A stretch of 64,000 bases of DNA from Vreelandella malpeensis (GTDB lineage: Bacteria; Pseudomonadota; Gammaproteobacteria; Pseudomonadales; Halomonadaceae): NCBI RefSeq assembly GCF_020622355.1, contig NZ_WHVL01000007.1:1-64000 (forward strand), given 5' to 3'. Shown one piece after another: positions 1 through 64,000 of the stretch (position 1 is the first letter of the stretch; every line of letters starts with the position of its first letter). A program made the position numbers and the translations under genes. Under the pieces are notes generated by a model, which searched no databases, had not been told where the DNA came from, and saw only the letters and a list, made by a program, of their open reading frames with translations.

Positions 1-368
<368 letters not shown>

Positions 369-650
369 TAAGATCGATGTGATCCTTGCATGTCGTCCGA
401 AGACAACAAAAGCGGATCAAACTTGGCTCAAGGTTCAAACGAAGTTACTGTGATACTGATTCCACAACGCTACTTGAAAAGTAGCGATAGGAAGAGTATC
501 GCCGTGTTCGTCTGCCTTGATATTTGGTGACTTGTCACCCTCATCGGCAAACGCCCACATGAATTACCTGATCATATTTTTAAAGAGCGATTCGCTGAAG
601 CTCGACATTGGCTCGATGACCGGAGCCGCTTGCCTCAGCGAGGAAGGCGT
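369..650 (-). promoter_or_regulatory. rRNA operon leader
   Basis: This is the transcribed leader between the rrn promoter and mature 16S. It contains a boxA-like element (578-589), a perfect 6-bp hairpin GGTGAC-TT-GTCACC (526-539) and a perfect 8-bp hairpin CGCTACTT-GAA-AAGTAGCG (468-486). Such leaders carry antitermination and RNase III processing signals. The 3' partner of the processing stalk is outside the window. No protein gene is credible here. Confidence 0.75.
578..589 (-). promoter_or_regulatory. boxA antitermination element of the rrn leader
   Basis: The minus strand reads CGCTCTTTAAAA, very close to the enterobacterial rrn boxA (TGCTCTTTAACA) bound by NusB/S10. It lies about 60 bases downstream of the -10 element and about 210 bases upstream of 16S, the usual setting. 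Confidence 0.75.
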
Positions 651-678
651 ATTCTACGCATTCCATGGTGTTTGTCAA
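651..678 (-). promoter_or_regulatory. rrn operon promoter (sigma-70)
   Basis: On the minus strand a perfect -35 (TTGACA, 673-678) is followed after 16 bases by a -10 TAGAAT (651-656). A 16-base spacer is typical of rRNA P1 promoters. The predicted start is near 644. It is the only strong promoter between pssA and 16S and reads toward 16S. Confidence 0.85.
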
Positions 679-776
679 CCGCTGATTTCGCGATGGACGT
701 CAGCCTCGAACATCTCGCTAACCTCCTGACAAACCGAGGGTTTTACCCTTCTTCACCGCTGGAAACGCTGGGCATC

Positions 777-815
777 CCCGGCAGCGGATGCGTACTTTAC
801 GGATTCGCTGCCGGG
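777..815. other. Inverted repeat between pssA and the rrn promoter
   Basis: A perfect 10-bp inverted repeat CCCGGCAGCG/CGCTGCCGGG has a 19-base loop. It lies just downstream of the pssA stop and about 100 bases upstream of the rrn -35. No T-tract follows on the minus strand, so it is not a canonical terminator. It may still end or protect the pssA transcript. Confidence 0.5.
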
Positions 816-860
816 AGTGCAAGGGCTTTTTCAGAAAAGATCACTCAAGCACCGAAACAT

Positions 861-1736
861 TCAAGGCTTGGTCGCTTCGCCGGTACGCTTGGCCTTGCGC
901 ATGCCGGCGTAGATGGGGCCGGAGAGCACGTAGGCGCCGAACAGCAATAGCAGCATGACCGAAGGCTCCACAGAGATCATCACGAACCCGAGCACTACCG
1001 CGAGCAGCACCACGAAAGGTACCGGCTTCTTGAAATCGAGGTCCTTGAAGCTGTAGTAGCGAATGTTGCTGACCATCAGCACGCCCGCCGCGCCGACCAC
1101 CACCAGCATCAGCAGCTTGAAGCCGAAGGCATCGGCATCGAAGCTGTGGAAAGTCCAGACACTGGCCGCCACCACCGCGGCTGCCGACGGGCTGGGCAGG
1201 CCGATGAACCATTTCTTGTCGGTGCTGCCGATCTGCACGTTGAAGCGCGCCAGGCGCAGCGCGGCGCAGGCGACGTACAGAAAGGCGACGACCCAGCCGG
1301 TCTTGCCGATATCCTGCAGAATCCAGGTGAACGCCACCAGCGCCGGCGCCATGCCAAACGAGATCATGTCCGCGAGGCTGTCGTATTCCGCCCCGAAGGC
1401 GCTCTGGGTATTGGTCATGCGCGCCACGCGCCCGTCGAGGCCATCGAGCACCATGGCGATGAAGATGGCGACGGCCGCAGCGCTGAACTCACCGTTGATG
1501 CCGGCGACCACGGCGAAGAATCCCGAGAAGAGCGCGGAGGTGGTGAACAGGTTGGGCAGCAGATAGATCCCCTTGCGGCGAATCTTCTTGCCATCTTCCA
1601 CCGCTTCTTCGACGACTTCGGTCTCGCGCAGAAACGCCGTGGCGAGATCCTCGTTGCTGACCGAATCGGTATCGTTGTGAGGATTGTAAGGCGGCGGCGT
1701 ATGGCCGGGCTCTTGATCGCGCGCATCCTGAGTCAT
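861..1736 (-). CDS. pssA: CDP-diacylglycerol--serine O-phosphatidyltransferase
   Basis: This inner-membrane enzyme makes phosphatidylserine from CDP-diacylglycerol and serine, the first step toward phosphatidylethanolamine. The 291-residue protein carries the complete CDP-alcohol phosphatidyltransferase motif D101-G-x2-A-R-x8-G115-x3-D119-x3-D123. It is followed by several hydrophobic segments and a basic C-terminus. The first 55 residues are hydrophilic and acidic. The membrane type (type II) matches the length and motif context. It follows ilvC in the same direction but is separated from it by a terminator-like hairpin, so it probably has its own promoter. Confidence 0.93.
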   Translation of the reverse strand: MTQDARDQEPGHTPPPYNPHNDTDSVSNEDLATAFLRETEVVEEAVEDGKKIRRKGIYLLPNLFTTSALFSGFFAVVAGINGEFSAAAVAIFIAMVLDGLDGRVARMTNTQSAFGAEYDSLADMISFGMAPALVAFTWILQDIGKTGWVVAFLYVACAALRLARFNVQIGSTDKKWFIGLPSPSAAAVVAASVWTFHSFDADAFGFKLLMLVVVGAAGVLMVSNIRYYSFKDLDFKKPVPFVVLLAVVLGFVMISVEPSVMLLLLFGAYVLSGPIYAGMRKAKRTGEATKP

Positions 1737-1831
1737 GTTCGTCGTCCCTTGGGTGAAGTCGTGAGTGACAGAGTTTCATTCTACACGCTACCCAGGCCGC
1801 GACCATGGCTATCGGCGCGCCAGCATAACGC

Positions 1832-1863
1832 AAAGCGGGGTGCGATCGACGCACCCCGCTTTT
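1832..1863. terminator. Terminator hairpin between ilvC and pssA
   Basis: The 13-base arms AAGCGGGGTGCG / CGCACCCCGCTT enclose a short ATCGA loop just downstream of ilvC. On the minus strand the T-tract is short (CTTTG). The plus strand has four Ts. It probably ends ilvC transcription, perhaps incompletely. Confidence 0.7.
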
Positions 1864-1885
1864 CACTGCCACCCGACCCGGGGGA

Positions 1886-3086
<1,201 letters not shown>

Positions 3087-3974
3087 ATGGATTTTCGCCT
3101 GCTCAAACATGCGCTGGCCCTGGGCGAGACGCGCCACTTCGGCCGTGCCAGCGAGCTTTGTCATCTCAGCCCCTCGACGCTGAGCCGCTCGATCCGCCAG
3201 CTCGAGAGCGAACTCGGCACGCGGCTGTTCGAACGTGACAACCGTCACGTTACCGTGACGCCCCAAGGAGAGACCTTCCTGCGCTACGCCCAGGAAGCCT
3301 TGGAGCAGTGGGAGCTACAAAAGCGCACCCTCGCAGCAGATGCCACGGAGCTTCACGGCGAGATCAGCATCTACTGCTCGGTGACCGCCAGCTACAGCTT
3401 CCTCTACGAGCTCTTGAGCGACGTGCGCCTGCGCCACCCCGGCATCGAGCTCAAGCTGCACACCGGCGACCCCGCCGAGGCGATGGCCCGAGTGCTCGAG
3501 GGCCAGGACGACATGGCGATCACCCCGCGCCCGCGCATTCCCCCCACGGCTCTGACCTTCAAGTCGCTCACCCGCTCGCCGCTTCTGTTCATCGCCCCCA
3601 CCCAGCCCTACGACTGGCTGCCCGAGGCGCCGGAGAGCTCCACCGCCGAGCAGTGGCGCCGGGTGCCGATGATCCTCTCGGAAGCCGGGCTTTCGCGCGA
3701 GTACGCCAACACCTGGTTCAAGGCGATGGGCGTGGCGCCGCGTATCTACGCCCAGGTGGCCGGCCACGAAGCGATCGTCAGCATGGTGGGGCTGGGCTTT
3801 GGCGTGGGCGTGGTGCCCAGAATCGTGCTGGAGAACAGCCCGCTCGCCGAGCGCGTGCAGGTGCTTTCGGTGAAACCGGAGCTGCCCCACTACGACGTCG
3901 GGCTGTGCGTGCTCAACCGGCGGCTCAAGACGCCGATGATCGATGCGTTCTGGGCCACGGTCAGCGAGCGATGA
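3087..3974 (+). CDS. ilvY: LysR-type activator of ilvC
   Basis: IlvY binds the shared ilvY-ilvC operator and activates ilvC when acetolactate or acetohydroxybutyrate accumulates. The 295-residue protein has an N-terminal winged HTH (RHFGRASELCHLSPSTLSRS, residues 16-35) and a LysR substrate-binding domain. Typical IlvY stretches (CSVTASYSFL near 93, GHEAIVSMVGLGFGVGVVP near 232) resemble the E. coli protein closely. Its position divergent to ilvC supports the assignment over other LysR proteins. Confidence 0.93.
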   Translation: MDFRLLKHALALGETRHFGRASELCHLSPSTLSRSIRQLESELGTRLFERDNRHVTVTPQGETFLRYAQEALEQWELQKRTLAADATELHGEISIYCSVTASYSFLYELLSDVRLRHPGIELKLHTGDPAEAMARVLEGQDDMAITPRPRIPPTALTFKSLTRSPLLFIAPTQPYDWLPEAPESSTAEQWRRVPMILSEAGLSREYANTWFKAMGVAPRIYAQVAGHEAIVSMVGLGFGVGVVPRIVLENSPLAERVQVLSVKPELPHYDVGLCVLNRRLKTPMIDAFWATVSER

Positions 3975-3995
3975 GCGCTTTTTATGCCGTGCGCG

Positions 3996-4022
3996 CACAA
4001 AAAAGCCGCCCCGAAGGGCGGC
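3996..4022 (-). terminator. Intrinsic terminator of ilvIH
   Basis: A perfect 7-bp stem GCCGCCC/GGGCGGC with a UUCG loop on the minus strand is followed by TTTTTTG. It lies 19 bases past the ilvH stop. The reverse direction (end of ilvY) lacks a T-tract, so it serves ilvIH. Confidence 0.92.
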
Positions 4023-4040
4023 CGGTCGCGAGCTTCTGAC

Positions 4041-4532
4041 TTAGAGCGACAGCACCTTGTCGCCGCGGGCGATACCGGAAACCCCGGTGCGCGCCACTTC
4101 GAGAATGCCCACCGGCGCCATGGCCTGCAGGAAGGCATCGAGCTTGGCGGCGTCGCCGGTGATCTGCACGGTGTAGAGACTCGGCGTGACGTCGACGATC
4201 TGCGCGCGGAAGATGTCCACGGTGCGCTTGACCTCGTCGCGGGCCGCCCCCAGCGCCTTCACCTTGACCAGCATCAGCTCGCGCTCGATGTGGTTACCCT
4301 CGGTCAGATCGACCAGCTTGACCACGTCGATCAGCTTGTTGAGATGCTTGGTGATCTGCTCGATCACCCGGTCGTCGCCGATGGTGGTGACCGTCAGGCG
4401 TGACAGCGACGGGTCCTCGGTCGGGGCAACGTTGAGGGTTTCGATGTTGTAGTTACGCTGGGAGAACAACCCAACCACCCGTGACAGTGCACCCGGTTCG
4501 TTTTCCAGCAGAATCGAGATGATATGACGCAT
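4041..4532 (-). CDS. ilvH: Acetolactate synthase small (regulatory) subunit
   Basis: This is the regulatory subunit of acetohydroxyacid synthase. It stimulates the catalytic subunit and confers valine feedback inhibition. The 163-residue protein has an N-terminal ACT domain (ISILLENEPGALSRVVGLFS, residues 5-24) with the glycine/asparagine-type effector turn, followed by the ALS_ss C-terminal domain. Its ATG shares one base with the ilvI stop, so the two are translationally coupled. A strong terminator follows. Confidence 0.95.
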   Translation of the reverse strand: MRHIISILLENEPGALSRVVGLFSQRNYNIETLNVAPTEDPSLSRLTVTTIGDDRVIEQITKHLNKLIDVVKLVDLTEGNHIERELMLVKVKALGAARDEVKRTVDIFRAQIVDVTPSLYTVQITGDAAKLDAFLQAMAPVGILEVARTGVSGIARGDKVLSL

Positions 4533-6256
4533 CAGGTACGCTCCGTTTTGGACAGCAGCATGTCACGCATCGCGCCGAGCGGCACTTGCATCGGATAGAC
4601 GTGCTCGAAGGGATCGACCTTGATGTCGAGAAAGACCAGCTCGTGCTTGTCGGCGAACGCCCGCTCGAGCGCAGGCGCGAGCTCCTCTTTCGTGGTCACG
4701 GTGATCGCGGTGAAGCCGTAGGCCTCGATCAGCATGTGAAAGTCCGGCAGGGATTCCATGTAGGAGTGGGCGTGGCGCGACTTGTAGTTCAAGTCCTGCC
4801 ACTGGCGCACCATGCCGAGCGACTGGTTGTTCAGGTTGACGATCTTCACCCCCACCCCGTACTGCTTACAGGTCGAGAGCTCCTGCATCATCATCTGGAA
4901 GCTGCCTTCACCGGTGATGCACACCACGTCGTCGTCGGGGTAGCTCATCTTCACGCCCATGGCCGCCGGGAAGCCGAAGCCCATGGTGCCCAACCCCCCG
5001 GAGGTGATCAGCCGGTTGGGCTTGTCGAACTTGTAGTACTGAGCCGCGAACATCTGGTGCTGACCCACGTCCGTGGTGACGAACGCCTCACCCCGGGTCA
5101 CGCGGCAGACCGCCTCGACCACTTCCTGTGGCTTGAGCGCTTCGCCGGTTTTCGAGGGCTCGTAAAGCTTGCCTTCGCGCTCTCCTCGCCAGCCGTCGAT
5201 CTTCTCCCACCACTCGGTGAGCGCGCCCGCATTTTCCACCGTGCGCCCCTGCACCAGGCTGATCATCTCGTCGATGACGCTGCCGGCAGGGCCGACGATC
5301 GGCACGTCCGCGCGCACGGTCTTGGAGACCGAGCTCGGGTCGACGTCGACGTGGATGATCTTCGCCGTGGGGCAGAACTTCGAGGTGTTGTTGGTCACCC
5401 GGTCATCGAAGCGCGCGCCAATGGCAATAATCAGATCCGCGTGATGCATGGCCATGTTGGACTCATAAGAGCCGTGCATGCCGAGCCACCCGAGGCACTG
5501 CTTGTCGCTTTGCGGGTAGGCGCCGATGCCCATGAGCGTAGTGGTGATCGGAAAGCCGAGCTTCTTGACCAGATCCGTCAGGCCTTCGCTGGCACAACCG
5601 GTCACCACGCCGCCGCCGGTGTAGAACACCGGGCGCTTGGCCTTGAGCATGAGCTCGACGGCCTTCTTGATCTGGCCGGTATGGCCGCGGGTCACTGGGT
5701 TGTAGGAGCGCAGCTTGACCTTTTTCGGGTAAACGTACTCGTAGCGCTCGGTCGGGGCGGTCATGTCCTTCGGGATGTCCACCACCACCGGGCCGGGCCG
5801 GCCGGTCGAAGCGAGGTAGAAGGCCTTTTTCAGCACTTCCGGAATTTCGCTTGGGTGACGGATCGAGAAGCTGTGCTTCACGATCGGGCGGGTCACGCCG
5901 ACGATGTCGGTTTCCTGGAAAGCGTCGTCGCCGATCAGGTGGCTCATGACCTGACCACACAGCACCACCATCGGAATCGAATCCATATAGGCGGTGGCAA
6001 TGCCGGTCACAGCGTTGGTTGCACCAGGCCCGGAGGTGACGAGCACCACGCCGGGCTTGCCGGAGGCGCGCGCATAGCCGTCGGCGGCGTGGGTCGCGGC
6101 CTGCTCGTGGCGCACCAGGATGTGCTTGACGTCGTCCTGGCGGAAGAGCGCGTCATAAATATGCAGCGCGGCCCCGCCCGGATACCCATAGATGTACTCA
6201 ACGCCCTCGTCTTTCAAGAAGCGGGCGATCATGTCTGCGCCGGAAAGCAATTCCAC
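4532..6256 (-). CDS. ilvI: Acetolactate synthase large (catalytic) subunit
   Basis: This thiamine-diphosphate enzyme condenses two pyruvates, or pyruvate plus 2-oxobutyrate, in the first common step of branched-chain amino acid synthesis. The catalytic glutamate lies in the HEQAATHAADGYAR stretch. The ThDP-binding region (CITGEGSF...NNQSLGMVRQW) is in the C-terminal third. Start: a longer frame to 6355 exists, but a GTG at 6256 follows AGGGGAGAA and yields VELLSGADM, matching E. coli IlvI (MEMLSGAEM). That gives 574 residues, exactly the IlvI size. ilvH follows with a one-base overlap. Confidence 0.95.
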   Translation of the reverse strand: MELLSGADMIARFLKDEGVEYIYGYPGGAALHIYDALFRQDDVKHILVRHEQAATHAADGYARASGKPGVVLVTSGPGATNAVTGIATAYMDSIPMVVLCGQVMSHLIGDDAFQETDIVGVTRPIVKHSFSIRHPSEIPEVLKKAFYLASTGRPGPVVVDIPKDMTAPTERYEYVYPKKVKLRSYNPVTRGHTGQIKKAVELMLKAKRPVFYTGGGVVTGCASEGLTDLVKKLGFPITTTLMGIGAYPQSDKQCLGWLGMHGSYESNMAMHHADLIIAIGARFDDRVTNNTSKFCPTAKIIHVDVDPSSVSKTVRADVPIVGPAGSVIDEMISLVQGRTVENAGALTEWWEKIDGWRGEREGKLYEPSKTGEALKPQEVVEAVCRVTRGEAFVTTDVGQHQMFAAQYYKFDKPNRLITSGGLGTMGFGFPAAMGVKMSYPDDDVVCITGEGSFQMMMQELSTCKQYGVGVKIVNLNNQSLGMVRQWQDLNYKSRHAHSYMESLPDFHMLIEAYGFTAITVTTKEELAPALERAFADKHELVFLDIKVDPFEHVYPMQVPLGAMRDMLLSKTERT

Positions 6257-6681
6257 AGTAATTCTCCCCTGGAGGTCTCGAGTGCGATCCGCAGCGTTCT
6301 GCGGGGTCGAGTGCGGCGGTATGCCGCTGCCGGCGGTGCCGACACCTGATGCCAAACCCTGGCATACGGCCCGGTTGGGGCCTGCACTCTCATCGGAAAA
6401 GGCCAGAAAGCCGCTTCCTTATCGCGGCGGTTCACCGCGTCGGGGCATTGGCCAGGCCAGGCGGTTGACCTGGGCCCGGAAGTCCTTCGGCGGGTAGAGG
6501 CAAACAAGGCCTACCCTTCACGCGGGGATGGGGGGTTACCCGTGGATTCCGCGTCCGCAAATCAGGAACCCCTAAGGTTCCATTAACGCCTCGAAGCTGT
6601 CAACCACAGGCGCGGGCCTTTGAACAGCGCATCGTGCATAACGATATACCAACGATCAAACAGGCGGGTGCGGGCCGCGCA
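6257..6681 (-). promoter_or_regulatory. ilvIH upstream region / long leader
   Basis: This is a 425-base gap upstream of ilvI. A perfect TTGACA lies at 6598-6603 on the minus strand, but no good -10 sits at normal spacing. A 6-bp hairpin GGAACC-CCTAA-GGTTCC (6565-6581) and CCGCAG-CGTT-CTGCGG (6286-6301) are present. If transcription starts near 6570 the leader exceeds 300 bases. No short reading frame rich in Leu/Val/Ile was recognised, so classic attenuation is not shown. Confidence 0.4.
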
Positions 6682-6710
6682 CAAAAAAGCCCGCCGCAAG
6701 GCGGCGGGCC
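6682..6710 (-). terminator. Intrinsic terminator of clpB
   Basis: A perfect 9-bp GC-rich stem GCCCGCCGC/GCGGCGGGC with a 3-base loop runs into TTTTTTG on the minus strand. It lies 22 bases past the clpB stop. Confidence 0.93.
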
Positions 6711-6731
6711 TGATCACGCATAGCGGTTCGA

Positions 6732-9320
6732 TCAGTCGAAAACCAGATGATCGTCTTCGGCGCGAATATGCACGGTGTCGCCCGGGGCGTACCTGCCGGC
6801 GAGCAGATCCTGAGCCAACGGATTCTCGATGCGGCTCTGGATCGCGCGCTTGAGCGGGCGCGCCCCGAACACCGGGTCGAAGCCGACCACCGCGAGCTGC
6901 GCCATCGCCTCGTCGCTGATCGCAAGGCTCAGGCCGTGCTCGGCGAGGCGCGCCTTCAGGCGCTCGAGCTGGATCGAGGCGATCGCCTGGATCTGCTCCT
7001 GGCCGAGGGCGTGGAACACCACCACCTCGTCGATGCGATTGATCAGCTCCGGGCGGAAGTGATTGCCGACGACTTCCATCACCGCGCTTCGCATCGTTTC
7101 ATAGCCCGCGTCGCCTCCGCTTTCGCCGCCCATGCGCTGGATGATGTCCGAGCCCATGTTCGAGGTCATCACGATCACGGTGTTGCGGAAATCCACCGTG
7201 CGGCCCTGGCCGTCGGTCAGCCGTCCATCTTCGAGCACCTGCAAGAGGATGTTGAACACATCCGGATGAGCCTTCTCCACCTCGTCGAGCAACAGCACCG
7301 AGTAGGGCTTGCGGCGTACGGCTTCGGTCAGGTAGCCGCCCTGCTCGAAGCCGACGTAGCCGGGAGGCGCGCCGATCAGCCGCGCCACGGAGTGCTTCTC
7401 CATGAACTCGGACATGTCGATGCGCACCATCGCCTCCTCGGTATCGAAGAGGAAGTTGGCCAGCGACTTGCAAAGCTCGGTCTTGCCCACCCCGGTCGGG
7501 CCGAGAAACAGGAACGAGCCGTTGGGCCGGTGGGGGTCGGCAAGCCCGGCCCGGGAGCGGCGCACCGCGTTGGCCACCGCCTCGACCGCCTCGTCCTGGC
7601 CGATGACCCGCTCGTGCAGCGCCTCTTCCATGCGCAAGAGCTTGTCGCGCTCGCCTTCGAGCATCTTCGAGACCGGAATGCCGGTCCAGCGCGACACCAC
7701 TTCGGCGATCTCCTCTTCGGTGACGTTGGAGCGCAAGAGCCGGTGGCTGGCGGTATCCGCCTCGCCCTCGCCGCTCTCGAGAATCTTCTTCTCGAGCTCG
7801 GGAATCCGGCCGTACTGGATTTCCGACATGCGGCCGAGATCGCCCTGGCGGCGAGCCTGCTCGAGGTCCGTGCGCGCCTGCTCGAGCTCCGCCTTGAACT
7901 GGGCCGCGCCCTGGATGCTGGCCTTCTCGGCCTTCCAGATCTCGTCGAGGTCGGCATACTCGCGCTCGAGATCAAAAATGTGGTCGTTCAACGCCTCGAG
8001 ACGTTTCTTCGTCGCCTCGTCGGTCTCCTTCTTGAGCGCCTCGCGCTCCATCTTGAGCTGGATCAGGCGCCGATCGAGGCGGTCCATCTCCTCGGGTTTG
8101 GAGTCGAGCTCCATGCGAATGCGCGAGGCAGCCTCGTCGATCAGGTCGATGGCTTTATCCGGCAACTGGCGGTCGGTGATGTAGCGGGTCGAGAGTTTGG
8201 CCGCCGCGATGATCGCGGAATCTGTGATCGCCACGCCGTGATGCACCTCGTAGCGCTCTTTCAAGCCGCGCAGGATCGCCACGGTGTCCTCTTCCGAGGG
8301 CTCGTCGACCAGCACCTTCTGGAAGCGGCGCTCCAGCGCCGCATCCTTTTCGATGTACTGGCGGTACTCATCGAGCGTCGTCGCGCCGACGCAGTGCAAC
8401 TCACCCCGGGCAAGCGCGGGCTTCAACATGTTGCCCGCATCCATCGCGCCTTCGGCCTTGCCGGCGCCGACCATAGTGTGCAGCTCGTCGATGAACAGGA
8501 TCACCCGGCCCTCTTCCTGGGAGAGCTCCTTGAGCACCGCCTTCAGGCGCTCTTCGAACTCGCCGCGAAACTTGGCGCCGGCAAGCAAGGAGCCCATGTC
8601 CAGCGATAGCACGCGCTTGTCCTTGAGCCCTTCCGGCACTTCGCCGTTGACGATGCGTTGGGCCAGGCCTTCGACGATGGCGGTCTTGCCAACGCCAGGC
8701 TCGCCGATCAGCACCGGGTTGTTCTTGGTGCGCCGCTGGAGCACCTGGATGGTGCGGCGAATCTCGTCGTCGCGGCCGATCACCGGATCGAGCTTGCCGT
8801 CAAGTGCCCGCTGGGTGAGATCGAGGGTGTACTTGTCGAGCGCCTCGCGCTGATCCTCGGCGTTGGCGTCATCGACGCTCGCGCCACCGCGCAGGCCCTC
8901 GATGGCACTTTCGAGTTTTTTACGCTCGAGGCCCGCCTCCTTCAGCGCCTTGGCCGCGCCGCCGCCCGCGTCCAGCGCGGCGAGCAGCACCAGCTCGCTT
9001 GCGATGAACTGGTCGCCGCGCTTTTGCGCTTCGCGGTCGGTGAGGTTGAAAAGCTTGATCAGCTCGCGGGAAGGCTGCACGTCGCCGTCGAACTGGCTGA
9101 CCTTGGGCAGGTCGTCGAGCTGGCGCTTGAGCGCGTCGCGCAGGCGCGAACTCGACCCATGGGCCTTCTCGATCAGCGCCTTGATGCCGGTGTCGCGGGC
9201 ATCGAGCAACGAGAGCAGCAAGTGGACCGGCTCGAGCTGGTTATGACCCTGGCCGACAGCGAGCGACTGCGCATCGGCGATGGCGGACTGGAGCTTGGCG
9301 GTGAATTTATCGAATCGCAT
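6732..9320 (-). CDS. clpB: ATP-dependent disaggregase ClpB (Hsp100)
   Basis: This cytoplasmic hexameric AAA+ chaperone rescues aggregated proteins together with DnaK. The 862 residues are the normal ClpB length. In order: Clp N-domain ([18 protein letters not shown]), AAA1 with Walker A GEPGVGKT near residue 206, the coiled-coil M-domain (about 400-530), and AAA2 with Walker A GPTGVGKT near 610 and sensor TSNMGSD. It is distinct from the ClpV paralogue at 43765-46368, which is T6SS-specific. A heat-shock-type promoter lies upstream. Confidence 0.97.
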
Positions 9321-9407
9321 GGCGTTCTCCCGGGATGGCCGCGCACTTGGACGCGCGGCGTGCCCCTGACGATGTTCAATTTACCAAGAGGTTTGGCTTG
9401 ACAAATT

Positions 9408-9436
9408 AAATGGTGTCAGCCTGACAAGCTTTCAAG
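9408..9436 (-). promoter_or_regulatory. Sigma-32 (heat-shock) promoter of clpB
   Basis: The minus strand reads CTTGAAA (9430-9436), 14 bases, then CACCATTT (9408-9415). The sigma-32 consensus is CTTGAAA-N13-15-CCCCATNT, so the -35 is perfect and the -10 is off by one base in seven informative positions. It lies about 90 bases upstream of the clpB ATG, in the gap before pgeF. Confidence 0.82.
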
Positions 9437-9460
9437 AGTCGCCGGGCGGGAAAATGGCGT

Positions 9461-10228
9461 TCAGGCGGAGCGTTCGGCGAGCCAGATGACGCTCGCCATG
9501 CGCCCGGTACGTCCGGAGTCGCGCCGGTAGGAGTAGAAGCGCGATTCGCAGGCGGTGCAGAAGTGTCCGCCGCTGATGTGGTGGATTCCCAGGGCCTCGA
9601 GGCGAAAGCGCGCCAGCCGGTAGAGATCCGCCATGTAGTGGTTGAGCCGGTAGGGGCTGTGCTCGAAGGCCTCCGCGCTTTCCGGCTGGGCGCCGACGAA
9701 GGCGCCGAACACCTCCGGTCCCACCTCGAACTGGGCGTTGGAGATCGCCGGGCCCAGCCACACCAGGATATCGTCGGCGGCGCAGTTCATTGCCGCTACC
9801 GTCGCCTCGAGCACGCCGCTGGCGAGTCCGCGCCAGCCGGCGTGGGCCACCGCCACCTGGGTGCCCTGACGATTGCAGAACAGCACCGGCAGGCAGTCGG
9901 CGGTAAGCACCACGCAGGCGTAGTCGGCGGAGCTCACGGTAGAGGCATCCGCCTGCGGGGCGCCTTCCTGGAAGCTTTGCTGTACCCGCGCACTGTGCAC
10001 CTGATCGAGCCACAGCAGCGGGCGGTCGTCGCCGATCTCCTTTTGCAGCCGTCGGCGGCACAGCGCCACGTGATCCGGATTGTCGCCGACGTGGGCCGCC
10101 GGGTTGAAGGCGGCGAAGTCGCCCTGGCTCGGCCCGGTCTCGCGGGTGGTCACGAAGGCCCGCACGCTGCTCGGTGCCGGCCAGTCCGGCACCAGCAGCG
10201 TGGGGCGCAGGTCGATGGCATCGCTCAT
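9461..10228 (-). CDS. pgeF: Peptidoglycan editing factor / purine nucleoside phosphorylase (YfiH family)
   Basis: This is a cytoplasmic zinc-dependent member of the YfiH/'polyphenol oxidase' family. E. coli PgeF corrects misincorporated amino acids in peptidoglycan precursors, and related proteins act on purine nucleosides. The 255-residue protein has the metal-site hallmarks ADCLPV (cysteine ligand) and AVAHAGWRG (histidine ligand). It overlaps the rluD stop in an ATGA arrangement (10225-10228), as in many gammaproteobacteria where rluD and yfiH are paired. Confidence 0.92.
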   Translation of the reverse strand: MSDAIDLRPTLLVPDWPAPSSVRAFVTTRETGPSQGDFAAFNPAAHVGDNPDHVALCRRRLQKEIGDDRPLLWLDQVHSARVQQSFQEGAPQADASTVSSADYACVVLTADCLPVLFCNRQGTQVAVAHAGWRGLASGVLEATVAAMNCAADDILVWLGPAISNAQFEVGPEVFGAFVGAQPESAEAFEHSPYRLNHYMADLYRLARFRLEALGIHHISGGHFCTACESRFYSYRRDSGRTGRMASVIWLAERSA

Positions 10229-11184
10229 CGCATGGTCTCGCTATCTTCGCGCAGGTAATCCAACAGCATCAGCAGATCATCGGGAAGCTCCGCCTTGAAG
10301 GTCATCGCCTCCTCGCTGAGCGGATGGATGAAGCTCAGCTTGCGCGCGTGCAGCGCCTGACGCGGGAACTCGCGCAGAATCTCCTTGAGCGACTCGCCGG
10401 CGCCGGGCGGAAGCTTGGGGCGCCCGCCGTAGAGCGGGTCGCCGATCAGCGGGTAGCGGGCATGGGCCATGTGCACACGGATCTGGTGGGTACGCCCGGT
10501 CTCGAGCTGACAGCGCACGTGGGTGTGGGCGCGAAAGCGCTCGACCACGCGGTAGTGGGTCACCGCCGGCTTGCCGGAAGCCGTGACCGCCTGACGCTTG
10601 CGATCCTTCGGGTGGCGCCCGATCGGCGCGTCCACCGTGGCACCGGACACGGGCCTGCCGATCACCACCGCGTCGTACTGGCGCGAGACGCTGCGCGCCT
10701 GGAGCTGCTCGACTAGCCGGGTCTGTGCGGTCAAGGTCTTGGCCACCATCATCAGCCCCGTGGTGTCCTTGTCGAGCCGATGGACGATGCCGGCGCGCGG
10801 CACCTCGGCAAGCGCCGGGCAGTGGTACAACAGTGCATTCAGAAGCGTCCCGTCCGGGTTGCCCGCCGCCGGGTGGACCACCAGGCCCGCCGGCTTGTCG
10901 AGCACGATCACCGCATCGTCCTCGAAGACGATCTCCAGCGGAATTTCCTGGGCTTCGAAGCGGGTATCCTCCTCCAGTGCCGCCTGGAGGGTGAGCGTCT
11001 CGAGCCCGTGGAGCTTGGCCTTGGGTTTGGCCTTGGCGCCATCCACGGTCAGCTCGCCGGTATTGATCCAGGTTTTCAGGCGCTCACGGGAGTAGTCGCT
11101 GAACAACTCGGCGGCGGCCTGGTCCAACCGCGCGCCAGCCAAGGTCTCTGGAACCTGGTGCGTGGCTCTAATGATGTGCGACAT
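10225..11184 (-). CDS. rluD: 23S rRNA pseudouridine synthase RluD
   Basis: This enzyme makes pseudouridines in helix 69 of 23S rRNA. Features include an N-terminal S4 RNA-binding domain (LDQAAAELFSDYSRERLKTWI), the catalytic motif HRLDKDTTG, and the RTHQIRVH motif. Start: a frame open to 11247 would add 21 residues. The ATG at 11184 follows AAGAGG at six bases and gives a 319-residue protein of normal length. It is co-transcribed with pgeF (4-base overlap) and divergent from bamD. Confidence 0.94.
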   Translation of the reverse strand: MSHIIRATHQVPETLAGARLDQAAAELFSDYSRERLKTWINTGELTVDGAKAKPKAKLHGLETLTLQAALEEDTRFEAQEIPLEIVFEDDAVIVLDKPAGLVVHPAAGNPDGTLLNALLYHCPALAEVPRAGIVHRLDKDTTGLMMVAKTLTAQTRLVEQLQARSVSRQYDAVVIGRPVSGATVDAPIGRHPKDRKRQAVTASGKPAVTHYRVVERFRAHTHVRCQLETGRTHQIRVHMAHARYPLIGDPLYGGRPKLPPGAGESLKEILREFPRQALHARKLSFIHPLSEEAMTFKAELPDDLLMLLDYLREDSETMR

Positions 11185-11232
11185 GCAGAACCTCTTGAAG
11201 ACACGGGCACCCTGGTGAAACACGGCGATGCC

Positions 11233-11260
11233 TGCGTTTTGCGCCAAGGTGTTTTATAGT
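11233..11260 (+). promoter_or_regulatory. Candidate bamD promoter
   Basis: TGCGTT (11233-11238), a 16-base spacer and TATAGT (11255-11260) precede bamD by about 85 bases. The -10 is good and the -35 is weak. The same AT island reads TATAAA on the minus strand and may also serve rluD. Confidence 0.5.
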
Positions 11261-11346
11261 GGGCCGATTGCGACCTATTCTACCATTTCTACTTATGGCC
11301 ATCTTCGCTTTTCGGTGATTGAGGCTTGTTTGCAACGAGGATGATG

Positions 11347-12171
11347 ATGCGCGTTTTCTCCACCGCCAGCCGCTTCGGCGCCGTAGCCCTTAGTCTTGCC
11401 CTGTTGGCAGGTTGTGCCAGCAGCAACAACAACGATGCCGAACAGGAGGACCAAGGCGAGTTCGCTGGCGTTCAGGAGCGCGAACTCTACGAGCTTGCGC
11501 GCACCGCCCTGGAGGACAACCGCTATCCGATCGCCATCGAGCGCCTCGAGGCCCTGGACACCCGCTACCCCTTCGGTGCCCACGCGGAACAGGCCCAGCT
11601 CGAGCTGATCTACGCCTACTACGAAAACGGTGACTGGGAAGAGGCTCGCGCTGCGGCCAGCCGCTTCATTCGCCTGCAGCCGGATCACCCGCAGGCGGAC
11701 TACGCCTACTACCTGCGCGGGCTTTCCGCCTGGCAGGCCGGGCGCTTCAGCCTCGAGCGACTGCGCCTGATCGACATCTCCAAGCGCGACCTCGGCGCCT
11801 CGCGGGACGCCTACAACGATTTCCGTGAGCTGATCCAGCGCTTCCCGCAAAGCGAGTACGCGCCGGACGCCCAGCAGCGCATCGTCTACCTGCGCGAGCT
11901 TCTGGCCCAGCACGAGCTGCACGTGGCGGACTACTACCTGCGCCGCGGCGCCTATCTCGCCGCCGTCGAACGCGGTCGCTGGGTGATCGAGAACTTCCCC
12001 GAAGCCAACGCCACCCGCGACGCCCTGGCCACCATGGTCGAAGGCTACCAGGGGCTGGGCATGGACGACCGCGCCGGTGAAGTGCTGGCGGTGCTGCGCG
12101 AGAACGCCCCCAACCACGAGCAGCTGCGTGGCGGGCGCTTCGTGCCCAAGCACGGCGGCTCCGAACGCTGA
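11347..12171 (+). CDS. bamD: Outer membrane assembly lipoprotein BamD
   Basis: This is an essential lipoprotein of the BAM complex that inserts beta-barrel proteins into the outer membrane. It has a lipoprotein signal peptide with lipobox LLAGC (Cys23), then tetratricopeptide-like repeats (ELARTALEDNRYPIAIERLEAL, QAQLELIYAYYENGDWEEA). Three ATGs occur in a row (11341, 11344, 11347). GAGG at 11337-11340 best fits the third, giving 274 residues. An intrinsic terminator follows. Confidence 0.94.
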   Translation: MRVFSTASRFGAVALSLALLAGCASSNNNDAEQEDQGEFAGVQERELYELARTALEDNRYPIAIERLEALDTRYPFGAHAEQAQLELIYAYYENGDWEEARAAASRFIRLQPDHPQADYAYYLRGLSAWQAGRFSLERLRLIDISKRDLGASRDAYNDFRELIQRFPQSEYAPDAQQRIVYLRELLAQHELHVADYYLRRGAYLAAVERGRWVIENFPEANATRDALATMVEGYQGLGMDDRAGEVLAVLRENAPNHEQLRGGRFVPKHGGSER

Positions 12172-12196
12172 CAGTACGTTCCTGTACGTTTCTTCG

Positions 12197-12226
12197 ACGC
12201 CTCCGGCATACGCCGGGGGCGTTTTA
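12197..12226 (+). terminator. Intrinsic terminator of bamD
   Basis: An 11-bp stem ACGCCTCCGGC/GCCGGGGGCGT (one G-T pair) with a 4-base loop runs into TTTTATT. It lies 26 bases past the bamD stop. Confidence 0.9.
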
Positions 12227-12433
12227 TTATCGATATACTGCCGGGGTCAACATTCAACTCATTGGAATCAATGAATTTGACAAAAGATATCGCGATCAGT
12301 ACGCAATAAAACGCTACAAATAAAATTTATACAAATTTTATACAATCGTCTAACCTCCTCTCAAAACAGAATAACTCGCGCTCCTTGAACCGCTTCGGTT
12401 CATGAGTGTCATCATTGTGATCGAGGGAACGAC
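12227..12433 (+). promoter_or_regulatory. AT-rich upstream region of the chemoreceptor gene
   Basis: This is a 207-base AT-rich gap. TTGACA occurs at 12277-12282 but has no convincing -10 at 16-18 bases. A near-duplicated block, ATTTATACAAATTTTATACAA, occupies about 12325-12345. No sigma-28 match could be defended. The promoter is probably here but is not located. Confidence 0.35.
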
Positions 12434-14116
12434 GTGCCTAGCCAACGGAACTTGAAGATAGCCACCCGCCTGACTATCGCTTTCACCACTCTGCTTTTGT
12501 GTCTTGCCGCCCTGACCGCCATCGGCATTTATCAGGTCAACCAGATCAGCCGCGATCTCACCGAGATCAACGACGTGAATGCCGTCAAGCAGCGCTACGC
12601 CATCAACTGGCGCGGCAGCGTCCACGACCGCGCTATCGCCCTGCGCGACATCGTGATCACCACCACCGACGAGCGCTATCGCGTTCTCGACGCCGAGATG
12701 CAGCGCCTGCAGGGCGACTACCGCGCTGCCGACCAGGCCATGACGGCCATCACCCGCGAGGTGCCCGGACCAGAGCAGGAGGCGCGCTTTCTCGATGACA
12801 TCGCCGAGCAGCGAACGCTGACGCTGGAACTCACCGAAGCGGTGGTCGCCGCGCGTCTGGCCGGCGACATCGGCGGCGCCCAGGCGCTCTTGATCGAGCG
12901 CGCCGGCCCCGCCTACGCCGAGTGGCTTTCGCGCATCAATCGGTTCATCGACCTGCAGGAGCAGCTCAACAATACCGCTACCGCTCACGCCAGAGACGCC
13001 GCATCGGGCTTTCAACACTTGATGCTGGGGCTGACGCTGGCCGCGCTGCTGTTGGGCGGCTTCATGGCGTACGGGCTATCGCGCCAGCTGCTGCGCGAGC
13101 TGGGTGCGGAGCCCTTCGAGGTGCAGGCGTTCGCAAGCGCCATTGGCGATGGCAATCTGGCCGCCGCCGAGGGCAGAAATCCAGCGAACGCCAAGGGCAT
13201 CATGGCTTCCCAGCTCGCCATGGCCGAACGGCTGCAGGAGACGGTGCTGAAGGTGCGCGCCAGCGCCGAGGCGGTGGCCAGCAACAGCGAACAGATCGCC
13301 GAAGGCAACGGTAACCTCGCCTCGCGCACCGAGCAGCAGTCCAGCGCCCTGGCCCAGACCGCCTCCGCCATGGAACAGCTAAGCGGTACCGTCACTCTGA
13401 ACGCCGAAAACGCCGAGCGGGCAAGCCACGAGGCGACAAAGGCGAGCGCCACCGCAAGCCATGGCGGCAAGGCGGTGCGCGAGATGACAGCGACCATGAA
13501 CGAGCTCGACCAGAGCTCACAGGAGATCGCCGGTATCATCTCGACCATCGATGCCATCGCCTTTCAGACCAATATCCTGGCGTTGAACGCCTCGGTAGAA
13601 GCGGCGCGCGCCGGCGAACACGGTCGCGGCTTCGCCGTGGTGGCCAGCGAAGTGCGCAACCTCGCCCAGCGCAGCGCCGATGCGGCCCGGGAGATCAGCG
13701 AGCTGATCACCAAGAATCTGGAGCGGGTGAAGCATGGCAACGAGCGTGCCGACGTGGCCAGCCGCTCGACGGACGAGATCATCCAGGCCATCGAGCGGGT
13801 CAACGTCATCATGAACGAGATCAGCAGCGCCAGCGCCGAGCAAAGCGCCGGCGTGCACGAGATCAACCAGGCGGTATCGGAAATGGACCAGATGACCCAG
13901 GACAATGCCCACTTGGTCAACGAGAGCGCCAGCGCCGCCAACACGCTGCGCCACAACGCCCAGCAGCTCATCCAGGCCATGCAGACGTTCAAGCTGCCCG
14001 CTTCCAGCGCCATGGCGCCAACTTCCGCCCGCTCACTGGCTGGGGACGATGCCAAAGCGTACGGCCCTCGCGCCGCGATAGCCGGCCCTTCGACGCCCGC
14101 CTGGGAAAGCTTCTGA
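12434..14116 (+). CDS. Methyl-accepting chemotaxis protein
   Basis: This is a transmembrane chemoreceptor that signals through CheA/CheW. In order in the 560-residue protein: TM1 (about 12-33), a periplasmic four-helix-bundle-type sensor (about 34-192), TM2 (about 193-213), a HAMP-like segment of the 'LGAEP' type, and the cytoplasmic signalling domain with the conserved hairpin tip (IDAIAFQTNILALNASVEAA). The extreme C-terminus is PAWESF, resembling the xWxxF tether used by CheR/CheB. The GTG start follows GAGGGAAC. The ligand cannot be told from sequence. Confidence 0.92.
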   Translation: MPSQRNLKIATRLTIAFTTLLLCLAALTAIGIYQVNQISRDLTEINDVNAVKQRYAINWRGSVHDRAIALRDIVITTTDERYRVLDAEMQRLQGDYRAADQAMTAITREVPGPEQEARFLDDIAEQRTLTLELTEAVVAARLAGDIGGAQALLIERAGPAYAEWLSRINRFIDLQEQLNNTATAHARDAASGFQHLMLGLTLAALLLGGFMAYGLSRQLLRELGAEPFEVQAFASAIGDGNLAAAEGRNPANAKGIMASQLAMAERLQETVLKVRASAEAVASNSEQIAEGNGNLASRTEQQSSALAQTASAMEQLSGTVTLNAENAERASHEATKASATASHGGKAVREMTATMNELDQSSQEIAGIISTIDAIAFQTNILALNASVEAARAGEHGRGFAVVASEVRNLAQRSADAAREISELITKNLERVKHGNERADVASRSTDEIIQAIERVNVIMNEISSASAEQSAGVHEINQAVSEMDQMTQDNAHLVNESASAANTLRHNAQQLIQAMQTFKLPASSAMAPTSARSLAGDDAKAYGPRAAIAGPSTPAWESF

Positions 14117-14132
14117 GCCCTGGCAAGACGTG

Positions 14133-14160
14133 AAAAAGCCAAGCACGGTGCTTGGCTTTT
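14133..14160. terminator. Bidirectional terminator between the chemoreceptor gene and nadE
   Basis: A 12-bp stem AAAAGCCAAGCA/TGCTTGGCTTTT with a short loop has T-tracts on both strands. It lies between the two convergent stops, so it can end both transcripts. Confidence 0.9.
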
Positions 14161-14194
14161 CTTCAGACGAGCGATGTGGTGTCGGGCGGGCGGC

Positions 14195-15826
14195 TCAGTC
14201 GCCGGGCTGCCAGCCGTTGACAATGGGGTAGCGGCGGTCGCGCCCGAACCCGCGCGAGGTGACACGCACGCCCACTGGCGCTTGGCGGCGCTTGTACTCG
14301 CAGCGGTCTACCAGTTTCACCACCTGGTAGACGTCCGCCTTCTTGAAGCCCGCGTCGATGATCGCCTCGGCGCTCATGTCGCCTTCGATATAGCGGGCGA
14401 GGATCGCGTCGAGCACGTCGTAGCCGGGCAGCGAGTCGCTGTCCTGCTGGCCCGGGGCGAGCTCCGCACTCGGCGGACGTTCGATCACCCGCTCAGGCAT
14501 CGCCGGCGACTGGGTGTTGCGCCAGCGTGCAAGCTTGTAGACGCCGGTCTTGTAGACGTCCTTGAGGGCGTTGTAGCCGCCGACCATGTCGCCGTAGAGC
14601 GTGGCATAGCCCACCGCCATCTCGCTCTTGTTGCCGGTGGTAAGCACCATCAGCCCCTTCTTGTTGGAGATCGCCATGAGCAGCACGCCGCGACAGCGCG
14701 ACTGCAGGTTCTCCTCGGTGGTATCGCGCTCGGTGCCGGCGAAGCTATCTGCTAGCGTCTCGGTGAAGGCCTCGACCATCGGCGCGATAGGCATGACCTG
14801 ATACTCGACGCCGAGCATCTCGGCCTGCTGGGCGGCATCTTCTTTCGAGATGTCCGCAGTGTAGTGGTACGGCATCATCACCGCCTGCACCCGCTGCGGG
14901 CCGAGGGCGTCCACCGCGATGGCGAGCGAAAGCGCCGAATCGATACCGCCGGAGAGCCCCAGCACCACACCCGAAAAGCCGCTCTTGTTGACGTAGTCGC
15001 GAAGCCCGGTGACCAGCGCGCAGTAGAGGCTCTCCTCCTTGGAGGCGACCTCCTCGATCTCGCCGGCCTGTGGCACCCACTCACCGCCGGACTCGACGAA
15101 GCGTACCGGCATCAGCCCCGCCTGCCAGTAGGGCGCGAGCACCTTGAGCGCACCGTTTGCATCGACCACGCTCGAGCCGCCGTCGAACACCAGCTCGTCC
15201 TGACCGCCGATGGTGTTGACGTAGACGATCGGCCGGTTCACAGCGCGGGCGCGCTGCTCGAACAGCGCCAGGCGCTCGCTGGGCTTCTCCTGATGATAGG
15301 GCGAGGCGTTGAGGGTCACCAGCACGTCGGCGCCGGCTTCCTTGGCCGCCGCGATCGGGGCACTCTCCCACAGGTCCTCGCAGATCAGAAGGCCGAGCCG
15401 GGCGCCCTTGTGTTCGAACACCAGCGGCTCGCGACCCGGCACGAAGTAGCGCTGCTCGTCGAACACCTGGTAGTTGGGCAGCGCCTGCTTGGCGTACTCC
15501 GCCTGCCACTGTCCGTTGTAGAGCACGCCCGCCAGATTGTAACGCTTGCCGTCGCGCACGCCGGGGTAGCCAATGATCACCAGCACGTCGCGAGCGACCT
15601 TCTCCGCCATGGTGGCACGGGCGGCTTCCAGGCGCGACTCCACCGAGGCTCTCAACAGGAGATCCTCCGGCGGGTAGCCCGTCAAGAACAGCTCGGGAAA
15701 GACCACCACGTCCGCTCGGTGCTCGATGCGCGCCTCGCGCACGGCTTCGATGGCGCGGGCGGCGTTACCGGGGATGTCCCCTACCAGGGGGTCGAGTTGG
15801 GCCATTACCAGCGTTAGATCTTGCAT
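14195..15826 (-). CDS. nadE: NAD+ synthase, glutamine-dependent
   Basis: The last step of NAD synthesis: deamido-NAD is amidated using ammonia channelled from glutamine. The 543-residue protein has two domains. The N-terminal nitrilase-type glutaminase carries Glu45 in FPELFLTGY and the catalytic cysteine in LLICEDLWE. The C-terminal ATP-pyrophosphatase domain carries the P-loop LSGGIDSALS. Glutamine-dependent rather than short ammonia-only type is clear from the fused domain. It shares a terminator with the convergent chemoreceptor gene. Confidence 0.96.
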   Translation of the reverse strand: MQDLTLVMAQLDPLVGDIPGNAARAIEAVREARIEHRADVVVFPELFLTGYPPEDLLLRASVESRLEAARATMAEKVARDVLVIIGYPGVRDGKRYNLAGVLYNGQWQAEYAKQALPNYQVFDEQRYFVPGREPLVFEHKGARLGLLICEDLWESAPIAAAKEAGADVLVTLNASPYHQEKPSERLALFEQRARAVNRPIVYVNTIGGQDELVFDGGSSVVDANGALKVLAPYWQAGLMPVRFVESGGEWVPQAGEIEEVASKEESLYCALVTGLRDYVNKSGFSGVVLGLSGGIDSALSLAIAVDALGPQRVQAVMMPYHYTADISKEDAAQQAEMLGVEYQVMPIAPMVEAFTETLADSFAGTERDTTEENLQSRCRGVLLMAISNKKGLMVLTTGNKSEMAVGYATLYGDMVGGYNALKDVYKTGVYKLARWRNTQSPAMPERVIERPPSAELAPGQQDSDSLPGYDVLDAILARYIEGDMSAEAIIDAGFKKADVYQVVKLVDRCEYKRRQAPVGVRVTSRGFGRDRRYPIVNGWQPGD

Positions 15827-15974
15827 GGGCGTTCAAATCTCTTGAGAATCCTGAAACAAGGCATGGGAGGGGCGATTCGAAACGCCTCCTGACAACCGTA
15901 CCGGGCGGGCCATTGTCCCGCAAGCGCCCGCCGCAGGCAAAGGCCATGCGCCTCCACCCGAGAGTGATAAAAGG

Positions 15975-16238
15975 ATGAATCTGTTGATCATTCGGCTACT
16001 GATCTTTGCAGTCCTGTTCTACGCGGGGCTGAAACTCTACAGCCTGTACCGCCAGCACAAACTTTCCCAGCAAAAGCAGCCGCCAGAGCGTGTCGAAGGC
16101 AGCGCCATGGTGCGCTGCCGCTGGTGCGACGTGCACGTGCCGGAAAGCGAGGCGCTGCGCTTCGAGGAGAAATGGTTCTGCTCCAGCGCCCACCGCGAGC
16201 GCTACATCCAGGAGCAGAAAGACCGCGACCCGTCCTGA
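15975..16238 (+). CDS. PP0621-type small membrane protein with Cys-rich motif
   Basis: The function is unknown. The 87-residue protein starts with one hydrophobic helix (residues 3-24). It then has a basic linker and a compact metal-binding-like motif C48-x2-C51...C69-x3-H73 within CRWCDVHVP and WFCSSAHRERY. The arrangement resembles the PP0621-like family of small proteins in pseudomonads and relatives. It is convergent with thiO, with one base between the two stops. Confidence 0.75.
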   Translation: MNLLIIRLLIFAVLFYAGLKLYSLYRQHKLSQQKQPPERVEGSAMVRCRWCDVHVPESEALRFEEKWFCSSAHRERYIQEQKDRDPS

Positions 16239-16239
16239 G

Positions 16240-17343
16240 CTACACGGCGGGCCGCTCGGCGCCGGGTGCGAAAGGCGCAGGATCGATCAATGGCGGACGA
16301 TCGAGCAGCGTATCTACCAGCAGGTGGGTGGACGCCGGTGCCAGCACCAGCCCGTTGCGGTAGTGCCCCGCGTTGATGTAGAGCCGCTGCTGGTTTGGGA
16401 GCGCGCCGATGAACGGCACTCCTCCGGGTGAGCCGGGCCGCAACCCCGCCCAGTGGTGCGCCACCGGGTAGCTGGCCAAGGCCGGCACGATCTCCTCGGC
16501 GCTCTGCTCGAGCGAGGCGCGGGCGTGCTCGTCGGTGGCCTTGTCGAAGCCCGCTTCCTCGAGAGTGGAGCCCACCAGCAAAAGGCCATCGCCGCGCGGG
16601 ATGACGTAGCGCCCGCTCTTGAGCACGACGCGCTCGATGAGCCCCTTGGGCGCCTGGTAGGCGATCATCTGCCCCTTCACCGGACGAATCGGCAGGGGGA
16701 TGCCAAGAGTGGCCAGAAGAGTTGCCGTCCACGCCCCGGCGCACAGCACGATGCGCTCCGCCTGATACTCCCCTTGCGAGGTCTTCACGCCGATCACCTG
16801 GCCGTCGCGTTCGACGAACCCTTTAACATCCTGGTGTTCGCTCAGGGTGACGCCGGGCATGGCGGCAAGCCTTGCCCGCAGCGCCTGGCCCAGGCGCGGG
16901 TTGCGCACGCTGCCGAGCGTCGGCATCCACAGCGCGCCCTGCTCGCCATCTACGCCGGCGCGCGGCTCCTTCTCGCGCACGAAGGCGCTGCTCACCCGCT
17001 CCAGCGGCTTGCCCAGACGCCGTGCCCAGGCAAGGGCCGCGTCGTCGTCCTCGACACTCAGGTACAAGAGCCCCTTCTGACGATACTCCGGGTCGATGCC
17101 GGTTTCTTCGAGCAGGCGCAGCGCCAGGGTCGGATAGGCGCCCTCGGACCAGCGAGAGAGTTCGGAAATCGATGTCGGGTAGCGCCATGGGTAGAGCGGC
17201 GACACGATGCCGCCACCGGCCCAGGAGGCCTCGCGCCCGCAGGCACCGCGCTCGAGGATGCGTACCCGCTGACCGGCATCCGCCAGCTGCAGCGCGGTCA
17301 TCATGCCGATCACGCCGCCACCGATGATTAAGAAATCACTCAC
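16240..17343 (-). CDS. thiO: Glycine oxidase ThiO (FAD-dependent)
   Basis: This enzyme oxidises glycine to the imine that supplies the thiazole ring of thiamine. The 367-residue D-amino-acid-oxidase fold has the N-terminal FAD dinucleotide motif GGGVIG-x2-TALQLAD (residues 7-21). The C-terminal signature (GLRPGSPGGVPFIGALP and YINAGHYRNGLVLAP) is also present. No other thiamine gene is adjacent. A different FAD amino-acid oxidase is possible, but length and motifs fit ThiO well. Confidence 0.88.
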   Translation of the reverse strand: MSDFLIIGGGVIGMMTALQLADAGQRVRILERGACGREASWAGGGIVSPLYPWRYPTSISELSRWSEGAYPTLALRLLEETGIDPEYRQKGLLYLSVEDDDAALAWARRLGKPLERVSSAFVREKEPRAGVDGEQGALWMPTLGSVRNPRLGQALRARLAAMPGVTLSEHQDVKGFVERDGQVIGVKTSQGEYQAERIVLCAGAWTATLLATLGIPLPIRPVKGQMIAYQAPKGLIERVVLKSGRYVIPRGDGLLLVGSTLEEAGFDKATDEHARASLEQSAEEIVPALASYPVAHHWAGLRPGSPGGVPFIGALPNQQRLYINAGHYRNGLVLAPASTHLLVDTLLDRPPLIDPAPFAPGAERPAV

Positions 17344-17444
17344 GATAATCGTCCTTCATTGCCTACACGCCTTTAGGCATCGGCTTACACGTCCCGGGCT
17401 CGTCAGCCTCTAGTCTGAACGCAGGCCAAGCAAAGGTGACGCCC

Positions 17445-21923
<4,479 letters not shown>

Positions 21924-21945
21924 GTACTACCCCCAATGCTTGCAT

Positions 21946-21971
21946 GCCCCCACATCGTGGGGGCTTTTTTT
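21946..21971 (+). terminator. Intrinsic terminator of acnA
   Basis: A perfect 8-bp stem GCCCCCAC/GTGGGGGC with a 3-base loop is followed by seven Ts, 22 bases past the acnA stop. Confidence 0.94.
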
Positions 21972-22022
21972 CGTCGCGACGTTTTCGTCATGACGTTTTG
22001 GCCACACCGTTTTCACCGCAAC

Positions 22023-22049
22023 GAAAACGCCGCTGCAAAGGCAGCGGCG
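22023..22049 (-). terminator. Intrinsic terminator of the malic enzyme gene
   Basis: On the minus strand a 9-bp stem CGCCGCTGC/GCAGCGGCG with a 4-base loop is followed by TTTTC. It lies about 34 bases past the malic enzyme stop. Confidence 0.85.
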
Positions 22050-22082
22050 CTTGGGGGTGGCGAATGGCCGGGCGATGAAGAT

Positions 22083-23759
22083 CTAGACGGCGCGCCGACG
22101 ATAGGCGCGGTAGTCCGGGTCCCAGCTCGCGCTCTCGATATCCTGGCGCAGCTGGGTACCGCTGGTGGTCAGCGCCACGCCGTTGTGCTGGGCGGTTGCC
22201 GCGACCTCGAAGGCGATCGCCTGGCTGATCTCGCGAATTTTCGACAGCGGCGGCAACAGTGCGCCCTTGCCCTCTTTCACCAGCGGCGCTTCGCGGGCGA
22301 GCGCCCGGGAGGCGCTCATCAGCATCTCGTCGGTCACGCGGTGCGCCTTGGCCGCCACCACGCCAAGGCCGATCCCCGGGAAGATGTAGGCGTTGTTGCA
22401 CTGGGCGATCGGATAGGTGCGGCCATTGTAGACCACCGGCGCGAAGGGGCTGCCGGTGGCGACCAGCGCCTGGCCATCGGTCCAGCGAATCACGTCCTCG
22501 GGCACCGCTTCCGCCTGGGAGGTGGGGTTGGAAAGCGGCATGATCACCGGGTGCTCGCAGCCGGCGTGCATGGTGCGAACGACTTGCTCGGTGAAGATCC
22601 CGCGCTGGCCGCACACGCCGATCAGCACCGTCGGCTTGACCCTGGCGATGGTCTCCTCGAGCCCCTGGCCGTTCCACCCGGCCACCAGCGCGGGGTCGTG
22701 GGCCAGGCGGCGCTGGAAATCGCGCTGCCAGGTCTGGTCCGTGGTCATCAGGCCTTCGCGGTCGATCACGAAGATGCGCTCGCGGGCCTCGCGCTCGGTC
22801 AGCCCCTCCGCCTGCATGGCGACCACCACCTGCTCGGCGATGCCGCAGCCCGCCGAACCGCCGCCGACGAACATCACGCGCTGCTGGGCGATGGTCTCCT
22901 CGCGCGCCTGGCAGGCGGCCATCAAGGTGCCCACCACGACGGAGGCAGTGCCCTGCACGTCGTCGTTGAAACAGCACAGCTCGTTGCGGTAGCGCTCCAG
23001 AAGCGGCACGGCGTTGGCCTGGGCGAAATCCTCGAACTGCAGCAGGACGTTGGGCCAGCGCCGCTTGAGCGCGGCGATGAACTCCGCCATGAAGGCATCG
23101 TACTCTTCCTGGCCGACCCGCTCGTGGCGCCAGCCCATGTACATCGGGTCGTCGAGCAGCGCCTGGTTGTTGGTGCCCACGTCGATCATGATCGGCAGCG
23201 TGTAGGCCGGGCTGATGCCACCACAGGCGGTGTAGAGCGCCAGCTTGCCGATCGGGATGCCCATGCCGCCGATGCCCTGATCCCCCAGGCCCAGGATCCG
23301 CTCGCCATCGGTGACCACGATCACCTTGACGTTGTCCTTGGTGGCACTGCGCAGGATGTCGTCCATGTGCTCGCGGTCCGGGTAGCTGATGAACAGGCCC
23401 CGGTGATTGCGGTAGATGTTGGAGAACTCCTGGCACGCCTGGCCCACGGTCGGCGTGTAGATGATCGGCAGCATCTCCTCGAGATGCTCGGAGACGAGGC
23501 GGAAGTAGAGCGTCTCATTGTCGTCCTGGATGGCGCGCAGGTAGATGTGGCGGTCGAGGTCGCTATGACACTGCTGGTACTGGCGGTAGCTGCGCTCCAG
23601 CTGGTCTTCGATGGTCTCGACCTTCTGGGGCAGAAGACCGATCAGATTGAAGGCGACCCGCTCCTCCTGAGTAAACGCACTGCCTTTGTTCAATAGCGGC
23701 ATTTCGAGCAAGGAAGGACCGGCGTAAGGAATGTACAAGGGGCGTTTACTTTGAGTCAT
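22083..23759 (-). CDS. maeA: NAD-dependent malic enzyme
   Basis: This enzyme decarboxylates malate to pyruvate, linking the TCA cycle to gluconeogenic and anabolic pools. The 558-residue length is that of the large MaeA/SfcA type, not the MaeB-PTA type. Signatures include [13 protein letters not shown], the divalent-metal region [17 protein letters not shown] with FNDDVQGTA, and the NAD fold motif [12 protein letters not shown]. Start: the frame is open to 23804, but the ATG at 23759 gives [19 protein letters not shown], the expected N-terminus. It is convergent with acnA, each having its own terminator. Confidence 0.94.
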
Positions 23760-23877
23760 AGGGCTCTCTTCTCGTCCATTACTGCTGCAGCGCAGCAATT
23801 TCAAGCGTTTACGGTTATGACGGCATAATGTATCACGCTACTACGACAAAGGTGGCACCTGCACCTGCTTTGAGCAA

Positions 23878-23908
23878 AGAAAATGCCCCGCTTTTAGGGC
23901 GGGGCATT
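23878..23908 (-). terminator. Intrinsic terminator of the YeeE/YedE gene
   Basis: A perfect 10-bp stem AATGCCCCGC/GCGGGGCATT with a 7-base loop runs into TTTTCTTT on the minus strand, 19 bases past the stop. Confidence 0.9.
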
Positions 23909-23927
23909 GGACATCAATCAGTTAGCG

Positions 23928-25154
23928 TCAGGCGGTCTTGGCCTTGGGTTTTCGACCCTCCACGCCGTCGAAGAACAGCGGGCGCAGCTTCACGCCCAGC
24001 ATGTTGCCGGCAAAGGCCGCCACCATCCATATCCAGCCGTGCAGGCTGCCCGAGGCGATACCGCTGAAGTAGGCGCCGATGTTGCAGCCAAAGGCGAGCC
24101 GCGCGCCGTAGCCGAGCATCAACCCGCCGAGAATCGCCGCAATCACCGAGCGAAGGGGAATGTTGAAGTTCGGCGCGAAACGCCCGGCCAGATGCGCCGC
24201 CGCCAGGGCGCCGAGCATGATGCCGATGTTCATCACCGTGGTGATGTCCGAGAAGATGCTGGAGGAGAGCGCCGCCGCGTTGGACTCGGACTGCCAGTAG
24301 CCCCACTGGGAAACGTCGCCGCCGATGAACTCGAACACCTTCGCCCCCCATAGCGCGAAGGCCGAGGTGATGCCCCAGGGGCGCCCGGCCAGCGCCAGCG
24401 TGGCGAAGTTCAAGAGCGCCAGCGCCACGGCGCCGGCGACCAGTGGCCAGGGGCCTTCCAACCAGCGCGCACGGCCGGGTTTGGCCACCTTGGGCGCCTT
24501 CTCCAGCTGCCCATGACGGCCCTTCTCCAGCACCACGGTCAGGGCGGCGATGGCGGCGAAGATCACCAGGCTGATGGCGATACCCACGCCGGGCCCGGCC
24601 ACGTCGACCAGCGACACCGGCGCGAAGGCCGGCAGGCTCTGCCACCAGGCGAAGTGCGCGGTGCCGATCACCGAACCGACGATGAAGAACAGCAGCGTGA
24701 TCAGCATGCGTGCGTTGCCGCCACCGGCAGTGAACAGCGTCCCCGAGGCGCAGCCGCCGCCGAGCTGCATGCCGAGCCCGAAGATGAACGCCCCGACGAC
24801 GACCGACACGCCAATGGGCGACACGAGCCCGGACACCGGCCGGCCGAACAGCTCGCCCGCCCCAAGCGCCGGAAAGAACAGCAGCACGGCAAGCGCCAGC
24901 ATCACCATCTGCGCACGCAGACCGCGGCCGCGGCGCTCGGTGATGAACGCCCGCCAGGCCGCGGTGAAGCCGAAGGCGGCGTGATAGAGCACCACGCCCA
25001 GCAGTGCACCGACGATCATCAGCATGCCGGTATTGGCGCTGAAGAACACGCCGATCAAGAGCGCACCGAACACCACCGCGGCCATCGCGATCAGCGGCAC
25101 CCGGTACTTGCTGGCAGGAGTTTCGGCCTCCAAGGAGGCGGGATTTGTCGACAT
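23928..25154 (-). CDS. YeeE/YedE-family membrane transporter (thiosulfate/sulfur uptake)
   Basis: This is a polytopic inner-membrane protein with two homologous halves. Each half carries the cysteine-containing signature of thiosulfate transporters of the YeeE/TsuA type: QLGGGCASGTLFT near residue 128 and ARLAFGCNIGAYFSG near 356. The family imports thiosulfate or related sulfur species. The substrate here is inferred. Start: ATG at 25154 follows AAAGGTG, giving 408 residues. No TusA-like partner is adjacent. An AI-2E-type transporter lies upstream on the same strand with a 44-base gap. Confidence 0.88.
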   Translation of the reverse strand: MSTNPASLEAETPASKYRVPLIAMAAVVFGALLIGVFFSANTGMLMIVGALLGVVLYHAAFGFTAAWRAFITERRGRGLRAQMVMLALAVLLFFPALGAGELFGRPVSGLVSPIGVSVVVGAFIFGLGMQLGGGCASGTLFTAGGGNARMLITLLFFIVGSVIGTAHFAWWQSLPAFAPVSLVDVAGPGVGIAISLVIFAAIAALTVVLEKGRHGQLEKAPKVAKPGRARWLEGPWPLVAGAVALALLNFATLALAGRPWGITSAFALWGAKVFEFIGGDVSQWGYWQSESNAAALSSSIFSDITTVMNIGIMLGALAAAHLAGRFAPNFNIPLRSVIAAILGGLMLGYGARLAFGCNIGAYFSGIASGSLHGWIWMVAAFAGNMLGVKLRPLFFDGVEGRKPKAKTA

Positions 25155-25198
25155 AGCACACCTTTCTCTTTCAATGATTCCACGAATTCCAGCGAGGC

Positions 25199-26227
25199 TC
25201 ACGCCTCGTCTTTCGACGTCTCGTCCTCTTCGCGCTGCACGTAGAGCGTGTTGACCAGCACGAAACCGATCACCGTGAGCGGCGCAGCCAGAAGCACCCC
25301 CGTCATGCCGAACAGCGTACTGGCGGCGAACAGCGAGAACAGCAGCATGGCCGGCGGCAGGTTGACCGCGCGCTGCTGCACCAGCGGTTGCAGCACGTTG
25401 CCCTCGATCTGCTGGATGATCACGTAGGCGATCAGCGCGAACAGCGCGGTTTCAGGACTGACCGTATAGGCCAGCAGAAGTGCCGGGATAGCGGCGATCA
25501 ATGGCCCCACCAGCGGCACGAAGTCCAGCAGCCCGGCGATCAACCCGAGACCCAGCGGCGCGGGTACACCGATCAGCCACATGCTCACCCCGACCAGGAT
25601 ACCGGTCACGGCCATGGCCACGAGCTGCCCGCCCAGCCAGAAGCGCAGCGCCTTGCCGCTCTTGTCCAGCGCCTCGCCCAGACGGTCGCGGCTCTTGATC
25701 GGCGCCAGCAGCAACAGCCCGCGGCGGTAGACCCCCGGCTGGGCAGCGAAGTACACCATACCGACGATCAACGCGAAGAAGTTGACCAGGCTGCCGCCCA
25801 TCGAGACCACCACCATGCCGACCTGACCCAGGCCGTTCTCGAACATCGACCCCGCCCGCTCGCCAGCGTTCTCCATCAAAGGCGCCAGCGGCGAACCTTC
25901 CAGGCGCTCCTGAAGCTGCTGCCATGCATCCGGTAGCAGCGACGAGAGCGACTCGAGCTCGGAGGCCACCTGGGAGCCGAAGGCGACGCTGATCGCCGCC
26001 AGCAAAAGCGTCAGCGCCACGATCACGATCAAAAGCGCCAGCCAGCGCGGCAGCCCCCACTTGAGCAGCGGCACCATGCAGGTCTGCAGGATGCACGCCC
26101 CCACCACCGCCCCGAAGATCAGCAGCACAAGCCCCACCAGCTTCCACAGCACCAGCGCGAGAATCCCCAGCGCCAGCACGATCATCGCCTTTTCGGTGAA
26201 CGTTTGATGACGATACGTCGATTGCAT
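25199..26227 (-). CDS. AI-2E transporter-family membrane protein
   Basis: This is a polytopic membrane protein of the PerM/TqsA family. Some members export the autoinducer AI-2 and others appear to be ion transporters or permease-like. The 342-residue protein has paired N-terminal hydrophobic helices, a central soluble segment (about 75-125), and a C-terminal bundle with the family's glycine/proline-rich signatures (LDFVPLVGPLIAAIPALLLA; IQQIEGNVLQPLV). The specific substrate cannot be assigned. Confidence 0.87.
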   Translation of the reverse strand: MQSTYRHQTFTEKAMIVLALGILALVLWKLVGLVLLIFGAVVGACILQTCMVPLLKWGLPRWLALLIVIVALTLLLAAISVAFGSQVASELESLSSLLPDAWQQLQERLEGSPLAPLMENAGERAGSMFENGLGQVGMVVVSMGGSLVNFFALIVGMVYFAAQPGVYRRGLLLLAPIKSRDRLGEALDKSGKALRFWLGGQLVAMAVTGILVGVSMWLIGVPAPLGLGLIAGLLDFVPLVGPLIAAIPALLLAYTVSPETALFALIAYVIIQQIEGNVLQPLVQQRAVNLPPAMLLFSLFAASTLFGMTGVLLAAPLTVIGFVLVNTLYVQREEDETSKDEA

Positions 26228-26350
26228 TCAATGATCCTTTTGTAAAGCCCGGCGACACGAATCGTGCCCAACGCCGAAGCAATGTCTTCCCTCAGGCTCC
26301 AGTTTAACGCACCCCCGGCTCAACGCACTGGCAAGTGATCCCCCAGGCAC

Positions 26351-26377
26351 AAAAAAGCCCTGCCGATGGGCAGGGCT
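26351..26377 (-). terminator. Intrinsic terminator of trpS
   Basis: A perfect 9-bp stem AGCCCTGCC/GGCAGGGCT with a 4-base loop is followed by a T6-type tract on the minus strand, 30 bases past the trpS stop. Confidence 0.93.
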
Positions 26378-26406
26378 CAGGGTAGCGTTCACATCGGGAA
26401 GCAAGC

Positions 26407-27426
26407 TTAGACGAAGCGCCCCAACCCCACCGCCGCACGCAGACGCTCCATGGTGCGGGTCGCCTCCTCGCGGGCGCGCTCGGCGCCCTTTTGCAGCACC
26501 GCCTCGATATGGCCCGGGTCTTCCAGCAGCGCAGTGTAGCGCTCGCGGGGTTCACGCAGTTGGGCGTTCAGGTAGTCGAACACCTGGTTCTTGGCATCGC
26601 CCCAGCCGATGCCCGCCGCGTACTGCTCGCGCATCGCTTGGGTTTCATCGTCGCTGGCGAACGCCGAGTAGATCTGGAACAGCGTGCAGGTGGCCGGGTC
26701 CTTCGGCTCCCCAGGCTCCAGCGAGTTGGTCTTGATCTTGCGGACCAGCTTCTGAAGCTTCTTCTCCGGCGAAAACAGCGGGATGGTGTTGTCGTAGCTC
26801 TTCGACATCTTGCGCCCGTCGAGGCCCTTCAGCACTTCGGTCTTCTCGTCCACCACCGCCTCGGGCTGTACGAAGTAATCGCCCTTGAACAGGTGGTTGA
26901 AGCGGCCGGCGATGTCGCGGGCCATCTCGATATGCTGGATCTGGTCACGCCCCACCGGCACCTTGTTGGCGTTGAACATCAGGATGTCCGCCGCCATCAG
27001 CACCGGGTAACCGAACAGCCCCATGGTGATGCCTTTATCGGCATCCTGGTTGCCCGCTTCTTCATTGTCGGCCACCGCCGCCTTATAGGCATGGGCACGG
27101 TTCATCAGGCCCTTGGCGCACACGCAGGAGAGCATCCACATGAGCTCGGGAATCTCGGGCACGTCCGACTGGCGGTAGAAGATCGCGTTGTCGGTATCGA
27201 GGCCCAGCGCCAGCCATGTGGCGGCGATCTCCAGGCGCGACTGCTGCACCCGGCTCGGTTCCTGGCACTTGATCAGCGCATGGTAGTCGGCCAGGAAATA
27301 GAACGATTGCACGTTCGGGTCCTGGCTCGCCTCGATGGCCGGCTTGATGGCGCCCACATAGTTCCCCAGATGGGGCGTGCCGGTAGTGGTAATCCCCGTC
27401 AGCACACGGGTCTTGGCGTTGTTCAT
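26407..27426 (-). CDS. trpS: Tryptophanyl-tRNA synthetase
   Basis: This class I aminoacyl-tRNA synthetase charges tRNA-Trp. The HIGH-equivalent ([10 protein letters not shown], residues 17-26) and an intact KMSKS motif ([10 protein letters not shown]) are present, plus the [18 protein letters not shown] dimer/substrate region. Start: the frame is open to 27540, but the ATG at 27426 gives [16 protein letters not shown], the family's N-terminus, and 339 residues. It marks the last housekeeping gene before the accessory T6SS block. Confidence 0.96.
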
Positions 27427-27582
27427 AGCGGATCGGTCCAGCGTTTGGAAGGTCGATGAAAGAAAGGATTGTACATGCCCGGCCGGCAAGGCGTCGCCTG
27501 GGAGAACACAAAACCCGCGATCACGTGTCTTTAGCCACAACGCGCTAATGTCATCGAGCCTTTTCCACGTCCGGCAGGTCCG

Positions 27583-27813
27583 CTACCCCGCTTCATCACT
27601 CGCTGCCGCCAGCATGATATGGCGATAGAGCACGCCCATGGCGGTAGCAAAGAGGAGAGTGACAGCGAACATGATCAGTACGCGAGCCGGCAGCAACGTG
27701 CCCCTTTTCAAGAACCCATCGGTCACCAGCCCGGCAAGGCCGGGAAGCAGCCATAGCAAGACGAACGCACTACCTTGGCAAGGCCGGGGTGATGGCAGTG
27801 GTGCCGTTGACAT
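27583..27813 (-). CDS. Hypothetical small membrane protein
   Basis: This 76-residue frame encodes two hydrophobic segments (about 17-34 and 44-64) separated by a short basic turn, so a two-helix inner-membrane protein is possible. No family is recognised. No good ribosome-binding site precedes the ATG at 27813. It lies between trpS and the decayed Rhs fragment and could be a remnant carried with it. Whether it is expressed is uncertain. Confidence 0.4.
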   Translation of the reverse strand: MSTAPLPSPRPCQGSAFVLLWLLPGLAGLVTDGFLKRGTLLPARVLIMFAVTLLFATAMGVLYRHIMLAAASDEAG

Positions 27814-27839
27814 GAGGGACGGTCTTCTGATTCGACGCT

Positions 27840-27853
27840 CTAAGACGTCTTAG
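27840..27853. repeat. 14-bp perfect palindrome CTAAGACGTCTTAG
   Basis: This is a perfect palindrome, extended imperfectly by ACGC/GCGT on both sides. It sits 18 bases beyond the end of the Rhs-like homology. No T-tract follows on either strand. It could be a protein-binding site or mark a recombination boundary. Neither is shown. Confidence 0.45.
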
Positions 27854-27867
27854 CGTTAGACGACTTT

Positions 27868-28186
27868 CGTGGTAGGGCCGTAGCGTAGGTGCTAGTGTGG
27901 ATCACGCTTACTAAATAGTTAGCGCATTCATAGCCCACCATAAGGCGCTCGCCGTCGGGTTGTAGCCGCTCGATCATATTGCCTGCGTCATCGTAGCGGT
28001 AGCGGATGTCGTTGGGCTGACCCAAGTGGTTATCCGAAATCGTCAGCTGGCCGTCTAAACGGTTACCGGCGACCGCGTAGTAGTGGGTCTTATTGCCGTG
28101 CTAACTGCTTGTGACACTCCCGGTGGAGACGTAGCTACACGCAATCACCTGAGAGTGATCACCCTACAGGATGCAGAAGCTCATCT
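27868..28186 (-). pseudogene. Decayed Rhs/YD-repeat core fragment
   Basis: About 315 bases align collinearly with 29511-29825 of the intact vgrG-rhs gene. Shared landmarks include GGTAGGGCC, CATAGCCCA, GTAGCGG and CGTAGCTA-ACGCAATCACcTg, and the alignment ends at AGAAGCTCATC. A 47-residue stretch still translates as a YD repeat (RYRYDDAGNMIERLQPDGER). Frameshifts and stops interrupt it on both sides, and it lacks the C-terminal Rhs hallmark and any toxin tip. It is much diverged from the intact copy and lies just behind the candidate immunity gene. Relics of displaced Rhs tips are known in this position. Confidence 0.85.
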
Positions 28187-28231
28187 TACAACTATTGATT
28201 GAATTTAAGCCTTAAAATCATCATAGCTGCT

Positions 28232-28495
28232 CTATGAACTCTGAAGTTTACTGACGGTCTTCCAGACATACACTGCACAAATAACAACCATTACGTAAAT
28301 TATCATTATTGAATAAGCTGTTTTTTTATAAAAAAGCTCGCCATCTACCGCCCCTCCAATTGCAAATATAATAAAAATTATAGCCGAGTAAGATAGCAAG
28401 GTTATATTTTTCCCTATTTTATTTACATTTTTATTTAACAATTTAGCTATAAAAAAAATTAAAATAGATATAACAAACAATATAAAATCCATCAT
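28232..28495 (-). CDS. Candidate immunity protein for the Rhs C-terminal toxin (small membrane protein)
   Basis: This 87-residue, very AT-rich gene encodes three hydrophobic segments (about 3-18, 31-48 and 60-80 of the frame), with lysine/asparagine-rich loops. It is therefore predicted to sit in the inner membrane. The ATG at 28495 overlaps the vgrG-rhs stop (ATGA) and uses GAGGAG inside the rhs 3' end. A GTG at 28504 is possible but lacks that spacing. Known: Rhs/CDI toxins are followed directly by cognate immunity genes, and membrane immunity proteins go with pore-forming tips. Inferred: it protects against the 28492-28989 toxin. No named family is recognised. Confidence 0.75.
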   Translation of the reverse strand: MMDFILFVISILIFFIAKLLNKNVNKIGKNITLLSYSAIIFIIFAIGGAVDGELFYKKTAYSIMIIYVMVVICAVYVWKTVSKLQSS

Positions 28496-28989
28496 TTTTG
28501 ACACTCCTCATTACTTTCCATAAAACTATTAACTCCACTATAAGCACCCATTCCTGCAGAGCCAGCTTCAATAGTTAGACCTGTCGCAGTTGCGCTTTGA
28601 TAAGCTGGCACGAAGTCTTCAGGTAAACTACGAAACAGCTGAAATGTTCCAGGCTTCTGTATCGGCCTTAGGAGCCCTCCAACAGAAGTACCTAAATTTG
28701 CACCCTCAATGGCTAAATTTCCCCATTGGTCTCCCAACTGATTAACGGCTGCTTCGCGTGCAAACCCCCTACCATTCTCAGAGAAACCTTCCTCAATATT
28801 ACTAACACCAAGGCCTGCAATAGGCGCGCCCGCTACACAACCCATTACTGTCTTACAGAGAGCCCCTCCCAATAAGACTTGACCACCGCCACCAACAACC
28901 GTAGCGGTACGTGTCAATACATCCATACCCTCGTCTCGGATGAAGCGAGGTATCATTTTAGAATGAAACTTGATGGCTTCCCAAGCATT
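28492..28989 (-). other. Rhs C-terminal toxin module (residues 1767-1931)
   Basis: These 165 residues follow the DPLGL boundary. No nuclease, deaminase or NADase motif is seen. A glycine-rich hydrophobic stretch (residues about 1797-1828, VVGGGGQVLLGGAL and GCVAGAPIAGLG) looks like a membrane hairpin and resembles DUF4225-type Rhs tips. Base composition drops sharply to AT-rich relative to the GC-rich core. A membrane-depolarising or pore-forming action is inferred, supported by the membrane-type immunity candidate. Confidence 0.6.
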
Positions 28990-31900
28990 TAACCCTAGCG
29001 GATCCACCATCTCTGCTGGATTCGCGACATACCCATACAAGTTCGTACCACCGAGCAACCCAATCGGATCCTGACTCACATACCGCCCCTGCTGCGGATC
29101 ATAATACCGATGCCGGTTGTAGTAGAGCCCGCTCTCCTCATCCTGCCATTGCCCCTGAAACCGTATCGGCTGACGGGCACTGCCACGTACATCCTTCACC
29201 GCCGCCCAGTCATCGGGCTGGCCTTGCCACTGAATATCGCCGCTGGCAGCCACGAGCTGCATCGGCGTGCCGATCGCATCCGTGACGAAGGCGCTCAGTT
29301 GCTGCCCCTGTTGGGTATCATCGATTCGTAGCATCGGTACGAAACTGCCCGGTTCGTAGACGATGGTCGAGCGTTGGTTTTCGGACTCTTCCCGCACGAT
29401 GCGGTCGCCGTCCCAGCCGTAGTGGGTGGTGGTGGCGGTGCCGTTGGCATGGCGCACGGCCTTGCTGATCCGGCGGCCCAGGGCGTCGTAGCGGTAGGCG
29501 GCTTCCATGGTAGGGCCATAGGCGCTGGTGCGGGTGAGGCTTACGAGCCGGTTGGCGCCGTCATAGCCCATGGTCAGGCGCTCACCGCTCGGCTGCTGCC
29601 GCTCAATCAGATTGCCTGCGCCATCAAAGCGGTAGCGGGTGCCGTTGTGCTGGGTGAGGCGGTTGTCAGTGACCGGCTGCTGGCCGTCGAGGGGGTTGCC
29701 CGCCGCGTCTACGGCGTAGCGGTGGGCCTGGTCACCGTGCTGGCTGCCGGTGAGGCGGCCGGCGGCATCGTAGCTATACGCAATCACTTGGGCGCTCTCG
29801 CCCTGCAGGGCGCGGAAGCTCATCCGGCCCAGAGCGTCGTACTGGTACTGCTGGCCATTGCTTGCCTGCGCGCCGCTTAGGGTGAGGTGGTCGAGCTGCC
29901 CCAGATTCGTGTAGCCGCGCTCCAGGATCAGCGGCTGGGTCTGGTCGCTCCCGGTCAGGCTCATCTGGCGCCGGGTCTCCCGGTGCAGCGCATCGGGGGT
30001 CAGCTCGATGGCCAGGTTGAGTTCCGGGGCGCTCAGGCCGTGCAGGTGGCCGCTGCCGTAGGTATGCCACTCGAGCGCGGGCAGGTCGCCGAATTGACTC
30101 TGCTGTGGGGCACCGTTGGCGGTGAGCATGTGATGTTGCTGCCACTGCCAGGCACTACCACCATCAATAGCGGCGTGGCGCTGCTGCTCGCCAACCAGTC
30201 GCTGGGCATCGTCGTAGCTGAACGCGACCTCGCCGTGTTCGTTGGTCACACTTAACAGTTGGCCGTTAGCGCCCCAACGGTACTGCTCCTGGCTTGCTGG
30301 GGCGTGCTCGGTGGCGGGTAAGTGGCGCGCCGCAAGGCGACCAGCGGCATCGTATTCGTAGCGCGTGGCAAGCGGCTGGCCGTCCGGGCCGGGGCGGCCG
30401 GCCTCGATGCGTTCGATCAGCTGGCCCGCCGCGTCGTAGCGGTACTGCTGCTCGCGGCCGTCCGGGCCGGTGTCACTGGCCAGCCGGTCCATGCCGTCAT
30501 AGGCGAAGCGATAGACGGCGCCGTTGCCCAGGGTGAGCTCGCTCAGGCGGCCCACGTCGTCGTAGGCGGTAAACTGTTGACTGCCGTCGGCCTCGATGCG
30601 CTGGGCCGGGCGGCCGTGCTCGTCGAAGAAGAACTGCTGGCGGAAGCCTTGGGGGCCTTCCACTTCGACCAGCCGCCCTTGCGGATTGTAATGATGGTGC
30701 CAGTAAAGGCCGTTGGGCAGTTGGGTGGCGGTGCGCCGGCCCAGCGCGTCGTGCTGGGTACGCGTGTTCTCCCCCAGGGCGTTGGTGGCGCTGGCCAGAT
30801 AGCCATGATGATCATACGCGTACTCGGTGCGCTGCTGGGAGCAGTCGATCTCGGCAGTGACCTGGCCCAGCGCGTTCCACTCCCGCTGGTGGGTGGCGCC
30901 CACCGGGTCGGTCACCGTGGTGGGGCGGTCCGGCAGGCGCTCGTCGGCGTAGGCGAACGTGGTGGTGCCTTCCGGGGCGGTGATGTCGACGGGCTGGCCG
31001 CGCTCGTCGCGGGCGATCTGCCAGCGCTGGTTCTCCGGTCCTTCCATGCGGACCGTGTTACCCAGGGCATTGCGTTCGATCGCCCAGCGCTGGCCGTCCG
31101 GCGTGGTCTGACCGATGACCTGGCCGCTGTCGTCGCGCTCGATCAGCGTCTCGCGGCCGAGTGGGTCCACCGTGGCGATCTTGTGTCCGGCGCGGTCGTA
31201 ACGGAATTCGATGCGCGAGCCGTCCGCGCGGGTGTGGGCGGTCCAGCGCTTGCCGGGGCCGCTGCCCACGAAGTGGTAGCGCTCCTCGCGGCCCAGACTG
31301 TCGGTGACCTGGGTGTGATCGATGTGATACTCGTAACGCCGGGCGAGGCCGCCGGCTTCCTGCTGGCCCACGACGCGGCCGTCCGGGGCGTGGCGGTCCC
31401 AGGTGTAGTGGGCTTCCATGCCGCCGGGCACCCGGTGGGCGGTGAGCAGGTGGTTGTCCCATTCGAACTCGCGCACCATCTCGCCGTGGCGATGGCGCAC
31501 GGCGAGCAGATCCCCTAGGGCGCTAAAGGAGTAGCGCACCAGCCAGTCATCGGCGGCGCTGCCGTCCGCCTCCCTGGCCAGCTTCACGCCGGTGAGTCGC
31601 TGGCCAGCGTCACCGGGCCGCTCGGGCAACAGAGACTCGTAGATGAACTGGTAGTGGCGCCCGGCGCTGTCGATGACGCGGGTGAGCAGGTCCGCCTCCC
31701 ACTGATAGGCGGTGGTATAGCCGTTGCGGTCGCGCTCCTCGGCCAGCACCAGCGATGTGGCGCCCTGAGCGCCGGGCGTCGCCGAGGGCGTGAACACGTA
31801 GTAGAGGCCGCCGGTATCGCTCAGGACGATGCGTGAGTCGTCGTCGCGCAGCGCATCATCGAGCAAGGTCCAGCGCGGGGCAAGATTATCGCCCTCCTCC

Positions 31901-34287
31901 ACCGCGCCGCCCCTACGAATCCAGAGCTGTTCGGTGGGAGAAAAGCGCGCTTGCCCGGGGGCCAGCGCGCCAAAGGTGATCTCGCGGCCCTGGGCGTCGT
32001 GAACGACACAGGCGTCGTCACGAAGTGACAGCGACAGGCTGGCCCCGGGCAGCGACCAGCCCTGGCCGAGCGGGCCGACGGTGGCGTTGCTGGAAAGGTA
32101 GCCGCGGCTGAATACGAACGGGCGCGGCGCGGGCAGCGCGAAATCGGTCTCGGCGGGCAGCAGCTTGGCGCCCAGCAGCGGGTTGACCGGGCTGCCCACG
32201 GCGGGCTGGCAGGCGCTGCAGTTGCTCGCCAGGCCGTCGGTGATGTCGATGTCGTCGAAAGCCACCGGCGAGGCGGCGGCGATCTCGCTTGTGAGTGTGG
32301 GCGTCTGGTGAGGCTCGAGGGTGACGTCCTCGCTCTCTTCCGGTTCGGCCTCGCCGGGTAGGCGCGGCAGCACGATCGCCTGACCTCGGCCACGGCCGGG
32401 GCTGCCGCCGGAGTTGATGCGTACCTGAGAGCCCACAATGGTCACACCGCTCGGGTCGAGCTTGATGAAGCTGCCGCCAGCCTTGAGGGTGATCTCGGCA
32501 CCGGCTTCCAGCACGATCTGCGTGCCCGCCTTGTGGTGAACCTCCTGCCCCGCTTCCAGCAGTTGCGCCTCGCCGTACCGCTCGTGGCGGGTCTGGTCTA
32601 CCTGCAGGTGGTCGTCGCCCTCGATGTGGGTGAAGCGGTCGTTGTGGACCGTCAGGTGATCATCGTGATGGATCTCACTGAGACGATTGCGGTGCACCTT
32701 GAGAAAGCTGTCATTGCGGATCTCCTCGGTGCGGTCGTTGAGGGTCAGCAGCTCCAGATCCTTCTGGGCGTGGAGCCAGATCTGCTCTTCCCCTGCTTCG
32801 TCCTCGAAGCGCAGTTCGTTGAAGCCCTCCGCCTTGTGGCTCTGGGTGCGGATGGTGGTACGGGTCTTGTGTTCGGGCAGCGAATACGGCGGCGTATTGA
32901 CAGCATGGTACGTCCGCCCGGTGACCAGCGGCTGGTCCGGGTCGCCTTCCAGAAACGAAACGATGACTTCGTGGCCAATGCGGGGAATGGCGATGCTGCC
33001 GTAACCACCACCGGCCCAGCCTTGGGAGACGCGCACCCAGCAGCTGGCCGTGTCGTCGGGTTCGGCGTAGCGGTCCCAAGGGAACTGGACTTTCACCCGG
33101 CCGTGCTCATCGCAGTGAATCTCCTCGCCCTCGGGGCCGACCACGAACGCCACCTGGGGGCCGTCGATGCGAGGCTTGGGGTTGGGGGTGGCGCGCCAGG
33201 GGGCGTCGCCGGGCATGAGGGTGATCTGGTTGGTGTAACGCGTCATGCCGCTGGCGTCACCCTGGGTCATACCATCTTCTTCCAGCGCCTGGGGCTGTTC
33301 GCCCGTGTGCTCGGCCGCCACCACCTGCCAGTCGCGGTTGAGGTTCTGCGTATCGTGGCCGGTGAGGCTGAAGCGCACGCCGGGGGCGAGTTCCGGCAGA
33401 TCGCTTTCGGCACTCGCCGTGGTGGCATCGCGGCGCAGATGTTCGAGGCGGATGCGTGTGAAGGGCTTGCCGGAGGCGTCCTGCTTGTAGCGTCCGGGGT
33501 AGTCGAAGTGCTCGTAGTCGCTCTGCTGGCCGTGGTCCGCGATATCCTCGCCTTCGTGGTCGTGGAGCTGGGCGTAGGCGGGGTTCTTGAAGCTGTAGTC
33601 CTTGAGTTGGGCGCTGGCGGCGGCGACCCGGGCGGTGTGGCTGAGCTTGCGCACATGGCGCGTGGGCGGCGTGCCGCCGGCGCGGCTGTGGTAGGTGCGC
33701 TCGCCCAGGTTGGTCAGTGCCTGCGGGTCGTCGGAGAACACCAGTCGGTGGGCGCCGCCGTCACTGTCTTCGCCTTTCTCATCAAACAGGTGAAAATAGA
33801 ATAGTCCTTCCTCAGCGGCGAGGCGCTCGATGAAGGCGAGATCGGTCTCGCGGTACTGCACGCAGTACTCGCGCTCGGCGGGTTCTCGGCTGACCGCGAA
33901 GGCCACATCGGTGATGCCGCGCTCGTCCAGCAGGGTGTTGATGATGGTGAGGGGGTCCACCTTCTGGAAGATGCGCGAGTTGTGGCGAAGCGACGTGCGC
34001 CACAGCGCCGGGCGCAGCGTGAGGGTATAGAAGGTGCGCCGGTGGCCGCGATCGCCGCGACCGAACTCGCTGATGATACCGTGGACCTGGCGCAGCGGCG
34101 CGCCGTCCTGCCATACGGTGAGCGTCGCTTCGCGATCGAGCAGCTCGGCCGCGTCCAGATCACCATCACGGCTGGCGAGGGTGGCGGTCAGCGCGAAGGG
34201 TTCGGAGAGGGCCTCGCGGTGGGTGAAGTCGATGACCGCGACGTCATCGACGCCGGGAATAGTGAGCGTAAATTTTACATTGTTCAT
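28492..34287 (-). CDS. VgrG-Rhs fusion: T6SS spike with Rhs toxin cage
   Basis: A 1931-residue protein. Residues 1-635 are a full VgrG: gp27-like hub, gp5-like OB region (WVRVSQGWAGGGYGSIAIPR near 417-436) and a beta-helix with repeating acidic/His strands (about 510-625). Residues about 690-735 look like the Rhs N-terminal domain (PVNPLLGAKLLPAETDF...RGYLSS), followed by many YD repeats. The core ends with DPIGLLGG-x11-13-NPAEMVDPLGL (to 1766), the usual autocleavage region. Residues 1767-1931 are the variable toxin tip. It follows PAAR-lysozyme and its immunity gene and is followed by an overlapping membrane protein gene. It is the only VgrG in the cluster. The ATG at 34287 follows AGAGG. 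Confidence 0.93.
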   Translation of the reverse strand: MNNVKFTLTIPGVDDVAVIDFTHREALSEPFALTATLASRDGDLDAAELLDREATLTVWQDGAPLRQVHGIISEFGRGDRGHRRTFYTLTLRPALWRTSLRHNSRIFQKVDPLTIINTLLDERGITDVAFAVSREPAEREYCVQYRETDLAFIERLAAEEGLFYFHLFDEKGEDSDGGAHRLVFSDDPQALTNLGERTYHSRAGGTPPTRHVRKLSHTARVAAASAQLKDYSFKNPAYAQLHDHEGEDIADHGQQSDYEHFDYPGRYKQDASGKPFTRIRLEHLRRDATTASAESDLPELAPGVRFSLTGHDTQNLNRDWQVVAAEHTGEQPQALEEDGMTQGDASGMTRYTNQITLMPGDAPWRATPNPKPRIDGPQVAFVVGPEGEEIHCDEHGRVKVQFPWDRYAEPDDTASCWVRVSQGWAGGGYGSIAIPRIGHEVIVSFLEGDPDQPLVTGRTYHAVNTPPYSLPEHKTRTTIRTQSHKAEGFNELRFEDEAGEEQIWLHAQKDLELLTLNDRTEEIRNDSFLKVHRNRLSEIHHDDHLTVHNDRFTHIEGDDHLQVDQTRHERYGEAQLLEAGQEVHHKAGTQIVLEAGAEITLKAGGSFIKLDPSGVTIVGSQVRINSGGSPGRGRGQAIVLPRLPGEAEPEESEDVTLEPHQTPTLTSEIAAASPVAFDDIDITDGLASNCSACQPAVGSPVNPLLGAKLLPAETDFALPAPRPFVFSRGYLSSNATVGPLGQGWSLPGASLSLSLRDDACVVHDAQGREITFGALAPGQARFSPTEQLWIRRGGAVEEGDNLAPRWTLLDDALRDDDSRIVLSDTGGLYYVFTPSATPGAQGATSLVLAEERDRNGYTTAYQWEADLLTRVIDSAGRHYQFIYESLLPERPGDAGQRLTGVKLAREADGSAADDWLVRYSFSALGDLLAVRHRHGEMVREFEWDNHLLTAHRVPGGMEAHYTWDRHAPDGRVVGQQEAGGLARRYEYHIDHTQVTDSLGREERYHFVGSGPGKRWTAHTRADGSRIEFRYDRAGHKIATVDPLGRETLIERDDSGQVIGQTTPDGQRWAIERNALGNTVRMEGPENQRWQIARDERGQPVDITAPEGTTTFAYADERLPDRPTTVTDPVGATHQREWNALGQVTAEIDCSQQRTEYAYDHHGYLASATNALGENTRTQHDALGRRTATQLPNGLYWHHHYNPQGRLVEVEGPQGFRQQFFFDEHGRPAQRIEADGSQQFTAYDDVGRLSELTLGNGAVYRFAYDGMDRLASDTGPDGREQQYRYDAAGQLIERIEAGRPGPDGQPLATRYEYDAAGRLAARHLPATEHAPASQEQYRWGANGQLLSVTNEHGEVAFSYDDAQRLVGEQQRHAAIDGGSAWQWQQHHMLTANGAPQQSQFGDLPALEWHTYGSGHLHGLSAPELNLAIELTPDALHRETRRQMSLTGSDQTQPLILERGYTNLGQLDHLTLSGAQASNGQQYQYDALGRMSFRALQGESAQVIAYSYDAAGRLTGSQHGDQAHRYAVDAAGNPLDGQQPVTDNRLTQHNGTRYRFDGAGNLIERQQPSGERLTMGYDGANRLVSLTRTSAYGPTMEAAYRYDALGRRISKAVRHANGTATTTHYGWDGDRIVREESENQRSTIVYEPGSFVPMLRIDDTQQGQQLSAFVTDAIGTPMQLVAASGDIQWQGQPDDWAAVKDVRGSARQPIRFQGQWQDEESGLYYNRHRYYDPQQGRYVSQDPIGLLGGTNLYGYVANPAEMVDPLGLNAWEAIKFHSKMIPRFIRDEGMDVLTRTATVVGGGGQVLLGGALCKTVMGCVAGAPIAGLGVSNIEEGFSENGRGFAREAAVNQLGDQWGNLAIEGANLGTSVGGLLRPIQKPGTFQLFRSLPEDFVPAYQSATATGLTIEAGSAGMGAYSGVNSFMESNEECQK

Positions 34288-34342
34288 ACTACTATGCCTC
34301 TGTTTTCAATGGATACTTGTATTGACATGGGTACCGCCGCTT

Positions 34343-34822
34343 TCATCTGACGGCTGTCCGTTGCAACTGATAAAACCATCCATCCAAAAACAGCCATAAC
34401 TCACCGTTAACTATTTCGAAGGAGTACGTAGCATCATCGTTTTCATCACAGAATACGCTCAACTCATTGATAACGTTACGATCTTCACCATAGCCATAGA
34501 AATTACCATACCTTTCACTGCTGCTTGGAACCTCTCCCTCTATTTCATTCACGTAATGATTTTCTATGGCATAATGTGGATTCTCACACCCGTCGTCGTT
34601 CCAGAAAGTAAAGACATCTTCCTGTACGGAAATTCTAGAGTCCTGACGTAGCAAAGCCTCTTCACGGGTGGTCAATCCACCGCGATAGCGCTCTATGAGA
34701 TGTACCTCATACAGACCATAAACGGAGTCAATTAATACGCTCTCATCGACACTTTTAGCCTGCGTAGAGGCAATAGGTAATAACCAAAAAAACAAAAAGG
34801 AGAAAGCAGTCAGATTTACCAT
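34343..34822 (-). CDS. Candidate periplasmic immunity protein for the PAAR-lysozyme effector
   Basis: A 159-residue protein with a clear Sec signal peptide (hydrophobic 4-17, predicted cleavage after STQA). The mature part is acidic, with three cysteines and several aromatic residues (YGNFYGYGEDR). Its ATG overlaps the effector's stop codon (34816-34822), so the two are coupled. Known: immunity to cell-wall-degrading T6SS effectors works in the periplasm. No named family is recognised. The gene is AT-richer than the tss genes. It could alternatively be a Lprl-type lysozyme inhibitor of unknown fold. Confidence 0.7.
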   Translation of the reverse strand: MVNLTAFSFLFFWLLPIASTQAKSVDESVLIDSVYGLYEVHLIERYRGGLTTREEALLRQDSRISVQEDVFTFWNDDGCENPHYAIENHYVNEIEGEVPSSSERYGNFYGYGEDRNVINELSVFCDENDDATYSFEIVNGELWLFLDGWFYQLQRTAVR

Positions 34823-35700
34823 GTTTCATACACTCCTTTCGAGAACATATCCCATTCGGCTTTTCTACGATTAATAAGACCTTGGTTAACCTGCCCGTTA
34901 GAGATATTCCATGCTTTCCAGGCATCTTCAAGTGATGCGTAAGGAGTCTGCGCTTCAGGATCATTCAGCAGCTTTACGACAGATGAAGAATTAAAACCGC
35001 CAACACCGATGTTATAGGCAAGTATGTAGGCTGCATCTGCTTGATGCTCTTCAAGAGGCACTTCTATGGCACGATTGACAGCGTCGACAAAAGGCGAAAT
35101 ATCGTCCTGAAATATCTGCTCGGCTTGTTCTTGAGTAATACCATCTTTGTAAGTTGGCCACTCCTGACGGGAAATTAAATGGCCATATCCAATCGTTGCA
35201 CCCGGTACCCATCGCTCTATTGGACGACCTGTTTGATCATCGTAAGGGTGCAGGCGCAACTCCTCGACCCCTTTCAACCAATTCTCCCCCTGCGAACTCA
35301 AGGATGACGATTCAGAGGGTTCACTCGATGCTTCGTGAGTGCCATTGGTGTTTACCATTCCGGCAGCTACCGAAGAAAGAGCGCTGGAGGCGGTATGACC
35401 TCCCGTTATAGTGCTACCTCCTTCCCCGGAGCCAGAACCGATCACCACGCCGCCGCAATCGACCGCATGGCCCGTCAACGCCGCGGGCTTGCCGTCGATC
35501 AGAATCGTGCCGGAACCTTGAGCAATCGCGCGTGGGTGCTTGGGATGATTGGGCTTGTCGTGGGGCTCCAATGGATCGCCCACGCGGGCCATCGGTTTGC
35601 CATCCATGATCACCGTGGCGCTGCCGGCGGCGACAGGCGTCGGGGGAAAGCCATCGTGGTCGGTTCCCATATCGCCTACGAGTACGAATTTCTGGCCCAT
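34816..35700 (-). CDS. PAAR-domain T6SS effector with GH24 lysozyme domain
   Basis: In the 294-residue protein, residues 1-95 are a PAAR spike-tip domain with paired GD-x-T/H-x-G elements and conserved His/Cys (VGDMGTDHDGF; LTGHAVDCGG). Residues about 96-138 are a Ser/Gly-rich linker. Residues 139-294 are a T4/P21-lysozyme-like muramidase. By alignment with T4 lysozyme, E146 (in VEELRLHPYDD), D155 and T169 (in ATIGYGHL) match E11, D20 and T26, with an insert of about 8 residues between. It should cleave peptidoglycan in a rival's periplasm. AGGAGC precedes the ATG. It is followed by an overlapping immunity candidate. Confidence 0.88.
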   Translation of the reverse strand: MGQKFVLVGDMGTDHDGFPPTPVAAGSATVIMDGKPMARVGDPLEPHDKPNHPKHPRAIAQGSGTILIDGKPAALTGHAVDCGGVVIGSGSGEGGSTITGGHTASSALSSVAAGMVNTNGTHEASSEPSESSSLSSQGENWLKGVEELRLHPYDDQTGRPIERWVPGATIGYGHLISRQEWPTYKDGITQEQAEQIFQDDISPFVDAVNRAIEVPLEEHQADAAYILAYNIGVGGFNSSSVVKLLNDPEAQTPYASLEDAWKAWNISNGQVNQGLINRRKAEWDMFSKGVYETW

Positions 35701-35778
35701 TGTCGCTGCTCCTGCTGCTGTTCCGGTTCTGGTTCCGCGTATTCGTCCTGCTTGCCGCTTTGCTGTTGCGCTGGCGGG

Positions 35779-36363
35779 CTACTCATTCCACTTAGCGGGT
35801 GCCTCGAAACTAGCGACTTCCAAGGCGTCCACGTACTGGCGGGTGAAGCCCGCCGTCTCGAGGCTGTCGATGGCGCTCTGGCAGGCCAGTGGCAGGCGCG
35901 TCTGCAGCGGCACGCCGCTCAGGGTGACGCGCAGGGCGCGCAGCAGTCGCGTGCCGTGGCCGCTGCCCTTCCACTCGCGGCTGATGAAGAAAAAGCGGAT
36001 CTGCCAGGCGGCCTCGTCGTCCGGGCGGCAGGCCAGCACCATGCCCAAGGGCGGCCCTTCGCCGTGGCGCAGCGACAGAAGCCGCCCCTGCCAGTGGGCC
36101 ACCTGGCCGTCGTCGCGCTGCAGCCAGAGGCCGCGGTGCACGGTGAACTCCAGCGCGCGGCGCAGCGTCTGCAGTGCGGTGTCGTCACGCAGTACCCAGG
36201 GCGATTGGCCCTTGGCGTCCGCCTGAACCACCGCCTCGAGAAAGCCGTCGATATCCTCGTCGCGGGCCTTCTCCAGCGGGCGCGAGTGGCGGGTGCGCTG
36301 GCGGCGGTGGCGCGAGGCGGGCTTGTCCGCGCGGGAAAACAGCTTTTTAAATGGCGTCAGCAT
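35779..36363 (-). CDS. GNAT-like acetyltransferase in the T6SS cluster
   Basis: A 194-residue protein between tssM and the PAAR effector. It has a basic N-terminus (residues 18-34, Arg-rich) and a GNAT fold signature: motif A IRFFFISREWKGSGHGTRLLRAL (split over 122-144) with the acetyl-CoA loop G133-S-G135-H-G137, and a typical AGF near 171. Start: a longer frame exists, but the ATG at 36363 overlaps tssM by 17 bases and fits coupling. The target is unknown; it may modify a T6SS component, an effector or the cell itself. GNATs are not core T6SS parts. Confidence 0.7.
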   Translation of the reverse strand: MLTPFKKLFSRADKPASRHRRQRTRHSRPLEKARDEDIDGFLEAVVQADAKGQSPWVLRDDTALQTLRRALEFTVHRGLWLQRDDGQVAHWQGRLLSLRHGEGPPLGMVLACRPDDEAAWQIRFFFISREWKGSGHGTRLLRALRVTLSGVPLQTRLPLACQSAIDSLETAGFTRQYVDALEVASFEAPAKWNE

Positions 36364-39300
36364 GGCCACCTCGCTCGGCGTAGAGGGCGGAGGGCAGCTG
36401 GAAGCCCGCCGCCAGGGGCCGGGTAAAGGGGTTGGGCGCGCCGCCGGCGTAGAGCCGGTAGCGCATGGTGCCGCCATCCACGTTGAAGCGAAGCTCCAGC
36501 TCACGCTCGCTCACACTTGTGATATCGGCCTGCTCGAGCAGGCGAAACCACGCCCAGGCGCCGTCCTGGGCGACGCTTCTGGGCGAGCGGTTGACCTCGC
36601 TGGGCACCAAAGTGATGCGGCTTTCGGTGCCGCCGCGCAGGGAATTGGGCCAGATCATCGATACCCGCTGGCTGGCGCTGTGGGCATACTCGATCAGCTG
36701 GCCATCGACGCTGATGACGCTGCGCCGCTTGTTGGCGCTCAGGCTCACCGGCTCCAGAGCGAACTCCACGTCGAGCGCGCCGTCGCGGCTGAAGTAGGCG
36801 CGGCGAATCTGCTCAGCCTGGTCCACCGCGGTGTAGAGGCTTTCACGCAAGAGCGAGTTGCCCTCGGCGTCGGTCAGGTACTCCGGCGCCCCCTCGATGA
36901 AGGGCTGCAGGCTATCCTGATAGAAGGTGTCGAGGATGCCGCCGGGGGCAAAGAAGTCCTCGAAGTCGCTGAGCGCCACTTCCCGGGAGGCGCCGGGGGC
37001 GAGCGGATAGCGGCCCGCCAGGCGCTCCTGGTAGGGCGCGACCACATCGTCGAGCCACAGACTTTCCAGGTGGCGAGTGGCACTGGCCATCATCAGCTCC
37101 CAGCTCTGGTCGGCCAACTGGTGCAGCATGCGCCCGACCGGCTCCGGCGTGTCGTCGGCGATGCGCTTGAGGTTCTCGAGGGGGTCGCTACCGCGCAGCG
37201 ATAGACGGTCACGCACGCTGACGAAGGCGCTGCGGCCCGAATCGCTGGACTCCTCGATCTCGCGCAGGTAGTCGCGAAGTTGAGTGATGGCGACCTTGAT
37301 CTCGGTGAGCGACGACGGGTTGTCGTTGTCCGCCTGACCGAGCCGGTTGATCGGCGTGAACGGCTGCTCGATGGCCAGCGCCAGCTGGTAGCGCTGGGAC
37401 TGACGCAGCGCCTCGCGGGCCTGATCGTCATCCTCGGGCAGCTCCGGGTAGAGGCTGGTGTTGCGCGCAACCGCATCGAGCAGCCGGTCCAGCGGGCGCT
37501 GGGCGCCGACCAGGGCGTCCGCCACCACGATGGCCTGGTGGATGTCCGGCAGCGGTACCAGGCGGATATCGCGCAGCGCGTCGCGCCAGCTCACCTGGTA
37601 GTCGCTGACGTAGTGCTCGCGCAGCGCCACCTGCAGCTGCTCCTTGTCCGCCTCGCTGAAGTCGATGTCGTCGCGCTGGCCCAGTACCCAGACGTCGATC
37701 AGGGCGAGCTCCACGGCGCGGTCGAGTTCCTGCAGGAAATAGTTCTCGAAGCCGTCGCGAGTCACCAGGTACGCCAAGCGCACATGCTCCGGGTCGTCGT
37801 TGCGAGCCATGAAGACGGTGTTGAAGAGCGTGCCGACACTGCGACGCAGATCCAGCGGCTCGCCGCGGCGGTTGCCGGCGGCCTTGAGCGCGGCGTAGAC
37901 CCGCTCGTCGATGGGCTGACGCAAGAGATCCCGCTGGGCGGCCTCGATGCTGCCCGCAAGCGGCGCCATGGCCTGCTCGGCGCGGGGGCTGCCCGCCTCG
38001 ATGCGGCCCTCCAGGTCGCTGTGGGCCATGGCGTAGTCGAGGTGCCCCATCAGGCGCTGCTGCACGTCGGCCTGCTGCGGGAAGTAACCCTGCCAGCGGT
38101 TGGCCATGTAGCGCTCCACCCGCTCGGTCTGGCGGCCGCTCTGGTCGGACATCATGCGCAGCACCCGCAGCAGGGCGAGCTTCTCGTTGCTGCCCTCCTC
38201 GGCACGGTTCATGTCGTCCATGATGCCGATCATCAATGCCGGCAGGAACTGGTTCTCGAGCATGGCCAGGTACGCCCGCTCCACCTGGGCGCCGATCACG
38301 TGGCCCTGGTAGAGCCCCATGTCGGCGAAGTACGGCGTATGGGTGCGGTACTCGCCGAAGGTCTGCATGGCGTAGCGCAGCCGGTCCAGCGGTTCGAGCA
38401 GCTCACGGCCGCTGGGATCGTCGCTCTGGAAGGCGTCGGGCTGGGTGGCCAGGAAGGTTTCCGCACGCTCCTCCACCGCGGATAGCGACACGCTGTTCTT
38501 CTGGTAGAAGTGGGTCCAGCCGCCCACCAGCGCCACGCCAAGCACCGCGCAGAAGGCCAGACTTGCGTTGCGCGCGCGCTCCCGGCGCCGAGTGACGCGG
38601 GCGTTGTCCGCCGCCAGTCCCGCCTCCGGGTAGATGACCTTGTCGAACAGCTCCTCGGTGAAGTAGAGGGCGCTGCGGGTAGCCCGGTGGGCGGGCTGAA
38701 CGCTGTCGTCCATGCCGTAGCGCCGCGCGGCAGCGTCGACGAAGGGGTCCTCCGGCACGCCCTGCTGGTACACCGAGGTGAAGTAGGTACCGCGCACCAT
38801 CGCCGCCGTGGAGAAGCGGTCGCTGGAAAGCGACTCGGTCAGAAATCCCAGCAGTACGTCGCGAAGCCCGGCGAGCTGGCGCACGAAGCGAAACACCGAC
38901 TCGCGCTCCTCGCGGTCGCGACACTCGGCGAGCATGGTGGGCAACAGCTGGTTCAGGCGCGTCAGCATCGCATCGAAGTCCGCCGCGAACTCGCGCTCCC
39001 ACTGCCCTGGTGTCTCCATCGAGCCCGGCGTGAAGGTGAAGCCCAGCGGCGCCTTGCGCGCGGCGCGCGAGTAGTGGCGGAAGAAGTCGTCGAAGCCATG
39101 CAGCAGATCCATCTTGCTGAAAGTGACGTAGACCGGAAGCCGGGCGCCGTGGCGCTCCATCAGCTCTCGCAGGCGGCTGCGCAAGAGGGCCGCGTAGGCC
39201 TTGCGCACGGCGACCTGGGCGTGACTCAGGCGCGCCAGGTCGAGCACCAGCACGACGCCGTCCAGCGGGCGCTGGGCACGGTTGCGCTCCAGCCAGTCGA

Positions 39301-39994
39301 CGAAGTGATCCCAAAGCCGGCGCTGAAGCTCCTGGGGCTCGCCGCCTTCCATGGCGCCCTGGGTCAGCAGCTCGCCGTCCGGGTCGATCAGCACCGCCTG
39401 GTCGCCGATCCACCAGTCGAAGCCGAGCTGGCCCTGCTTACTGCTCTGCCCGGACGCCTTCATCACGTGGGTCAGGGCGAAGTTCTGCCCGGAGCGGTTG
39501 ATCAGGCTGGTCTTGCCGGCGTTCTCGACGCCCATGACCAGGTACCAAGGCAGCCGGTAGCGGGCATTGCCGCCGCCCAGGCTCTCGGTGATCTCGCCAA
39601 GCACGGCATTGAGCGAGGTCTCCTGGCGCTCGATCTGGGCGAGGATCGGGTCCTGCTGGAGCGCCGCTTCCTGGGCGCGTTCGGTATCGAGCTCGCGCAG
39701 CCGACGCGCCAGGCGCACGCCCCACACCACAGCGACCAGCGCCACGATGACCAAGGTAGCTGCCACGCGATTGACGAAGGGCGCCAGTGGCGTCACGCCG
39801 CCGATTTCCCAACCGGGCCCGAACCACCAGATCGCCACCAGCAGCAGGAGCACCAGGACCGCCCACAGCACCATGGAGAGCCGTGACAGCCCGCGCGCCT
39901 TGTTGGCATGGGCGTTGGCCCGGTTCTTCGCTGTCTGTGCCCTGGAGAAGCCCGGCACCCAGCGGCTTAGCGTCGATTTCAAGGTTGACCACAT
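36347..39994 (-). CDS. tssM: T6SS membrane-complex protein TssM (IcmF/VasK)
   Basis: This is the inner-membrane core of the T6SS trans-envelope complex, linking TssL to the outer-membrane lipoprotein TssJ. The 1215-residue protein has two N-terminal TM helices (about 40-58 and 76-93), a cytoplasmic NTPase-like domain with Walker A G155-VENAGKT162, a third TM (near 485-505), and a long periplasmic part ending in the TssJ-binding domain. The Walker A is intact. It is the last core gene of the operon and overlaps the GNAT gene. Confidence 0.96.
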   Translation of the reverse strand: MWSTLKSTLSRWVPGFSRAQTAKNRANAHANKARGLSRLSMVLWAVLVLLLLVAIWWFGPGWEIGGVTPLAPFVNRVAATLVIVALVAVVWGVRLARRLRELDTERAQEAALQQDPILAQIERQETSLNAVLGEITESLGGGNARYRLPWYLVMGVENAGKTSLINRSGQNFALTHVMKASGQSSKQGQLGFDWWIGDQAVLIDPDGELLTQGAMEGGEPQELQRRLWDHFVDWLERNRAQRPLDGVVLVLDLARLSHAQVAVRKAYAALLRSRLRELMERHGARLPVYVTFSKMDLLHGFDDFFRHYSRAARKAPLGFTFTPGSMETPGQWEREFAADFDAMLTRLNQLLPTMLAECRDREERESVFRFVRQLAGLRDVLLGFLTESLSSDRFSTAAMVRGTYFTSVYQQGVPEDPFVDAAARRYGMDDSVQPAHRATRSALYFTEELFDKVIYPEAGLAADNARVTRRRERARNASLAFCAVLGVALVGGWTHFYQKNSVSLSAVEERAETFLATQPDAFQSDDPSGRELLEPLDRLRYAMQTFGEYRTHTPYFADMGLYQGHVIGAQVERAYLAMLENQFLPALMIGIMDDMNRAEEGSNEKLALLRVLRMMSDQSGRQTERVERYMANRWQGYFPQQADVQQRLMGHLDYAMAHSDLEGRIEAGSPRAEQAMAPLAGSIEAAQRDLLRQPIDERVYAALKAAGNRRGEPLDLRRSVGTLFNTVFMARNDDPEHVRLAYLVTRDGFENYFLQELDRAVELALIDVWVLGQRDDIDFSEADKEQLQVALREHYVSDYQVSWRDALRDIRLVPLPDIHQAIVVADALVGAQRPLDRLLDAVARNTSLYPELPEDDDQAREALRQSQRYQLALAIEQPFTPINRLGQADNDNPSSLTEIKVAITQLRDYLREIEESSDSGRSAFVSVRDRLSLRGSDPLENLKRIADDTPEPVGRMLHQLADQSWELMMASATRHLESLWLDDVVAPYQERLAGRYPLAPGASREVALSDFEDFFAPGGILDTFYQDSLQPFIEGAPEYLTDAEGNSLLRESLYTAVDQAEQIRRAYFSRDGALDVEFALEPVSLSANKRRSVISVDGQLIEYAHSASQRVSMIWPNSLRGGTESRITLVPSEVNRSPRSVAQDGAWAWFRLLEQADITSVSERELELRFNVDGGTMRYRLYAGGAPNPFTRPLAAGFQLPSALYAERGGHADAI

Positions 39995-40065
39995 GAGCCT
40001 TCGTCCCTCGTCCCTTTAATGATGATCACCGGTTAATCCCGGGGGTGAAAAATGCCTGGCTGTCG

Positions 40066-41514
40066 CTAGGGCGTCTGTTTCAAGGCGGCGTCGAGGCGCG
40101 ACACCAGCGCGGGCTCCCACTGCTCCAGCGCGAGCTCGGTGGCGGTCTGCTGCAACGTGGCGTAATGCTGACGCGCGAGGCTCCCAAGCCCCGCTTCGCT
40201 CATCAGCTCGGCGCTGGCCAGGCGCCAGTAGGCGCTCTCCCGGGGCGAGCGCGCCGCACTCAGGCCGCTATCCAGCACCTTCAGGGCCGCGCCGGTATTG
40301 CCCTGCTCGAGCGCCTCGCGCGCCTCCTCGAGCCCCTGCTGCCACGCCTCGCCACCGCTTTCCGGCGCGCTACCACCGCCCGGGCCGCTGTGCAGCCAGC
40401 GTGCGGTCTCGTCGTCGAGAAATGCAGCACCGCTTTGAAACGTGAGCGCCTCGATGCCCGGCAAGCGCTCGACGAAGCGCTGGGTCTCGTCGCGAATCGC
40501 CTCGGCGCAGCGCATGTGTCCCAGGGTTTTCGCCAGCCCCGCGCTCAGCCGGTGGCCTTCGAGCCAGTAGGGGCTCAGCGCCAGGCTCTTCTCGATGCGC
40601 GCCCAGAGTGCCTCGTCACCCCCCTTGCTGATCGCCTCGCGATACTCCGCCGTGCGGTCTGCCGAAACCGGCGCAAGCTCGGTCTTGCCGCTGGCGTTGG
40701 CACCCGGCAGCGCCTGGATCGTGCTCCAGATCGCGTAGCGGCGCAGGCGGTAGGCGAGCGGCTCGCCTGGCGACTGTTCGGCGAGAAACTCCGCCATGTT
40801 GAGCAGCGCCTGGCGGTTGGCGCGTTCGTTGCCCGCCTCCAGGCGAAGCTCCGGTGCCTTGGCCGCCGTCGCTGATGGCGCTTCGCGCGGAGTCGAAGGC
40901 GCCGCCTCGGAAGGCGCCGCGGGCGCTCCTGGAGCCGGTGGCGCGGCGTCCTGGGCCGGGCGCTTGTCGCCGAGTTTGCGGGTCAGCTCGTCGAGCGTCT
41001 GGTGGGGCAACGAGCGTTTGGCTACTTCCTGGGCCAGCTCGCCAAGCGACGTCTCGCAGGCCTCGAGCTCGTCTTGGGCGTTATGGAAATCGAGCGTATC
41101 GACGAGCTTGACGCTGCGCTGGACGAACTGCTGGAACAGCCGCGGGCGCAGCTTGGCTCCACGCTTGCCGGCAAAGGGGTAGGCGCTTTCCCACCAAGGC
41201 GCGGCGATGGCTCGGGCCAGCAGGCGCAGCGACAGCGCGAAGCGCACGCCGCTACCGCCGTGCTGCATACAGTGCAGCAGATGGCCCAGCACCTTCAGGT
41301 CCTTGCCACACTCGGCGAGCAGGCGCACCGCCAGGGTCTCGGCCCGCTCCCAGTCGATGCCGCCATGCTGGAGCGAGCCGATCTTCATCATCTCTTCGTC
41401 CAGCGCCAGGTAGTCGCTGCCCTCCTCCACCGGCTCGCCCACCGGCGCCCCGTCGGCGTTGTCGGGCAGCGGGGCAAGCAGTGACGCCAGCTGGGATTCC
41501 GCGGTGATTCTCAT
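40066..41514 (-). CDS. tssA: T6SS protein TssA (VasJ-type)
   Basis: TssA primes the baseplate and helps sheath/tube polymerisation. The 482-residue protein has an N-terminal ImpA domain (ASLLAPLPDNADGAPVGEP near 8), an Ala/Pro-rich linker (about 187-222), and a C-terminal VasJ-like domain (ALLNMAEFLAEQSPGEPLAYRLRRYAIW). This matches the VasJ/TssA2 class rather than the short ImpA-only class. The position after vasI equals that of vasJ in V. cholerae. Confidence 0.93.
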   Translation of the reverse strand: MRITAESQLASLLAPLPDNADGAPVGEPVEEGSDYLALDEEMMKIGSLQHGGIDWERAETLAVRLLAECGKDLKVLGHLLHCMQHGGSGVRFALSLRLLARAIAAPWWESAYPFAGKRGAKLRPRLFQQFVQRSVKLVDTLDFHNAQDELEACETSLGELAQEVAKRSLPHQTLDELTRKLGDKRPAQDAAPPAPGAPAAPSEAAPSTPREAPSATAAKAPELRLEAGNERANRQALLNMAEFLAEQSPGEPLAYRLRRYAIWSTIQALPGANASGKTELAPVSADRTAEYREAISKGGDEALWARIEKSLALSPYWLEGHRLSAGLAKTLGHMRCAEAIRDETQRFVERLPGIEALTFQSGAAFLDDETARWLHSGPGGGSAPESGGEAWQQGLEEAREALEQGNTGAALKVLDSGLSAARSPRESAYWRLASAELMSEAGLGSLARQHYATLQQTATELALEQWEPALVSRLDAALKQTP

Positions 41515-41523
41515 CGTTCCTCC

Positions 41524-42167
41524 TTACCAGCCGCAGGCGTCGCGCAGCGGATCGATGGCCTGGCGAAGGCCGGTGACGTCGAAGCGCAGCCCGTCGAGGG
41601 CGGCCACGTCGCTTTGCAGGGTGACGGTGCTGGCACCGAGCAGCTGGCGCAGCGTCTCGATGGCCGGCAGGCCCCGGCCGCCGCCGACGACCCGGCCACC
41701 GTCGCGCACCCGCCACTGCTGGGTGACACTGCCGTTGTCGCCGCTCAGGCGCACCTCCACTCGGGCCTGACCGAGGGGCTCGGGCAGGTGCAGTTGAAAG
41801 CGCGTGATCCATTTCTCGCAGGCCAGCACCATGATCGGGCGCGGCGGGGTGGTCCCGAGCGCCGGCACGCTGATCAGGATGTCGTCCTGGGTCTGGTTCG
41901 CGATCAGCCCCATGTCGCCCTCCTCGCGGCCGGCCTCCTGACGCTCGATGGCGTACCAGAGCGCAGGCAGCTCGTCCGACGCCTCGGAAGGCGCGGCGTC
42001 GAGAAACAGCGCGTCGTAGCAGTTCAGACGCTCCAGGCGCGAGCCCTCCTGGGCGCAGCTGCGCGCCTGCTCCAGCAGCGCGCCCGGCTCCTGTGCGGTG
42101 GCGAGATTCGTCAGGCCCAGGGTCAACAGCGCGCCATATAGCCAGCGGCGTTTTGCAAACGTCACGT

Positions 42168-42171
<4 letters not shown>
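41524..42171 (-). CDS. vasI: T6SS-associated periplasmic protein VasI (VC_A0118 family)
   Basis: This is an accessory T6SS protein of unclear role. The 215-residue protein has a Sec signal peptide (cleavage predicted after NLATA). It has cysteines in ARSCAQEG, LNCYDAL, VLACEKW and at the C-terminus, and the LxCYD motif near the N-terminus typical of the VC_A0118 family. Its ATG overlaps the vasH stop (ATGA). The order vasH-vasI-vasJ-vasK is as in Vibrio. Confidence 0.88.
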
Positions 42172-43760
<1,589 letters not shown>

Positions 43761-43764
43761 GGCG

Positions 43765-46368
43765 TCACGAGACCTCCGCCTCGAAGGCCTGACGTTCGGC
43801 GTCGACGCCGAGCACCACGCGCGATACCGTCTCGCGGCGGGCCATGCGCTCCAGAAGCGCTCGGGAGAGCGGCGGCAACAGCTCGCCGTCGATCACCGAC
43901 TCGAGCATCCGCGCGCCGTTCTCGCTGCGCGTGGCGCGCACGCAGATGGCCTCGCGCAGGGCATCGTCGAGCACCACCTCGGCCTCGCGGTGGCGCGCGC
44001 GAATGCGCCGGGCCAGCGTGTCGAGTTTGGCCGCGACGATGTCGCGCAGCGTATCGCCATCTAGCGGCAGGTAGGGCACCACTTCCATGCGCGCCAACAG
44101 CGCCGGCTTGAAGAAGTCGGCCAGCACCGGGTAGAGCGCTTCATCCAAGGCGGCGGGATCGGTGTGATGGCGGTTGATCTGCTCGAAGCCCAGGTTCGAA
44201 GTGAGGAAGAACAGCACGTTCTTGCAGTCGATCAGCCGCCCTTCGCCGTCGGCGAGCTCGCCCTTGTCGAAGGCCTGGTAGAACAGGTTGAGCACGTCCG
44301 GGTGAGCTTTTTCCACCTCGTCGAGCAGCACCACCGAGTAAGGACGCTTGCGGATCGCTTCGGTGAGCAGCCCGCCTTCGCCGAAGCCAACGTAGCCCGG
44401 CGGCGAGCCGATCAGCCGTGAGACCGTATGCTTCTCCTGGTACTCGGACATGTTGATGGTGGTCAGAAACTCGCGCCCGCCGTAGAGCTGCTCGGCGATC
44501 TGCACCACGGTCTCGGTCTTGCCCACGCCGCTGGGCCCGGCGAGCAAAAACGCCCCCAAGGGACGCCCCGGTCGGCGCAGGTCCGCCCGGGCGGTGAGCA
44601 GGTGGCGGTGGATGCGCTCGATGGCCACGTCCTGGCCCTTGATGAGCTGACCCAGATGCTCGGGCAGCTCGGTCAGGCGGGTCAGCTCGTCGCTGGTCAT
44701 GCGCTCGACGGGCACCCCGGTCCAGTCGCCGATCACCTGGGCGATCTGCGCCTCCTCCACACTTGGATTGACCAGCGCGAAGGCGTGCTGCAACTGCTGC
44801 AGTTCGGCCTCGCGCTCGGCGAGCTCGGCGTGGAGCGCCTGGGGATCGCTTTGCGGTTCGGCGTCGAGCAGTTGGCGATGCAGGGCGACGATGGCATCGA
44901 CGCAGTCGCGCTGCGCCTGCCAAGCCGCCTCCAGCGTGGCGAGTTCCTCCTCGAGCCCGGCCAGGCGCTCTTTCAGCGTCTCGAGCCGGGCGGGCTCCTG
45001 GGTACGGCCCAAGAGTGTCTCGCGGGCGAGCTGGTCACGCTCGCGCACGGCGGCGGTATGCGCGCTCTTGAGATGGCTCAGCTGGCGCGGCGGGGTATCC
45101 AGCGCCTGGGCCAGCCGCGTGCAGGCGGTATCGAGCACGTCGATCGCCTTGTCCGGCAGCTGGCGCCCGGCCAGGTAGCGCGCCGAGAGCGCGGCGGCGG
45201 CGCGCAGGCCGCTGTCGCCGATCAGCACGCCGTGGGCGCGCTCGTAGACGTCTCGCAAGCCGCGCAGGATGACCAGCGCCTGATCGATGCTCGGCTCGGA
45301 CAGCGCCACGGGCTGGAAACGCCGGGAGAGCGCCGGGTCCTTCTCGAAGTACTTCTTGTACTCGCGCCAGGTGGTGGCGGCGATGGTCTTGAGCTCGCCC
45401 CGGGCCAGGGCCGGCTTCAACAGGTTGGCTGCGTCGCCGCCGCCCTCCTGGTTGCCGGCGCCGATCAGCGTGTGGGCCTCGTCGATGAACAACAGGGTGG
45501 GCCGCGCGGCGCCCTTGACCTCGTCGATCACCGCCTTGAGGCGCTTCTCGAACTCGCCCTTGACCGCCGCCCCGGCCTGAAGTGCGCCCAGATCCAGCGT
45601 CAAAAGCTCGACCCCGGCCAGCGCCGCCGGCACCTGGCCCGCCACGATGCGCGCGGCCAGACCCTCGACCACCGCGCTCTTGCCTACCCCCGCATCGCCG
45701 ACCACGATCGGGTTGTTCTTGCGCCGCCGCCCCAGGATATCGAGCATCTGGTCGATCTCCGGGTCGCGGCCGAGCACCGGGTCGAGCTCGCCCCGGCGCG
45801 CCTGCTCGGTGAGCGAGGTGGCAAAGCGCGAAAGCGCGCTGTCGTCGCCGGCGGTGCGCTGGCGCGGCGTCGTATCCGTGGCCTCCTGCGGGGCTTCGGC
45901 GGAGTCCGCCGTCAGCGCGTCGAGGCGCCGGCGCAGGTTTTCGCGATTGATGTCGGCGAGCAGCCGCCGCGAGCCCGGGCCGAGATAGCGCTCCGGCGTA
46001 TGCAACAGCGCCGTGAAGATCGCCCCGCTTCGCAGCGTCGTGTGCTGGTACTCGGTGGCGGCGAGAAGCCAGGCATCCTGCAGAAGCTCGACCAGCAGCG
46101 GCGAGAAGCTCGGTGTGGTCACCTCCATGGCGCGCGGCGGGCGGGTCTCCTCGGCAAGCGCGGCGCGCAGCGCCTCGACGTCCACGTCCATCTGCTCGCA
46201 CAGCAGGCGCACGTCGCACAAGGGCTGGTCGAGCAGCGCCTGAAGCAGATGGGCGGCGGTGACTTCCGGCGCTTCCTGTTGGGCACACAGTACGGCGGCC
46301 TGTTCGAGGCCTTGCCTGGCGATCGCGTTGAGCCGGTCGATCAGCGCCGGCAGCTCTACCCTGAGCAT
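43765..46368 (-). CDS. tssH: T6SS sheath-recycling ATPase TssH/ClpV
   Basis: This AAA+ unfoldase disassembles contracted TssBC sheaths. The 867-residue protein has a ClpV-type N-domain (LPALIDRLNAIARQGLEQA), AAA1 Walker A GDAGVGKS, a short middle domain and AAA2 Walker A GPSGVGKT. It differs from ClpB (6732-9320) in its N-domain and position. The neighbours tssL and vasH fix the identity as ClpV. Confidence 0.95.
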   Translation of the reverse strand: MLRVELPALIDRLNAIARQGLEQAAVLCAQQEAPEVTAAHLLQALLDQPLCDVRLLCEQMDVDVEALRAALAEETRPPRAMEVTTPSFSPLLVELLQDAWLLAATEYQHTTLRSGAIFTALLHTPERYLGPGSRRLLADINRENLRRRLDALTADSAEAPQEATDTTPRQRTAGDDSALSRFATSLTEQARRGELDPVLGRDPEIDQMLDILGRRRKNNPIVVGDAGVGKSAVVEGLAARIVAGQVPAALAGVELLTLDLGALQAGAAVKGEFEKRLKAVIDEVKGAARPTLLFIDEAHTLIGAGNQEGGGDAANLLKPALARGELKTIAATTWREYKKYFEKDPALSRRFQPVALSEPSIDQALVILRGLRDVYERAHGVLIGDSGLRAAAALSARYLAGRQLPDKAIDVLDTACTRLAQALDTPPRQLSHLKSAHTAAVRERDQLARETLLGRTQEPARLETLKERLAGLEEELATLEAAWQAQRDCVDAIVALHRQLLDAEPQSDPQALHAELAEREAELQQLQHAFALVNPSVEEAQIAQVIGDWTGVPVERMTSDELTRLTELPEHLGQLIKGQDVAIERIHRHLLTARADLRRPGRPLGAFLLAGPSGVGKTETVVQIAEQLYGGREFLTTINMSEYQEKHTVSRLIGSPPGYVGFGEGGLLTEAIRKRPYSVVLLDEVEKAHPDVLNLFYQAFDKGELADGEGRLIDCKNVLFFLTSNLGFEQINRHHTDPAALDEALYPVLADFFKPALLARMEVVPYLPLDGDTLRDIVAAKLDTLARRIRARHREAEVVLDDALREAICVRATRSENGARMLESVIDGELLPPLSRALLERMARRETVSRVVLGVDAERQAFEAEVS

Positions 46369-46376
46369 GGCATCTC

Positions 46377-47213
46377 CTAACGGTAAAGTTGGTTGAGAAG
46401 CGTGGTGATCTGCTCGGCCTGCTGATCGAGCGAGTAGGCAAAGCCCCAGTACACCGCCACCATGGCCACGCCGAACAGCGCGAAGATGCCCCAGAGGGGG
46501 AAATTGCTCCCCCGGCGCCGGCGGCCCTTGACCACGTTGTCGAGCGGATGGGTGAGCGTGTCCTCACCGACCGGCTCGAGCGAGGAGAGCTGGTCGCCGA
46601 GGGCGCGCACGATCTGTTCGTACTCGTCGCGACCGTGGGACATCACCCGGTAGCGCCCCTCGAACCCCAAGCACAGGCACAGGTAGATGAAAGCCAGCAT
46701 GTCGCGGTAGCGCTTGGGCTCCTGCTGGAGCCGGGCGAGGATCGAGAACACCTTCTCGCCGCCCCAGGTCTCGTTGTGAAAGCGGGTGAGCAGCGAGTGC
46801 TCCGCCCACTTGCTCTGGCGCCCCCAGGGCATGCCCATGACCGCCTCGTCGATGAACGAACACAGCACGTAGCGGTAGGCCAGCAGCGTCGCCCGGTCGT
46901 AGCCCTGCTCGGTCAGCTCGATCTCGATGGCGGCGATCTCGTCGACCACCTGGCGGTAGAGGCGCTCGACATCGGAAACGTGATCAAGCTGGCGTACCCG
47001 CACCACCATGCCCAGAAGGCTTCCGGCGGCGTCGACCAGCGGATTGAGGTTGTGCCCGCGCAGCCGGAACCAGTAGTCCTCGTCGGCGTCGAGCTGCTCG
47101 GCGTGGCTGTGGATCAGGTGCTCGAGCCCGCGTTCGTTGATCAAGTCCTCGTGGCGCCCTTTCATCGCCGCGCGGTTCGTCGTGTTCTGCCCATCGGTCG
47201 CTAGCTGTTGCAT
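46377..47213 (-). CDS. tssL: T6SS membrane protein TssL (DotU/IcmH)
   Basis: This is an inner-membrane partner of TssM and TssK. The 278-residue protein has a cytoplasmic DotU domain (FRLRGHNLNPLVDAAGSLLG; LCSFIDEAVMGMPWG; FIYLCLCLGFEGRYRVM) and a single C-terminal TM helix (about 240-260). It has no peptidoglycan-binding extension, so wall anchoring must come from another protein. The start lies three bases after the tssK stop. Confidence 0.95.
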   Translation of the reverse strand: MQQLATDGQNTTNRAAMKGRHEDLINERGLEHLIHSHAEQLDADEDYWFRLRGHNLNPLVDAAGSLLGMVVRVRQLDHVSDVERLYRQVVDEIAAIEIELTEQGYDRATLLAYRYVLCSFIDEAVMGMPWGRQSKWAEHSLLTRFHNETWGGEKVFSILARLQQEPKRYRDMLAFIYLCLCLGFEGRYRVMSHGRDEYEQIVRALGDQLSSLEPVGEDTLTHPLDNVVKGRRRRGSNFPLWGIFALFGVAMVAVYWGFAYSLDQQAEQITTLLNQLYR

Positions 47214-47216
47214 GGT

Positions 47217-48551
47217 TTAACTCCTGATCGCCCAGAACTGCATTTCCAGGCCCGGGAACTCCCCGGCCACGTGGAACGCGAAGCCGCTGGCGCCGTCGAG
47301 CATGCTCCAGGCCTCGCTCTGGCGATCCAGCTGGAAGTAGGTATAGCCGGCGTGGTAGGGCAGCTCCCGCGGCGCCACCGGCAGCGGCTCGAGCGGAATG
47401 CCCGGCAGCTGCAGGCTGATGAGATCGCGAATGCGCTCGACGCTGGCCACCTTGGTCTGTTGCAGGAACAGCTTGCGCAGCCGCTCGTTCGGCATGTCGG
47501 CGCGCACCGCGAGGATGAACTGGGCGGACTCGATCAGGCTTGCGTCGGACAGCGGCGCCACCAGCAGGCCGAAGCGGCGCGACTGCAGCTGGATCGCCAC
47601 CGCGCGGGGCTCGAGCACCGTCGAGAGCGCCTGGCGCAGCATCCGCATCAAGGGCTTGAAGGCGCGCTCCGGGTGATCGTGGTCGTAGGCCGGGCACTCC
47701 GGCGGCAGGCGCGACTCGTCGGTGAAGGTGATCAGCTCGCAGGCGACTTCATGCATGGTGTCGTAGAGACGCTCCGGATGGAGCTGGCCCAGGCGCGCCA
47801 GGTGCTGAAAGCGCGGCTGGGCGCGGTTGAGAAGCTGCAGCAGCATGAAGTCGGCGACGTCCGCCACCCCCGCCTGGTGGGGCGTGGAAAGGCGCTGGGC
47901 GATGTTGCGCGCGCGTTCGCGCATCAGCCCCGCCATCTCGCCGACGAAGCGCTGAAGGCCAGGCGCCGCCTGAACGTTCAAAAGCGTCGGCAGGAACTGT
48001 TCGTCGAGCACCAGGCTTCCGTCCGGGCGGCGCTCGACGATGCGCGCCACCGCAAGGCACGCGTAGCCGCTGCGATCGTCGCGCTCGAGCAACAGCCGGG
48101 GCGAGACGCGAGCGACGTCGAGCTCTGCCGAGGCACCTTCCTGAGAGTGCAGATCGCGCACGCTGCGCGTGGTCATCCGGTAGCGCGCGGGCAAATCGTC
48201 CTCGGGCCAGCGCACCTCGCCGACACCGTCGGTGGCAAGCGGAATGCCCAGGTATACCACCTGGTTGGTGAGGCTGGCGTCAGCGACCTCGAGTGCGGCG
48301 GGCTCCAGATCGTCCCCGGGCAGGTGGAACGCCACGCCGTCCGGCATCACGCCGCTGGCACGACTCAGGGCGATGCGCCCGAAGCTCAGGAATTCCTGGT
48401 TGAGCTCGAGGGTCAGAAAGCCGTAGAGATAATGGCTCACGCCCTTGAGCCGCGTATCCAGAAGCCCTTCGAGACTTCGCTGCTGCTGCTGGAAGTGCTG
48501 AGGCTTGATGAACAGCCCCTCGCTCCAGACCACACGGTTACGACTGGCCAT
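47217..48551 (-). CDS. tssK: T6SS baseplate protein TssK
   Basis: TssK trimers connect the baseplate wedges (TssEFG) to the membrane complex. The 444-residue length is typical. The conserved N-terminus RVVWSEGLFIKPQHFQQQ and the C-terminal receptor-like region (YTYFQLDRQSEAWSML) are present. The ATG shares one base with the tssJ stop. Confidence 0.96.
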   Translation of the reverse strand: MASRNRVVWSEGLFIKPQHFQQQQRSLEGLLDTRLKGVSHYLYGFLTLELNQEFLSFGRIALSRASGVMPDGVAFHLPGDDLEPAALEVADASLTNQVVYLGIPLATDGVGEVRWPEDDLPARYRMTTRSVRDLHSQEGASAELDVARVSPRLLLERDDRSGYACLAVARIVERRPDGSLVLDEQFLPTLLNVQAAPGLQRFVGEMAGLMRERARNIAQRLSTPHQAGVADVADFMLLQLLNRAQPRFQHLARLGQLHPERLYDTMHEVACELITFTDESRLPPECPAYDHDHPERAFKPLMRMLRQALSTVLEPRAVAIQLQSRRFGLLVAPLSDASLIESAQFILAVRADMPNERLRKLFLQQTKVASVERIRDLISLQLPGIPLEPLPVAPRELPYHAGYTYFQLDRQSEAWSMLDGASGFAFHVAGEFPGLEMQFWAIRS

Positions 48552-49090
48552 TACTCCTCCTTCCTTAGCTCGACTTCGCTGTCACGGAGGTGAACGAGCA
48601 GGTGATAGTGTTCGGCGCGGCTTTTCACCTTCACGATCTTCTTCCACTCGGCCTCGTTGGGGGTGGCGTAGAAGGCGATCAGCCCGATGTAGCGCGTCTG
48701 TTCGTCGACCTCGAAGGGCTCGTAGAACTTCCACTGGCCCGGCAGCAACGTGAAGTCGTCATGGGCCAGGTAGTTGGTGCCCAGTGCCTCCTCCAGATCC
48801 GCGCTGAGCTGGCCCATGTCCGCGGCCATCAGCATCGAGTCGTCCTTGAGCTGCAGAAGCTGGAAGCGCAGCGGCGTCCCTTCACCCTCGACATTGGGGT
48901 TCACGTCCGGCTCGGCGACCATGCTCAAATCGACCAGCGTCGGACGATCTTCCGGGTAGCCCACCGGGATCGACGGGTCGCGCATGACCTGCCAGGACTT
49001 GCCTGCGGCCTCCCGGGTCGAAGCGCAGCCAGCAAACAGCAGGCACAGACAGGCAATACCTGCCAGCCGTGCGAACGTGGCGGTGCTCAT
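48551..49090 (-). CDS. tssJ: T6SS outer-membrane lipoprotein TssJ
   Basis: This is the outer-membrane anchor of the TssJLM complex. It has a lipoprotein signal peptide with lipobox LLFAGC (Cys22) and no Asp at +2, consistent with outer-membrane sorting. The transthyretin-like domain includes PLRFQLLQLKDDSML and YIGLIAFY. The 179 residues fit the family. The ATG overlaps the tagH stop (ATGA). Confidence 0.93.
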   Translation of the reverse strand: MSTATFARLAGIACLCLLFAGCASTREAAGKSWQVMRDPSIPVGYPEDRPTLVDLSMVAEPDVNPNVEGEGTPLRFQLLQLKDDSMLMAADMGQLSADLEEALGTNYLAHDDFTLLPGQWKFYEPFEVDEQTRYIGLIAFYATPNEAEWKKIVKVKSRAEHYHLLVHLRDSEVELRKEE

Positions 49091-50463
49091 GGCGTTTCCC
49101 GCTGCTGGCGGCGCACGGACTGATCGTAGGCCTGTTCGAAGACTTCCCAGAAGAGCTTCTGGAAGCCCTGCTGGCGGTTCGAGTTGAGCTCGCGGTAGTA
49201 GTGCTGGTACATCTCCCAGGCCCAGCCCTCCTCGTTCTCGATGCGGTTGCCCGCGCCCCGGTAGGCGTGGAAACGCTTGAGCATCGCCTCCGGCGAGAAG
49301 GCATCGAGAATCGCCCCCAGCGCGTCCTTGATCGCCTCCTCGACCGCGGCCTGGTGCTGGCCCTGGTGGCGCAGGCTTTCGGCCACCGCCTCCGGCGCGG
49401 AGAGGTGCACGTAGCTGCGCTGGGCCGAGAACATGGTCTCGGCGGTCTGCTCGAAATCGAGCCCCAGGCGCAGCGGGTTGTCCTCGATGGGCTGGAGGCG
49501 GCGGTCGCGCAGCGGGTACCTGCTGTCGTTCTGGGCCTGCTGCAGGGTACGCAGCCCGTCGATGGTGGCGCGCAGGGTCTGCCCGGCCTCCTCGAGAAAC
49601 GCCTGCTGCTCGCCGCTGTCACGAAACGCAAGATCGAGCCCCAGACCCCGGAGCAGCGGGTCGGCGCCGACGTGGCTCAGCTCCTGCGACCTTGGCGCCT
49701 GCCAGCGGTCCTCCAGTTGTTCGCCTACCGAGCGTTCCAGGTCGTTCAGTTGCCGCTCATCCATGTCTATGCTCCTCTGCGTTCTCGTACCGGTTAGGGA
49801 TTTGATATCGGGAAGGCGTACTGCCTCCTCGCGGGGTTCGCGTGCGCTCTGACCGTAGTGCTCGTGGCGGGTGAACGGCAGCTCCTCCAGCGGGTCGATA
49901 CCGCGGCTGCTCGGCTCGCTGTCGTCGAGCGCTCTCATCGGGTCGTGCTGGAGCGAGCCGGGGATCACCCCGCCCAGCGCCTCGATCGGGTCCTCGCGCT
50001 GATCGAATTCGAGCTCGCCATTCCGCTCGCGCTGCAACGGCCCGGTGCCGACGTCGCGGGTGACGTCATCCTGCTCGTCGTCGACCAGGGTGGTGAGCGA
50101 ATGCATGCCCGGCTGCCAGGCGTGGCGGTTGCCCAGATGCACCTTGAGCCGATAGACGCCCACGGTCAGCTCGTCGCCGTCGCGCAGCGCGACCTTGCGG
50201 TTGCGCCCTACTGGCAGCGTGGCGCCGTTGATGAAGGTGTAGCCGCTGGTATCCACCAGGCAGAACTTGCCATCGACCTTGGTGATCTCGGCGTGGTGCG
50301 GCTTGATGCGTCGCGCCTGGTCTTGAAGCAGCCAGCCATCGAACTCGCCGCTACCGAGCGTGCCGCCGTCGCTTTGGAAGACGTGACTGCTGGAGGAGCG
50401 GCCCTCGAGCTGTTCGCTGTTCAGGACCACCAGAGTGATGGCGTCAAACGGGTCGGCTTGCAT
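49087..50463 (-). CDS. tagH: T6SS-associated FHA-domain protein TagH
   Basis: This is a forkhead-associated-domain scaffold. The N-terminal FHA region (about 30-110) contains KPHHAEITKVDGKFCLVDTS and the GxxLPVGRN turn. The C-terminal half (about 250-458) is the TagH family domain. In some systems FHA proteins are phosphorylated by the kinase PpkA. No PpkA, PppA or TagF gene is present in this cluster, as in V. cholerae-like systems. The linker is acidic and Arg-rich. The 458-residue length is normal. Confidence 0.92.
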   Translation of the reverse strand: MQADPFDAITLVVLNSEQLEGRSSSSHVFQSDGGTLGSGEFDGWLLQDQARRIKPHHAEITKVDGKFCLVDTSGYTFINGATLPVGRNRKVALRDGDELTVGVYRLKVHLGNRHAWQPGMHSLTTLVDDEQDDVTRDVGTGPLQRERNGELEFDQREDPIEALGGVIPGSLQHDPMRALDDSEPSSRGIDPLEELPFTRHEHYGQSAREPREEAVRLPDIKSLTGTRTQRSIDMDERQLNDLERSVGEQLEDRWQAPRSQELSHVGADPLLRGLGLDLAFRDSGEQQAFLEEAGQTLRATIDGLRTLQQAQNDSRYPLRDRRLQPIEDNPLRLGLDFEQTAETMFSAQRSYVHLSAPEAVAESLRHQGQHQAAVEEAIKDALGAILDAFSPEAMLKRFHAYRGAGNRIENEEGWAWEMYQHYYRELNSNRQQGFQKLFWEVFEQAYDQSVRRQQRETP

Positions 50464-50466
50464 GGC

Positions 50467-51489
50467 TTAACTCGTCATTTGAATACGGACGCGACGACGC
50501 GTGCTCTCTTCGTCGCTCTCGGGGTCCACGAAGGTGGTCCAGCCCAGCTGGCACGAGCCCGCGTCACCCAGACGCATCGGCTTGACCTCGCTCTCCAGCA
50601 GTTCGATCTCCAGGTCGTAGGCCAGAGGCTCGCGCAGCACGAAGCTCACCAGGGTCTTGAGCGGCGCGTGCTCCTGGCCATCGGGCAGGAAGTCGCGAAA
50701 CCGCTCCAGGGTCAGCCCGCGCAGGCACAGGGCGAACTTGCCCTGCACGTCGGCGACGCGCTCGCCGGCCACCATGTCCTGGCCCAGCGTCATGGCGCCG
50801 AGCCCGGCGCGACTGCGCTGGTCGAGCGGAATCTCCACCCAGCGCTTGACCCACTGCTCGATCTCGACGCGGGCCAGATCGAAGCAGTGGCTGACGATGC
50901 CGCAGACCACCTCCGGCGAGCGCGAGCGCCCCGCCAGAAGTCCGGCGTAGGCGAGCATCTTGCTCCAGTTGATCGGCGTCTCGCCGCGCAGCCCTTCATC
51001 GGCCAGCCCCACCAGGGCGAATACCGCTGCCGAGAAACCGTCCCGGGCATTGTCCTGGTAGCGCACGTGGTGGCGGTACTTGCGCCAGTTGCGGTGCATC
51101 AGGGTCAGCAGGCGATGGTTGAAGAAATCCAGGAAATCCCCCGCGCTGCCCTCCTGGTGAGCCGAGGCGTGGGCCAGGGCTTCCAGGTAGTAGCTCGGCA
51201 GCGGCGACTGCGCGCCTTGCAGGCCCAGAAAGCTCACCTCCATGGCGTACTGGCCGCGTTCGCCGGCCTCGAGCGCCAGCACGTCGCTGCCGGGAAAGCC
51301 CAGCGACGCCGAGGTGCGGTAGTTCACCCGTGACAATGCGGGCACGCTACCGCCAGGCCGCGGCTCCAGGTCGTCGTCGTGACGGCGGTGCAGCAGCTCG
51401 ACGAGCTGGAAGAATTCGTAGCGGCGCGCCCGGTCCACCAGTGGCGCCGGCACTACATCAGGGGCTGCTGCCCCTCCTGCATGCTCCAT
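50467..51489 (-). CDS. tssG: T6SS baseplate protein TssG
   Basis: This is a wedge subunit with TssF, TssE and TssK. The conserved stretches RARRYEFFQLVELLHRR and RVNYRTSASLGFPGSDV lie near the N-terminus, and DFFNHRLLTLMHRNWRKYR in the middle. Start: the frame is open further upstream inside tssF. The ATG at 51489, overlapping tssF by 37 bases, gives 340 residues and a family-like N-terminus. A later GTG is also possible. The stop lies three bases before tagH. Confidence 0.9.
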   Translation of the reverse strand: MEHAGGAAAPDVVPAPLVDRARRYEFFQLVELLHRRHDDDLEPRPGGSVPALSRVNYRTSASLGFPGSDVLALEAGERGQYAMEVSFLGLQGAQSPLPSYYLEALAHASAHQEGSAGDFLDFFNHRLLTLMHRNWRKYRHHVRYQDNARDGFSAAVFALVGLADEGLRGETPINWSKMLAYAGLLAGRSRSPEVVCGIVSHCFDLARVEIEQWVKRWVEIPLDQRSRAGLGAMTLGQDMVAGERVADVQGKFALCLRGLTLERFRDFLPDGQEHAPLKTLVSFVLREPLAYDLEIELLESEVKPMRLGDAGSCQLGWTTFVDPESDEESTRRRVRIQMTS

Positions 51490-53213
51490 ACGTAGCGCTC
51501 CTGGTTGTGCCGGTTGATGACCTGCAGCTCGTGAAAGGCGTTGATGCTGGCGTACAGCGAAAAAAAGCGCGCCAGCACGCTGCCGAACAGATACAGGCTG
51601 CCTTCGTCGCCGAAGGCCTCCTGGTCCAGGGTCATGACCGAGCGCAGACCGCGCACCGGCAGGCCCCGGCGCAGCCGATCCACCGGCTGCGTATCGATAG
51701 TGACGATGCCCGACAGGCGCTTTTGCGCGATGCGTTCGGCCTGGCGGTCGACCAGCGCGCGAAAGTCGTAGGCCTTGAGCACCGCGCAGAGCGCGTCGCG
51801 GTCGAGCAGCGACAGGTAGTTCAACGACAGGTTCGAGATCAGCACCCACAAGAGCTTGTCGTCGATGGCGGGGCGCAGTACCGGTGTGGGCCGGGTGATG
51901 TTGCGAAATCCGGCGAAGGTCGGGCTGTTCTCGGTCTCCACGCAGATGTCGCCCACCGTCAACTGCTCGGGCAGTTCGCGATTGCTGCAGGTCAGGCGCA
52001 GCGATATCGTCTCGCGCCGTCCCAGGCACTCGGCTTCGTCGCCGCGCACGAAGGCGATGTCATGATCGAAGCCATCGCCGCGCAGGCTCGCGCCGACCCG
52101 GGCGCGGTAGTAGAGCGACTCGCGGCCGCGGTCGCGTTCGATCTGGTGCTGGAAGCTCTCGAAGGGCACATAGCGCCGGTCGCCGCTCTGGGCACCGCCG
52201 CTGCCCTCGAGGCGGCCCTCCACCTCGTCGATGCTGAACACCTCGAAGTGCGACGGCGCCTTGCTGCTCGGGCGAATGCGGTACTCGCTGCGCTCGCCGG
52301 TCAGGTCGATCGGCTCGGCGTCGTGCTCGAACAGGTTGATCGCCGGCGTGCAGTAGAGCGCCAGGTGCTCGTCCTGCAGGCGCGCGTCCGTGGGCAAGGG
52401 GCGCTTGAACATGAAGCGCAGGGTCACCCGCGAAGCCGTGCGGACCGGCATCACGTCGGCCAGCCCGTGGACATCGAAAAAGTGGAACGCCTCGGGGAAG
52501 CAGAGATACTCCTGCAGGATGCGATAGCCCTGATGGACGTTGCGCGGATACGGCAGAAGCGCCTGATCGGCATCGAACCCCACGGCGCGCAGCGCGCTCG
52601 TCGGCAGGGTCCGGCGCTCGCCGTCCACCTCGAGCTCGAGGCACTCCAGGTAGTGACTCATCCACAGGTAGAGCGTGCGCGCGGTGTAGCCGTCGCCGCC
52701 CAGGTGAAGGCGCAGCGAATCGAGCCCGAGCTCGTTCATCGGCTGGTCGCTGTGCACGTCGAGCGCGAGCTCGACGATGGAACTCTCGCGGGTGTGGCGC
52801 GCGGTGACACCAGCGTGGGCCAGCGGATGGAGCGCAACGTCGTGGCAGGTGCGAAACAGGCAGGTCGTGCCCTCCACCGGCATGCTCGAAAGCTCGGTGC
52901 CGCGCGCCACCTGCTGACGCTGGCTCAGCACGTGCCAGGCCGGCGTGAACTGCACCACCGCCATGCTCGGCACCGGGCGCAGGTAGTTGGGCCACAGCAT
53001 GCCGATCAGCGAGTGGGTCAGCTCGGGGAACTCGTCCTCCACCTTCTCGCGCATTCGCCCGGTCAGAAAGGCGAAGCCCTCCAGCAGGCGCTCGACGTCC
53101 GGGTCGGTGCTGCGCTCGGAGAGAAAGCGGCTGAGCCCGGGGTTCGCCTCGGCGAACTCCCGGCCCTGGCGCTTCAAGAAGTTGAGTTCATCGCGATAAT
53201 AGCGGTTGAGCAT
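51453..53213 (-). CDS. tssF: T6SS baseplate protein TssF
   Basis: This is the largest wedge subunit of the baseplate. The 586-residue protein begins with the highly conserved YYRDELNFLKRQGREFAEANP (residues 4-24, shown in part) and GRMREKVEDEFPELTHSLIGMLWPNYLRP-type block. The C-terminus holds the RGLPVRGL-type region. It lies 18 bases after tssE and overlaps tssG. Confidence 0.96.
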   Translation of the reverse strand: MLNRYYRDELNFLKRQGREFAEANPGLSRFLSERSTDPDVERLLEGFAFLTGRMREKVEDEFPELTHSLIGMLWPNYLRPVPSMAVVQFTPAWHVLSQRQQVARGTELSSMPVEGTTCLFRTCHDVALHPLAHAGVTARHTRESSIVELALDVHSDQPMNELGLDSLRLHLGGDGYTARTLYLWMSHYLECLELEVDGERRTLPTSALRAVGFDADQALLPYPRNVHQGYRILQEYLCFPEAFHFFDVHGLADVMPVRTASRVTLRFMFKRPLPTDARLQDEHLALYCTPAINLFEHDAEPIDLTGERSEYRIRPSSKAPSHFEVFSIDEVEGRLEGSGGAQSGDRRYVPFESFQHQIERDRGRESLYYRARVGASLRGDGFDHDIAFVRGDEAECLGRRETISLRLTCSNRELPEQLTVGDICVETENSPTFAGFRNITRPTPVLRPAIDDKLLWVLISNLSLNYLSLLDRDALCAVLKAYDFRALVDRQAERIAQKRLSGIVTIDTQPVDRLRRGLPVRGLRSVMTLDQEAFGDEGSLYLFGSVLARFFSLYASINAFHELQVINRHNQERYVWSMQEGQQPLM

Positions 53214-53231
53214 GGGTGTCTCGCCGCGCCG

Positions 53232-53663
53232 TCAGTCGAGGCACTGATAGCGCTTGTTGTTGAGCAGCAGATCGATCGTGGCCTGGGTGCGGTCGTGGCC
53301 GAGGTCGACGGTGGCGTGCACCTGAAAGCGCAGCTGGAGGGGGTCGCCCGCGTTGGGCAGCGACTCCACCTCCACCCGCTTCACCCGTGGCTCGAAGCGC
53401 TCGATGCACTGGCGAATCGCCTGCTGGATGTTGAGCTCCAGGTCGAGTACGCCGATGGTGGCATCGTTGAAATCCAGAAGCCCCAGCTCCGGCGCGCAGG
53501 CGCTGTTGCCCGGGTGGCTGTTGAGAAGCTCCACCAGGTGACGCTTGATCGACTCCACCACCTCGGCCAACCGGTTCTGCTCGGTGAGCGCCTGCGGCTG
53601 GTGAGAGGTCGCCAGGCGCTCGAACAATCGGCTGCCCAGGCGCCCATTGCTGTGCGTGGCCAT
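53232..53663 (-). CDS. tssE: T6SS baseplate protein TssE (gp25-like)
   Basis: This is a lysozyme-like, enzymatically inactive gp25 homologue that nucleates sheath assembly. In the 143-residue protein the conserved gp25 elements are LFERL near 14, VVESIKRHLVELLNSHPG and the ESLPNAGDPLQLRFQV strand region. Start: a longer frame exists into tssC, but the ATG at 53663 follows GAGGTGA and lies 13 bases after the tssC stop. Confidence 0.94.
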   Translation of the reverse strand: MATHSNGRLGSRLFERLATSHQPQALTEQNRLAEVVESIKRHLVELLNSHPGNSACAPELGLLDFNDATIGVLDLELNIQQAIRQCIERFEPRVKRVEVESLPNAGDPLQLRFQVHATVDLGHDRTQATIDLLLNNKRYQCLD

Positions 53664-53676
53664 AGCGTGGTTCACC

Positions 53677-55161
53677 TCACTCCTTGTCGAGACGACCCAC
53701 CAGGGAGAGCTCGAAGTTCGCCCCCATGTACTTGAAGTGCGGGCGCACCGACATCGACACCTGGTACCAGCCCGGCTCGCCCTCGACGTCCGATACCTGG
53801 ATCGACGCGGCACGCAGCGGGCGACGGCTGCGCACGTCCGCCGGCGGGTTCTCCTGGTCGGCTACGTACTGACGAATCCAGGCGTTGAGCTCGCGCTCCA
53901 GGTCCTGGCGCTCCTTCCAGGAGCCGATCTGCTCGCGCTGGAGCACCTTCACGTAGTGTGCCAGGCGGTTGATGATGAACATGTAGGGCAACTGGGTGCC
54001 GAGCTTGAAGTTGGTCTCCGCCGCCTTGCCTTCCGCGGTATTGGGGAAGGTCTTGGGCTTCTGCACCGAATTGGCCGAGAAGAACGCGGCGTTGTCGCTG
54101 CCCTTGCGCATGGTCAGCGAGATGAAGCCCTCTTCGGCCATCTCGAACTCGCGCCGGTCGGTGATCAGCACCTCGGTCGGGATCTTCGCCTGCAACTGAC
54201 CGAAGGCCTCGTAGGTGTGTACCGGCAGATTCTCGACGGCACCGCCGCTTTGCGGGCCGATGATGTTCGGGCACCAGCGGTACTTGGCGAAGCTGTCGGT
54301 GAGCCGCTCGGCCAGCAGGTAGGCGGTGTTGCCCCACAGGTAGTGCTCGTGATCTTCGCTGACCGTCTCGCGGTAGTTGAAGGTCTTGACCGGGTTCTCG
54401 ATCGGATCGTAAGGCGTGCGCAGCAGAAAGCGCGGCGCGGTCAGGCCCAGATAGCGCGCGTCGTCGGAGTCGCGCAGGCTGCGCCAGCGAGCATACTTCG
54501 GCCCTTCGAAGATGGCCTTCAGATCCTTGATATTGGGCAGTTCCTCGAAGCTGTCGATGCCGAAGAACGACGGCGCCACCGAGGACATGAAGGGTGCATG
54601 CGCCATGGCGCCGACGGCAGAGGTGTACTGCAGAAGCTTCATGTCCGGCGTCGAAGGCGAGAAGTCGTAGTGGCCGATGATGCCAGCCACGGGCTCGCCG
54701 CCGAACTGGCCGTATCCCGCGTTGTAGACGTGGTGGTAGAGCCCGCTCTGGCTGACTTCCGGCGCGAACTCGAAGTCCTCGAGCAGCTCCTGCTTGGTGG
54801 CGTGGAGCACGTCGAGCTTGATGTTCTCGCGAAAGTCGGTGCGATCGACCAGAAGCTTCAAGCCGCGCCAGGCGGATTCGAGCTGCTGGAACTCCTGGTT
54901 GTGCAGCACCTCGTCCACCTGATGGCTGATCTTGCGATCGAGCTCGATGATCATGTCGTCGACGATGGACTTGTTGACCTTGGGCGTCGACTCGTCGCCC
55001 GCCAGCAGCTGGGCAATGAAAGCGGCGACGCCTTGCTTGGCCACGTCGTAGCCTTCATCGGCGGGTGCCATGCGGGTCTGCGCCATGACCTGATCCAGCA
55101 ACGAAACCTCTTCGGTCTCCGCCTGGGCCGCCGGGGAGTGCTGTTTAGCCGTCTTGCTCAT
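53677..55161 (-). CDS. tssC: T6SS sheath large subunit TssC (VipB)
   Basis: With TssB it forms the contractile sheath around the Hcp tube. The 494-residue protein carries the family's ESAWRGLKLLVDRTDFRENI core, YDPIENPVKTFNYRE and EEGFISLTMRKGSDNAAFFSA stretches. The C-terminal handle (FELSLVGRLDKE) is intact. It lies 49 bases after tssB. Confidence 0.97.
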   Translation of the reverse strand: MSKTAKQHSPAAQAETEEVSLLDQVMAQTRMAPADEGYDVAKQGVAAFIAQLLAGDESTPKVNKSIVDDMIIELDRKISHQVDEVLHNQEFQQLESAWRGLKLLVDRTDFRENIKLDVLHATKQELLEDFEFAPEVSQSGLYHHVYNAGYGQFGGEPVAGIIGHYDFSPSTPDMKLLQYTSAVGAMAHAPFMSSVAPSFFGIDSFEELPNIKDLKAIFEGPKYARWRSLRDSDDARYLGLTAPRFLLRTPYDPIENPVKTFNYRETVSEDHEHYLWGNTAYLLAERLTDSFAKYRWCPNIIGPQSGGAVENLPVHTYEAFGQLQAKIPTEVLITDRREFEMAEEGFISLTMRKGSDNAAFFSANSVQKPKTFPNTAEGKAAETNFKLGTQLPYMFIINRLAHYVKVLQREQIGSWKERQDLERELNAWIRQYVADQENPPADVRSRRPLRAASIQVSDVEGEPGWYQVSMSVRPHFKYMGANFELSLVGRLDKE

Positions 55162-55210
55162 CGTTTAGCCTCGCATTTGGGTAGGAAGTGCCACGGGGAA
55201 ACCCGGCGAC

Positions 55211-55720
55211 TCACTCGTCGCCCTTGGAATCTGTATCCAGAAGCTCCAGCTCGCTCAGCAGCTGCTGGCGCGCCTCGTCGCTCTCCAGCAGCTTTTGCAA
55301 ACGATCCCGAAAAGCGGGTACGTTACCCAAGGGGCCTTTCAAGGCCACCAGCGCATCGCGCAGCTCGACCAGCTTGCGAAGCTCCGGCACCTGCTTGGCG
55401 ATGGCGTCCGGCGAGAAGTCCTCGAGGGACTTGAAGGAAAGATCCACGGCCATCTCGTCAGGCTCTTCGCTCTCCTCGAGACGGTTGGTGACCGAGGTCG
55501 TGAGCGTAAGACCGGCCTCGCGCATCACCGACTGGAAGTTGTTCTTGTCTACCGAGACGGCCTGGCGCTCCTCGATGGGCGTTTCTTCTTCGCCGCCCTT
55601 GAAGTCGCCTACTACCAGCAGCTTCAGCGGCAGCTCCGACTCCGCCTGCTGGTCACCGGTGGCCGGAACGTACTTGATGTTGATGCGTTCTTTGGGTGCG
55701 ACGGTGCCTTGTTTAGCCAT
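55211..55720 (-). CDS. tssB: T6SS sheath small subunit TssB (VipA)
   Basis: The small sheath subunit and first gene of the T6SS operon. The 169-residue protein shows the family signature RINIKYVPATG, LPLKLLVVGDFKG and DLSFKSLEDFSPDAIAKQVPEL. AGGA precedes the ATG at 55720. A 647-base AT-rich control region separates it from divergent hcp. Confidence 0.96.
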   Translation of the reverse strand: MAKQGTVAPKERINIKYVPATGDQQAESELPLKLLVVGDFKGGEEETPIEERQAVSVDKNNFQSVMREAGLTLTTSVTNRLEESEEPDEMAVDLSFKSLEDFSPDAIAKQVPELRKLVELRDALVALKGPLGNVPAFRDRLQKLLESDEARQQLLSELELLDTDSKGDE

Positions 55721-55916
55721 GAGTGCGTCCTGAAAGTGAAAAAATCGAACGTTTCAGTCAATATTCGTCAATCTATAAACGCTAACGAATCTGCTTTGAC
55801 GGCGCCAATGGGTCATTTTTAAACACTAAGATGCAAGGCGTTCGATGCGAACATGTCGTATCTGCACGTTAGGAACATTTAGGCGACTTTTTGCCGAATT
55901 TAACCTTGCAACCAAT

Positions 55917-55932
55917 CTTCCTTAACTTTTGA
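55917..55932 (-). promoter_or_regulatory. Weak candidate sigma-54 promoter toward tssB
   Basis: The minus strand reads AGGAAGATTGGTTGCA. It keeps the GG and GC dinucleotides at 10-base spacing and the TTGCA -12 block, but the -24 block is poor (AGGAAG against TGGCAC). It lies about 190 bases upstream of the tssB ATG. Confidence 0.3.
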
Positions 55933-56168
55933 AAACGTGTTTGTAAGACATTTCTTACATTAGCTGTCAGCAATGTCTTAATAAAAAAGACACGGTTTTC
56001 TTACGTCAAAAGTTATATTTCCGGTGCTTTTAATAAGAAGTCACGTATAACTTCCGACCAAAAACAGTGATAGGTGCATCGATAAACGGACAAGTTGTTT
56101 CTTAATCGATGAGAAACAAGGCGAAGAGGAGATTTACGCAAAAGCAGAGCAGTGACGCTTCGAAAATA

Positions 56169-56225
56169 CAGGCAACCCCTTGCCCATCAGGCAATGGGTT
56201 GCCTGAAAATAGGCAGCCTATTGCC
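56169..56225. promoter_or_regulatory. TTGCC/GGCAA inverted-repeat array (candidate VasH upstream activating site)
   Basis: A 10-bp inverted repeat CAGGCAACCC (56169-56178) / GGGTTGCCTG (56196-56205) encloses a second one, TTGCC (56180-56184) / GGCAA (56190-56194). Further GGCAG and TTGCC half-sites follow to 56225. Five exact half-sites (plus a GGCAG variant) fall within 57 bases, ending about 65 bases upstream of the hcp -24 element. Sigma-54 activators bind such inverted repeats about 80-200 bases upstream. Binding by VasH is inferred. Confidence 0.55.
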
Positions 56226-56291
56226 TAATATAAATTAGCCTTAAAATACGATTTAAAACTAACCGCATGTAAAAAAAAGGATATTTTTTCT

Positions 56292-56307
56292 TGGCATGCG
56301 CCTTGCC
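56292..56307 (+). promoter_or_regulatory. Sigma-54 promoter of hcp
   Basis: TGGCATGCGCCTTGCC matches the consensus TGGCACGNNNNTTGCW at all but two positions, with exact GG-N10-GC spacing. The predicted start is near 56319 and the hcp ATG is at 56368. A VasH gene in the same locus supports it. Confidence 0.85.
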
Positions 56308-56367
56308 CTTTATTAAGCGTTCATCGGGCGATATCGCCCTGTTCACTCACGATAAAGGAGATCCATC

Positions 56368-56886
56368 ATGCCGACACCTTGCTATATCAGCATCGAAGGC
56401 CAGACCCAGGGCAACATCACCGCCGGCGCCTTCACCCCTGATTCCGTAGGCAACATCTACGTGGAAGGTCATGAAGACGAAATGCTGGTCCAGGAATTCA
56501 AGCATGTCGTGACCGTTCCGACCGACCCGCAGTCCGGCCAGCCTTCCGGCCAGCGTGCGCATAAACCGTTCGTCTTCACCGTCGCGCTGAACAAGGCCGT
56601 GCCGCTGATGTACAACGCCCTGGCTTCCGGTGAAATGTTGCCCAATGTGGCGCTGAAGTGGTACCGCACCTCCGTCGAGGGCAAGCAGGAGCACTTCTTC
56701 ACCACTACGTTGACCGACGCCACCATCGTCGACATCAACCTGCGCATGCCGCACGCCCAGGACATCAACAAGGCCGAGTTCACCCAACTGATGGACGTGT
56801 CCCTGGCCTACCGCAAGATCGACTGGGAACACACCGTCGCCGGCACCTCCGGTTCCGACGACTGGCGCGCGCCGATCGAAGGCTAA
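56368..56886 (+). CDS. hcp: T6SS tube protein Hcp (TssD)
   Basis: Hexamers form the inner tube, which is secreted with the spike. The 172-residue protein shows the class signature MPTPCYISIEGQTQGNITAGAF and HKPFVFTVALNKAVPLMYNAL, with the HxxP/Y-type C-terminal strands WEHTVAGTSGSDDWRAP. There is no C-terminal extension, so it is a structural, not an evolved, Hcp. AAAGGAG precedes the ATG. It has its own sigma-54 promoter and terminator, so it can be expressed far above the operon. Confidence 0.97.
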   Translation: MPTPCYISIEGQTQGNITAGAFTPDSVGNIYVEGHEDEMLVQEFKHVVTVPTDPQSGQPSGQRAHKPFVFTVALNKAVPLMYNALASGEMLPNVALKWYRTSVEGKQEHFFTTTLTDATIVDINLRMPHAQDINKAEFTQLMDVSLAYRKIDWEHTVAGTSGSDDWRAPIEG

Positions 56887-56905
56887 ACGCTTTCGCTCTG
56901 CCCGG

Positions 56906-56936
56906 AAAACCCCTTCTTCGCGAAGGGGTTTTTTCG
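56906..56936 (+). terminator. Intrinsic terminator of hcp
   Basis: An 11-bp stem AAAACCCCTTC/GAAGGGGTTTT with a 5-base loop continues into Ts, 20 bases past the hcp stop. The A/T arms also allow function on the minus strand. Confidence 0.93.
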
Positions 56937-56957
56937 TGCGTCACCGCCTGGCCGCAC

Positions 56958-57440
56958 TTATTCCCACCTGACCCGCGTACTCGCGTCGTCATGCTCCAAG
57001 CGCACGAACACCGCTTCGCTGTGAGCGATCAATGTCTCCTCGGCGGTATCGTCGTGAACCACGCCCAGGGCGAGGGCCCATCGCTCGCCGCGACGCAGCA
57101 CCGGCAAGAACAGGCAGCTGCGCTCGGCACAGGCAAAAGAGACCGCCGGGTGGCGGGCGAGCGTCGACCAGCGTAGGGGCTGCTCGTCGATGCTGGGTGC
57201 CTGCTCCCAGGCGAGGGTGTCGAAGCGCGCCAGCGCCCATCCGGCGGCGCGCTCGGCGCGCATCTGGGCCTGCAGGGCGGCACGATAGTTGGCCGCCAGA
57301 CGCTGGTCGATCAGCGCCGACTGGACACCGACGATCCCCAGCATCAGCGCGCTCGCCATCACCACGATGACGAGCGCCAGAACCGCACCGCGTTGGCGGG
57401 TCGGCGACCCCGCGCCCGGCTCAGGGCGACGCGCCGGCAT
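56958..57440 (-). CDS. pilX: PilX-family minor pilin assembly protein
   Basis: A 160-residue membrane-anchored minor pilin-like protein. The N-terminus RQRGAVLALVIVVMASALML has Gly before a hydrophobic helix but lacks the Glu5 of true pilins, which is characteristic of PilX/GspK-like tip subunits. The following PilX-type region is QRLAANYRAALQAQMRAERAA. It overlaps pilW by 20 bases. It is the last gene of the set; no pilY1 follows. Confidence 0.8.
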   Translation of the reverse strand: MPARRPEPGAGSPTRQRGAVLALVIVVMASALMLGIVGVQSALIDQRLAANYRAALQAQMRAERAAGWALARFDTLAWEQAPSIDEQPLRWSTLARHPAVSFACAERSCLFLPVLRRGERWALALGVVHDDTAEETLIAHSEAVFVRLEHDDASTRVRWE

Positions 57441-57891
57441 CGCTCAGCACGCCCTGGCGAGGAGTGACGTGAAAGACGACATCACGCCCTTGCGGGCCCA
57501 GCGGCAGAGCGACGTTGAGCGCGCCGTTTTCACCGGCGACGCCCAGCGGTTCATCGCGCGCGCAGGCGCCCTCGCCGTGCCGGTCGAAGGACGCCAGCGG
57601 CTGCGCGGCGGCGAGATCCAGGACAGTGCAGCGGCACTTCTCGGCCACGCCCTGGCAGCGCAGATGAAACAGCGTCTCGCTCGAGGCATGGACGAGATCA
57701 TGGCGGCGCAGGCGATCGGCGAGCACGGTGGCGGTGTACACCAGGCTCTCCTGCTGGCGCCCCAGGCGCTCCACGTGAGCAAAGGTGGTGACACTTGTCA
57801 GCAGCAGCTGACCAGCGGCGATGACCAGCAGACTCGCGATAGCCAGCGCCACCAGCACCTCGCTGAGAGTGTAACCGCCCTGCTCGCTCAT
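57421..57891 (-). CDS. pilW: PilW-family minor pilin
   Basis: A 156-residue type IV minor pilin. The cleavage site is QGG|YTLSE with Glu5, followed by VLVALAIASLLVIAAGQLLL. It is shorter than many PilW proteins (about 270-350 residues), so the C-terminal domain is reduced. Start: a longer frame exists, but the ATG at 57891 follows AGGAGG and lies 10 bases after pilV. Confidence 0.82.
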   Translation of the reverse strand: MSEQGGYTLSEVLVALAIASLLVIAAGQLLLTSVTTFAHVERLGRQQESLVYTATVLADRLRRHDLVHASSETLFHLRCQGVAEKCRCTVLDLAAAQPLASFDRHGEGACARDEPLGVAGENGALNVALPLGPQGRDVVFHVTPRQGVLSDAGASP

Positions 57892-57901
57892 GCGCCTCCT
57901 C

Positions 57902-58294
57902 CTAGGGTTTGACGGGTAGCTCGAAACGAAAGGCAAACGGCGCACTGCCCGGCGCCGCGTGGACAATGGTGATCTGGAAGTCGCAGGCGTCACGCTGGAT
58001 ACTGCCCCACGCCGTTTCTGCCAGCGCCGCTTCCGGGTGCTGGAACCAGTGCCGTCGCCAGGCGCTTTCGATACGCCCGACCTCGATCTCGGCGCACTGC
58101 TTGGTATGCCGATACGCTGCCCAGAGTTGCTCTTGGGCATCCAGCGCGGCCACGCTCGCCAGCGCCCGGCGGTAGCCTTCGTCAGCGCTATCCAGCGCCT
58201 TGAGCTGCATGGCGGCTGCGCCGACCAGCCCGAGCGACAGAACTACCAGCGCGATCAGCGCCTCCACCAAGGAGAAGCCGCGCTGGCCGCTCAT
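57902..58294 (-). CDS. pilV: PilV-family minor pilin
   Basis: A 130-residue minor pilin with a very short leader: MSGQRG|FSLVEALIALVVLSLGLVG, Gly at -1 and Glu at +5. The PilV-type helix continuation (AAAMQLKALDSADEGYRR) follows. The ATG at 58294 overlaps the pilE stop by one base (TGATG). In-frame GTGs just upstream are less likely. Confidence 0.87.
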   Translation of the reverse strand: MSGQRGFSLVEALIALVVLSLGLVGAAAMQLKALDSADEGYRRALASVAALDAQEQLWAAYRHTKQCAEIEVGRIESAWRRHWFQHPEAALAETAWGSIQRDACDFQITIVHAAPGSAPFAFRFELPVKP

Positions 58295-58686
58295 CACCAG
58301 CACGCCGTGGGAAAGCGCTCACCTAGCCCATCGAGCGCCAGCGGCGTTTCGCAGCCGTCGTTCTTGTCGGTGGTGGCAGTGAGCAGGTAGCCGCCGGCGC
58401 CGGCGGTGAAGGCGAGCCGATAGCGGCCGTCGGGGGAGGTCGGGGAGATCGAACAGCCCGCGTAACGCTGATTTCGCGCATAGCAGCGCTCGAGGTCGGC
58501 GGCGGCGTTGACCAGCCCCGCCTGGGCATCGGCGCGAAGCGAATGGTGTAGATAGCGCTGATAGCTTGGGTAAGCGATGCCCGCCAGGATAGCCACGATC
58601 GCCACCGTGACGAGCATTTCGATGAGGGTGAAGCCGCGTGAGCGCCACCGTTGGACAGCGGCGCGGCCCGTTAGGAAAGAAGCCAC
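58294..58686 (-). CDS. pilE: PilE-like type IV minor pilin
   Basis: A 130-residue pilin with leader ending RSRG|FTLIEMLVTVAIVAILAGIAYPSYQRY, a textbook prepilin N-terminus. The C-terminal domain has three cysteines (ERCYARNQRYAGC and the C-terminal CW) for a disulphide loop. It is probably a minor pilin, as in the Pseudomonas pilE/fimU groups. It is first in the pilE-pilV-pilW-pilX run, downstream of ispH. Confidence 0.87.
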   Translation of the reverse strand: MASFLTGRAAVQRWRSRGFTLIEMLVTVAIVAILAGIAYPSYQRYLHHSLRADAQAGLVNAAADLERCYARNQRYAGCSISPTSPDGRYRLAFTAGAGGYLLTATTDKNDGCETPLALDGLGERFPTACW

Positions 58687-58748
58687 TCGACAGGTCTCGT
58701 TTTAGTTAGCCCATACGCCCAGTATGGCCAAAACGCCCGTCGTTTGCA

Positions 58749-59702
58749 TTACCCGCTGACGATCACCTGTTCACGCAGCTCCCTGGGCATCGAGAAGGTG
58801 ATGTTCTCCTCGCGACCGGCAAGCTCGGTGGGATCGGTCGCGCCGAGGCCCTTGAGCCGTTCGATCACGCCCTTCACCAGCACTTCCGGGGCGCTGGCGC
58901 CGGCAGTGACGCCGATGCGCGAGACGTTCTCGAGCCAGGCGCTTTGGATCTGCTCGGCGTTGTCGATCAGGTAGGCGGGCGTGCCGATGCGCTCGGAGAG
59001 CTCGCGCAAGCGGTTGGAGTTGGAGCTGTTGGGGCTGCCCACCACCAGGATCAGGTCATTTTCGGCGGCGAGTTCGCGCACCGCGTCCTGACGATTCTGC
59101 GTGGCATAGCAGATATCGTTCTTGCGCGGGCCTTGGATCTCCGGGAATTTGTCGCGCAGGGCGTCGATCACCTTGGCGGTGTCGTCCATCGACAGCGTGG
59201 TCTGGGTGACGAACGAAAGCGTCGCCGGATTCTCGACCTCGAGATTGGCGACGTCTTCTTCGTCCTCGACCAGATAGATGCGCCCGCCGAAGGAGGTATC
59301 GTAGCGCCCCATGGTGCCCTCGACCTCCGGGTGCCCCTGGTGGCCGATCAGGATGCACTCCTGACCGCGCTTGGCGTAGCGCAGCACCTCCATGTGCACC
59401 TTGGTAACCAGCGGGCAGGTGGCATCGAACACCTTGAGCCCGCGCCGGTCGGCATCCTCCTGGACCGCGTGGGAGACGCCGTGGGCGGAGAAGATCACGA
59501 TGACATCGTCCGGCACCTCGTCGAGCTCCTCGACGAACACCGCGCCGCGCTCGCGCAGCGAATCCACGACGAACTTGTTGTGGACCACTTCGTGGCGCAC
59601 GTAGACCGGCGGGCCGAACACGTCGAGTGCCCGGTTGACGATATCGATGGCGCGGTCCACCCCGGCGCAGAAACCGCGGGGATTGGCCAACTGAATGGTC
59701 AT
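58749..59702 (-). CDS. ispH: 4-hydroxy-3-methylbut-2-enyl diphosphate reductase
   Basis: The last enzyme of the MEP isoprenoid pathway, making IPP and DMAPP with a [4Fe-4S] cluster. Cysteine ligands occur in [12 protein letters not shown] (Cys12), [12 protein letters not shown] and [13 protein letters not shown] and SSNSNRL substrate motifs are intact. Start: the frame opens at 59804, but the ATG at 59702 gives [15 protein letters not shown], the usual N-terminus (317 residues). Confidence 0.96.
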
Positions 59703-59847
59703 CGGATGCGTCGATTCCGAAGGCTCTGTATGGGGTGCGTGCATAAAGGCGCCTTGATGCGTGAGCATCGCTTGATGGATGAAAGCCTGTACTCTACCAG
59801 ACAACCGCGCGCCGAACGCGTTCGGTTCGCAGCGGGGCGTGCCGGGC

Positions 59848-60291
59848 TCAGTGCGTGGTGGCCGGCTTGACGTCGAGCACCTCGACCTCGAAGGTCAGTG
59901 TACGCCCGGCCAAGGGATGATTGAAATCAACCTCGACCCGATCGCCGTCGATGGTCTTGACCACGCCAGGAAGCTCGGTGCCCGCCTTGTCGGCAAAGGA
60001 CATCACCATGCCGACCTCCGGCTCGTCGTCGCCGAAGTCGGCGCGCTTGAGCAGCTGGATGTTCTGGGCATTGTGCTGGCCGAAGGCGTGCTCCGGGGTG
60101 ATCTCGAAGGCGCCCTGCTGACCCGGCGCGAGCCCCTTGATCGGATGCTCGAAGCCCGGCGGCAGGTTGCCATCACCGAAGGTGAAGGTGGCCGGGGCTT
60201 TCTCCCTGGTAGAGTCGACCACCGTGCCATCCTCGAGCTTCAGGGTGAAGTGCAGGGTAATCTCCATACCCTCGTCGATGACGTAGTCCAT
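59848..60291 (-). CDS. fkpB: FKBP-type peptidyl-prolyl isomerase (SlpA/FkpB)
   Basis: A cytoplasmic prolyl isomerase/chaperone of the SlyD-like group. The 147-residue protein has the split FKBP domain ([44 protein letters not shown]) with the insert-in-flap domain ([16 protein letters not shown]). Start: ATG at 60291 follows AGGAGC. The open frame continues upstream into lspA but not as FKBP. It lies in the conserved ileS-lspA-fkpB-ispH order. Confidence 0.93.
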
Positions 60292-60299
60292 GCGTGCTC

Positions 60300-60839
60300 C
60301 TAGTGGGTGCTGTCGGCCGGTGCGGCCTTGCGACGGCGCCGGTCGCCCATGAAGGATTCCCAGATCAGCCCGATGGCGCCCAGGGTAATGCCGATGTCCG
60401 CCACGTTGAAGGCCGGGTAGTACCAGCCGGCGACGTGAAACGACAGGAAATCCACCACGTAGCCGTGCACCAGCCGGTCGAACAGATTGCCCAGCGCCCC
60501 GCCGATGATCAAGGGCAGCGAGATCGCGAGCAGCTTCTCGTCGGCGCGAATGCGCGACAGCCACACCGTCAGGCCGATGCTCGCCCCTACGGCGACGATG
60601 GCGAAGAACCATCGCTGCCAGCCGGGGTGGCTGGCCAGGAAGCTGAACGCGGCGCCCGTGTTGTGCAAAAGACGCAGATCGAAGAACGGCAGCACCTCTA
60701 CCGGGCGATTGTAGACGAGCATATGGCTCAGCGCGTACTTGCTCGACAGATCCAGGGCGATGACCGCCACGGCGAGCCACAGCCAACGAAGCGGCTGGCG
60801 CATGGGCGGTCGAGCCATCGGAGCAACGGAATCAGGCAT
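60300..60839 (-). CDS. lspA: Lipoprotein signal peptidase (signal peptidase II)
   Basis: This inner-membrane aspartyl protease removes lipoprotein signal peptides. The 179-residue protein has four hydrophobic helices. The catalytic aspartates lie in [11 protein letters not shown] and AFNVADIGI, and the conserved [12 protein letters not shown] is present. Its ATG overlaps the ileS end by 8 bases, and fkpB follows after 8 bases. Substrates in this window include BamD and TssJ. Confidence 0.95.
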
Positions 60840-63663
60840 AGCGGCGCACCTCGCCCGGGCCGTCCGGCAGGTTCAGGATCGAGCGCTCGCACAGCGTCGG
60901 GTGCTCCGGATGGCTGCCCACGTCCGGGCGGCGCTCCCAGCTGCGCTCGCACTTCTCATAAGGACTCGGCGTCACCGCCACCTTGAGACCTTCGAGCTCG
61001 CTGTGCGCGCCCTCCGGAGCCTTGGTAAGCGGCGCAAGCGTCGCCTCGGAGGTGATCAGCACGAAGCGCAGTTCGTCCTCCAGGCGCGAGAGCACGGCGT
61101 CGAGTTCGTCGCTCACGAAAAGTGTCACCTGGCTATCCAGCGACCCCTTGATCTCGCCTTCGTTACGCGCCTCTTCCAGGCGCTTGTTGACCGCCTGTTT
61201 GACCTCGAGCACCCGCTCCCAGAAGGCGCGCCCCATGGGTGCGTCGTCGTCGAGGGCCTCGAGCCCCTCGTAGTAGGTCTCGAGCAGCACGCTGTCGCCG
61301 CGCTCACCGGGGATGTGCTCGAAGATCTCCTCGGCGGTGAAGGAGAGGATCGGCGCGATCCAGCGGCTGAGCGCCTCGATCACGTGGTACAGCGCGCTCT
61401 GGCAACTGCGCCGGGCGAGCGAATCGGGCTGGGTGGTGTACTGGCGATCCTTGATGATGTCCAGGTAGAAGCCGCCCAGGTCGCGGGCGCAGAAGTCGTG
61501 CACCTGCTGGTAGACGTCGCGGAAGCGATACTCGTCGTAGGCGGTCTGGATGCGCGCTTGAAGCTGCAGCGCGCGGTCGACGATCCAGCGGTCCAGGGCG
61601 ATCATGTCGTCGAACGCCACCTGATTGGTCGCCGGGTCGAAGCCGTTGAGGTTACCCAGCAGAAAGCGCGCGGTATTGCGGATACGCCGGTAGACGTCGG
61701 CGGTGCGCTTCAAGATCTCGTCGGATACCGCCATCTCGCCGGAGTAGTCCGTCGAGGCGACCCACAGGCGCAGGATGTCCGCGCCGAGCTTGTCCATCAC
61801 CGCCTGCGGGGCGACCACGTTGCCCAGCGATTTGGACTGCTTGCGCCCTTGGGCGTCCACCGTGAAGCCGTGGGTCAGAAGCTGGCGATAAGGGGCGTGG
61901 CCGTCAATGGCAGAACCGGTCAAGAGCGACGAGTGGAACCAGCCGCGGTGCTGGTCCGAGCCTTCCAGGTAGAGATCCGCCCGCGGGCCGCTCTCGTGGC
62001 CCTGCGGGTGGGAACCCCGGAGCACGTGGCGGTGGGTGGTGCCGGAGTCGAACCAGACATCGAGGGTGTCCATCACCTTGTCGTAGTCATGGGCCTCGGC
62101 GCCGAGCAGCGCCTGCGGATCGAGGCTGAACCAGGCGTCGATGCCCTGCTCTTCCACGCGCTTGGCGACTTCTTCCATCAGCTCGACGGTGCGCGGGTGC
62201 AGCTCGCCGGTCTGCTTGTGCAGGAAGAACGGAATCGGCACGCCCCAGTTGCGCTGGCGCGAGATGCACCAGTCCGGACGGTTGGCGATCATGCTGTGCA
62301 GCCGCGCCTTGCCCCAGGCCGGGGTGAACTGGGTGGCCTCGATCGCCTCCAGCGCCCGCTGGCGAAGGGTCTTGCCATCCTTGCCCGCGATGTCCATGCC
62401 CACGAACCACTGGGCGGTGGCGCGGTAGATCACCGGGGTCTTGTGGCGCCAGCAGTGCATGTAGCTGTGGGTGATGGGCGTATGGGCCATCAAGGCGCCG
62501 GCCTCGTCGAGAGCCGCGACGATCTTAGGGTTGGCCTTCCAGATCATCTGTCCGCCGAACAGCGGCAGATCATCCACATAAACGCCGTTGCCCTGCACCG
62601 GGTTCAGCATGTCATCGAAGCTCATGCCGTAGGCGCGGCAGGTGTTGAAGTCGTCGACGCCATAAGAGGGCGCGGAGTGGACGATGCCGGTGCTGCCGAT
62701 CTCGCTCTCGACGTAATCGGCCAGGTAGACCGGCGAGCGGCGATCATAGAGCGGATGGCGGAAATCGATCAGCTCGAGCGCCTGACCCTTGGCGGTGGCG
62801 ATCACCTCGCCGTCGAGGCCAAAGCGCGCCAGGCAGCTCTCGACCAGCTCCTCGGCGAGCAGCAGCAGGCGCTCGCCGGTGTCGACCAGCGCGTAGGTGA
62901 ATTCCGGATGGACGTTGAGCGCCTGATTGGCGGGAATCGTCCAGGGCGTGGTGGTCCAGATGACCACGGCGGCAGGCTTGGCCAGGCTCTCGAGGTCGAA
63001 GGCCGCGGCCAGCTTGTCGGCATCCTCCACCGGGAAGGCGACGTCGATGGCGTCGGACTTCTTGTCCTGGTACTCCACCTCGGCCTCGGCCAGGGCGGAG
63101 CCGCAGTCGAAGCACCAGTTGACCGGCTTGAGGCCCTTGAACACGAAGCCCGCTTCGACCATGTCGGCCAGCGCCCGGATCTCCCCGGCTTCGTTGGCGA
63201 AGTCCATGGTGCGATACGGGTGATCCCAGTCGCCGATCACCCCGAGGCGCACGAAGTCGGCAAGCTGGGTCTCGACCTGGGCGGCTGCGTACTCGCGGCA
63301 CAGCGCACGGGCCTTCGCGGGCTCCAAATGCTTGCCGTGGGTCGTCTCCACCTTGTGCTCGATGGGCAGGCCGTGACAGTCCCAGCCCGGCACGTAAGGC
63401 GCGTCGAACCCGGCCAGGTTCTTGGACTTGACGATGATGTCCTTGAGGATCTTGTTGAGCGCGTGACCGATATGGATGCTGCCGTTGGCGTAGGGAGGGC
63501 CGTCGTGAAGCACGAACAGCGGCGCACCCGCGCGCGCTTCGCGCAGACGCTGGTAGAGGTTCATGTCCTGCCACTGCGAGACGCGCCCCGGCTCCTGCTT
63601 GGGCAGCATGCCGCGCATGGGGAAGTCGGTGTCAGGCAGGTTCAACGTGTGCTTGTAGTCCAT
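60832..63663 (-). CDS. ileS: Isoleucyl-tRNA synthetase with variant KQSKS and altered zinc site
   Basis: This class I synthetase charges tRNA-Ile. In 943 residues: H64-I-G-H67, the CP1 editing domain, and an anticodon-binding domain. Two oddities are read directly from the DNA. The KMSKS loop is K608-Q-S-K-S612 (codons 61828-61842). The C-terminal zinc knuckle, normally two C-x2-C pairs, is C905-E-R-S908 and C925-E-R-S928, with Ser replacing the second Cys of each pair. Start: ATG at 63663 gives [18 protein letters not shown]; an upstream start adds eight residues. It lies seven bases after ribF. Confidence 0.95.
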
Positions 63664-63670
63664 AGTCCGG

Positions 63671-64000
63671 TCAGCCGTCGTTAGCATCGGCGTCGTCCGC
63701 CGAAGGGAAATCAGAAGAAGCGGCCTCTCGCCCGAGCGGCGCCGAAGCCAGCCAGCCCTCGCCTGCAGGGCGTGCGAAAGTCGCGTTGGAAGTCGTGTTC
63801 GTCAAACCGAAGTAGCGCCGCGCCCGCGCCTGGTCACGCTGGATCTGCGCCTTCAGCGCCGCGAAGTCGTCGAACTTCACCTCGCCGCGCAGGCGCGCGC
63901 AGGGAATCACCGTCAGCCGCGTACCGTAGAGATCGCCGTCGAAATCGAACAGGTGCACCTCGAGGGTCGGCCGCGTGGCGCCTACCGTGGGCCGAAAGCC
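63671..64000 (-). CDS. ribF: Bifunctional riboflavin kinase / FAD synthetase, C-terminal part
   Basis: The last 109 residues of RibF; the gene continues beyond the right edge. The kinase-domain signature [15 protein letters not shown] and the following [21 protein letters not shown] helix are visible. The C-terminal ~40 residues are a low-complexity acidic tail ([14 protein letters not shown]) not seen in all homologues. The ribF-ileS-lspA order is conserved. Confidence 0.92.

Follow-up and report, generated by a model that had tools for sequence, protein, structure and literature searches.

A single gene in the 64,000-nucleotide window of DNA analysed here, from the salt-loving bacterium Vreelandella malpeensis (contig NZ_WHVL01000007.1) encodes, in order, a VgrG, a linker, an Rhs cage and a toxin tip (Table 1). 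A sequence-only reading had proposed one continuous frame holding a full VgrG (about residues 1-635), an Rhs N-domain, a YD barrel with a DPLGL boundary at 1766 and a distinct tip, and the domain assignments bear this out. The frame lies on the minus strand; frame 1 of the plus strand is broken by many stops over the same coordinates when translated.

Table 1. Features at and around the fusion gene, in window coordinates.
Feature	Position	Strand	Basis
End of an older Rhs cage, now decayed to a remnant; lies downstream of the immunity gene	27787..28184	-	blastn match to the L063 fusion gene, 70.6% across 405 positions
87-aa protein with three hydrophobic segments, likely DUF4225 immunity protein	28232..28495	-	ATGA 4-base overlap with the fusion; hydropathy
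VgrG-Rhs-DUF4225 fusion, 1931 aa	28492..34287	-	One open frame and domain matches
Toxin tip, aa 1767-1931 (165 aa), DUF4225	28495..28989	-	Pfam; base composition
Rhs/YD cage, aa 700-1766, ending DPIGL-X17-DPLGL	28990..32190	-	
DUF6531 N-plug with putative N-terminal self-cleavage site S699|P700 (PVNPLLGAK)	31972..32196	-	Pfam; alignment to the Tse5 shell
Linker, aa 636-699, differing among family members, with CSAC-x-PAVGS at its end	32191..32382	-	Alignment of relatives; model pLDDT <50
VgrG module, aa 1-635: gp27-like head, OB, gp5-like beta-helix to INSGGSPG	32383..34287	-	Pfam/NCBIfam
Probable immunity protein for the lysozyme: 159 aa, a single N-terminal hydrophobic segment	34343..34822	-	Translation; hydropathy
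PAAR and phage-type lysozyme effector	34816..35700	-	Pfam/NCBIfam; just upstream of the fusion
T6SS cluster: TssM, TssA, VasI, sigma-54 activator, AAA+ ATPase, TssL, TssK, TssJ, Fha, TssF, TssE (gp25-like), TssC	36347..55161	-	

In the VgrG module, Pfam and NCBIfam place Phage_GPD at residues 24-331, the OB domain at 393-460 and the gp5 trimer domain at 477-582. Phage_GPD, Phage_base_V and Gp5_trimer_C all exceed their cut-offs, the combination that defines a T6SS VgrG (TssI), and the TIGR03361 VgrG match reaches 618.6 bits (cut-off 186.35). The module also aligns with the VgrG structures 7q5p (residues 24-636) and 4mtk (20-630). The cage contains DUF6531 (698-772), ten RHS-repeat stretches and Rhs_assc_core up to 1766, and its DPIGL and DPLGL motifs end at residues 1744 and 1766, separated by 17 residues. 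This is the make-up of a T6SS Rhs polymorphic effector: a YD-repeat cage, DUF6531 and a C-terminal DPxGL-X17-DPxGL. The first nine fold matches are all T6SS Rhs cages. The VgrG-Rhs fusion is genuine and conserved and carries a distinct tip; a complete VgrG and a complete cage form one chain.

The single VipB/TssC of the genome lies in the neighbouring cluster, and the fusion belongs to the sole T6SS cluster. The AAA+ ATPase of this cluster we take to be ClpV from its position and domains. PAAR is not dispensed with, as a PAAR-lysozyme gene stands just upstream. It is the sole match of the genome in a search that covered PF05488 (PAAR_motif) as distinct from DUF4150-type PAAR-like proteins.

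The tip matches DUF4225 over residues 1783-1898 at 27.5 bits, barely over the Pfam cut-off of 25.9. Its GC content is 47% and its GC3 34%, against a GC3 of 83% in the cage; the tip is AT-rich and horizontally acquired. In Vibrio parahaemolyticus, DUF4225 is described as acting from the periplasm to lyse E. coli and as neutralised by an adjacent 89-residue protein with three transmembrane segments (PMC9765294, in the passages cited). The two systems are alike in toxin family and in the short membrane immunity protein directly downstream, and differ in that the Vibrio toxin is an effector of its own, with its gene after hcp, whereas here it forms the tip of a cage; the same source reports DUF4225 in VgrG- and RHS-containing polymorphic toxins. 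The 87-residue membrane protein is likely the immunity protein of the tip. In a Franzmannia relative (L106), the tip is 81% identical and the cage 68%, and a 54% identical homologue of the 87-residue protein follows that tip. Homology with the closest relative ends at window position 28994, inside the DPLGL codons, and homology with Franzmannia continues to 28247, near the end of the immunity gene. The tips of relatives fall in different families. Tips thus appear, from these comparisons, to be exchanged at the DPLGL boundary, a variable tip at a cleavage site being followed by a cognate gene of predicted immunity function.

Fusions of this kind were already on record, and the architecture is not new. 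PDB entry 8QJA is titled 'Advenella mimigardefordensis VgrG-Rhs core', and we infer that it belongs to the work reportedly published by Kielkopf et al. in 2024. A 2026 paper states, in the text cited, that fusion to VgrG is found 'less commonly' among Rhs proteins (PMC13324451). The Advenella protein resembles the present one in carrying a complete VgrG and a complete cage per chain; the cage, however, is only 24% identical in structural alignment, versus 42% to the unfused Tse5, and phmmer gives it 251 bits versus 830 for Tse5. A profile of the Halomonadaceae junction did not retrieve the Advenella junction and N-plug at E<=1. Because the cage is nearer to an unfused relative and the junction profile finds no Advenella match, the Halomonadaceae fusion looks like an independent lineage, a family of its own.

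The place that VgrG occupies in the fusion is taken, in the nearest cage, Tse5 of Pseudomonas aeruginosa (PDB 8CP6), by an N-terminal fragment of 47 residues, and the Tse5 toxin is described as a pore former, unlike the DUF4225 tip (PMC10684867, as excerpted). The plan of the Tse5 family, a short fragment before the shell and a separate VgrG, is not followed here: VgrG fills that place. Unfused cage relatives start about 45-50 residues ahead of the same putative cleavage site (starts judged by eye), and four of the six tested show a weak PAAR match (E 0.0004 to 0.05, all under the Pfam cut-off). VgrG occupies the position at which Tse5-like cages have a short, PAAR-like segment. The RhsA protein of Pseudomonas protegens (PDB 7Q97) differs in its prePAAR-TMD-PAAR N-terminus, its EagR chaperone and its predicted DNase tip (PMC8765631, in the part cited).

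The fused VgrG had been called the only one in the cluster. This is correct for the T6SS cluster and fails genome-wide, as a second, full-length stand-alone VgrG on another contig is 88% identical over residues 4-624. The VgrG parts of 23 fused proteins do not form one clade: four changes are needed, one change suffices in 0% of 200 bootstrap trees, and a single clade is rejected by the AU test (p 4.4e-6, for a group chosen after the first tree was seen). The window's own VgrG may sit on either side of a fork in the tree. In 16 of 21 fused proteins the head (residues 1-500) reaches 90% identity or more with a stand-alone VgrG of the same genome. This match may partly be plain kinship, because the nearest stand-alone head comes from another genome in nine of the 21 and the stand-alone VgrGs fetched from the same genome are only 71-83% alike in five. 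Overall, tree and identities suggest exchange of the head with VgrG genes resident in the genome.

The 88% identical stand-alone VgrG could share a trimer with the fused one. If one or two fused subunits combined with it, each spike would carry one or two cages, a prospect we place a little below even. Another VgrG (Phage_GPD) frame of at least 605 residues is present in all 21 fusion genomes with VipB and absent from the two without it, and the frequent matching of heads within a genome fits such mixing. Several VgrGs per genome are usual, however, which makes the 21 of 21 weak; the matching of heads may simply come from adaptation to one baseplate, from kinship or from gene conversion in general; and in Serratia no mixing of VgrG1 with VgrG2 occurred (PMC4924876, as cited).

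The cage begins at a putative cleavage site. Tse5 is reported to be cut at K47-P48 and L1168-I1169 (PMC10684867), and the match of the fusion to this cut protein starts exactly at P700, which pairs with residue 1 of 8cp6_B, the mature Tse5 shell chain. PVNPLLGAKLLPAETDF occurs in all 25 fused frames kept by the script, window included; 28 were examined, L081, L087 and L089 were removed by its filter, and L087 also has the site. The block PVNPLLGAK...ETDF is invariant among fused frames, while the preceding linker varies. The site S699|PVNPLLGAK therefore probably cuts VgrG and linker off the cage. Since the stretch that begins at residue 700 matches the start of the cut Tse5 shell, the mature protein may consist of three non-covalently held pieces; the earlier statement that the cage is covalently part of the spike stands for the translation product and perhaps not for the mature protein. 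Both cleavage sites and the tether are modelled at pLDDT <50.

An uncut protein, with three cages permanently on each spike through covalent linkers, is unlikely. It would suit a linker that stays in frame in the 25 frames compared, and N-terminal cleavage is reportedly not needed for Tse5 killing (PMC10684867). The P1 residue is S, versus K in Tse5 and H in RhsA (the chemistry of the latter two cuts being unsolved), and the TseI glutamate positions hold A and K. Yet RhsA has the same A and K and is described as cut (PMC8765631), and the invariant block behind a variable linker and the exact start of the Tse5 match both speak against an uncut chain. Separate production of Rhs from a weak internal start, raised earlier as a possible refutation, is also unlikely: between codons 358 and 937 there is no in-frame ATG, and codons 541-760 hold six in-frame GTG and no TTG. 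Codon 639, one of the GTG codons in the linker, is preceded by a GAGG-like stretch, and the residue at this place is V in many, not all, relatives (by eye, at protein level).

Among 275 genomes of the family, 23 carry this junction, at 27 places in all; it was not seen in the order and class samples outside the family. A reading of the fusion as a cassette in decay or in storage, a recombination donor, instead of a working effector, is quite improbable. Four of the 27 frames do begin well inside VgrG (G057, G011, G107 and G167), the G060 copy is missing roughly its first 30 residues, VipB and hence the sheath are absent from two fusion genomes, and remnants and orphan cage ends adjoin many copies, the window's own remnant having stops in all three frames. 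Against this, 23 of the 27 retain VgrG and cage, whole or almost whole, in one frame (among them G085, which runs off its contig within the cage), and the copy in the window is itself intact and lies in the one T6SS cluster, followed by a likely immunity gene. That two genes were joined by mistake in sequencing or assembly, the other refutation raised earlier, is practically excluded by recurrence of the junction at 27 places in 23 genomes.

Taken together, the data are best explained, with good probability, by a one-gene, self-cleaving VgrG-linker-Tse5-type cage-DUF4225 effector renewed at both ends. The VgrG module would form a trimer, alone or with the second VgrG, capped by the PAAR-lysozyme. 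The tip would fold within the cage and be released at DPLGL by an aspartyl-protease site, and the cut at S699|PVNPLLGAK would part VgrG and linker from the cage, in which the linker end stays anchored. Firing would bring the cage into a competitor, where the tip, by analogy, would act in the periplasm and lyse the cell; the 87-residue protein would shield kin. With VgrG in place of the PAAR-like docking segment, the cage would need no docking and the PAAR site would be free for another effector. As head and tip would be swapped independently, with resident VgrGs and with other toxins, machine fit and cargo could be renewed separately.

A fuller reading, tentative and rather doubtful as a whole, is an independent self-cleaving family with up to three cages per spike, PAAR-lysozyme on the tip, two kinds of envelope toxin per shot, heads homogenised with resident VgrGs, and mixed spikes with a tunable cage number. 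Two Rhs proteins have been argued to be unable to share one PAAR-docked spike (PMC4924876, in the passage cited); if the reading is true, that limit is overcome, each fused subunit bringing its own cage. The fusion would be a second way to load an Rhs capsule, born on the spike and not docked, apparently reached more than once. The kind is known; here it forms its own family, with parts apparently swapped at both ends and the self-cut site of its closest relatives kept. It would offer a natural test of cage number per spike, of the need to cut the cage loose and of gene conversion keeping VgrG heads compatible.

The 159-residue protein encoded between the PAAR-lysozyme and the fusion has no Pfam or NCBIfam family match; in L077, a 44% homologue of it likewise follows a PAAR-lysozyme.

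The sequence-only reading of one continuous frame joining VgrG, an Rhs cage and a distinct tip is borne out, on the minus strand (Table). Domain profile searches identify a complete VgrG, DUF6531, a YD-repeat cage in which ten repeat stretches match, and a tip assigned to DUF4225 (27.5 bits; cut-off 25.9). Its two DPxGL motifs, ending at residues 1744 and 1766, have the DPhGL-X17-DPhGL arrangement described as canonical for T6SS Rhs proteins (PMC13285283). The architecture is not new, because VgrG-fused Rhs proteins are already in print (PMC13324451, citing Kielkopf et al. 2024), VgrG stands with PAAR and Hcp1 among T6SS leader domains with RHS repeats (PMC3482391), and the structure of a VgrG-Rhs core has been solved (PDB 8QJA). 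A Halomonadaceae family of such fusions was not found described in the literature searched on VgrG-Rhs fusions and Halomonas; the Halomonadaceae proteins apparently form an independent family within this known architecture.

Features of the fusion locus
Feature	Window position	Strand	Description
VgrG-Rhs-DUF4225 fusion	28492-34287	minus	single 1931-aa frame
87-aa protein			ATG overlaps fusion stop (ATGA); three hydrophobic segments
PAAR-lysozyme and probable immunity gene	34343-35700		fusion gene comes after both
159-aa probable immunity gene of PAAR-lysozyme			between PAAR-lysozyme and fusion; N-terminal hydrophobic segment

The sequence-only reading also held the cage to be covalently part of the spike. 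The single frame supports this for the translated protein, but alignment with the Tse5 and RhsA cleavage sites suggests that the link is likely to be cut afterwards. Residue P700 aligns with the first residue of the mature Tse5 shell chain; the cleavage sites of Tse5 are K47-P48 and L1168-I1169, and the N-terminal cut is dispensable for killing (PMC10684867). In RhsA the cut falls between H304 and P305, with A and K at positions +7 and +8 (PMC8765631); the fusion has the same two residues there (PVNPLLGAK), although its P1 residue, S699, differs from both K47 and H304. The PVNPLLGAK block is identical in 25 of the 25 fused frames passing the script filter, which left out three of 28 (L081, L087, L089); L087 also carries the block, and in the unfused L089 it takes a variant form. 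Because the Tse5 shell start aligns, RhsA shares A and K, and the block is unchanged, self-cleavage after S699 is predicted as likely.

A query across the junction (residues 480-800) matched 38 of 82 genomes of the genus, covering the whole junction at 18 places in 14 genomes. An Rhs-side query (residues 620-800) found 28 places in 24 of 275 genomes of the family. At one, in Terasakiispira (G273), the cage is a separate gene beside a partly masked VgrG. With this one set aside, the fusion recurs in Halomonadaceae at 27 places in 23 genomes, and at each of them the frame that encodes the cage also includes VgrG, at least its C-terminal part. Four of these frames start well inside VgrG (G057, G011, G107, G167), that of G060 lacks about the first 30 residues, and that of G085 ends at a contig end inside the cage. 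In the order sample (2 of 390 genomes) and the class sample (2 of 369), the only matches were two genomes of the genus. The named genome collection gave 29 loci: 19 fused Halomonadaceae, Terasakiispira, and nine cages, unfused within the fetched DNA, from Thauera, Tahibacter, Azoarcus, Parazoarcus and Pseudomonas. The Terasakiispira cage (L111/L089) is of the same family, lacks a PAAR-like segment by eye, and seems to overlap the end of the separate, partly masked VgrG frame. The same junction (98% of query, 85.7% identity) occurs at 641736-642677 of NZ_CP040452.1, a 1.83 Mb record of Halomonas sp. PA16-9 filed as a plasmid, where no gene is listed.

Sequence comparisons suggest that parts of the fusion have been exchanged at both ends, the tip and the VgrG head. 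At the tip, GC3 is 34%, versus 83% in the cage. DNA homology (blastn) with G060, a relative whose junction is 97% identical, ends at 28994, four bases before the end of the DPLGL codons; that with Franzmannia extends to 28247, nearly to the immunity gene end. The two tips are 81% identical, although identity is lower in the cage (68%) and in VgrG (72%). Family scans of ten of the 18 tips taken from fused relatives gave matches to other toxin families for three (RNase A-like, Ntox16, TseH-like) and no match for seven. Of the remaining eight tips, three resemble that of the window (L096, L104, L106). DUF4225 is described as an antibacterial toxin that acts in the periplasm and causes lysis, with an 89-aa, three-TM immunity protein encoded directly downstream (PMC9765294), which the 87-aa neighbour fits. 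By analogy, envelope damage, and nothing more specific, is proposed for this tip. Past the immunity gene, window 27787-28184 is a degraded stretch from the end of an earlier Rhs cage, likely the scar of tip displacement. Close to fusions there are orphan Rhs tip cassettes whose start often lies at cage residue 700-709 (9 of 39 rows, which include some DNA counted twice and three unfused cages); examples are L076 15833-17422, L077 12549-12872 and 16526-17131, L079 3092-4732 and L102 12558-14258. In several, a short leader resembling MTHIRLK or MTYIKLR comes ahead of HTYGSGHLHG, and in L101 (12464-13174) the leader precedes cage residue 355; this is possibly a conserved start or a recombination boundary.

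At the head, a tree of the VgrG parts from 23 fused proteins together with 24 stand-alone VgrGs does not group the fused ones as a single clade. It needs four changes, one change is found in 0% of 200 bootstrap trees, and the single-clade grouping, tested after the first tree was seen, has an AU p of 4.4e-6. Most fused VgrGs fall into two large clusters; the window's own position is an open fork. Blocks over residues 1-550 are 76-100% identical between the fusion and its own stand-alone VgrG, encoded elsewhere in the genome (9 of 11 blocks at least 88%), and identity falls to 58% at 550-600. Against the G079 fusion, identity is 56-80% over residues 1-400 and 78-96% over 400-700. Excluding four broken copies and two genomes without a stand-alone VgrG left 21 fused proteins for this comparison. 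Among the stand-alone VgrGs fetched, the genome's own one reaches 90% identity or more for 16 proteins and is the nearest for 12; for five of the 21, the own ones are only 71-83% alike.

If each fused VgrG subunit carries its own cage, a spike could hold up to three, with its PAAR site still free. For Serratia, it has been argued that one PAAR-docked spike has no room for two Rhs proteins (PMC4924876). Alternatively, fused and stand-alone VgrGs could mix in one spike: all 21 fusion genomes with VipB, the TssC sheath gene, have another VgrG frame of at least 605 aa, and the two without VipB (G036, G134) have none. Several VgrG copies per genome are usual, however, making this co-occurrence a weak sign of mixing, and two different Serratia VgrGs did not mix (PMC4924876). 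In G036 (L075, L102) and G134 (L080, L101), an unbroken fusion frame is the only VgrG match; a PAAR match was looked for in the G134 genome and none was found. By gene content, these two fusions would be orphan spike-toxins without a machine.

The fusion gene sits at the end of a T6SS cluster, the only one of the genome since there is one VipB. Because the PAAR-lysozyme is the genome's sole match in a search limited to PF05488 among PAAR-like families, it may cap every spike. The order TssM-PAAR-lysozyme-immunity-fusion is also present in L077. In G060, the nearest relative, the stretch from TssM to the fusion (L063 926-8363) holds two PAARs, besides a stand-alone VgrG and several other genes; most of it (L063 3207-8360) is unmatched by blastn in window 27000-40500, where the PAAR carries a lysozyme instead.
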